The notes beneath the pieces were generated by a model, which was given only the letters and a program-made list of their open reading frames with translations, was not told where the DNA came from and searched no databases. DNA of 30,540 nucleotides, from the IMG/VR virus record IMGVR_UViG_3300048587_000703, positions 1-30,540 of that record; one strand, given 5' to 3'. Shown here piece after piece: positions 1-30,540 of the stretch; the stretch's first letter is position 1, and each line of letters opens with the position of its first letter. Position numbers and translations under genes: made by a program. The stretch is from a virus.

Positions 1-1478
1 GCATTCTCGTTGTTCTGGATCAGCCGCTCGCGCTCGCGGATGATGTCGTTGATCTCGCGCTCGGCCTCGCGGTCGGGGCGCGGGATGGATGCCACGCGCC
101 GGGTGGTGCCCTCGATGCGGCGCAGTGCCTCGTCGCGTTCCCGGAGGGCGAGCGTCTCCAGCTGGGTCCGATCGGCCGCGGTGATGCCGCCCGCGGCCTC
201 GGCCTCGCGCAGGCGACGGACGCGGTCCTCGTATTCGCTGTTGATGCGAAAGCGGTCGTCGAGCGCCTTGCGCAGTTCCTCGGCATCGGCGGCGGTCCGG
301 CGGCGACGGGCCTCGGCGGCCTGGCCAGCCGCGGCCTCCTGCTCGGTGCGTTGGCGCTCACCGGCGGCTGCCTCGCCGCGGGTGATCTCCTCCTGGAGTT
401 CCGCATACTGGCGGCGCAGTTCCTCCAGCCGGGCGGTGCGATCGACGCCGGCCTGCTGCTGAGCCGTGCCGACCAGCCCGCCCTGGATGCTGCCGCGGCG
501 CGGCTGGGAGCGGAGGCTGTCGCGACCGTCGTTCTCCGCCTCGAGGCGGGCGATCTGGGCGCGCAGTGCCTCCGCCTGGGCGCGGCGGTCGGCCTCCTGC
601 TCGCTGGGCAGCAGCAGGCCCGAGCCGCGGCGCACGCCATCCAGCACGCGGGCGGCGCCGGACAGCGCACGCGCCAGGGCGTTGGACAGGCCGATGGCCT
701 GGTCGAGCCGGGCGAGGAACTGGTCGGCGGCGGCGGTGAGCTGGCCGAAGGCGCGGCCGACGGAGAGCGGCGCGCGCTCGAATTCGCCATTCAGCCGCTC
801 GACGGCGCGCAGCAGCGCCGGGAAGACCGTGTCGGCGGTGAGCTTGCCCTCGGAGCCGAGCTTGCGGAGCTCGCCGATGGAGACGCCGAGCTCGCGCGCC
901 AGCGCCTGCGCCAGGGTGGGCAGGCCTTCGAGGATGGACCGCAGCTCATCGCCCTGCAAGGTGCCGGAGGCCAGCGCCTGGGCGAGCTGCTGCGTGCTGG
1001 AGGCGATCTCCTGCTGGCTGGCGCCGGACGCGATGGCGATGCGCTGCAGCCCGCCGACCAGGGTGGCGACCTGGTCGGAGGTGGCGCCGATCTCCCGCGC
1101 GGCGATCGAGAAGCGGGCGAAGGCGTCGACGCTCTCGCGCACCGCGACGCCGGTCTGCAGGCTATCGCGGTACAGCCGGTCGTAGATCTCGCCTGCACGC
1201 TCGACGGAGCCCAGCGCGGTGTTGAGCCGGCCCATGGACTGGGTGAGCGCGTCGCCGGCGACGACCACTGCGCGCAGGCCTGCGGCGAGGCCCGCGATCT
1301 GCACGCCGCGCACGGCGACGTCGAGCAGGTCGAGGGCGCGGGAGGCACGATCGGCGCCGCCCTGGATGCGCTCCAGGCTGCGCTGGCCGGTCTCGCCGAC
1401 CTCGCGCAGCTCCTGCTTGACCCGGGCGGCATCGTCCAGCGACAGCCGGACCGAGACGCGGCGCGTGCTATCCGCCAT
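1..1478 (-). CDS. Tape measure protein, N-terminal part (runs off the left edge)
   Basis: The frame is open from ATG at 1478 to the window edge, giving 492 residues without a stop. AGGAGG lies about 8 nt before the start. Tape measure proteins span the tail lumen, set tail length and are ejected with the DNA. Residues about 60-210 carry the conserved tape-measure N-terminal domain: a region ending in LQGDELRSILEGLPTLAQ followed by LGVSIGELRKLGSEGKL is characteristic. After that come Ala/Arg/Glu-rich stretches, probably long coiled coil (for example around AEELRKALDDRFRI and RERLIQNNEN at the edge). The gene follows the tail assembly chaperone and its frameshift extension (stop at 1508), the normal order in siphovirus tail modules. 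The C-terminal part lies outside the window. Confidence 0.9.
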   Translation of the reverse strand, partial: MADSTRRVSVRLSLDDAARVKQELREVGETGQRSLERIQGGADRASRALDLLDVAVRGVQIAGLAAGLRAVVVAGDALTQSMGRLNTALGSVERAGEIYDRLYRDSLQTGVAVRESVDAFARFSIAAREIGATSDQVATLVGGLQRIAIASGASQQEIASSTQQLAQALASGTLQGDELRSILEGLPTLAQALARELGVSIGELRKLGSEGKLTADTVFPALLRAVERLNGEFERAPLSVGRAFGQLTAAADQFLARLDQAIGLSNALARALSGAARVLDGVRRGSGLLLPSEQEADRRAQAEALRAQIARLEAENDGRDSLRSQPRRGSIQGGLVGTAQQQAGVDRTARLEELRRQYAELQEEITRGEAAAGERQRTEQEAAAGQAAEARRRRTAADAEELRKALDDRFRINSEYEDRVRRLREAEAAGGITAADRTQLETLALRERDEALRRIEGTTRRVASIPRPDREAEREINDIIRERERLIQNNEN

Positions 1479-1507
1479 GCGTCACGCCTCCTGCGTCGGT
1501 GGGATGG

Positions 1508-1831
1508 TCAGGGTCCGGGGGGATCAGTGCGGCGCGCGGCGCTGCCGGCCGCGAGGCCCATGCGCATGGCGAGCAGCAGTTCGGCTGCGGCCCAGCCGGA
1601 AGCACCCATCTCGCGGGCGGTGGAGAGCGCGGCCGGCATGTCGAGGTCGAGGCCGGTCATCGTCGCCGTGGCGCAGGTGGTGCCCGCGGTCCAGACGGCG
1701 GCACCCTCAACGCTGGCGGGAGCGTGGGCGGCGTAGGGGCAGGCCATGCCGCAGTCGCGGTCCAGGGCGGCACAGCCGCGGCAGTAGTCAGGGCCCTGGC
1801 CGAAATGCCATTCGGCCCGGGCCCTTAGCCG
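1508..1831 (-). CDS. Tail assembly chaperone frameshift extension (T-like part of a G-GT fusion)
   Basis: This frame opens inside the end of the tail chaperone gene and continues 107 codons to TGA at 1508. It has no ribosome site and no plausible start near its beginning; the only in-frame ATG (1747) follows GACTGCGGC, which is not a Shine-Dalgarno sequence. It lies in the -1 frame relative to the chaperone, entered exactly at the slippery heptamer at 1837-1831. The predicted fusion is about 231 residues (124 plus 107). The extension begins RLRARAEWHFGQGPDYCRGC and holds four close cysteines (CxxC then CxxxC), possibly metal binding, then a small helical region ending ARRTDPPGP. By analogy with lambda gpGT it would help load the tail tube protein onto the tape measure protein encoded next. 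An independently started 79-residue protein from 1747 is the alternative, but less likely. Confidence 0.7.
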   Translation of the reverse strand, partial: RLRARAEWHFGQGPDYCRGCAALDRDCGMACPYAAHAPASVEGAAVWTAGTTCATATMTGLDLDMPAALSTAREMGASGWAAAELLLAMRMGLAAGSAARRTDPPGP

Positions 1832-1837
1832 TTTCCC
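1791..1837 (-). promoter_or_regulatory. Programmed -1 ribosomal frameshift signal
   Basis: On the minus strand the chaperone frame reads GAG GGA AAC GGC TAA, containing the slippery heptamer G GGA AAC (1837-1831). A 6-nt spacer GGCTAA (1830-1825) contains the zero-frame stop. A hairpin follows at 1824-1791: GGGCCC, G, GGCCGAA, loop TGGCAT, TTCGGCC, A, GGGCCC. That is 13 base pairs with one G-A mismatch and a 6-nt loop. Heptamer, 5-9 nt spacer and stable downstream structure are the three classical parts of a -1 frameshift site, and lambda G/GT uses the related G GGA AAG. The -1 frame stays open to 1508. Confidence 0.82.
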
Positions 1838-2202
1838 TCCAGGGCCACGGCGGCAACCGGGCCGGTGGCGCGGTCCCAGAAGGCGGCGGCCATCTCGTCG
1901 ATGTCCATGAGCCGCTCGACGGCCTCGGGGGAGAGCGGCAGCGGCACCCCGGCGGCGTCGCCGACGCCCTCCCAGGCGGTGACGGCGTGACGGGCGAGCG
2001 CCTTGACGAGGAAAGCGAAGGCGAGGCCGCGCGCCATGTCGGGGTCGAGGTCGGCCTCGGCAGCACGCAGCGCGCCGAGGCGGCGCGCGGATCCGGCCTG
2101 GGCGGCGGCCATGACGGCGGTGGTCACGGGGCGGATTTCCACGCGGACGCCGCGCGGCAGGTCAAGCCAGTACGGCTCGACCGGGAGGTCGAGAGTGAGC
2201 AT
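1825..2202 (-). CDS. Tail assembly chaperone (gpG-like)
   Basis: This is a 125-residue protein starting MLTLDLPVEPYWLDLP. ATG at 2202 is preceded by GGAGAA at about 6 nt, so I chose it over longer in-frame extensions reaching 2466. It contains an Ala/Leu-rich helical body (RRLGALRAAEAD, RGLAFAFLVKALA) and ends VAALEGNG-like at the frameshift signal. Size, composition and position directly upstream of the tape measure gene match tail assembly chaperones, which bind the tape measure protein while the tail tube polymerises. The tail tube gene would normally be immediate upstream; here 3 kb carrying a plus-strand SIR2 gene intervenes, so tail transcription must cross that insert or restart in 2203-2542. 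Family assignment rests on context plus the frameshift signal more than on residue motifs. Confidence 0.75.
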   Translation of the reverse strand: MLTLDLPVEPYWLDLPRGVRVEIRPVTTAVMAAAQAGSARRLGALRAAEADLDPDMARGLAFAFLVKALARHAVTAWEGVGDAAGVPLPLSPEAVERLMDIDEMAAAFWDRATGPVAAVALEGNG

Positions 2203-2542
2203 GTGGTTCTCCGTTTGCGTGATATTGGCCGAGACAGCCGCTGCACGAAGCGATAGCGGCGAGCACAGAGGCCCGAGTTGCGAATCAACACGGTCCGCAT
2301 CCGTGTGGAGATCAGTGTTATCGCCCAGGAGAGGGGAAGAGGTCCGCGTTCGACCCAGAGCGGACCTTGGCAGTCTGTGGCGCAAGGCCCGGCCTTGGCC
2401 GCGTGGAGCGGGCTGTCTGCTTCCGGGACTGACGGGAGCAAAATCGTGCTCCATGCTCCTGGGCACGGCCTATCCCAGAAGATACGATGGAAATTCTGGC
2501 GCATCTGCTGCCAACCTGCTTGCGCAAGCCTCGGAGGCTCCA
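2203..2542. other. Divergent intergenic region with two hairpins, upstream of the SIR2 gene
   Basis: This 340-bp stretch separates the minus-strand chaperone start from the plus-strand SIR2 start. I see no credible gene in it; the open frames here lack ribosome sites and coding-like composition. It holds a perfect 6-bp hairpin (ACACGG at 2288-2293, 7-nt loop, CCGTGT at 2301-2306) and a perfect 8-bp inverted repeat (AGGTCCGC at 2340-2347, 12-nt loop, GCGGACCT at 2360-2367). The second resembles dispersed extragenic palindromes, which is an impression from memory and not a database match. The SIR2 promoter must lie here, but no clear -35/-10 pair is visible; TACGAT at 2483-2488 is a weak -10 possibility. 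Confidence 0.5.
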
Positions 2543-5017
2543 ATGCTGCCCGACATAAAAAACGCCTACCTGACTGGACGGCTAATGCTCCTGCTCGGCG
2601 CCGGCGCGTCTCACGGATCACACGATTCCGATAATCTTGAATTGCCTATGGGAGATGAACTTGCCAACGAACTCGCTGGATTTATGGGTTGGCCCTACAA
2701 CGGGGAGCCCCTCGGCGCTGTCTACTCGGCAATTAACGCGATTGATTCTGCGCGACTTCAAGCGTTCTTGAGAAAGCGACTGACCAACACAAAACCATCA
2801 CCGGAGCTCCAAGCGATCGCGTCATTCCCATGGGCGCGTATTTTTACATTGAACATAGATGACTGCACCGAAACCGCGCTTCGGAAATCAAAAGCACAAA
2901 GCGTTCAGATCTTCGCTCGCAATTCACCACTCGAAGAAATTGACCCGATTTTTGGGTCTGTTCAGCTCATAAAGCTGAATGGATCAGCCGATCGTCCAGA
3001 GGATGGCTTTATCTTTTCACCACAGGAGTACGGAGAAGGATCAAATCGACTTCCTGTCTGGTATCGTGAGCTAGGCCAGAACCACAGTAACTACACATTT
3101 CTTTTCGTCGGTAGCAAGCTAAACGAACCACTGTTCCAGCATGCCATGGCTGAGATGCGTTCGGTCCTCAAAAGAGCTCCCCTGCGTGGATATGTAATAA
3201 CTCCTTCTGCAAGCGAAATAGAGAAATATCATCTCAATAGCTTCAACCTCCTTCACGTGCCTGGCACACTCAAAAACTTCGCGGAATGGCTCGCGCACGA
3301 AATGCCTAAACCCCCAAGCGGATGGGATCTTGCTACCGCTCGGCGTCCTGAGCTACGGAATTTGCATAGAGCCTTAACCGACTTGCAAAAACGCGCATTG
3401 AACAGCGTTACACTCGTAAGTGCCGATAATCTTCCTCGCTCCAAAGCGGACAACACCTTGGGCGCGATTCGCGAGTTTTATAAGGGCTTCAAACCTCAAT
3501 GGACCGACATCCTCGATGGCGTTCCCGCCGAACTCGGGTTCATCACGGATTTCTCGAAGCTCGTCGAGGTTCACGAACGTAAAAAATGTATTGCGCTGGT
3601 CGGCCCTGCTGGCTCTGGCAAGACCACCACTTTGATGGTTGCTGCGCTCCATATCAGCAAAGCCTCGAACATACCCGTCTACTTTCTACGGGAGGCGGTC
3701 AGCGATCTTAAAGAAGTTGTTGTCGCTTTAGAGCAGATCAACAATTCTGCATTTTACCTGTTCATTGACAAGCTTGAGGGTATGCACAATGAGGTTGCCG
3801 AATTACTTGCATCATCACAAACACGACACATCTGCATCGTGGCTTCGGAGAGGCTCAACATCTGGAACAGGCGGGTAAAAGCGATTGTTGAGCCATGCGT
3901 TTCCAAGACGTTCGTCGTTGAGAAGATACGCAAACCGGATGTGAGCGATATACTTGCAAAGCTGGAAAAGTTCGGACCCTGGACACGCCTGCAACCGATG
4001 ACATCCGAGCAGCGCGTCAAAGAAATTTTTAACAAGGCTGACCGGCAATTGCTTATCGGTCTAATGGAGGCAACCACAGGTCTCGGATTCACGCAAATCA
4101 TTGCCAGAGACTTTAAAAATGTAGGTGACGATCGCCACAAAATGTTTCTTGTTATTGTTGGTCTTGCAAGCATTCATAGGTCAACGCTGAGTTCGCAAAT
4201 TGTGGGATCAGCCCTCTCGAATCTGAGTATTGCAGAAGATGTAAATATGATGTCGCGCGATACGGAGGGTATTATTGTAACAAATTCGGGGAAGTATTCC
4301 GCGCGTCACCCGGTCTATGTTCGAGAGCTTTTCGAGAAGATTGTTCCTATAGATATGATTAGGAATTGTTTGATCGCTGTCTTAGAGGCATTTTCCGACT
4401 ACGAAACTCCAGTAATCAAAAATGTTGGGAAGGCGGACGGTGTAGTTTTTAAATCAATTATAAATCATCGATTCGCCAAAGAGATAATGCGCGGTGACGA
4501 AGAGAAGACTTTGTCGATTTATAAGGCCTTCGAGACCAAATTTCATATCGATGGGTTGTACTGGCTGCAGTACGGCTTGGCGCTACGCGATTTCGGGAAG
4601 CAACGTGAGGCACTAGAAAAATTAAAGACGGCGCGAGACGCGTTTGTTTCACCTCAAATCGAGCACGCCTATGCGCAGCAGCTGATGATCATCGCTTCTT
4701 CGTCGCAAAGCTGGGACGATGCGGAACCGCTGCTGAGGGAAGCAATAGACGCGCTACGCGAGCTTAACCGAATCGCGAATACGACTGACAGCTATCCCAT
4801 CGTGACGCTCGCAGAGGGACACATCTCGGTTCGCTTGAAATTTTTCGGCGTTGAGGGTGCTAAAATCATAGCACAGCAGTACGCTAATGAGTTGCTCGCC
4901 GCACACAAAAAATACCCCAGCGCCCGCCTTGAGGATGCAGTAAAAAACGTCGTTATTTTCGCAACTAACGGCACTTGGAAGGATTCCTTTGGGACAAGTT
5001 ATCAGGATGGTAAATGA
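2543..5017 (+). CDS. SIR2-like + P-loop NTPase (STAND-type) defence protein
   Basis: This 824-residue protein starts at ATG 2543, 5 nt after GGAGG. Residues 1-250 form a SIR2-like domain: nucleotide motif LLLGAGASHGS (16-26), FTLNIDD (101-107), IKLNGSADRPEDGF (143-156) and FLFVGSKLNEP (186-196). Residues about 330-600 form a P-loop NTPase with Walker A GPAGSGKTTT (354-363) and Walker B FYLFIDKLEG (404-413). Residues about 650-790 are helical and TPR-like (paired segments around YGLALRDFGKQREALEKLKTA). Known relatives (Avs5, DSR1/2 and other defence sirtuins) sense phage proteins and deplete NAD+, aborting infection. Oddities: it lies opposite to and inside the tail operon, is clearly AT-richer with different codon use than its neighbours, and has Asn148 where SIR2 proteins usually show LHG. 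The defence role is inferred from domain layout; exact family is unproven. Confidence 0.85.
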   Translation: MLPDIKNAYLTGRLMLLLGAGASHGSHDSDNLELPMGDELANELAGFMGWPYNGEPLGAVYSAINAIDSARLQAFLRKRLTNTKPSPELQAIASFPWARIFTLNIDDCTETALRKSKAQSVQIFARNSPLEEIDPIFGSVQLIKLNGSADRPEDGFIFSPQEYGEGSNRLPVWYRELGQNHSNYTFLFVGSKLNEPLFQHAMAEMRSVLKRAPLRGYVITPSASEIEKYHLNSFNLLHVPGTLKNFAEWLAHEMPKPPSGWDLATARRPELRNLHRALTDLQKRALNSVTLVSADNLPRSKADNTLGAIREFYKGFKPQWTDILDGVPAELGFITDFSKLVEVHERKKCIALVGPAGSGKTTTLMVAALHISKASNIPVYFLREAVSDLKEVVVALEQINNSAFYLFIDKLEGMHNEVAELLASSQTRHICIVASERLNIWNRRVKAIVEPCVSKTFVVEKIRKPDVSDILAKLEKFGPWTRLQPMTSEQRVKEIFNKADRQLLIGLMEATTGLGFTQIIARDFKNVGDDRHKMFLVIVGLASIHRSTLSSQIVGSALSNLSIAEDVNMMSRDTEGIIVTNSGKYSARHPVYVRELFEKIVPIDMIRNCLIAVLEAFSDYETPVIKNVGKADGVVFKSIINHRFAKEIMRGDEEKTLSIYKAFETKFHIDGLYWLQYGLALRDFGKQREALEKLKTARDAFVSPQIEHAYAQQLMIIASSSQSWDDAEPLLREAIDALRELNRIANTTDSYPIVTLAEGHISVRLKFFGVEGAKIIAQQYANELLAAHKKYPSARLEDAVKNVVIFATNGTWKDSFGTSYQDGK

Positions 5018-5109
5018 AAAATCTTTATGTCCATATTCTCTCACTGCACTAAGATGTTTGCAGCAATTTTTATAATTGGTACAAAGTAGGTGCTCTCTAT
5101 GATAGGGAT

Positions 5110-5131
5110 TGGTATTGGCGTCGGAATACCA
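5110..5131 (+). terminator. Possible terminator after the SIR2 gene
   Basis: TGGTATT (5110-5116), an 8-nt loop and AATACCA (5125-5131) form a perfect 7-bp stem about 93 bp after the SIR2 stop, followed by GTTTTGG. The stem is short and AT-rich and the T-run is brief, so this is only a candidate. The rest of 5018-5218 is AT-rich, holds no gene I can support, and ends at the tail tube stop codon. Confidence 0.3.
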
Positions 5132-5218
5132 GTTTTGGTGCCAATTGAACCTAGGGGTATCCTATGTTTTACAGTTCCTTTTTCGCCCAGCGCAGACTCG
5201 CAACGTCAATTACTGTGC

Positions 5219-6172
5219 TCACGCATATTCTGTCCCCGCCTGCTGGTTCCGCAGCACAGCGGTCATCATGCGCGTCGCCGTCGCGTTGAACGCGGCCCTG
5301 AAGTCGAAGCTCGCCTCCACCCCGGCCGGCCCTTCGATCGGCGTCTTGGCCAACGCCAGATAGACCTCGTGCAGCGTGATCGTCAGGCTACGGTTGGCAT
5401 CGATGGTGAAGGCCAGCGAGAACTCCGCCGAAGTGCCGCCCTGCGCCTGCGCCAGCAGCGTCGTGTTCTCGAAGCGCACGGTGATCTGGCCCGTGCAGCG
5501 CGCGATGCCTGGATCCACGCCCTCGACGCGGCGGTCGGCGCGGATGGTGCGCACCGCCTCCATGCCATTAGCGTAGGTGAGCCGCGCGCCTGTGACCTGC
5601 GCCAGCGCCACGCTGCTGCGGGTGATGGACCCCTGCGCCTTGTTAAAGGCGGTGTAGGCGGCGCTGGTCGGCGTACCGCCTGACGTTGCGCCGGTACGCA
5701 CCGAACCCTGGCCCAACAGCCCGAAGGTCGCCGTCGCCGCGCCAGTCGGCGTGAAGTCCAGCTCCAACGTGTCGGCGCGCACGCCGGTGCAGACGTCGAA
5801 GGATGGCACGTCAGGGTAGCCGATCTCCATCGCGTTGCTGGGCAGCGACGCCGCGCCCGAGGCGAAGGTGTGGATGAAGTTGGTCGTGCCCGTGGTGGTC
5901 GGCGGGCCGAGCAGCAGCCGCAGCCATTGGCCGATGTTGATCAGATCGACCGGCACCACCGCCTGGCCGGCGACGGTCACCGTGTCGAGGAAGGGCGCGG
6001 CCGGGTCGCGGTTGCTGCCCACGCCGATGACGTCGGCATCGAGCAGCGGCTGCTCGGCGCCGAGATCGCAGGAGAGGAACGGCATGCGCCGCCAGTTGCT
6101 GCCGGGCGCAGTGCCGTAGACGGCTTCGGGCAGCATGAGCAGGCGGCAGTTCGCGCCGATGGCACGGGGCAT
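5219..6172 (-). CDS. Major tail tube protein
   Basis: This 317-residue protein starts MPRAIGANCRLLMLPEAVYG at ATG 6172, with AGGAG about 7 nt upstream. It is rich in Gly, Thr, Ala and beta-type segments, as in tail tube proteins of the Phage_tube family: NFIHTFASG near the middle, TLELDFTPTGAATATFGLLG, and a C-terminal half in which an ITVRFENTT strand is followed by FSLAFTIDANRSLTITL. Tail tube subunits form stacked hexamer rings around the tape measure protein. The position after the tail terminator gene and before the chaperone and tape measure genes supports the call. DSR2-type sirtuins are known to be triggered by a phage tail tube protein, and here a sirtuin gene is the next gene downstream. 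That adjacency may be coincidence. Confidence 0.8.
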   Translation of the reverse strand: MPRAIGANCRLLMLPEAVYGTAPGSNWRRMPFLSCDLGAEQPLLDADVIGVGSNRDPAAPFLDTVTVAGQAVVPVDLINIGQWLRLLLGPPTTTGTTNFIHTFASGAASLPSNAMEIGYPDVPSFDVCTGVRADTLELDFTPTGAATATFGLLGQGSVRTGATSGGTPTSAAYTAFNKAQGSITRSSVALAQVTGARLTYANGMEAVRTIRADRRVEGVDPGIARCTGQITVRFENTTLLAQAQGGTSAEFSLAFTIDANRSLTITLHEVYLALAKTPIEGPAGVEASFDFRAAFNATATRMMTAVLRNQQAGTEYA

Positions 6173-6193
6173 GGGCTTTCTCCTGGACGGGGA

Positions 6194-6640
6194 TCAGGCC
6201 AGCGGCGAGCCGGCGACGGTGAACCAGAGGGTGATGAGCATGGCGGCGGCGCGGGCCGCGGCAGCGCCCTCGAACTCGACATCCTCGAAGGACGCGCTGC
6301 CGGGCTGCGCCCATTCCACCGCCCCGCCGAGGCTGCGGTTGGCGGCGATGGCCGTGGCGACATCCAACAGCAGCGCATCAAGCAGGGCGTTGCGCGCGGC
6401 GGGCGTGGCGCCGGCGACGGTGATCTCGACCTCGGCACGATGCTCGATCTGCCAGGCGAGCGGGGAGAGGATCGGCGTCTCCTCCACCGTCTCGCCATCG
6501 CGGACCACGACCAGCCCACCGGGAGGAATGCGCTGCGGTATGGTCTCGCCGCGCAGCACAAGCGGCGTCGGGTTCCGAACGGCGAGCGACGTGACCAGCC
6601 GGCTGTGCAGCGCCGCGATCGCGGTCTCGCGCATGCTCAC
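6194..6640 (-). CDS. Tail terminator / minor tail protein (gpU-like)
   Basis: GTG at 6640 gives a 148-residue protein beginning VSMRETAIAALHSRLVTSL. GGGAGG lies 8 nt before this GTG but 14 nt before the in-frame ATG at 6634, so GTG is preferred. The start overlaps the stop of the upstream DUF6441 gene. Sequence features: an N-terminal helix, a polar segment with PQRIPPGGLVVVRDGE, strands around HRAEVEITVAG, a helix RNALLDALLLDVATAIAAN, and a C-terminal strand segment ending LWFTVAGSPLA. This fold order fits the tail terminator family, which caps the tail tube and joins it to the head connector. The next gene is the tail tube gene. No catalytic motif is expected. Confidence 0.65.
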   Translation of the reverse strand: MSMRETAIAALHSRLVTSLAVRNPTPLVLRGETIPQRIPPGGLVVVRDGETVEETPILSPLAWQIEHRAEVEITVAGATPAARNALLDALLLDVATAIAANRSLGGAVEWAQPGSASFEDVEFEGAAAARAAAMLITLWFTVAGSPLA

Positions 6641-7380
6641 GGCGTCACCCTCCCGCTCTCGCGTTCCCAGGCGGCCACGAAGCGCCCTGGCAGGCGGCGC
6701 AACCCGCGCTCCGCCGCGCCGCGCACATCGAGCCGCTTGGCGAGCTTCACCTGGGGCAGCAGCAGGAACATCGGCACCATTCCCTGCTCCAGCAGGCCGC
6801 GCGCCCAGGCCTCGCGGCCCTTGCGGTTGGCCGTGCCGACCTCGGTCACACCACCTGCTACCAGTCGCGTCCGGCGGCGCCGCCCGGTCTGCTCGCCCTG
6901 GCGCAACGGCAGGCACCACACGAAGCCGCGGCCCGATTTGAACGGTCGGAGGAAAGCCTGGCCGGAGGCGACCATCTGCGCGGGCGTCACGCGCAGCCCG
7001 TCGAACGCATGCGTTCGACCACCACGCCCCCGACGCCCCCGCGCCGCATTGAAGCCGGTCGGGATGGCCAGGAACTTCCGGCCACCCTTGGCGCGGATCA
7101 GCGCACCGCGCTCGAAGGCGTCGATGACGTTCGGCACCTTGGTGAACACCAGCCCCGCCGGCCGCAGCGACTGACCCGTCCGCGGGAAGATCATCGACCG
7201 CCAGGCATTGGCGATGCCCCGTGCATTGCCCGAGAACGCCGTTGTCACCTGCTTGCGCAGCTCGGCCTTCACCTGATCGGTCTCGCCGCGAATGGCGGTC
7301 ATCGCGGCGCGCTCGCCGGCGCGCACCTCGGCCGCGAGCATCTGGCGCAGATCGCCGACGATGTGGGCAGCGAGCCTCAC
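6637..7380 (-). CDS. DUF6441 family phage morphogenesis protein
   Basis: GTG at 7380 gives 247 residues beginning VRLAAHIVGDLRQMLAAEV. The start overlaps the holin-like gene stop as GTGA. Longer in-frame extensions to 7584 would run through the holin gene and are not credible. Recognisable features are ANAWRSMIFP, a Lys/Arg/Gly-rich middle containing RGRRGRGGRTHAFDG, and a C-terminal basic helix region. DUF6441 proteins occur in head-tail completion modules in proteobacterial phages; their exact role is unknown, and a gp10-like tail-completion role is the usual guess from position. Here the gene lies between head-tail joining/holin and tail terminator genes, which agrees. Confidence 0.65.
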   Translation of the reverse strand: MRLAAHIVGDLRQMLAAEVRAGERAAMTAIRGETDQVKAELRKQVTTAFSGNARGIANAWRSMIFPRTGQSLRPAGLVFTKVPNVIDAFERGALIRAKGGRKFLAIPTGFNAARGRRGRGGRTHAFDGLRVTPAQMVASGQAFLRPFKSGRGFVWCLPLRQGEQTGRRRRTRLVAGGVTEVGTANRKGREAWARGLLEQGMVPMFLLLPQVKLAKRLDVRGAAERGLRRLPGRFVAAWERESGRVTP

Positions 7381-7700
7381 GGCGTCCCGCCGTCGCCAGG
7401 CGGCAGGCCGGTGCGATGGCGGATGATGGCGACGGCGAGATCGTGCAGTGCCGCCTGGCCGAGATAGCCGAACACGAAAGCGAACAGGAACCGCCCGTAT
7501 TCGTTGAACTCGAGGAAGCCGGCGAGCGCGTAGCCGGCGCTGCCGACCAGCGCAGCGGAGGGCACCTCCCAAGCGAGGCACCAACCGAAGCGGCGACGCT
7601 CCGGATTGTTCCAGCGCACAAAGCCGCCGGCGAGGCCGGCGGCGGCCCCGAGTAGCAGGTCGCGCAGGATCTCCAGCAGGGTGAGGGCGTTCTGCGGCAT
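7377..7700 (-). CDS. Holin-like small membrane protein
   Basis: ATG at 7700 with AGGAG about 8 nt upstream gives 107 residues, MPQNALTLLEILRDLLLGAA onward. Three hydrophobic segments are visible: about residues 9-27 (LEILRDLLLGAAAGLAGG), 38-60 (around WEVPSAALVGSAGYALAGFL) and 66-90 (FLFAFVFGYLGQAALHDLAV). A polar, charged tail HRTGLPPGDGGTP follows. Size, three membrane spans and closeness to spanin and hydrolase genes suggest a class I holin that times lysis by permeabilising the inner membrane. It is separated from the spanins by the head-tail joining gene, which is unusual. A structural membrane protein of other function is possible. Confidence 0.6.
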   Translation of the reverse strand: MPQNALTLLEILRDLLLGAAAGLAGGFVRWNNPERRRFGWCLAWEVPSAALVGSAGYALAGFLEFNEYGRFLFAFVFGYLGQAALHDLAVAIIRHRTGLPPGDGGTP

Positions 7701-7711
7701 GAGGGGAGCTC

Positions 7712-8020
7712 CTATCGCTGGCAGAAGACGCGCCAGGCGGTGCCCGAGGCGTCGCGTTCGGCGTGCTGGACGGTCAGGGTGTCGGGACCGAGGGTGAAGC
7801 TGTCGCCGGCGTCCACTGCGGGCAGGTCGGCGATGGCGACGGAGAGGATGTCGGTGACCGAGATGATCCCGGTGCCGAAGGCGTCGGCCACGCGGTCGGG
7901 CGACGACCGCAGCACACGAAGACTGACGGGCGTGCCACTGCCACCCTGCCGGTAGACGGCCTCGGTGCCGAGGTTCGGATCGGCAACCAGCACGTCCATC
8001 GCCGCGGCGAAGGCGCTCAT
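7712..8020 (-). CDS. Head-tail joining protein
   Basis: This 102-residue protein starts MSAFAAAMDVLVADPNLGTE at ATG 8020, overlapping the o-spanin stop as ATGA. The N-terminal helix with ADPNLGTEAVYR, a polar loop, a strand with SLRVLRS, and a C-terminal segment GDSFTLGPDTLTVQHAERD followed by WRVFC resemble the gpFII/attachment family that seals the portal side of the head and gives the docking surface for the tail. The family call comes from this pattern and the small size. Its position inside the lysis gene series is odd and suggests rearrangement or coupled late expression. Confidence 0.65.
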   Translation of the reverse strand: MSAFAAAMDVLVADPNLGTEAVYRQGGSGTPVSLRVLRSSPDRVADAFGTGIISVTDILSVAIADLPAVDAGDSFTLGPDTLTVQHAERDASGTAWRVFCQR

Positions 8021-8235
8021 CGCCCGCAGGCGCCGCGGATACGGGCGCGCAGATCGCCATAGTTATCGATCATGCGCGCCAGCACTGATCCGGCAGGCAG
8101 TGCCGCCAGCTGCTCAGCTGCCTGCACCTGCATGGCATGGGAGTACGGCACCAGCGCGAAGCAGGTCGGCTCAGAACCGGCCGGAGCGCAGGCGGTCAGC
8201 AGCGCCATCAGCGCGATATTCGGCAGATGCCGCAT
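8017..8235 (-). CDS. o-spanin (Rz1-like outer membrane lipoprotein)
   Basis: ATG at 8235 is preceded by GGGAGAG at suitable distance and gives 72 residues, MRHLPNIALMALLTACAPAG onward. Residues 13-16 (LTAC) form a lipobox, so Cys16 would be lipidated and the mature part is 57 residues. A second Cys (25) sits in the mature part. The 5' end overlaps the 3' end of the i-spanin gene by 65 bp in a different frame, the arrangement typical of Rz/Rz1 pairs. O-spanins join i-spanins across the periplasm and fuse the inner and outer membranes in the last lysis step. The call rests on lipobox, size and overlap; sequence similarity among spanins is generally weak. Confidence 0.7.
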   Translation of the reverse strand: MRHLPNIALMALLTACAPAGSEPTCFALVPYSHAMQVQAAEQLAALPAGSVLARMIDNYGDLRARIRGACGR

Positions 8236-8404
8236 CGGCTCTCTCCCTGGCCTCGAGGTTGTGCTGGGCCGTCTCGCGTTCGAAATCCGCGCGGCCCTGC
8301 CGCCTACCCATGGCCAGCAGGGCCAGGACCGCCCCCGCACCGGCGAGGCCGGCCGCGAGCCAGCCGCCGATGCGGGACCACAGGGTGGCGAGCAGCGCCG
8401 TCAT
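8171..8404 (-). CDS. i-spanin (Rz-like inner membrane protein)
   Basis: ATG at 8404 has GGAGG 5 nt upstream and overlaps the hydrolase stop as ATGA. The 77-residue product starts MTALLATLWSRIGGWLAAGL and has one N-terminal membrane segment (about residues 8-32), then a charged helical periplasmic part (GRRQGRADFERETAQHNLEA) likely to form coiled coil. This topology is that of i-spanins. Its 3' part overlaps the o-spanin gene. It sits directly after the cell-wall hydrolase gene, so the three genes form the core of a lysis cassette. At 77 residues it is short compared with lambda Rz (about 150 residues). Confidence 0.68.
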   Translation of the reverse strand: MTALLATLWSRIGGWLAAGLAGAGAVLALLAMGRRQGRADFERETAQHNLEARERADAASAEYRADGAADRLRSGRF

Positions 8405-9039
8405 ACCGGCCTCCGCAGGCGCCACAGCAGGACGCCGAGGATGGCGGCGAGGATCACAGCGATGGCGACCATCGGTGCGAGGCTGCCGAGCGCCTGAATG
8501 GCCGGCGCTGCCTGAGCGGCGACGGTCGCCGCGCCGGCCGCGCCGACCGCCACCGCGCCGCGGCCGGTGCCCGTGGTGGTGGCGACCTGCCGCAACGTCT
8601 CCGGTGCGGGCGACGGCACACCCGCCATGGTCAAGGCGCGGTCGATGACGCCGGCCTGATAGGCCAGCCCAGCGCATTCATGGGCGACGATGGCCTCGAC
8701 CATGGGACGCAGCTGATCGTGCCGGTGCAGGTCGACCGGATCGTCGGCGCCGATGCCCATGCGCCGTGCGACCACCCCGACATACGCGCCGGTGTCATTC
8801 TCCCCCGGCGGAGCCCAGCGGTCGATGATCCGCCGCACCGTGCGCAGGCCATGGCGGTCCTGGTAGGTGGTGAGCAGGGCGGCCAGGGCGCGGATACCGT
8901 GCTCGTGGCTCACGAACCGGCAGAAGCGTCCGTCCGACGGCGGCTCGGCCAGCCCCTGCCATTTGTTGGCGGGAACATGCTCGATGTTCCCCGGGTTGCG
9001 GTTGCGATAGCCCCGCGTGGCCTTGGGATCGACGCTCAT
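8401..9039 (-). CDS. Predicted peptidoglycan hydrolase (endolysin) with C-terminal membrane segment
   Basis: ATG at 9039 overlaps the DUF2190 stop as ATGA. The product is 212 residues. Residues 8-20 contain RGYRNRNPGNIE, a motif common in phage structural lysozyme/endolysin-like proteins. Residues about 40-135 carry FVSHEHGIRALAALLTTYQ, RTVRRIIDRWAPPGE and TGAYVGVVARRMGI, typical of these predicted hydrolases. A Pro/Ala/Gly-rich linker follows, then a strong hydrophobic segment (about 187-206) and a basic end LWRLRRPV. A C-terminal anchor would tie the enzyme to the inner membrane. The location directly before the spanins suggests lysis; a virion-associated entry enzyme is the alternative. 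Confidence 0.65.
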   Translation of the reverse strand: MSVDPKATRGYRNRNPGNIEHVPANKWQGLAEPPSDGRFCRFVSHEHGIRALAALLTTYQDRHGLRTVRRIIDRWAPPGENDTGAYVGVVARRMGIGADDPVDLHRHDQLRPMVEAIVAHECAGLAYQAGVIDRALTMAGVPSPAPETLRQVATTTGTGRGAVAVGAAGAATVAAQAAPAIQALGSLAPMVAIAVILAAILGVLLWRLRRPV

Positions 9040-9383
9040 GTGCCGGATGCCGGGGTGCGCAGCAGCACAGTGCGAACGGTGTTGTCCGCGGCGAGCGCCG
9101 CGACGGTGGCGAGGCCGACCTGGAAGTTGCCGGTGGCGGTGGTGGTGAGGCGCCGGTTGGTGTTGTCCCAGAAGAGGCGGGACCCGGCTGTGATGGCCAG
9201 CGCCGGCTCCTTGCTGATGTCGAAGACGCCCTTGGTCTGACATTCGATGACGGCGTTCTGCGCGCCATCGACGGCGGCGACACCAAAGAGCGCGCCGACC
9301 AGGACGCCCTGGCCAGAGGTGACGCCGCCCGCATAGGGGATGGCGAGCGCCAGGCTGTCGCCCGGCTGCACATAGTTGCGCAT
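9036..9383 (-). CDS. DUF2190 family capsid-associated (decoration-like) protein
   Basis: This 115-residue protein starts MRNYVQPGDSLALAIPYAGG at ATG 9383; a GGAGA lies about 11 nt upstream. The pattern of short strands with Gly turns (VTSGQGVLVGALFGVAA, KGVFDISKEPALAITAG, LFWDNTNRRLTTTATGNFQV) is characteristic of DUF2190. That family lies next to major capsid genes and probably binds the capsid surface as a decoration or cement protein. It follows the protease-capsid fusion gene across a strong hairpin. Confidence 0.78.
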   Translation of the reverse strand: MRNYVQPGDSLALAIPYAGGVTSGQGVLVGALFGVAAVDGAQNAVIECQTKGVFDISKEPALAITAGSRLFWDNTNRRLTTTATGNFQVGLATVAALAADNTVRTVLLRTPASGT

Positions 9384-9411
9384 GGGGATGAGGTCTCCTC
9401 AGAAACACGAA

Positions 9412-9431
9412 GGGCGCCCGATGGGGCGCCC
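9412..9431 (-). terminator. Hairpin between capsid and DUF2190 genes
   Basis: GGGCGCCC (9412-9419), a 4-nt loop and GGGCGCCC (9424-9431) form a perfect 8-bp GC stem. On the transcribed strand it lies about 36 nt after the capsid stop and is followed by TTCGTGTTTCT. It could be a partial terminator, or a transcript-stabilising structure that raises capsid mRNA over downstream genes. The T-run is imperfect, so full termination is uncertain. Confidence 0.5.
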
Positions 9432-9466
9432 CGCGTGTAGTCATGGTTGTAGGAAGACAGCCGGGA

Positions 9467-11575
9467 TCAGGTCCCCGGATTGAACCAGGCGCCACGCCAG
9501 TCGATGGCGCCGACGCCGAAGTCGAAGATCACCGAGACCTCGACGCCGTCGACGCCCTGAACATTGCCGGTGGTGACCTGCGGTCCCTCGGCACCGTTGA
9601 GGTAGCCGTAGACATAGACGGGTGCAGCGAAGGGGTCGGAGAACAGGTACCAGCGGTTGGCCGGGATCAGCGGTTCGACCAGCGGCTGCACGAAGCCGGC
9701 ATAGACGTTGGCATTGCTGGTCTGCGTCGCCTGCACCGAGACGGTGAGCTGCCGCGCGGCGAGTTCCTGGTTCGGCCCGACCAGCAGGCGCATGGAGGCG
9801 CCGATGGAGATGGGCAGGCCATCCAGGGTCTTCTGCTTCATCACCGCAGCGCGGCCGATGGCGAGGTTGGCCAAGTCCAGCGCTGTGCCGGCCGAGGCCT
9901 TGTTGGCCCGCGTGGCCGCCGTCCCGAACACCGCTGCCGCACCGGTGATAAGCGTCGGGCCGTCGCCGCTGGCGCTGTTCAGCAGGGCATAGGCCGTCGC
10001 GTTCTCGAAGTCGGCGACGCGTCGGCCGATCATGCTGGCGAAGTCGGTGAAGGCGCCGAGGTCGTCGTTGACCAGCATCTGCCGCGTGACGCGGATGCGC
10101 CGCGCGAAGGTCTGCAGGAACACCAGTTCCTGGCTCTCGGACATCGTGCCGGCCTGCACCTCACCATTCTCCGACAGCGGCAGCAGCGTCGGGAAGTCGC
10201 CGACACGGAGATGCCGGTGCGGCTTGAAGTCCCGGAAGTCGCGGCGGAGGAACAGCGTCCGGTAGGTGGGTGCCGCCGGCGCGTAGGCCGCCAGCAGCAT
10301 CTTGTTCGCCGCGGCCGAGAGCAGGGCCGGGAAATCGCTGGTGGTGTGGAAGGCGCGCTCGGCGAGGATGGTCGGGTTGCGCGGCACGTTGCGCTCGCCG
10401 CGGGCGCGGAGCAGTTCCCCGATCATATCGGAGGGCCGCCAGCCCAGGAACTCGGTGTGGCGACCGGTGGCCGGGGCCTGGTAGCCGGGCATGGTGCGGG
10501 CCGCGAGTGCCTCGGCCATGGCGTCGAGGAGCTGCGACGGGTCGTCGTTGGACGGACCGGTGTCGGGGCGCGCCGGCAGGGACGGGCGCACGGCACCGCT
10601 GGTGAACGCCTCCCACAGGCGGCCGCGCAGCACCTCGGGGGAGATGCGGTCGCGAATGGCGGCCTCACGCATGGTGTCGAGGATGTCGGGGGTGACGAGG
10701 CCGCGGGCGGCGGCGAGCACCGGCTCATAGCCGGCGATGCGCTCGACCGCGGCGCGCTCGGCCTCGGCGCGGATGACGTCGAGATCGGGTGCCGGCGGCG
10801 CGGCGCGCGTGGGCTCGGGCGGGGCGGTGGACGGGCTGGCGGGTGCGGTGGTCACGCGGCTCTCCGGCGGCACGGTGGCGGGGTGCGGCGCAGGCGGCGC
10901 CGGTGCGGGATCCGGCGAAGCCGGCGTCGTCTCGGTCATGGTGGGTTCCTCGGTCAGGGCAGGTTCGATGGCGATGGCGGGGGTGCCCTGGGCCCCCTCG
11001 CCACGGATCACGGCCAGGCCGTCCACCGGGACGGGCACGATCGAGATTTCGTAGGGCTCCCAATCCACCGCGCGGTGGATGGTCTGGCCGGTGGCGGCAT
11101 CGGGCCGGGGCTCGTAGCGATGCACGCGGTAGCCGACGCTGACGGACTGCAGCGTGCCGTCCGCGACGCGCTGCCAGACCGGCTCCACGTCATCGGCGCC
11201 GCTGAATTGTAGTGTGGCGTAGCCGCGGTTCGCCTCGAGGCGCGCGGCCACCACCCGGCCAAGCACATCCCGCGTGCCGGCGCGGCGGTGGGTGTCCAGC
11301 ACAGGCGCGCGGCCGGAGTGCAGGGCGTCCATGCGCACCGCCTCGGGCCGCATATCGAGTTCCTCAATGATGGGGCCGAGCGGTGGCACGAAGTTGCGGG
11401 CCCGCGCACCGGTGCTCCACACCACCTCGACGGTGCGCGCGACGCGGTTGACGGTGACAGGCGCAGCGAGCGCGCGGCACGCGGTGATCGACTGCCCAGC
11501 GCTGGGCAGTCCATCGGGCGCAGCAGTCTGTGCCGGCGCGGCATCGCTACCACGCAGTGCGATCGGTTCGGTCAT
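9467..11575 (-). CDS. Prohead protease / major capsid protein fusion
   Basis: This is a 702-residue protein. Residues about 35-195 look like an HK97-family prohead serine protease: His96 in LDTHRR, Ser146 in SVSVGYRV, and Glu in EPYEISIVPVP (about 174-183). Residues 205-265 are a Pro/Ala/Thr-rich linker, followed by a helical scaffold-like part (IRAEAERAAVERIAGYEPVL). The C-terminal about 400 residues resemble a Mu-gpT-like or HK97-like capsid subunit (LRVGDFPTLLPLSENGEV, SQELVFLQTFARRIRVTRQM, RRVADFENATAYALLNS). Such fusions are known in proteobacterial phages. One chain thus supplies protease, scaffold and shell and must be self-processed. ATG at 11575 has AGGA about 8 nt upstream, just after the portal stop (11579). 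Confidence 0.88.
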   Translation of the reverse strand: MTEPIALRGSDAAPAQTAAPDGLPSAGQSITACRALAAPVTVNRVARTVEVVWSTGARARNFVPPLGPIIEELDMRPEAVRMDALHSGRAPVLDTHRRAGTRDVLGRVVAARLEANRGYATLQFSGADDVEPVWQRVADGTLQSVSVGYRVHRYEPRPDAATGQTIHRAVDWEPYEISIVPVPVDGLAVIRGEGAQGTPAIAIEPALTEEPTMTETTPASPDPAPAPPAPHPATVPPESRVTTAPASPSTAPPEPTRAAPPAPDLDVIRAEAERAAVERIAGYEPVLAAARGLVTPDILDTMREAAIRDRISPEVLRGRLWEAFTSGAVRPSLPARPDTGPSNDDPSQLLDAMAEALAARTMPGYQAPATGRHTEFLGWRPSDMIGELLRARGERNVPRNPTILAERAFHTTSDFPALLSAAANKMLLAAYAPAAPTYRTLFLRRDFRDFKPHRHLRVGDFPTLLPLSENGEVQAGTMSESQELVFLQTFARRIRVTRQMLVNDDLGAFTDFASMIGRRVADFENATAYALLNSASGDGPTLITGAAAVFGTAATRANKASAGTALDLANLAIGRAAVMKQKTLDGLPISIGASMRLLVGPNQELAARQLTVSVQATQTSNANVYAGFVQPLVEPLIPANRWYLFSDPFAAPVYVYGYLNGAEGPQVTTGNVQGVDGVEVSVIFDFGVGAIDWRGAWFNPGT

Positions 11576-11578
11576 CGG

Positions 11579-13057
11579 TCAGTCCTGAAGCTGCGGATCC
11601 TGGCGAGGCGGCGCCGCTGCCCCCGTCGCTGCAATCTCGATGGCGGCGAGCTGAGCGGCGTCCTGCGCCGCGCCGGATTTCGCGACGCGGCGTGGATCCG
11701 TGTCGAGCGAGAGGCCGGCCTCGTCGAGCAGGGCGTTGGCCTCGCGGATCATCTCCACCACCTGGCGGAAGTCGTAGCCAAAGGCGCCGACCGCCTCGGG
11801 CTGCGGTACGAAGCCAGCACGGACCTGGGCGATGAGCGCGGTGGTGTCCTTGAGTGGGTCGATCATCTCGTGCGCCGGCGGGACGTGCGACAGGCCGTTC
11901 GGCACCTCGGCGCCCCACAGGCCGAGCAGCGCGCCCTGCGCGTGGAAACGGTCCGCGATGGGCCGCACCAGCATTGGGATCAGCATGCCGTACTGGACCT
12001 GCTCGCAGAGCCGGCGGAACTCGATCTTGCCGGCGCGCAGGCTGGAGTAGTTCGCCTGCGTCAGATCGCCAGCGACCTGGTCGTAGGTCAGGCCCGTGCC
12101 TATGGCGGACGCCTCCAGCGCGCGGCGAGCGAAGGCGGCGTGGCTGCCACCGCTGGAGGGGTTCACCACCTCCACGGACCCCATGCCGCGGCGATACAGG
12201 ATCATCCCCGGCTCAAAGCTCTCCACCGTGCGGCCCTGCGCATCGCGCAGCAGTCCCGACGCTGGGCCGGTCATGGCGTCGTCGCCATCCTCGGACACCA
12301 CCGCGGCGAGGCATGCCTCGATCTTGGCCTTCATGAGGAGGGCCGCCTCGTAGTCGCCCAGATCGTGCAGGCGGGTCAGCACTGGGGCGAGCCAGGAGAC
12401 GTCGCGCAGCTGGCCTGGCCGGCGCTTGCGGTAGATGTGCAGCACGTCGCGGGCGGGGACCCGCTGGCTGCTCAGCCAGGTGGTACCACCGGGCAGAACC
12501 CAAGATGCGCCGGGATGCACGCGGTGTAGCCAATAGCCGACCGGCTCTCCCGCCTCGCCGAGGCCGATGCCCTGCAGGGTGGGGACGCCCTCGATCATGC
12601 CCTGCCGCGCCGTGTCGAGATGGTCGATCTCCAGTACCTGCATCCTCAGGCCGATCGGATTGGCCGGCGTGATGTCAGCCGGCAGCAGGCGGACGAAGCA
12701 TTCGCCGCTCTCCACCACGGCGCGCATGACCAGCGCCTGCAGGCCGTAGAGGTCGAGGCGGCCCTCGGCGTCGCAGGCGGTGCTGTCGGACCAGCGGCGC
12801 CACGCCTCGGCATGAGGTTTGTCGGGCCAGCGGGTGGTGATGCCGGCGCCCACCGCATTGCCGGTCCAGAGATCGACGATGCGCGCGGCGTAGGGGTAGT
12901 TGCGGACGGCATCGCGGGCGCGGCGCGCCACGGTGGGGGCCGCGGCACCAACCTCGGCCGTGGCGCTGCTGCCGGAGGCCGCCCAGCTCGATGCACGGCT
13001 GTCCTGCGCCGCGGCATAGCCACGAAGGGCGTGCCAGGCATCTCGAAAGCGCCCCAT
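11579..13057 (-). CDS. Portal protein (lambda gpB family)
   Basis: ATG at 13057, overlapping the gpW stop, gives 492 residues; an adjacent GTG at 13060 would add one residue. Diagnostic segments are RDAVRNYPYAARIVDLWTGN near the N terminus, AVVESGECFVRLLP, MQVLEIDHLDT, the middle PARDVLHIYRKRRPGQLRDV, and DQVAGDLTQANYSSLRAGKI, which is typical of lambda-family portals. The portal forms the dodecameric ring through which DNA is pumped by terminase and to which the neck attaches. The gene sits between gpW and the protease-capsid fusion, as expected. The C terminus is Ala/Asp/Gln rich (PPRQDPQLQD). Confidence 0.92.
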   Translation of the reverse strand: MGRFRDAWHALRGYAAAQDSRASSWAASGSSATAEVGAAAPTVARRARDAVRNYPYAARIVDLWTGNAVGAGITTRWPDKPHAEAWRRWSDSTACDAEGRLDLYGLQALVMRAVVESGECFVRLLPADITPANPIGLRMQVLEIDHLDTARQGMIEGVPTLQGIGLGEAGEPVGYWLHRVHPGASWVLPGGTTWLSSQRVPARDVLHIYRKRRPGQLRDVSWLAPVLTRLHDLGDYEAALLMKAKIEACLAAVVSEDGDDAMTGPASGLLRDAQGRTVESFEPGMILYRRGMGSVEVVNPSSGGSHAAFARRALEASAIGTGLTYDQVAGDLTQANYSSLRAGKIEFRRLCEQVQYGMLIPMLVRPIADRFHAQGALLGLWGAEVPNGLSHVPPAHEMIDPLKDTTALIAQVRAGFVPQPEAVGAFGYDFRQVVEMIREANALLDEAGLSLDTDPRRVAKSGAAQDAAQLAAIEIAATGAAAPPRQDPQLQD

Positions 13058-13293
13058 CACCTGCTGCCCTCGCGGGAAAAGCTGGCGAAGGTGACGCTGG
13101 GCCTGCGTCCGGCGGTGTTCTCCGCGGCGTGCAGCACCGACAGGGCCCGGCCCAGTTCATCGAGAGAGCGGTACTCCACCGTGCGGCCGTCGAAGGTCAC
13201 GCGCGTGGTGCCGCCGGTGAAGGCCGCGGCGAGCACGGCGGCGCGGGTGCCGGCCGGCTGGGCGAGTGCCCAGGCGAGGACGGTCGGATCCAT
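13057..13293 (-). CDS. gpW-like head-tail joining protein
   Basis: ATG at 13293 has AGGAGG 6 nt upstream. The 78-residue product shows the gpW layout: an N-terminal helix, a two-stranded hairpin TRVTFDGRTVEYRS and a helix DELGRALSVLHAAE. Lambda gpW (68 residues) has the same VATVQKDGRRVEF-like hairpin followed by a helix. gpW plugs the portal after packaging and prepares the head for tail joining. It lies between large terminase and portal genes, the lambda order A-W-B. Confidence 0.82.
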   Translation of the reverse strand: MDPTVLAWALAQPAGTRAAVLAAAFTGGTTRVTFDGRTVEYRSLDELGRALSVLHAAENTAGRRPSVTFASFSREGSR

Positions 13294-13305
13294 GCTCGTC
13301 CTCCT

Positions 13306-15237
13306 TCAGCGAAGCCAGCCGTTGCGCGGCGCCAGCCAGCCCCGCGGGCGCTGGCTGTCGGATGGCGCCGGCGCGGCCTGCGATGGCGGCTGCAGGTCAG
13401 CGATATTCCCAGCGGCGGGAACCTCGCTGGGCCGCAGGGGCGCATCGGCGATCTGGTCGCGCAGTTGCTGCCAGAACCGATCGCCGTAGCGGTCGGCGCC
13501 CAGCAGCCAGAGCGCGGCGCGCGCGAGCACCGCGCAGTCCAGCGCCTCGTTCCGCTCGCGCAGCTTGGCCCATTCCTGCCGCGCGAAGCCGCGCCGATCC
13601 TTCGTGGTGCGCAGCTGCTCGGCGACCAGCTGCTTGACCCATTCGACGTCGATCGCCCGTGGCAGATGCACCCAGCCTGGCGGCAGCTCCTCCGCATCGC
13701 CGCGGCCGAGCCAGAGCCGGCGATAGAGGTCGGCCTTCCAAGTTGACACCGACACCGTCCAGAGCTTCAAGCCGCGCCGGAGTTTCTGGCCGTTGACCAG
13801 CGCATCCACAGGCGTCGGGCCCTGGACAGGCTGCGCCCGGTTCCAGCCGTCAATGCCCTTGGTCGGCGCGATGCGCGGATCCCGAAGGCGCCGCAGATGG
13901 CCATAGACGGCGGCGGTGTCGCGGCCGCCGGTGTCGACGCAGAGGCGGGCAATGCGCATGGCGCCACCTCCGTGGCGTGGCCAGTCACGCGCCAGAACGC
14001 GGGCCAGTTCGTCCCAGGGCTGGCGGTCCCGCGGACTGCCTGTGATCACCACGTGATCGACGAGCCAGGAGGAGAACCCCTCCGCCCAGCCCCAGACGTC
14101 GCATTCGAGGCGATCGTCCTGCACGTCCACTCCGGCCGTCAGCACCAGGGTGCCGGGCGGCACCACGCCCATGGCGAAATCTTCGCGGCGCTCGACCAGG
14201 CGCTCCCAATCCGGGGCCTCGCCCTGCTCCTGCCAGGTCTCACCCAGGACGGTGTTCTTGAAGGTCTTGATGTCCTCGGGCTTGCCTTGTGCCGCCTCCC
14301 AATCCCGCGCGATCTGCTCCCAGGACAGCCAGCCCACCGGCGAGTACAGCGCCGAGATATGGAAGCCGATCGTGTGCGGATCCTGGCCCTCCACCGTCGC
14401 GCGCCATTCACCGCCGCCGAGCATGGCGGTCTTGTCGTGCTCCTGCATGGGGTGGTCGCAAGCGGTGCAGTGATACCGCGCCGTCTCCGGCGCCCCCTTC
14501 TCCCAGATCAGCCGCTCGAAGCGCAGCCACTGCATCTCGCGGCATTCGGGGCACGGCACGAAGAAGCGCCGCTGGTCGCTGGCCAGATACTCCCGCTCGA
14601 TCCGGCTGCGGCCCGCGATGGTGGGCGTGCTGACCAGGAAGGCCTTGCGCCGCCAGCCGAAGGTGCGGGCGCGGGCCTCGGCCAGGGCGATCGGATCACC
14701 CTCGCCGGCGACGTCGCCCGGATAGGCATCCACCTCGTCGAGGAACAGGAACCGCGCCGTCATCGAGCGCAGCCCGACCGCGCTGTTGGCCCCGGTCAGC
14801 ACCAGGATGCCACCGGGGAACTCCTTCGACAGCATGGTGTTGCCGCTGTCGCGCGCGCGAGCCGGCGCGACACGCTCCCGCAGCGCCGGTGTTTCCTCCA
14901 GCAGCGGATCAATGCGCTGGCGCGAGAAGCGCTTGGCCAGTTCCACGGTCGGCTGCACAGCGAGCGCGGGCGCCGGCACGTGGTGCATGATGTAGCCGAG
15001 CCAGTTGTTGCCGCTCTCCGTGGCGCCAACCTGCGCGCCCTTCATGAACACGACGCGCCGGGCGGGGTGCACCGCCGACAGCGCGTCCATCACGTCCTTC
15101 AGATACGGCGTGCGGCTGGTGCGCCAGGGGCCGGGTTCCGCGGAGGCCCGGCTGCCCAGCATGCGATGCCGCTCGGCCCATTCCGAGACGGTGAGCTGCG
15201 GCGGCGGCCGGAGCATGGCACCCACACGCCGGCGCAC
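13306..15237 (-). CDS. Terminase large subunit (GpA family)
   Basis: A 643-residue protein with GpA-type ATPase and nuclease parts. LRPPPQLTVSEWAERHRML (9-27) is typical of the family start. Walker A variant KGAQVGATES is at 66-75 and Walker B FLFLDEVDAYPGD at 163-175. Cysteine pairs CPEC and CTAC (about 229 and 256) may bind zinc. VLTAGVDVQDDRLE in the second half marks the RNase H-like nuclease with metal-binding aspartates. The enzyme cuts concatemers and pumps DNA through the portal. The start is uncertain: GTG 15237, GTG 15225 and ATG 15216 all lack a clear ribosome site, and the gene directly follows the small subunit stop at 15242. The C-terminal PPSQAAPAPSDSQRPRGW is low complexity. 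Confidence 0.92.
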   Translation of the reverse strand: MRRRVGAMLRPPPQLTVSEWAERHRMLGSRASAEPGPWRTSRTPYLKDVMDALSAVHPARRVVFMKGAQVGATESGNNWLGYIMHHVPAPALAVQPTVELAKRFSRQRIDPLLEETPALRERVAPARARDSGNTMLSKEFPGGILVLTGANSAVGLRSMTARFLFLDEVDAYPGDVAGEGDPIALAEARARTFGWRRKAFLVSTPTIAGRSRIEREYLASDQRRFFVPCPECREMQWLRFERLIWEKGAPETARYHCTACDHPMQEHDKTAMLGGGEWRATVEGQDPHTIGFHISALYSPVGWLSWEQIARDWEAAQGKPEDIKTFKNTVLGETWQEQGEAPDWERLVERREDFAMGVVPPGTLVLTAGVDVQDDRLECDVWGWAEGFSSWLVDHVVITGSPRDRQPWDELARVLARDWPRHGGGAMRIARLCVDTGGRDTAAVYGHLRRLRDPRIAPTKGIDGWNRAQPVQGPTPVDALVNGQKLRRGLKLWTVSVSTWKADLYRRLWLGRGDAEELPPGWVHLPRAIDVEWVKQLVAEQLRTTKDRRGFARQEWAKLRERNEALDCAVLARAALWLLGADRYGDRFWQQLRDQIADAPLRPSEVPAAGNIADLQPPSQAAPAPSDSQRPRGWLAPRNGWLR

Positions 15238-15241
15238 ATGA

Positions 15242-15757
15242 TCACGGCTGCGAAGTCCGGTCCCCTCCGAGGCCTGCTGGATCGAAGCGATCGGCGGCCT
15301 CCGTCAGCAGGTCGTTGATGTGGCTCTGCAGAATGGTCTGCAGCAGATGGGGGTCGACGTTGATCTCGGCGGCGATCAGGCCAGAGACGCGGGCCGGCCA
15401 GTTCAGCAGCGCGTCGCGCATCGTGCTGCCGATCTCGTCGAGCGCGGCGTTCGCCTCCGTGACGTCGAGCAGGCGGCGCTTGGTCTCGTCGAGCGAGAGG
15501 CGCTGCGCCTCCACCTTCAGGGCGAGCTGCGCGACCTTCAGCCGGGCGAAGGGCGTGCCCTCCGCGCCCGCGCCATTGGCCAGGGGTGAGCGTGCGGGAT
15601 CGGCGGTTTCGGTCAGGCGGCGTCGGGTCTTGTCGATGTCCCACTGGCCATCTGGCTCGCGGGCGATGCGGCCCGCCCGTTCTGCCTTGTGCATCGCGGT
15701 GTCGCTGACGCCGAGGCGGCGGGCGGCCTCGCGCGTGGAGGCGGTGAGTTCCGGCAT
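15242..15757 (-). CDS. Terminase small subunit (Nu1-like)
   Basis: ATG at 15757 has GGGAGG about 8 nt upstream. The 171-residue protein begins with a winged-helix/HTH segment, STREAARRLGVSDTAMHKAE, which would recognise the packaging site. A long helical segment follows (RLKVAQLALKVEAQRLSLDE, NAALDEIGSTMRDALLNWPA) that probably oligomerises. Small terminase subunits bind cos or pac DNA and bring it to the large subunit, encoded immediately downstream with a 4-bp gap. The HTH resembles Nu1/DUF1441-type proteins. Confidence 0.8.
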   Translation of the reverse strand: MPELTASTREAARRLGVSDTAMHKAERAGRIAREPDGQWDIDKTRRRLTETADPARSPLANGAGAEGTPFARLKVAQLALKVEAQRLSLDETKRRLLDVTEANAALDEIGSTMRDALLNWPARVSGLIAAEINVDPHLLQTILQSHINDLLTEAADRFDPAGLGGDRTSQP

Positions 15758-15867
15758 GGCGGCGACCTCCCGCCGCTCGTGATGGCGATGCCGGCCTTAT
15801 CGGAGGGGACGAAGGGCGCGCCGAGGCGGGCGTGATCGGCGACGCCCTTCGATCGATACGGCGATGT

Positions 15868-16752
15868 TCAGTTCAGCAGCGTCGGGCCACCGGGCGGCGC
15901 CGGTCCATACCTGACCGACGCGAAAAAGCGCTCCAAAATCGCGGACCACTCGGCGCTGCGCGCATCTGCCTCCGGGTCGTGCGCGAGGCGCCGCTCGCTC
16001 CCGCGCAGCAATGCGAACGCGGGGGTAGCGCTGTCGCTAGGCGCCAGGCAGTAGCGGGCGACCGAGGTGATCCGGAGCACCGTGCCGGCCGGGAATCGCG
16101 GATTGTCACGCGCCTCGTAAACGATCCTAGTCGGCACGCAGTTGGACCCCGGCAGCGGAGCACCGACCTCGCCATGCACAGTTCGGAAGCCCGGGCCGTG
16201 TTCCCAGACGAGCAGGCCCGGCGCACCGTCCGGGCGCGCATCGGTCGTGAGGCCGGCGCGCAGGTCGGCCTGGAGCGCCGCATGAAGCCCACCAAGATCG
16301 CGCAGATTCTCCGGCGGGATCACCGATGGACCGAGGGCGGCTGCGACGAGGAAAAAGGTATGGGCATACTCCGATGGTGTCGGCGGCCGGCCTGCACTGC
16401 GAAGCGCAACGATGTACGCGAAGTGATAGAATTTCGACGCATACGGCCCGTCCGGCACTTCGCACCAATGCGCGCCGGGCAGTTCCACCGTGACGACGGC
16501 AGGTGCTTCTCCGACGGTCCGTCCCGCGCCCGCGTCAGGGATGTAGCGCCCGCGCATATTGCGGCAAGCCGTCGCCGGGTCAGACACCTCGACCGCTGGC
16601 GTCGGGCTATCCTTCGATGCCGCGTCGCAGCCGACCAAGACGATCGGAAGGACGAAACCCATAGCGAAAGCGACGAGGCCGCCGCCGAGCCGCTCGCGGC
16701 AGAGTGCACTCAACCACCCGGGCAAACCGAATGAGTTCGATGGCCGATCCAT
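15868..16752 (-). CDS. Predicted lipoprotein of unknown function (phage cargo)
   Basis: ATG at 16752 has GAGGAGGG about 7 nt upstream. The product is 294 residues. Residues about 24-41 are hydrophobic and end in the lipobox LVGC (39-42), so Cys42 is the predicted lipidated residue. The long positively charged n-region before it is unusual. The mature part has several cysteines (CRNMRGRYIP, HWCEVPDG, SNCVPTR, RYCLAPSD) that could form disulfides, and a helical middle (HTFFLVAAALGPSVIPPENL). I do not recognise a family. Placed just upstream of the packaging genes and next to an IS remnant, it looks like a lysogenic-conversion or superinfection-exclusion gene; that is inference only. Confidence 0.65.
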   Translation of the reverse strand: MDRPSNSFGLPGWLSALCRERLGGGLVAFAMGFVLPIVLVGCDAASKDSPTPAVEVSDPATACRNMRGRYIPDAGAGRTVGEAPAVVTVELPGAHWCEVPDGPYASKFYHFAYIVALRSAGRPPTPSEYAHTFFLVAAALGPSVIPPENLRDLGGLHAALQADLRAGLTTDARPDGAPGLLVWEHGPGFRTVHGEVGAPLPGSNCVPTRIVYEARDNPRFPAGTVLRITSVARYCLAPSDSATPAFALLRGSERRLAHDPEADARSAEWSAILERFFASVRYGPAPPGGPTLLN

Positions 16753-16792
16753 GGCAGCCCTCCTCGACGAACCCTTATTCGACTCAGGATTC

Positions 16793-16822
16793 CTCAGATG
16801 GCCGGCCGATCCGGCCGCTGAG
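16793..16822 (-). terminator. Long hairpin upstream of the lipoprotein gene
   Basis: CTCAG (16793-16797), GGCCGG (16800-16805), loop CCGAT, CCGGCC (16811-16816) and CTGAG (16818-16822) form a stem of 6 plus 5 base pairs with a small internal bulge. On the transcribed strand it lies about 40 nt before the lipoprotein start. It could terminate transcription from the DUF3489 side or structure the leader. No T-run follows, so intrinsic termination is unproven. Confidence 0.35.
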
Positions 16823-17004
16823 CCAACAAACTATCGGCAATGCTGCATCGCCCGCAACGCTGACAGCGCTTCGATCACGCGCGCGCCGGGTCTGACCCCT
16901 CAGTGGTCGCCATCGGAGCGGAAATCGTGCACTATTGGTCGAAAGCTGCACGCAGTTCCCACGCTTGCAACCCGCGCGACCTTTCCCGACAGCAACGCTC
17001 AACA
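16823..17004. other. Gene-free stretch between lipoprotein hairpin and transposase remnant
   Basis: No open frame with a ribosome site is visible on either strand. The stretch probably holds further decayed insertion-sequence DNA downstream of the transposase remnant, and the promoter of the lipoprotein gene. I could not identify an IS terminal inverted repeat or a target-site duplication. Confidence 0.4.
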
Positions 17005-17217
17005 TCAGGCCAGTGATGGCGATGAACGGAGCGTTACGATTGCCGTTAGGATCTGCCCGAACAGCGAGCGCGGCACCCCGACCTCGGCTATCTGAAAGGC
17101 GATCGATCGGCCCTGCCGGATGATCTTGGCGCCGATCTTGAGCAACTCGCGAAAGTGCCGGGGACCGCGATGAGCCCCGGCGCCTGCGACGACCCCGGCC
17201 GCTGTGGCTGACGTGCG
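17005..17217 (-). pseudogene. IS1380-family transposase remnant (C-terminal fragment)
   Basis: Translation of the minus strand from 17160 gives RHFRELLKIGAKIIRQGRSI, then AFQIAEVGVPRSLFGQIL, ending at TGA 17005-17007. This matches the conserved C-terminal end of IS1380-family DDE transposases, which typically read like KIGAKVVRHGRYVTFQLAEVAVPR. In-frame sequence upstream to 17217 is Ala/Gly-rich and diverged. No start, no catalytic DDE residues and no visible terminal repeats remain, so this is a dead fragment marking an old insertion in the accessory block. The identification is from memory of the family motif. Confidence 0.7.
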
Positions 17218-18075
17218 TCAGGCCGGCAAGTGGTAGATCGTGTAGCTGCCCTTCGCCCCGGCCTTGTTGGGACCGACCATCCGCTCCCGCGACTTAACCT
17301 CGACCGCGTAGCCCTTCTTCTTCAGGCCGGCGAAGAAGCCGCGGACCGTGTGCTGCGCCCAGCCCGTGGCCTCGGCGATCTGCGCGACCGTGGCGCCCTC
17401 GGGCCGGCGCAGCATGGCCAGCACCTGCTCCTGCTTTGTGCCCTCCCGCGGCTTGCGCGGCGCGCCCGGATCCCGCGGCGTGCGGGCGGGCTTGCCGGCG
17501 AGCAGGGTGCGCAGCGCCTCCATCGGGGCATCGAGCGCGGCGATCATGTCCGTGGCGCGGTTGGCCTCGTCGTCCCAGGCGGCGAGGACCGCCGCGGCGG
17601 CGTCGCGAAGGCTGGTCCGCGGCGCGGCGGCGCGTGCCGCCAGGGCCTGGTCGAGCATCGCGATCTCCTCCGTCAGGGGCGCGGCCGGGGTGGCTTCGGG
17701 CGGCGGGCCGTCCTCACCCTGCGGCGCCGGCTCCTCCGCGCCCGTGCGCGCCGTGTCGGGCACGCTGCCCTCGATGCCCGAGCAGTCGGGCTCGCCGGCC
17801 TCCGCATCGCCCTCGTTCGGGTCGACGCCGATGGCACGCAGCCCCTCGTCGGTGATGCGCGCCACGACCCAGGTGCCGTCCTCATCATGGCGCCAACCCA
17901 GCCCGACATGCTCCCGCGGGGCGTTGATCTCGGTGAGCAGGTTGTTCTTGATCAGGCTGCGGAACACCGCGTTGCGGGCTGCGGCAGGCAAGCTCTTCGG
18001 CGCGCGGGCCAGCCCCATCTCGTGCTGCGCGGCAGCGCTGAGGATCACGCGCTGGGTATCGGAAAGCTTGGTCAT
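17218..18075 (-). CDS. DUF3489 domain protein (winged-helix, DNA-binding candidate)
   Basis: ATG at 18075 has GGAGA about 8 nt upstream. The 285-residue protein has an N-terminal winged-helix-like part (KLSDTQRVILSAAAQHEMG, AVFRSLIKNNLLTEI, RITDEGLRAIGVDP), an acidic Pro/Ala-rich linker, a helical middle, and a C-terminal DUF3489 part: REGTKQEQVLAMLRRPEG, ATVAQIAEATGWAQHTVRGF and FAGLKKKGYAVEVKSRE. The last is a helix-turn-helix with recognition helix near QHTVRGF. DUF3489 proteins are common in alphaproteobacteria and their phages; a regulatory or DNA-binding role is likely but undefined. The stop abuts the transposase remnant. Confidence 0.82.
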   Translation of the reverse strand: MTKLSDTQRVILSAAAQHEMGLARAPKSLPAAARNAVFRSLIKNNLLTEINAPREHVGLGWRHDEDGTWVVARITDEGLRAIGVDPNEGDAEAGEPDCSGIEGSVPDTARTGAEEPAPQGEDGPPPEATPAAPLTEEIAMLDQALAARAAAPRTSLRDAAAAVLAAWDDEANRATDMIAALDAPMEALRTLLAGKPARTPRDPGAPRKPREGTKQEQVLAMLRRPEGATVAQIAEATGWAQHTVRGFFAGLKKKGYAVEVKSRERMVGPNKAGAKGSYTIYHLPA

Positions 18076-18172
18076 CGTGGTGATCTCCGGTTCTGGGCGC
18101 CGGTCATCGGCCCCTACTGCCGGGAACCCCGCCGGCGTGGCCGGTCGGGGCGGTGCGAGAGTGGCCCGCGTC

Positions 18173-18206
18173 GGGTTCCCATCGCAGCAAGCTGCGATGG
18201 GGTCCC
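18173..18206 (-). terminator. Strong hairpin after the 78-residue gene
   Basis: The arms 18173-18188 and 18191-18206 match at 14 of 16 positions, with an 11-bp perfect core (CCCATCGCAGC / GCTGCGATGGG) and a 2-nt centre (4-nt loop if the last pair opens). It begins 1 nt after the stop of the small gene at 18208. No T-run follows on the minus strand, so it may act as an attenuator, RNA-stability element or extragenic palindrome rather than a classical terminator. Confidence 0.45.
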
Positions 18207-18207
18207 G

Positions 18208-18444
18208 TCAGGCTTCGTATTCGCCGCGGCGGAAATGCTGGTCCGCGATGTCCTTCAGCTTCGCGGTGGCATCCGAAAGCCAGGCGGCTTCGCCCCAAAG
18301 CACCGTCTCGGGATCCGCGCCGAAATGGTCCGAGCTGGCCCGGGTGAGTTCCGCGAGGAGGGCGTCGAATTCGGCCTTCTTCGCGAGGAAGGCGGCCAGG
18401 CTACGTTCCTGGTTGCGGGCGGCGCGGGCTTCGCGGTCAGTCAT
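18208..18444 (-). CDS. Small hypothetical protein (78 residues)
   Basis: ATG at 18444 with GGAGA about 7 nt upstream is clearly better than any longer start. The product, MTDREARAARNQERSLAAFL onward, is mostly charged helix in its N-terminal half, then SSDHFGADPETVLWGEAAWL and a C-terminal helix ending HFRRGEYEA. No membrane segment or known motif is seen, and I do not recognise a family. It precedes the DUF3489 gene in the same direction, separated by the 18173-18206 hairpin, and is divergent from the DUF429 gene. Confidence 0.6.
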   Translation of the reverse strand: MTDREARAARNQERSLAAFLAKKAEFDALLAELTRASSDHFGADPETVLWGEAAWLSDATAKLKDIADQHFRRGEYEA

Positions 18445-18680
18445 GCTGGTCTCCGTCTGTTGCTGCAGGGCATCCCCTGCGGGTGACGGACCATTCGCGC
18501 TGTGCCGCGCACGAGCCAAGCAAGATGCGGCGTTATGCGATTGCTATGTTTCGGCGGTCTGGATCACATCATGATCCGCAGCGCCGCATCCCGATTGGAC
18601 ACCTGCGAAGGCGTAATTCTAACCCATCGCGCCATGGCAAAGCGCGGTCTAGCCTCGCGCCCAACCGGCGAGGATCTCCT

Positions 18681-19457
18681 GTGTCAGCGACCCCGATCTA
18701 TCTCGGCATCGATGTGGCCTGTGCCAGCAAAAAGCGATTGCCGATCTGCGCGGCGGCACTCGGAAGCACGATCGAGCCGCTGGACATCCCAGCGCCCCTG
18801 CTGCGTCTCATCCCGCGCGGCAGAGGCAACCGAGAGATCACGGAAGTCGCGCCGTTCCGAGATGCCGCGCGTGGCGTTGCACGAGCAATTGGCCAGATCG
18901 CCTGTGAGATGGGGTGGCGCATTGAACGCATTGCCATCGATGCCCCTGCGGCGCCTCCGAAAGCAGGCGCTCGTGCATCCGAGGCTGAGCTCGGGCGCTG
19001 CGGCTTATCGTCCTTCCGAACACCTGCAGCACCCGATTGGATCGGCATACGCGAGGCCTGCATTCGACATCTCGATGGGGGCGGCTCTTTGGCTAAGCTC
19101 CCGCATGCCAACAAGATCTGGATGATGTTTGGCTTCGAGATGTTTGCCAGTCTGCGAGAGGAAAGCGCAGCGGAGGTCATCGAAGTCTACCCATTTGCGA
19201 TCGTCCGAGCGCTTCTCCCGTCGTGTGAGCACAAATCGACGGAACAGGGCTACCGAGATCAACTCGCAGCGGTCGCGTTTCGTACCGGCTGGGATCCTGA
19301 CCGGTTGGAAGGGCGGCTGAAAGGATCCGTGGCCGGGAGCCGGCACGACCGCTTGGACGCATTCATGGCCGCCTGGGTGGCGAGCCTGCCGCCCGGAGCT
19401 CGGCGAACATATGGCGATGCCCAAAAACCCGATGATTCGATCTGGGTACCCGTGTAG
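18681..19457 (+). CDS. DUF429 family protein (RNase H-fold nuclease candidate)
   Basis: GTG at 18681, 6 nt after AGGA, gives 258 residues starting VSATPIYLGIDVACASKK. Longer starts back to 18483 lack ribosome sites and give Arg-rich, noncoding-like sequence. Conserved pieces fit DUF429: GIDVA near the N terminus, RIERIAIDAPAAPPKAG, EVIEVYPFAIVRALLP and SRHDRLDAFMAAWVAS near the C terminus. The acidic residues (Asp in GIDVA, Asp in AIDAP, Glu/Tyr in EVYP, Asp in HDRLDA) are laid out as in RNase H-like nucleases. It lies on the plus strand against all neighbours, is less GC-rich than them, and ends 60 bp from the convergent methyltransferase gene. This is the position of a phage cargo gene. Activity and substrate are unknown. 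Confidence 0.72.
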   Translation: MSATPIYLGIDVACASKKRLPICAAALGSTIEPLDIPAPLLRLIPRGRGNREITEVAPFRDAARGVARAIGQIACEMGWRIERIAIDAPAAPPKAGARASEAELGRCGLSSFRTPAAPDWIGIREACIRHLDGGGSLAKLPHANKIWMMFGFEMFASLREESAAEVIEVYPFAIVRALLPSCEHKSTEQGYRDQLAAVAFRTGWDPDRLEGRLKGSVAGSRHDRLDAFMAAWVASLPPGARRTYGDAQKPDDSIWVPV

Positions 19458-19517
19458 CGCTTTGCCCTTCCTGGGCGTGTCGGAACCTGATCTTTGGACT
19501 GTGGCTGTTCCAGTCGC

Positions 19518-20765
19518 CTACGCCATTGTGACCGCGCAGCGCTCTGCGGTGATATCGGAAAAGCAGCGGTCATCGCCCTCCAGCACGGCTGCTCCGCCCG
19601 TCGTGTCCTGCCAGCGCCGCACGATGACATCGGCATAGGCGGGATCGATCTCCAGCAGCACGGCGCGCCGCCCCGTGCGCTCCGCCGCGATCATCGTCGT
19701 GCCCGAGCCGCCGAAGCAGTCCAGCACCGTATCGCGCGGCTTGCTGCTGTTGTGCATGGCGCGCTCGACCAGCGCCACCGGCTTCATGGTCGGGTGCAGG
19801 TCGTTGCGCGCCGGCTTGTCGAAGTGCCAGACGTTCCCCTGGTCGCGAGCGCCGCACCAGTAGTGCTGCGCGCCAGCCTTCCAGCCGTAGAGCATCGCTT
19901 CGAACTGCTGGTGGTAGTCGGCGTGGCCGAGCGCGAAGGTGTTCTTCGCCCAGATGATGGTGCTCGACCATTTGCCGCCCGCCTCCTGCCAGACGCGGTG
20001 CAGCGTCGGCCATTCGGAGGAGGACATGCAGACGTAGCAGGCGCCCTTGGTCACGGAGAGCAGGTTGGCCAGCGCGGGACGGAGGAATTCTGGGAAACCA
20101 CCGCCGAGCGCGTCATTCGCGATGGTCATCTTGGCGGCGGTGCCGCCCTCATAGGCGACATTGTAGGGCGGATCGACGAAGCCCATGTCGGCAAGGTGCC
20201 CGGCGCCGAGGGCGCGCTGCACATCCTCGATCCGGGTGGCGTCGCCGCAAAGAAGGCGGTGTTCCCCACAGCGCCAGAGATAGCCGGTGCGCGTGACGGG
20301 AACGACGGGCGGCGGCGGGGCGTCGTCGGCATCATCGCCGAGGCCGGCATCGGCAGCCGCCAGCAGCCGGTCGAGCTCCATCCCGGAGAAGCCAAGCACG
20401 TCCAGGTCGACCACTGCCTCATCGCGGATGCGGGCGATCTCCGCGGCGAGCAGCGCCTCATCCCAGCCCGAGTTCAGCGCGATCTGGTTGTCGGCCAGGC
20501 GCAGGGCACGCGCCTGCGCAGGGGAGAGATGGCCGAGCCGTAGCACCGGCACGGAGGCGAGGCCCAGCTGCTTCGCCGCCATGACGCGGCCGTGGCCGGC
20601 GATCAGCACGCCCTCGGCATCGACCAGCACCGGATTCACGAAGCCGAACTCAGCAATGGAGGCGGCGATCTGCGCCACCTGCGCCGCCGAATGCGTGCGC
20701 GCGTTCTCGGCATACGGGACCAGCCCCGCTACCGGCAGGCTGCTCACCACGAGATCAAGCTGCAT
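19518..20765 (-). CDS. ParB-domain DNA methyltransferase (DPPY type)
   Basis: ATG at 20765, 9 nt after GGAGG, gives 415 residues; longer starts fall inside the upstream gene. Residues 1-100 form a ParB/sulfiredoxin-like domain (VPYAENARTHS, LIAGHGRVMAAKQLG, LRLADNQIA). Residues about 160-385 form an amino-methyltransferase with GFVDPPYNVAYEG (motif IV, DPPY 198-201) before CFGGSGTTM (motif I, 350-358), the beta-class order, which methylates adenine N6 or cytosine N4. It overlaps the 3' end of the next methyltransferase, so both are co-expressed. No restriction enzyme gene is near, so it is an orphan enzyme, probably masking phage DNA from host restriction. The target site cannot be read from sequence. 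Confidence 0.88.
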   Translation of the reverse strand: MQLDLVVSSLPVAGLVPYAENARTHSAAQVAQIAASIAEFGFVNPVLVDAEGVLIAGHGRVMAAKQLGLASVPVLRLGHLSPAQARALRLADNQIALNSGWDEALLAAEIARIRDEAVVDLDVLGFSGMELDRLLAAADAGLGDDADDAPPPPVVPVTRTGYLWRCGEHRLLCGDATRIEDVQRALGAGHLADMGFVDPPYNVAYEGGTAAKMTIANDALGGGFPEFLRPALANLLSVTKGACYVCMSSSEWPTLHRVWQEAGGKWSSTIIWAKNTFALGHADYHQQFEAMLYGWKAGAQHYWCGARDQGNVWHFDKPARNDLHPTMKPVALVERAMHNSSKPRDTVLDCFGGSGTTMIAAERTGRRAVLLEIDPAYADVIVRRWQDTTGGAAVLEGDDRCFSDITAERCAVTMA

Positions 20766-22224
20766 CGGCGGTGACCTCCTGCCTCGCCGCAGCGATGGCG
20801 TCGTAATCGCGACCGTCATCGGCCAGCGTCACCGGCAGATCCGGATGCAGCATCCGCCATCGGGCGATCGCCAGGTCGACATAGGCCGGCGCCAGTTCGA
20901 TCGCGCGAACGCGGCGAGCGGTGCGCTGGCCGGCCAGGATGGTGGTGCCCGAACCACCGAACGGCTCGAACACCACCTCGCCATCGTCGGTGTAGCTGCG
21001 CATCAGGAACTCTGGCAGCACCACCGGGAACACCGCGGGGTGCTCCGTCTCGATGCCACGCCCCTTGTGGCGGGTCAGGCGCAGCACGTTGTCTGGGATC
21101 CGGAAGTCCTGCACCGGCAGGCCGGCATGCTGGTACTCGGAGATGGTCCCATCCGCCGCGCGCAGGCCGCTGCCCTTGTTCGGCGTGCCGGCCCATTTAC
21201 ACGGCACGATCTTGTTGGCCTGCCGCGGCTGGCGGTTGAAGTGGAAGACCAATTCGAAGGCGGGCGCGAGCCGCCCGTTCCAGTCGCCGGGCAGGCCGGG
21301 GCCCTGATCCCAGGTGTAGAGCCCGAAGCGCCGCCAGCCGCGGGCGCGCATCCAGTCGAGCCAGCCGGCCCAATAGGGCTGCCATTCATTGTCGCGATGG
21401 ATCAGGCCGAGGTTCACCAGCACCTGGCCATCGGTCCGCATGCCCGCGTCGAGGTGCTGGAATACGCCCTGCATCAGGGCATCCCAGTCCGTGACACCGC
21501 CGGTGGTGTAGTCGCGCTGGTTTCCATAAGGCGGCGACGTGAAGAGCAGCGCCGCGCGGTCGTCGCCCATCGCGCGCAACACCGAGGCAGCGTCGGTGCT
21601 GTCGCCGCATAGCAGCCGATGTTCACCGAGCAGCCACAGATCGCCGGGGCGGGTGACGGCTTGGCGCGGCGGTTCTGGCTCGGCATCGGCGGGGTCTTCC
21701 GCCGGCGCATCATTCGTCGCCGCCGCGCCAGCCGCTCCGCCCTCCTCGGCGGGATCCGCGGACAGAGCCTCGGGCGCGTCGCCGTCGGACACGGCATCTC
21801 CAGCCGCCGCGAGGATGTCCGCGAGCTCATCCGCCGAGAAGCCGAGCGCGCCGAGGTCGATCTCCTGCGTCGCCTGCACCGCGGCGAGCGCATCGCGCAG
21901 CAGCGCCTGGTCCCAAGTCGCGTTCTCCGCGATACGATTGTCGGCGAGCCGCAGCGCCTCCTTCTGCGCCGCGGAAAGATGCCGCAGCACGATGGTCGGT
22001 ACCTTCTCGATGCCGAGCGCCGACGCCGCCTCGAGCCGGCCGTGGCCGGCGATCAGCACGCCGTCCTCATCGACCAGCAGCGGGTTGGTGAAGCCGAAGG
22101 CCAGCATGCTGGCCTTGATCTGCTCTAGCTGCTCGGCGCTGTGGACGCGGGCGTTGCCGGCATGCGGGCGCAGTTCCGCCACCGGACGCAGCAGGATCTT
22201 CGCCGCCATCCAGGGGAGCGTCAT
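20755..22224 (-). CDS. ParB-domain DNA methyltransferase (SPPY type)
   Basis: ATG at 22224 gives 489 residues; the ribosome site is weak (GGATGG about 6 nt upstream). The ParB-like part is residues 1-105 (RPHAGNARVHSAEQL, LIAGHGRLEAASALG, LRLADNRIAE). An acidic Ala-rich linker (about 140-190) precedes the methyltransferase part with LLFTSPPYGNQRDY (SPPY 230-233) and PFGGSGTTI (421-429). SPPY is common in cytosine-N4 enzymes; the order is again beta class. The gene overlaps the DPPY enzyme gene by 11 bp. The two share the ParB half closely but differ in the target half, pointing to duplication followed by divergence or domain exchange. Confidence 0.88.
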   Translation of the reverse strand: MTLPWMAAKILLRPVAELRPHAGNARVHSAEQLEQIKASMLAFGFTNPLLVDEDGVLIAGHGRLEAASALGIEKVPTIVLRHLSAAQKEALRLADNRIAENATWDQALLRDALAAVQATQEIDLGALGFSADELADILAAAGDAVSDGDAPEALSADPAEEGGAAGAAATNDAPAEDPADAEPEPPRQAVTRPGDLWLLGEHRLLCGDSTDAASVLRAMGDDRAALLFTSPPYGNQRDYTTGGVTDWDALMQGVFQHLDAGMRTDGQVLVNLGLIHRDNEWQPYWAGWLDWMRARGWRRFGLYTWDQGPGLPGDWNGRLAPAFELVFHFNRQPRQANKIVPCKWAGTPNKGSGLRAADGTISEYQHAGLPVQDFRIPDNVLRLTRHKGRGIETEHPAVFPVVLPEFLMRSYTDDGEVVFEPFGGSGTTILAGQRTARRVRAIELAPAYVDLAIARWRMLHPDLPVTLADDGRDYDAIAAARQEVTADAA

Positions 22225-22572
22225 GATGCCATCCGGTTTGCAGGAGGTTTGCAGGGCCGCGGCGCGGCGTTGGTTTGCAGCTAACGGTTTGAAGCGGCTC
22301 GGAAAGGCTGCAAACTGCAAACCATATTTCCGGCCTGGCGCTAGCGACCTTGCGCGCTTCCGCCCCCCGCATACAGCGGGGCCAGGAAGGACCCTGCGGC
22401 TCGAAAGCCACTGTCTCGATTGAGCCGCAGCGTGGCTGCTCAGCCACTCAGCCACGGCGCTCTCGCACCTTCTCTACGTGTCCTGACTCTACCCTTATCG
22501 ATTTCGGTGCCGCCATGGGGTCAATTGTAACAGCGTGACCGAGGCGATGCAGAGCGCCCCGGCCACGCTGCA
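22225..22572. other. Leader/intergenic region with paired GGTTTGCAG repeats
   Basis: This 348-bp gene-free region separates the DUF6456-like stop from the SPPY methyltransferase start. It holds GGTTTGCAG at 22235-22243, 22246-22254 and 22271-22279, a variant GGTTTGAAG at 22285-22293, and inverted copies CTGCAAA at 22307-22313 and CTGCAAACC at 22314-22322. They lie between a candidate promoter (22494-22524) and the gene, about 10-100 nt upstream of the ATG. They could be operators, an RNA structure or a second origin-like array. The remainder (22323-22490) shows GC-rich short palindromes and no gene. Confidence 0.55.
22494..22524 (-). promoter_or_regulatory. Candidate promoter of the methyltransferase operon
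   Basis: The minus strand has TTGACC (22524-22519), a 19-nt spacer and GATAAG (22499-22494). The -35 matches TTGACA at 5 of 6 positions and the -10 matches TATAAT at 4 of 6. The 19-nt spacer is longer than ideal. It lies in the only long gap upstream of the two methyltransferase genes. Confidence 0.35.
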
Positions 22573-23127
22573 TCACGCTGCCTTAGCCCGCGGCATCAGG
22601 CCGAAGTGCATGGCCAGCGTACCGAGCGTGCCGACCAGGATGCCCTGGCCGACAGGGCCATGCACCGTCCGTCCTGCCCAGCCCTGGCGCATCGACCATT
22701 CGCGCACCGAGAACTCCAGGCCGACGACGAACCATGCGCAGGAGCCGCAGGGGCTTTCGTGCCCACCGAGCAGATCCAACGCCGCCGCAACACGGCGCCG
22801 GGCCTCGACCTGCATGGTGGAGAGCGTATCGACGCGCGAGCCAGGGATGCGTAGAAGCTGCGACGTCGACATGCTGTCGAAGCAGGCGGCGCGGAACAAC
22901 CCGCGGAAGATCTCACCCGCTTCGTGCATCTGCGGCGTGATACTGCCACTGGCCAGCATCATGCCCATCGTGTCCACGGCGCGGCGATGCTGAACGGGCG
23001 TGCCGGTCTCGGGATCCGCGTCGCGGATCGGCTCGCCGAAGCCACCATGCTGCAGCCGCCACTTCGACGGCTTCGCCAGATCGCCGTCCTTCGCCTTCGA
23101 CGTCTTGGTCTTGCGCTTACCGGCCAT
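22573..23127 (-). CDS. DUF6456-like phage protein
   Basis: ATG at 23127 is preceded by GGGGAGA at about 7 nt and gives 184 residues starting MAGKRKTKTSKAKDGDLAKP. After the Lys-rich start come WRLQHGGFGEPIRDADPETG, HRRAVDTMGMMLASGSITPQ, MHEAGEIFRGLFRAACFD and GRTVHGPVGQGILVGTLGTL. The RxDxxTGxP, HRAVDTLxxMLxxGxI and AGExFRxxF patterns match the DUF6456-type domain found in alphaproteobacterial regulators and phage proteins. The basic N terminus suggests nucleic-acid binding. It overlaps the 76-residue gene upstream by 11 bp, so it is translated with the recombination genes. Function is unknown. Confidence 0.65.
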   Translation of the reverse strand: MAGKRKTKTSKAKDGDLAKPSKWRLQHGGFGEPIRDADPETGTPVQHRRAVDTMGMMLASGSITPQMHEAGEIFRGLFRAACFDSMSTSQLLRIPGSRVDTLSTMQVEARRRVAAALDLLGGHESPCGSCAWFVVGLEFSVREWSMRQGWAGRTVHGPVGQGILVGTLGTLAMHFGLMPRAKAA

Positions 23128-23347
23128 GGTGGTTCTCCCCGCTGCGACGCCCCCAGCGCCGATTGGCTTCGTTGGTGATGGCCTGACGGAGCCAGTCGTC
23201 GTTGATCTCGGCGACAGGCAGCGCGGCCACGCCGTGCCGATGCCAGGCAGCCGCACGCATGGCGTTCACCTCGCTGTCGTTGGTCGGGCTGCGCGTGCCG
23301 CGGTCCAGGCAGGAGCGCGGCGGCTGCGGTGCGCCGTGCATGCTCAT
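23117..23347 (-). CDS. Small hypothetical protein (76 residues) between resolvase and DUF6456-like genes
   Basis: ATG at 23347 overlaps the RuvC-like stop as ATGA and the stop overlaps the next gene, so the frame is locked into the coupled operon. The sequence starts MSMHGAPQPPRSCLDRG and its second half, AEINDDWLRQAITNEANRRW, is a plausible helix followed by a basic end (GRRSGENHHGR). I do not recognise a family. The evidence for reality is the exact fit between two coupled genes; no independent ribosome site is obvious. Confidence 0.5.
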   Translation of the reverse strand: MSMHGAPQPPRSCLDRGTRSPTNDSEVNAMRAAAWHRHGVAALPVAEINDDWLRQAITNEANRRWGRRSGENHHGR

Positions 23348-23892
23348 GCGCGGCCTCCCGTGGGGGCGGTCGCCCAGAGCAGCAGCGCAATTGCATCCGC
23401 CTCGTTGTCGTCGGCTGGCGCGAAGCCGCGGGCCTGGATTGCCGCAACCATCTTCGCCTTGTCGGCATTGCCCTTGCCGGTGGCGAAGCGCTTGATCGTG
23501 GCGACGGGTACGCCCTCGTAGGGGACCTCGCGTTCCTCGCACCAGGCGGTCAGCGTGCCGAGGAAGCCGCCGTAGATGTGAGCCGCGTCGGTGCCGGCAT
23601 GGGCGCGCACTTCCTCGAACACGATCCGCGCCACACCGCCGGACAGACCGGCGATCTCGGCCAGCCATCCGCGGAAGCGCAGGAAGCGCATCCCGCCGCC
23701 TTCGAAGCGGCTGGGGCGGAATGTCATGGTGCCGGAGGTGATGCCGCCGTCACGCGACCGCAGGGCCCAGCCGGTCGTGGTGCCGAGATCCAGGGCGAGC
23801 ACGGCGTGGTGCGCCAGGCTGATCGCGGGCGGGAGGGCGATGGGCGGGCCGCTTGCATGGGCGGCGGGCATGGTGAGAGTCGTGGCTGCCAT
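23344..23892 (-). CDS. RuvC-like Holliday junction resolvase
   Basis: ATG at 23892, about 6 nt after GGAGA, gives 182 residues; a longer start at 24063 would run through hairpin DNA and is rejected. RNase H-fold motifs are in order: LALDLGTTTGWAL (Asp35), ARIVFEEVRAHAG (Glu93/94), and DDNEADAIALLLW (Asp161/Asp166). KRFATGKGNADKAKMV before the last motif is typical of RuvC-like phage resolvases. The enzyme cuts four-way junctions formed during recombination and clears branches before packaging. It lies next to the repeat array and primase-helicase gene, as part of the replication/recombination module. Confidence 0.82.
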   Translation of the reverse strand: MAATTLTMPAAHASGPPIALPPAISLAHHAVLALDLGTTTGWALRSRDGGITSGTMTFRPSRFEGGGMRFLRFRGWLAEIAGLSGGVARIVFEEVRAHAGTDAAHIYGGFLGTLTAWCEEREVPYEGVPVATIKRFATGKGNADKAKMVAAIQARGFAPADDNEADAIALLLWATAPTGGRA

Positions 23893-24031
23893 GGTGGTCT
23901 CCGGAAGGGGATCGTCCTGGTGAGGGCGGCGACGGCGCGGTTCTTGGCGGAGCTCGCCGTCGCTGCCCGGCTGGAGGGATGTGGCCTCATTGGGGGTGGT
24001 CCCCGGACCCGAACCAGGCGTCCCCGGGTGT
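23893..24031. other. Leader of the resolvase gene, no gene seen
   Basis: This is GC-rich noncoding sequence between the resolvase start and the hairpin at 24032. It includes the resolvase ribosome site and presumably its promoter. No clear -35/-10 pair is visible. An open frame crosses it in an alternate frame but has low-complexity, shadow-like composition. Confidence 0.35.
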
Positions 24032-24079
24032 GGTGTGCGCGCGTCTTTTGGACGCGCACGCACACCCCCCGTAGGGGGG
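24032..24079 (-). terminator. Two adjacent strong hairpins beside the repeat array
   Basis: GGTGTGCGCGCGTC (24032-24045), loop TTTTG and GACGCGCACGCACACC (24051-24066) pair over 14 bp with a 2-nt bulge. Directly next to it, CCCCCC (24065-24070), GTA and GGGGGG (24074-24079) form a second 6-bp stem. They share two bases, so they may be alternatives. They could end helicase transcription before the resolvase gene or bound the origin-like array. No proper T-run follows on the minus strand. Confidence 0.4.
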
Positions 24080-24087
24080 AGGCATTT

Positions 24088-24288
24088 TGCGGAACTTGCG
24101 GAACTTGGCTAAGCCATTGATTCCGTGAATTATTCTGAAGTTCCGCAAGCAAGTTCCGCAAAGCCTCGCTGCGGAACTTGCGGAACTTGGTCAACCCACT
24201 GAGATTGCTGGATGATTCAAGTTCCGCAGGTATGTTCCGCAAGCTTGCGGAACTTGCGGAACATGGAAGTTCCGAAGCAAGTTCCGCA
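24088..24288. repeat. Iteron-like array: 12 copies of AAGTTCCGCA in alternating tandem pairs
   Basis: The decamer AAGTTCCGCA or its reverse TGCGGAACTT occurs exactly 9 times (24088, 24097, 24138, 24151, 24170, 24179, 24219, 24246, 24279) and with one mismatch 3 times (24232, 24255, 24267). Copies come in six tandem pairs whose orientation alternates: minus pair, plus pair, three times over. Minus pairs have a 9-bp period and plus pairs 12-13 bp. The array is therefore three units, 24088-24160, 24170-24241 and a shortened 24246-24288. It fills the gap after the primase-helicase gene. This form suggests a replication origin (iterons) or a multi-operator/partition site; I favour the origin because the primase-helicase is adjacent. 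Confidence 0.85.
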
Positions 24289-24316
24289 CAGTGCGATATC
24301 GTATCGAAAGAGCGTC

Positions 24317-26668
24317 TCATGCCTGAGCCTCCGGTTCATTCAGCACCCAGATTTGCGGATTCTCGACGGGCAGAACCGCGTTGTTGGTCTCCGATTGGAA
24401 GTGCGTCGGCAGCAGCGGGACGAGGGTGCGGGTGATTTCGCCGGTCTCGGGATCGACCGTTTCGCCGTCCGTCCCGAAGAGCATGTCCTGCACCAGGAGG
24501 TAGCCCTTGGTGGATTTGCTGACAGGAATGCCGAATTCGGGCGCGTCACGCAGGAACTTGATATAGCCCTTGTTGGCGAGGACGTTGATGCGGCGGGCGA
24601 TGGTGTCGTCACCGCCCAGCCCGTGCGTGTTCTCGAACTGCGCGGCGAAGGCGCTGCCAGTGAAGACCTTCCCCTCGCGGGCCTCATTGGCGATGATTTG
24701 CAGGATGACGTCGTGGCGCCGGCTGCGCTCGGCATCGAGCTTGCCGCCGATGTCCTTCCGCACTAGGCGATGGCCGGTCCGATCGAGCTCGACCCAGGCG
24801 CCACCACGTTTATCGACCAGCATGGGCTCCAGGCCGGGCCCGTTGCGCAGCTCGACATGCAGCTCGCGTTCGGTCTGTTCCTCGTCGGGGCGAAACAGGA
24901 TAGCGCCCGAGGTGTAGTAGCCGCGCAGTGCGCTGGCGCCGGAGAGCGACAGGAAGGGATCGTCCTTGACCTGCTGCTTGCTGAGCTTCTTCGTGTGGTG
25001 GGCGAGGATGATGCCGGCCTCGGGGGCGACCTGGTCGCGCAGCGCCTCGACCCGGCTCTGCAGGAAGAACATCATCGCCGCGTTGTCGTTCTCACCTTCG
25101 CCCGCGGGCCCGCCGTCGAAGAGGTTGCGGATGGGATCAATGCAAATGATGTTTGGCGGCGCATCCGGGAAAGCGGCACGGATGGCCGCGGCCACGAGGG
25201 GCACGCCCTGGTCGTCGAGCAGCATGCGCAGCTTGGGGGTGACGACGAGGGTGTCGCGGGCGCGGGTCACGATCGTGGCGTCGAGCCGGAGCTGCTGCAG
25301 GCGCTCGCGCAGGTAGTGGTACTGGATCTCCGCCTGGAGATAGAACACCCGCAGCGGGCGTGGTGCCGTGAAGCGCAGGAACGGGGCGCCGGCGGCGGCG
25401 TGCACCAGCAGGCTGATCAGGAAGTCGGATTTGCCAACCTTCGGCGCCCCGCCGAGCACCAGCATCCCACCCGGGGTCAGCAGGCGCGGACCGATCAGGT
25501 CGTCGGGCATCGGAGAGGTGTCGTCGAGCAGCGCGCCGAGCGTGTGCGCGGGGATGGCGCTGGGTGAGGCCGCGGCGGCACGAAGAAGGGGCGGCCCGTT
25601 CCGATCGACATGCAGCGCCCAGATACTGTCAGCCTCGACCTTAAGGCGGTCCAGCGGCCACGCCGGGCGGAGGCAGGCGGCGTTGTACTGGCAGATCGCC
25701 TCCCAGCCCTCATCGCCGGTCATGCGGCCCTCGTGGACCATACGGACGAAGTGGCCGATGGCGGCGCTGGCGCCCTGGAAGCGGGTCCAGGCGTCCTGAG
25801 CGCCTTCCCGCACTGGCGTGGTCAGGACCGCATCGAGCCCTGGCCGATTGGCGCCCGCGGTGGCGCTGGGCGCCTCCAGGCCGGGCATGGTGGGCATGGA
25901 GGCGACGGCCGCGGCGAAGTCGGGGAGCTCGACCTCGACCCTGGGGTGCTGCTCCCGGATCGTGACGCGCCGCTGCACGCCATGCTTCTGGTGGACCGTA
26001 CCTGGCACCCGGATCGGCTGGTGCGCGGAGCGGAAGTGAAGGTCGCCGCCAACCTTCTCCGCGATCTCCCCGCGCAGCGCGCAGACCCGCGCCAGATCCT
26101 CACCCTCGGCCGGCTCGGTGAGCCGCCACCAGGCGTGCAGCTTGGCGGAACCCTCGGCGGTGCGGCCGCCACTCTCGACCAGGAGGGTGGGCGCGCCGAG
26201 GTGGTGGACCAGATGCGCCAGCTTGGCAGCGATGTCGCCGGCGTCGAGATCGACCACCACAGTCTGCATCTGCAGGACATGTTCGGCGCGGGCCTGGCCC
26301 TGCTCGGCGACAGTGCCAGGGATGACATAGACGGCGCTGCCCTCGCGCGCGGCCCAGGTGGCGTAGGCGCTGAGGGATCCGGCGGCGTGTCGATCTGCCG
26401 GCACCCAGATGTTGTGCGGCTTGGTTTCGAGACCTTGGCCCTGGTCGACGAAGCCGCGGACCGGGATCAGCCCGTCGCAATAGCCGAACACCACGTCGAG
26501 GAAGGCGGCGATTTGCTCGATGTCCGGCGCGATGGGCTGCGCGGCCGCCGGCATCGGCTGCCCAGTACCGGGAAGTCGATCGAGGGCGATCTGCCCAGCG
26601 GCGAGAAGTTCGCTCACGCTGTTATCCGGCAGCGGCGCGGCATCGTTGAAGTCGCCCCATGCCGTCAT
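24317..26668 (-). CDS. Primase-helicase fusion (RepB-like primase + RepA-like AAA ATPase)
   Basis: ATG at 26668 overlaps the nuclease stop as ATGA and gives 783 residues; a longer start lies inside that gene. Residues about 50-255 resemble RepB/archaeo-eukaryotic-type primase: TVVVDLDAGD (137-145), TLLVESGGRT (161-170), KLHAWWRL (176-183) and RVPGTVHQK (220-228). Residues about 400-640 form a RecA/RepA-type ATPase: Walker A GGAPKVGKSD (406-415), Walker B IICIDPIRNLFDGG and IILAHHTKKLSKQQ. A C-terminal winged helix (about 665-735, FAAQFENTHGLGGDDTIARR) may bind the array. It is the probable replication initiator/primase/helicase of the element, and the AAGTTCCGCA array begins 28 bp after its stop. 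Confidence 0.82.
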   Translation of the reverse strand: MTAWGDFNDAAPLPDNSVSELLAAGQIALDRLPGTGQPMPAAAQPIAPDIEQIAAFLDVVFGYCDGLIPVRGFVDQGQGLETKPHNIWVPADRHAAGSLSAYATWAAREGSAVYVIPGTVAEQGQARAEHVLQMQTVVVDLDAGDIAAKLAHLVHHLGAPTLLVESGGRTAEGSAKLHAWWRLTEPAEGEDLARVCALRGEIAEKVGGDLHFRSAHQPIRVPGTVHQKHGVQRRVTIREQHPRVEVELPDFAAAVASMPTMPGLEAPSATAGANRPGLDAVLTTPVREGAQDAWTRFQGASAAIGHFVRMVHEGRMTGDEGWEAICQYNAACLRPAWPLDRLKVEADSIWALHVDRNGPPLLRAAAASPSAIPAHTLGALLDDTSPMPDDLIGPRLLTPGGMLVLGGAPKVGKSDFLISLLVHAAAGAPFLRFTAPRPLRVFYLQAEIQYHYLRERLQQLRLDATIVTRARDTLVVTPKLRMLLDDQGVPLVAAAIRAAFPDAPPNIICIDPIRNLFDGGPAGEGENDNAAMMFFLQSRVEALRDQVAPEAGIILAHHTKKLSKQQVKDDPFLSLSGASALRGYYTSGAILFRPDEEQTERELHVELRNGPGLEPMLVDKRGGAWVELDRTGHRLVRKDIGGKLDAERSRRHDVILQIIANEAREGKVFTGSAFAAQFENTHGLGGDDTIARRINVLANKGYIKFLRDAPEFGIPVSKSTKGYLLVQDMLFGTDGETVDPETGEITRTLVPLLPTHFQSETNNAVLPVENPQIWVLNEPEAQA

Positions 26669-27432
26669 GCAGGCTGCGCCCAGCAGCGCGCGGCCCAGGG
26701 GCAGAAGCGGCACTCAAAGTGATCGGCCTGGGCGGCAACGCGGGGCAGCAATTCGCCGGCATCGGTCGCGGCCAGGATGCGCACCGCCCGGTCCGACATG
26801 CGCTGCGCCAGCTCTGCGTTGAACGGCACCAGCTCGTGGTGCAGCTCCGCCGTGTCCTTGTTGATGGCGGTGAACAGCGCCGGGTTGTCCGCCACGCCCG
26901 GGACGTTGGCGTCCATATACGCCTGGTAGACCGCGATCTGCGCCGCATAGATCGGCTTGGCTGCCGCCACGCCCTTGCTGGACGTCTCGCGCCAGGACTT
27001 CGCGTTCATGGTCTTGCATTCCCACAGCGCCGGGAACGCCATGCCGGGGATGGTCGGGCCGCCGGCGAAGACGCCATCGACATGGCCGCGGATGCGACCG
27101 CCCGCGACGGAGAAGCCGAACTGCTCGCCATGCTCGCCACCGCCACGGCGGGTGTAGAGATCGAAGCCGGCGCCGCGCAGCCAGGCGACTGCGACATCCT
27201 CCAGCGCGTGCCCGATCCCGAAGATGCGCAGCAGCCGCCCGTCGAAGTCGGCACCCTCATCCTTCGGCGCCTTCACGAACTCGAACTGCAGCGCGCGCTC
27301 GCAGGCATGGCCGAGGCGCGACCCACCCAGGTAGCTGCGCGGCGGCGAGGCCGCGTTGCCGGCGACCAGCGCCGCGTCGATGGCGGCATTCACATGCGCG
27401 GAGGTCTGGCTGCGGCTGTTGAAGTCGAGCAT
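26665..27432 (-). CDS. Cas4/RecB-like PD-(D/E)XK nuclease with Fe-S cysteines
   Basis: A 255-residue protein with ATG at 27432, overlapping the stop of the Zn-finger protein gene. Nuclease core: GHALEDV (74-80), IRGHVDGVFAGG with Asp119, WECKTMN with Glu138 and Lys140, and QIAVYQAYM (165-173). Four cysteines, Cys44 in GHACERAL and Cys241, Cys244, Cys250 in ECRFCPWAARC, are laid out as in Cas4 and AddB iron-sulfur nucleases. No cas genes or CRISPR arrays are in the window, so the role is phage recombination (end resection with the helicase and annealase), not CRISPR adaptation. Confidence 0.85.
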   Translation of the reverse strand: MLDFNSRSQTSAHVNAAIDAALVAGNAASPPRSYLGGSRLGHACERALQFEFVKAPKDEGADFDGRLLRIFGIGHALEDVAVAWLRGAGFDLYTRRGGGEHGEQFGFSVAGGRIRGHVDGVFAGGPTIPGMAFPALWECKTMNAKSWRETSSKGVAAAKPIYAAQIAVYQAYMDANVPGVADNPALFTAINKDTAELHHELVPFNAELAQRMSDRAVRILAATDAGELLPRVAAQADHFECRFCPWAARCWAQPA

Positions 27433-27803
27433 CAGAAGGGCACCTCCGCCGCCGCGTCCTGCCGGGCGATGGCCTGCATCGCCTCCTGAAAGCCGCCGAC
27501 GGCGGCCTCGATCAGCGTCAGCACCTGCGCCTCGCTCAGCTCCTGGAAGCGGGTATCCCAGCCGATCTCGGCCATCGTCTCCGCGACGCGGCGCATGGCC
27601 GCGCGCATCGCGGCCTTCTCCTGCTCTGTGAGGTCAACCATGGCGGACGACCTCCCCGCCAAGCGCGACCAGAAGCCCTGGCAGGCGATGCAGCAGAAGG
27701 AGACCGAGGGCCGCGGCTTCTTCCGCGGCGCCGGGTCGAACCAGCCAAAGCCACGCGCCGGGCGGGAGCAGACGGCGCAGGGCGGTTCCGGGGAGCGGGC
27801 CAT
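27432..27803 (-). CDS. DUF6511-like Zn-finger protein
   Basis: ATG at 27803 gives 123 residues; a start at 27641 would drop the conserved N terminus. The N-terminal part has CAVCSRPARGFGWFDP, then VSFCCIACQGFW, that is CxxC and CxxC, which can bind one zinc. The rest is helical: DLTEQEKAAMRAAMRRVAE and FQELSEAQVLTLIEAAVGGF. The pattern resembles DUF6511 phage proteins. The gene sits 3 bp after the helicase stop (27807) and overlaps the nuclease start, so it is translated with both. No strong ribosome site is seen. Role unknown, probably nucleic-acid linked. Confidence 0.68.
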   Translation of the reverse strand: MARSPEPPCAVCSRPARGFGWFDPAPRKKPRPSVSFCCIACQGFWSRLAGRSSAMVDLTEQEKAAMRAAMRRVAETMAEIGWDTRFQELSEAQVLTLIEAAVGGFQEAMQAIARQDAAAEVPF

Positions 27804-27806
27804 CGA

Positions 27807-29483
27807 TCATGCGGCCTGCCCCAGCGCCGCGGGCTGGGCGCTGCGCACAAGATGCTGGATGGCCTGGCGGTTGAACTTGAAGGTGAGCAGCGCCGAGGCC
27901 TGGTACCGGGTCATGCCGAGATCGGCGCGGGCCTGCGGCGGCAGATGGATCAGCTGGCGCTCGGTCGGCGGCTCGCGCAGCCAGCGCCGGCTCTTGTGGG
28001 CGCTCTCGTCGGTCTCGTAGGTGTTCAGCCAGTCATCCGCCGCGGCCAGCGCCACCAGCCGCTCCCCGATGGACAGCAGGCGTGGCCGCTCCTCCTTCGC
28101 CCCGCCGACCGCGTGCCAGGCGCCGTTCAGGAAGAAGATGCCCGCCCAGCCGTTGAAGCCATTGGCCAGCAGCGCCGCATCATCCCGGAACAGGTCGCAC
28201 CACTGGAAGGCGGAGCGGCGGAGGAGATCGATCTCCGTCATGATGAAGTCGGCGAGCGGCGCCGTCTCGCGCCCGCGGGGTTCGAATCCGTGGCCGCAAA
28301 TCGGGCACTCCATCACTGCGATCGGCACCTCGGCCTCGCAGGAGGGGCAGGTCTTGGTGGGCGGCTCACCCTCGCCGGGCTGGCTGTCGAGATCGACGTC
28401 CTGCTCCAGGCAGCCGTGGATCTGCGAGGAGGTGCCGAAGTCGAGCACGATGCAGTCGCGCTTGACGATGCCGGGATGCTCGGTGGGATCCACGGTGCGC
28501 AGCCCGCGGCCGACCATCTGGATCATGGTGCACTTGAAGGAGCTGGGCCGCAGAAGGATGACACAGGAGGTGGGCGGGTGGTCCCAGCCCTCGGTCAGCA
28601 CGGCGACATTCACGACGATGCGCGCCTCGCCCCTGGCGTAAGCCGCGAGGACGGAGCGCCGCTCGGCGTCTGGCATGTCGCCGGTCACCACGACGGTGGG
28701 GACGCCGGCCGCGTTGAAGGCGGCCGCGACGTGCTCGGCGTGGGCGATGGTGGAGCAGAAGGCCACGGTCTGGCGACCGCCGGCTTTCTCCTGCCAGTGC
28801 TTCACCACGGCGTCGGTGACCGGCACCGTGTCCATCACGCGGGCGACCTCGCCCATATCGAAGTCATCGCCGCTGCGCCGCACGGCCCGGAGCTCATCCT
28901 GGACGCCGACATCAATGATGAACGTGCGCGGCGGGACCAGGTGGCCGGAGGCGATCAGCTCACCGAGCCGAATCTGATCGGCGACGTTCGAGAAGACCTG
29001 GCGCAGCCCGATCTTGTCGCCGCGGTTCGGCGTGGCGGTGACGCCGTAGATCCGGCAGTCAGGATTGCGCTGCAGCGCGCGATCGATGATCCGGCGATAG
29101 CTGTCCGCGACGGCGTGATGCGCCTCGTCGATCACCAGCAGGTCCAGCGCCGGCATCGCCTCCAGGTTCGCCTGGCGTGTCAGCGTCGGCACCATGGCGA
29201 AGGTGACCTGGCCGCCCCAGGATTTCTGGCCGGCATCCACCACCGAGGTGGAGATGCCGGGATTCACGCGGCGGAACTTCGCCAGGTTCTGCGCCGTCAG
29301 CTCATCCCGATGCGCGAGGACCGCGGCCTTGGCGGCGCTGCTGCCGATATGCTCGCCCACCGCCGCCGACAGCATGATCGTCTTGCCGGCGCCGGTCGGG
29401 GCGACGCCGAGGGTGTTGCCGTGCTCGCCGAGCGCACGAAGGCTGCGCTCGACGAAGAGCTTCTGGCGGGGGCGGAGCATCAT
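27807..29483 (-). CDS. DEAD/DEAH-box helicase (superfamily 2)
   Basis: ATG at 29483, about 11 nt after GGGAGG, gives 558 residues starting MMLRPRQKLFVERSLRALGE; longer frames to 29879 overlap the SSB-like gene and lack coding character. Motifs: Walker A APTGAGKT (28-35), DEAH (119-122), motif III TATPN (149-153), motif V VLTEGWDHP and motif VI QMVGRGLRT (322-330). A Zn-ribbon follows (CPSC 379-382, CPIC 393-396), then a 150-residue C-terminal part with HLPPQARADLGMTRYQASAL. These match phage UvsW/RadD-like helicases that unwind or remodel branched recombination intermediates. It lies between the SSB-like gene and the nuclease group. Confidence 0.88.
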   Translation of the reverse strand: MMLRPRQKLFVERSLRALGEHGNTLGVAPTGAGKTIMLSAAVGEHIGSSAAKAAVLAHRDELTAQNLAKFRRVNPGISTSVVDAGQKSWGGQVTFAMVPTLTRQANLEAMPALDLLVIDEAHHAVADSYRRIIDRALQRNPDCRIYGVTATPNRGDKIGLRQVFSNVADQIRLGELIASGHLVPPRTFIIDVGVQDELRAVRRSGDDFDMGEVARVMDTVPVTDAVVKHWQEKAGGRQTVAFCSTIAHAEHVAAAFNAAGVPTVVVTGDMPDAERRSVLAAYARGEARIVVNVAVLTEGWDHPPTSCVILLRPSSFKCTMIQMVGRGLRTVDPTEHPGIVKRDCIVLDFGTSSQIHGCLEQDVDLDSQPGEGEPPTKTCPSCEAEVPIAVMECPICGHGFEPRGRETAPLADFIMTEIDLLRRSAFQWCDLFRDDAALLANGFNGWAGIFFLNGAWHAVGGAKEERPRLLSIGERLVALAAADDWLNTYETDESAHKSRRWLREPPTERQLIHLPPQARADLGMTRYQASALLTFKFNRQAIQHLVRSAQPAALGQAA

Positions 29484-29500
29484 GCTGGTGCGGCCCTCCC

Positions 29501-30133
29501 TCAGCGCGCCCAGGCGGGACGCGGATCGGCGCCAGGAGCGGGCTGCTGTGCCGAGGCCGGGAAGGCGCCCTGGTGCATGGCCGGCGCGGCGGGCGGCGCA
29601 TAAGCTGCCGGTGGCGCGTAAGCTGCCGGCGCCACCTGCCGCCCCATCACCTGGGCGTAATCCCGATGGTCCGGCGTCACCGCCATGCGGATTTCGTTCT
29701 TGGTCTCGCCACCAGCATCGGTGCCGTGCTCGATCTTCGCCACGAACTCGAGGCCATCGAGATCCGCGAAGCCGCCGATGCGGCGTGCGGCCTGCGCCTG
29801 GGGCGAGACATCCTTGTCGGAGATGCCGCGCGCCGAGTTCAGCATCCCGCGCAGGAAACTGCGGCCCATTCCCGCCCATTCCGGCCCCTTCGGGCTGTGG
29901 AGGCCGATCAGCGTGAAGATCTTCCGCTTCGCGTAGGGCCCTTCCAGCACCGTGAACTCGCCGTTGAGGTAGACGGCGCCCGTGCTGCCGCGCGTGGCGT
30001 AGCCGCCGGTCCAGCCCTGGCTCGGATCATCAAAGCCACCGGGGCGGATGGTGAGGCGGACCTTGGCCAGCGTCCCCTTGGGGATCAGGTTCGGGTTGGA
30101 CTGGGCGTCGTTGTAGTCGTTCCAAACAGCCAT
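29501..30133 (-). CDS. Putative SSB-like phage protein
   Basis: ATG at 30133 gives 210 residues starting MAVWNDYNDAQSNPNLIPKG. Residues 15-150 look like a beta-rich OB-type domain (LAKVRLTIRPGGFDDPSQG, YLNGEFTVLEGPYAKRKIFT, FADLDGLEFVAKIEHG). The C-terminal 50 residues are Pro/Ala-rich with two tandem copies of PAAYAP, like the disordered tail of SSB proteins but without an acidic tip. Similar proteins commonly sit beside AAA_24/Sak4 ATPase genes in phages, where an SSB partner is required. No family name is certain; this call is by composition and context. The helicase starts 18 bp after its stop. Confidence 0.55.
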   Translation of the reverse strand: MAVWNDYNDAQSNPNLIPKGTLAKVRLTIRPGGFDDPSQGWTGGYATRGSTGAVYLNGEFTVLEGPYAKRKIFTLIGLHSPKGPEWAGMGRSFLRGMLNSARGISDKDVSPQAQAARRIGGFADLDGLEFVAKIEHGTDAGGETKNEIRMAVTPDHRDYAQVMGRQVAPAAYAPPAAYAPPAAPAMHQGAFPASAQQPAPGADPRPAWAR

Positions 30134-30149
30134 GGTGCTTCTGCTCCGA

Positions 30150-30540
30150 TCAGGTGTTGGGGGTGGGGGCGGACAGCGCGATCGACGGCGCGTCGATCGG
30201 CGGTGATGGGCTGCGGATTTTCTGGAAGAGCTGCCCGAGATGCGGCGGCTCCAGCATGTCGAGCCGGCCGCTGCGATCCTTCGCGGGATAGCCCCACGGG
30301 TTCAGCGTCTGGCAGATCAGGCCGCGGAAGGACGCGACCGCAGGCTGGCCGGGCGCGACGTCCGGCTTGATCTCGGCCAGCGTCATGACCTGATCGACGA
30401 TGCCGGGCAGCTCGAGGCCGGTCTTGCTGCCGTCGATCTGCGGCACGAAGACGCGGCGATTGAAGTCGTCGAGCTTCTCGTCGAGGATTCCGACGAAGAT
30501 CACGTTGCGCCCGCGCGCATGCTGCAGGTGCGTGAGCCAG
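30150..30540 (-). CDS. AAA_24 / Sak4-like phage ATPase, C-terminal part (cut by right edge)
   Basis: The frame is open from the right edge to a stop at 30150. It reads WLTHLQHARGRNVIFVGILD at the edge, then DDFNRRVFVPQIDGSKTGLE, LPGIVDQVMTLAEI and a Pro-rich end. The segments after the Walker B region (NVIFVGILDE; QIDGSKTGLELPGIVDQVM) are those of the phage NTP-binding AAA_24 family, which includes Sak4-type single-strand annealing recombinases. The Walker A motif and start lie outside the window. It would promote annealing together with the SSB-like protein encoded next. Confidence 0.72.
   Translation of the reverse strand, partial: WLTHLQHARGRNVIFVGILDEKLDDFNRRVFVPQIDGSKTGLELPGIVDQVMTLAEIKPDVAPGQPAVASFRGLICQTLNPWGYPAKDRSGRLDMLEPPHLGQLFQKIRSPSPPIDAPSIALSAPTPNT

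What the first reader, a model, noticed from the sequence alone, without database searches (positions are those of the whole stretch)
2543..5017. SIR2 + P-loop NTPase + helical-repeat defence-type protein carried inside a phage tail operon
Seen: a three-part protein (GAGAS-type SIR2 motif, GPAGSGKT Walker A, C-terminal TPR-like helices) on the strand opposite to the tail genes, AT-richer than its surroundings, exactly between the tail tube and tail chaperone genes. Known: SIR2-STAND proteins (Avs5) and DSR sirtuins deplete NAD+ on phage sensing, and DSR2 is triggered by a tail tube protein. Inferred: this is defence cargo used by the prophage against competing phages. Its location beside a tail tube gene raises the question of how it avoids self-triggering during its own lytic growth.
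Basis: partly seen in the sequence, partly recalled or inferred. Interest (0 to 1): 0.85.

Follow-up and report, generated by a model that had tools for sequence, protein, structure and literature searches.

The report
Avs5-like gene in phage defence hotspot
A bacterial virus carries, in the middle of its tail-building genes, an immune protein predicted to destroy the cell fuel NAD+; the same spot in about a hundred related viruses holds dozens of other, mostly unrelated gene cargoes, many of them defence genes, so it appears to be a swappable storage slot for anti-virus weapons.

Summary
Window 2543-5017 (+) encodes an 824-aa SIR2 / nSTAND NTPase / TPR-like protein at 49% GC, in a phage at 70% GC. 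It lies opposite to the tail genes, exactly between the tail tube and the tail chaperone.

The protein is best read as an Avs5-type NADase. The predicted fold matches solved Avs5 proteins along its length. The catalytic His is Asn (NG, not HG), the variant shown to be active in PaAvs5-1. N104, D106 and E195 are invariant in 38 relatives.

The larger finding is the site. In 76 related phage contigs the tube-chaperone gap ranges from -1 to 4469 bp, while most neighbouring junctions hardly vary. With chromosomal copies in Acetobacteraceae there are 107 distinct inserts in 80 unrelated clusters. They include Lamassu, IetAS, TIR-NLR, GmrSD, caspase, patatin, a second SIR2-STAND, and also non-defence genes. 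So the tube neighbour says nothing about the trigger.

Cargo lies antisense to the tail genes in 51 clusters and sense in 19 (p=0.0002). This suggests, unproven, that late tail transcription silences cargo during the phage's own lytic growth.

The protein is a new member of a known kind; the slot is a new variant of known phage defence hotspots (P2/P4). Nothing was tested at the bench.

The parts
2543..5017 (+). Avs5-like SIR2 / nSTAND / TPR-like protein, 824 aa
   Evidence: ORF and translation; Pfam SIR2_2 and nSTAND_NTPase5; AlphaFold2 model pLDDT 86.8; Foldseek/VIA matches to EfAvs5 and AVAST5
2533..2537 (+). GGAGG ribosome-binding-like site of the cargo gene
   Evidence: sequence, 5 nt upstream of the ATG
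2543..3316 (+). SIR2 effector domain, residues 1-258 (N104, D106, N146-G147, E195)
   Evidence: VIA-align Z 24 to ThsA and KomC over residues 1-258; residue conservation
2978..2983 (+). NG motif (N146 G147) in place of the canonical HG of sirtuins
   Evidence: sequence; Asn in 32 and His in 6 of 38 aligned relatives; NG active in PaAvs5-1 (PMC12931631)
3470..3874 (+). nSTAND NTPase core, residues 310-444; Walker A GPAGSGKT at 3602-3625
   Evidence: PF25199 78.1 bits; motif
4340..4978 (+). C-terminal helical TPR-like sensor region, about residues 600-812
   Evidence: all-helical in the model
2203..5218 (.). whole insert (cargo slot) between tail tube stop and chaperone start, 3016 bp, GC 0.50
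   Evidence: absent in empty-site relatives L064, L085, L118 where the tube stop abuts the chaperone ATG; variable in 76 contigs
2203..2371 (-). leader upstream of the chaperone, shared with inserts carrying unrelated cargo
   Evidence: blastn to L083, L101, L104, L096, L089, L227, L095, L253; the only DNA similarity between this insert and the others
2208..2212 (-). GGAGA Shine-Dalgarno-like site of the chaperone, present at most occupied sites
   Evidence: conserved columns -8 to -10 before the chaperone ATG
5219..6172 (-). tail tube protein (left border of the slot)
   Evidence: PHROG 290; 'tail tube protein' in Rhodobacter phages
1825..2202 (-). tail assembly chaperone (right border of the slot)
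   Evidence: PHROG 313
1508..1747 (-). second small tail gene after the chaperone (gap to the first is 77 bp in all 77 contigs)
   Evidence: no PHROG match
3..1478 (-). tape measure protein, runs off the contig
   Evidence: PHROG 3336 and others

Best explanation
The gene is an Avs5-type immune receptor. The C-terminal helical repeats bind a protein of an incoming phage, the ATP-bound STAND core oligomerises, and the clustered N-terminal SIR2 domains hydrolyse NAD+, stopping the infection. It is carried as one of many interchangeable cargoes in a hypervariable slot between the tail tube and tail chaperone genes of a family of temperate siphophages of Acetobacteraceae. There it protects the lysogen, and so the prophage, from competing phages. 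Shown here: domains, active-site residues, fold, position, variability of the slot, presence of many known defence systems at the slot, temperate and chromosomal lifestyle of the group. Inferred: NAD+ hydrolysis, oligomerisation, phage-protein sensing, protection of the lysogen. Unknown: the trigger.
For: Domains: PF13289 and PF25199 above cut-offs. Model pLDDT 86.8. Top Foldseek hit EfAvs5 9jap, E 4.5e-26; AVAST5 filament 9nc9 next. VIA Z 22.3-22.5 over 641-706 aligned residues of Avs5 (large rmsd, i.e. different domain arrangement), and Z about 24 at 2.6-3.1 A for the SIR2 domain against ThsA and KomC. N104, D106 and E195 invariant in 38 relatives; they match PaAvs5-1 N110, D112 and E202, each needed for defence, and N146 matches active N153 (PMC12931631). 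Slot: tube-chaperone gap -1 to 4469 bp in 76 contigs, 72 of them more than 250 bp above the minimum, against constant gaps at most neighbouring tail junctions; 107 distinct inserts in 80 clusters; 37 of 39 chromosomal copies occupied. PADLOC or Pfam matches at the slot to Lamassu, IetAS, TIR-NLR, GmrSD, caspase, patatin, HamB, kinase, RmrA, HEPN_Toprim, DUF4238, SIR2-STAND. DUF4238 is a validated anti-T7 gene of the P2 hotspot (PMC9122126). Serine recombinase in 23 of 26 near-complete records; tube gene on chromosomal contigs in Acetobacteraceae genomes.
Against: No experiment. The NCBIfam Avs5 equivalog scores only 18.9 bits against a cut-off of 1000. The slot also holds non-defence cargo (LysR-, MFS- and transporter-like genes by eye in L054, L087, L101), so the position alone does not prove defence. 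No promoter-like or terminator-like site was recognised beside the gene in the expected place and orientation, so its expression is assumed. The window record lacks both phage ends, and its own recombinase was not seen.
Confidence: 0.8

Rival explanations
1. A DSR2-like defence sirtuin triggered by a tail tube protein; the prophage keeps it beside its own tube gene because of a functional link (sensor or antidote relation with the neighbouring tail genes).
For: The SIR2 domain is similar in fold to DSR2 (Z about 20-21), and the gene does lie beside a tube gene.
Against: The P-loop STAND core is a strong match and a STAND core is not part of the DSR2 architecture as I know it; full-length fold matches favour Avs5 over DSR2 (E 4.5e-26 against 4.5e-10). 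About 80 unrelated cargo types occupy the same junction and relatives of this gene occur in unrelated places, so adjacency is not specific.
Confidence: 0.07
2. The SIR2 domain is a pseudo-enzyme: the H to N change removes NAD+ hydrolysis, and the protein acts by NAD binding, by filament formation or through a partner.
For: Asn replaces the catalytic His in every close relative. A KomC(H146N) mutant was used for structures with bound NAD fragments (entry 9xvc), which fits a slowed or inactive enzyme; I could not read the paper behind it.
Against: PaAvs5-1 naturally has NG, depletes NAD+, and loses defence when that Asn is changed to Ala or Gln (PMC12931631). The other catalytic residues are invariant.
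Confidence: 0.12
3. The slot is simply a permissive insertion point for any DNA (moron site), and this gene is a chance passenger with no role for the phage.
For: Some inserts carry apparently ordinary host genes by eye (L054, L087, L101); almost every insert differs, so no single cargo is kept for long.
Against: 19 of 36 other inserts scanned matched a PADLOC family at E <= 1e-4, 12 of them at E <= 1e-15, including complete two-gene systems (IetAS, LmuAB). The ORF is intact over 824 codons with all active-site residues. Empty sites are rare (4 of 76 contigs have no sizeable insert).
Confidence: 0.12

Closest known systems
Avs5 (AVAST type 5; SIR2-STAND), especially PaAvs5-1
   Same: SIR2 - STAND NTPase - helical repeats in the same order; NG instead of HG; essential residues at nearly the same positions (N110/D112/N153/E202 against N104/D106/N146/E195; GPAGSGKT 357-364 against 354-361); structural match to EfAvs5 and the AVAST5 filament
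   Different: Far below the NCBIfam Avs5 equivalog cut-off; best NTPase model is nSTAND5 rather than nSTAND3; 13-16% identity to the solved Avs5 chains; carried in a temperate phage tail operon; trigger and activity unknown
Thoeris ThsA / Kongming KomC SIR2 NADases
   Same: SIR2 domain fold, Z about 24
   Different: They have the canonical His and are switched on by nucleotide signals (own knowledge); no STAND core or TPR-like region
DSR1/DSR2 defence sirtuins
   Same: N-terminal SIR2 plus helical C-terminal part; NAD+ depletion expected
   Different: No P-loop STAND core in DSR2 as I know the family; catalytic His (H171) present in DSR2; tube-triggering is reported for DSR2
Defence hotspots of P2-like phages and P4 satellites (PMC9122126)
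   Same: Fixed locus, flanks conserved, cargo replaced from phage to phage, rich in defence systems; shared cargo kinds (DUF4238, SIR2, NLR, SMC-type)
   Different: Other phage group and host (Acetobacteraceae siphophages); here the slot splits the tube and chaperone genes, whose stop and start codons abut when it is empty; cargo mostly antisense to the operon; a GGAGA leader accompanies most inserts
Phage morons in late operons (e.g. tab between terminase genes of JBD26, PMC10884400)
   Same: Accessory defence gene inserted into a structural operon
   Different: A single small gene there; here a slot with dozens of large, interchangeable systems
Tha/Ith noncontiguous operon of Staphylococcus phages (PMC11087260)
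   Same: Defence gene and an opposing phage transcript overlap, coupling immunity to lysogeny
   Different: There the cI operon carries the defence gene and the antisense gene makes a protein inhibitor; here the opposing transcript would be the late tail operon, and nothing was measured

Membership tests
Avs5 (SIR2-STAND) | N-terminal SIR2 domain with NAD-site residues (Asn, Asp, Glu and HG or NG) | tested here: met
   PF13289 43.7 bits; N104, D106, E195 invariant and N146-G147 present; NG accepted in Avs5
Avs5 (SIR2-STAND) | STAND NTPase with Walker A and B | tested here: met
   PF25199 78.1 bits; nSTAND3 22.8 bits, below its cut-off of 27.2; GPAGSGKT and a Walker B-like FYLFID
Avs5 (SIR2-STAND) | C-terminal helical repeat sensor | tested here: met
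   helices from about residue 590 to 809 in the model; no TPR model of Pfam was listed
Avs5 (SIR2-STAND) | Fold of the whole protein like solved Avs5 | tested here: met
   9jap E 4.5e-26 and 9nc9 E 5.9e-19; Z 22 over 641-706 residues, though with rmsd 26-31 A over the whole chain
NCBIfam NF041814 (Avs5 equivalog) | Score above the curated cut-off of 1000 bits | tested here: not met
   18.9 bits; so not an equivalog of that narrow family, although known Avs5 clades share only about 20% identity (PMC12931631)
Avs5 (SIR2-STAND) | Phage-triggered NAD+ depletion and defence | not testable with these tools
   needs expression and infection
DSR2 | SIR2 followed by helical region without STAND NTPase | tested here: not met
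   a strong STAND NTPase is present
DSR2 | Activation by tail tube protein | not testable with these tools
   needs co-expression
Phage defence hotspot (P2/P4 kind) | Same locus, conserved flanks, variable content in related phages | tested here: met
Phage defence hotspot (P2/P4 kind) | Cargo includes many known defence systems | tested here: met
   19 of 36 other inserts scanned matched PADLOC at E <= 1e-4; the scanned set favoured long coding-like ORFs, and no matched control set was run
Phage defence hotspot (P2/P4 kind) | Cargo shown to protect cells | not testable with these tools
   no experiment here
Temperate phage cargo | Phage group integrates in host chromosomes | tested here: met
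   tube gene in 55 of 397 Acetobacteraceae genomes, on contigs up to 5.3 Mb; serine recombinase in 23 of 26 records; not seen in the window itself, which is a fragment

The most novel reading that the evidence does not exclude
The slot is a built-in immune-cargo bay with its own off switch. Because cargo is mostly antisense to the tail operon, late transcription of the tail genes during the phage's own lytic growth runs through the cargo gene and silences it (polymerase collision or antisense RNA). Any defence system can then be carried, even one sensing structural proteins, without a dedicated immunity gene. The GGAGA leader that accompanies inserts keeps the chaperone translated when a cargo is present.
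Probability: 0.25. Interest if true: 0.8.

Novelty: new variant of a known kind. Interest (0 to 1): 0.66.

Why it matters
A slot that holds a different cargo in almost every relative, between two genes whose products must assemble together, gives a ready way to collect defence systems: read what lies between tail tube and chaperone in Acetobacteraceae prophages. Many inserts there (for example L067, L055, L049, L081, L123) matched no PADLOC or Pfam family and are candidates for unknown defence systems. The antisense bias also makes a long-standing question directly testable: how a prophage carries immune systems without attacking itself. For the Avs5 field it adds an NG-type branch found in phages and shows that the NG variant is kept across Proteobacteria and in Actinobacteria.

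Tried and rejected
tblastn of the protein in 50,697 phage records found nothing. A viral-contig scan with the protein alone found only one relative; the pair alignment found more. Tyrosine integrase was sought and found in only 1 of 26 records; the recombinase is of the serine type. The idea that the His-to-Asn change makes the enzyme dead was taken up and then set aside after reading PMC12931631. Consensus promoter and terminator scans around the gene found nothing useful; the organism's promoters may not fit the model. A left-end consensus of inserts was sought: no conserved column within the first 60 nt, and only three left-end pairs in all; the right end shares a leader. tRNA and Rfam scans of the window were negative, so no tRNA-type attachment site at the slot. 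The viral structure library gave only generic AAA matches. Three family searches failed on wrong coordinates or limits and one genome search on a wrong handle. Host identity was not established beyond the family.

Full report
WHAT IS THERE. Window 2543-5017 (+) is an open reading frame of 824 aa with a GGAGG site five bases before the ATG. Pfam places SIR2_2 at residues 99-232 and nSTAND_NTPase5 at 310-444, both above gathering cut-offs. The gene is 49% GC, the whole insert 50%, the rest of the window 70%. It lies on the plus strand. The neighbouring tail genes lie on the minus strand: tail tube 5219-6172, tail assembly chaperone 1825-2202, a second small gene 1508-1747 and the tape measure protein 3-1478. 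The record is one IMG/VR contig of 30,540 bases.

WHAT THE PROTEIN IS. An AlphaFold2 model built on 33 relatives has mean pLDDT 86.8. Foldseek ranks EfAvs5 (9jap, E 4.5e-26) and the AVAST5 filament (9nc9) first; human SAMD9 follows, as reported for PaAvs5 (PMC12931631). VIA-align gives Z of about 22 over 641-706 residues of Avs5. The rmsd is large, so the domains are arranged differently, but the SIR2 domain alone superposes on ThsA and KomC at 2.6-3.1 A with Z of about 24. Sequence searches of the PDB also pick out EfAvs5 (9jap_A, E 0.002) and SIR2 NADases.

THE ACTIVE SITE. The sirtuin HG motif is NG here (N146-G147). In 38 aligned relatives this position is Asn in 32 and His in 6; N104, D106 and E195 are invariant in all 38 and the Walker lysine is present in 37. 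At first this looked like a dead enzyme: the PDB holds a KomC(H146N) mutant with NAD fragments. The PaAvs5 study settles the point by analogy. PaAvs5-1 naturally has NG, depletes NAD+, needs N110, D112 and E202, and loses defence when Asn153 becomes Ala or Gln (PMC12931631). All these residues have counterparts here at nearly the same spacing. NAD+ hydrolysis is therefore expected, but it is inferred.

FAMILY AND SPREAD. Relatives of 79, 74, 64, 60 and 51% identity (best segments) lie in Chelativorans salis, a MAG labelled Candidatus Marinimicrobia, Sphingobium, Jiella and Chelativorans alearense; a broad group near 35-42% lies in Beta- and Gammaproteobacteria, some in proviral contigs, and more distant ones on plasmids beside transposases, recombinases or restriction genes. 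By eye, the C. alearense copy sits beside a repressor, a ParB-like gene and a Mu-type transposase. The Sphingobium copy is interrupted and the Marinimicrobia copy frameshifted. Among 397 Acetobacteraceae genomes only two hold relatives at E <= 1e-20, at 26-29% identity, so this copy was probably acquired from outside the host family. This is the pattern of a mobile defence gene, not of a housekeeping gene.

THE SLOT. Scans of IMG/VR with the tube and the chaperone returned 80 best loci each, the tube 83-98% identical to that of the window. After removal of duplicates, 76 contigs hold both genes. The gap between them ranges from -1 to 4469 bp with 48 size classes, and 72 exceed the minimum by more than 250 bp. 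At neighbouring junctions the gap is nearly constant: chaperone to next gene 77 bp in 77 of 77, the gene before the tube -14 to 35 bp in 85, next upstream -1 to 127 bp in 79. Two other junctions vary (portal-capsid, and the g102-hk gap to a lesser degree). At empty sites the tube stop codon abuts the chaperone ATG; at most occupied sites a GGAGA motif stands just before that ATG (conserved columns -8 to -10). Distant relatives of the phage in Rhodobacter and Synechococcus have no insert, so the empty state is probably ancestral. In 39 chromosomal copies from Acetobacteraceae genomes 37 are occupied and 2 empty. Together there are 107 distinct inserts in 80 unrelated clusters. The window's insert shares with eight others only 54-173 bases next to the chaperone, although their cargoes are unrelated: the cargo changes while the leader stays.

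THE CARGO. Thirty-six other inserts were scanned with PADLOC, choosing long coding-like ORFs; 19 matched at E <= 1e-4 and 12 at E <= 1e-15. Clear cases: LmuA with LmuB (L104, L095), IetA with IetS (L079), TIR-NLR (L082), GmrSD/HEC-06 (L063), Hachiman-like helicase (L191), PD-T4-6 or Mad6-like kinase (L186), RmrA (L258), PDC-M32A (L236), PDC-S64 (L048), ZacB-like (L223, L234). Pfam adds a second SIR2-nSTAND protein with a normal HG (L105), caspase (L077, L250), patatin (L102), DUF4238 (L056), HEPN_Toprim (L248, L249), FRG, PLD and RES domains. DUF4238 protects against T7 in the P2 hotspot (PMC9122126). Some inserts look like ordinary host genes by eye (LysR, MFS, transporter-binding proteins in L054, L087, L101). 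Kinase and helicase models are generic, the scanned set was not random, and no matched control was run; the enrichment is clear in kind but not quantified.

LIFESTYLE. The tube gene occurs in 55 of 397 genomes of the family of Neoroseomonas terrae, often several times per genome and on contigs up to 5.3 Mb. A serine recombinase is present in 23 of 26 near-complete phage records, a tyrosine integrase in one. The group is temperate; the window itself is a fragment and shows no recombinase.

HOW IT MOST LIKELY WORKS. As in Avs5: a phage protein binds the C-terminal repeats, the ATP-bound STAND core assembles, the SIR2 domains cleave NAD+ and the infection fails. The steps from binding to NAD+ loss are inferred from the family. 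The trigger is unknown. DSR2-like tube sensing is unlikely on present evidence: the architecture is Avs5's, and the position beside the tube is shared by about 80 unrelated cargo types.

SELF-AVOIDANCE. Classified by codon composition, the main cargo ORF is antisense to the tail genes in 51 clusters, sense in 19, ambiguous in 7 and absent in 3 (binomial p = 0.00017). Late transcription through the tail operon would then oppose the cargo during lytic growth. Staphylococcus phages use a related antisense arrangement to switch the Tha defence off at induction (PMC11087260). The bias could instead reflect selection against reading cargo from the strong late promoter, or the way inserts arrive. It is a hypothesis with a simple test: flip the cargo.

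NOVELTY. The protein is a new member of the Avs5-like kind, below the narrow NCBIfam equivalog. The slot is a new variant of the phage defence hotspot known from P2 and P4 (PMC9122126). The library searches found no description of this tail-operon slot or of defence cargo in Acetobacteraceae phages, but most subscription journals and preprints are not held.

Noticed in passing
portal-capsid junction, window about 11575-11579, and the same junction in 9 related contigs: A second variable junction: the gap between portal and capsid genes runs from 3 bp (window) to 1525 bp; possibly another cargo slot. Two contigs also have an insert of up to 2.8 kb before the tape measure gene.
   Followed up: no
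window 18483-19457 (+): An ORF on the strand opposite to its neighbours, by eye a DUF429-like protein, no PHROG match; it may be another inserted accessory gene.
   Followed up: no
window 15868-16752 (-): A lipoprotein-like ORF upstream of the small terminase gene with weaker third-position GC than the phage genes.
   Followed up: no
window 19518-22455 (-): Two neighbouring overlapping ORFs, each reading by eye as a ParB-like nuclease fused to a DNA methyltransferase; the first matches PHROG 498, the second was not scanned.
   Followed up: no
L105:8105-10474: A second, different SIR2-nSTAND protein (790 aa) with the normal HG motif in the same slot of a related phage.
   Followed up: partly
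L067:8123-9643, L055:8121-9344, L049:5391-6404, L081:3880-4833, L123:2085-3020, L076:8172-9575: Single large cargo ORFs at the slot with no Pfam or PADLOC match at E <= 1e-4; candidates for undescribed defence systems.
   Followed up: no
L223:2048-6077 and L234:2027-6249: A related two-gene ZacAB-like pair occurs in the slot in both orientations, sense in one phage and antisense in another.
   Followed up: no
L032, L034, L036, L039 (Actinobacteria) and L037 (Chloracidobacterium bin): These distant relatives also replace the catalytic His by Asn (HLNG or HVNG), so the NG variant is old and kept.
   Followed up: partly
L011:10001-13057 and L010:10001-12479: Two close relatives of the gene are broken: one interrupted near transposase-like ORFs (Sphingobium), one frameshifted (a metagenome bin).
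   Followed up: no
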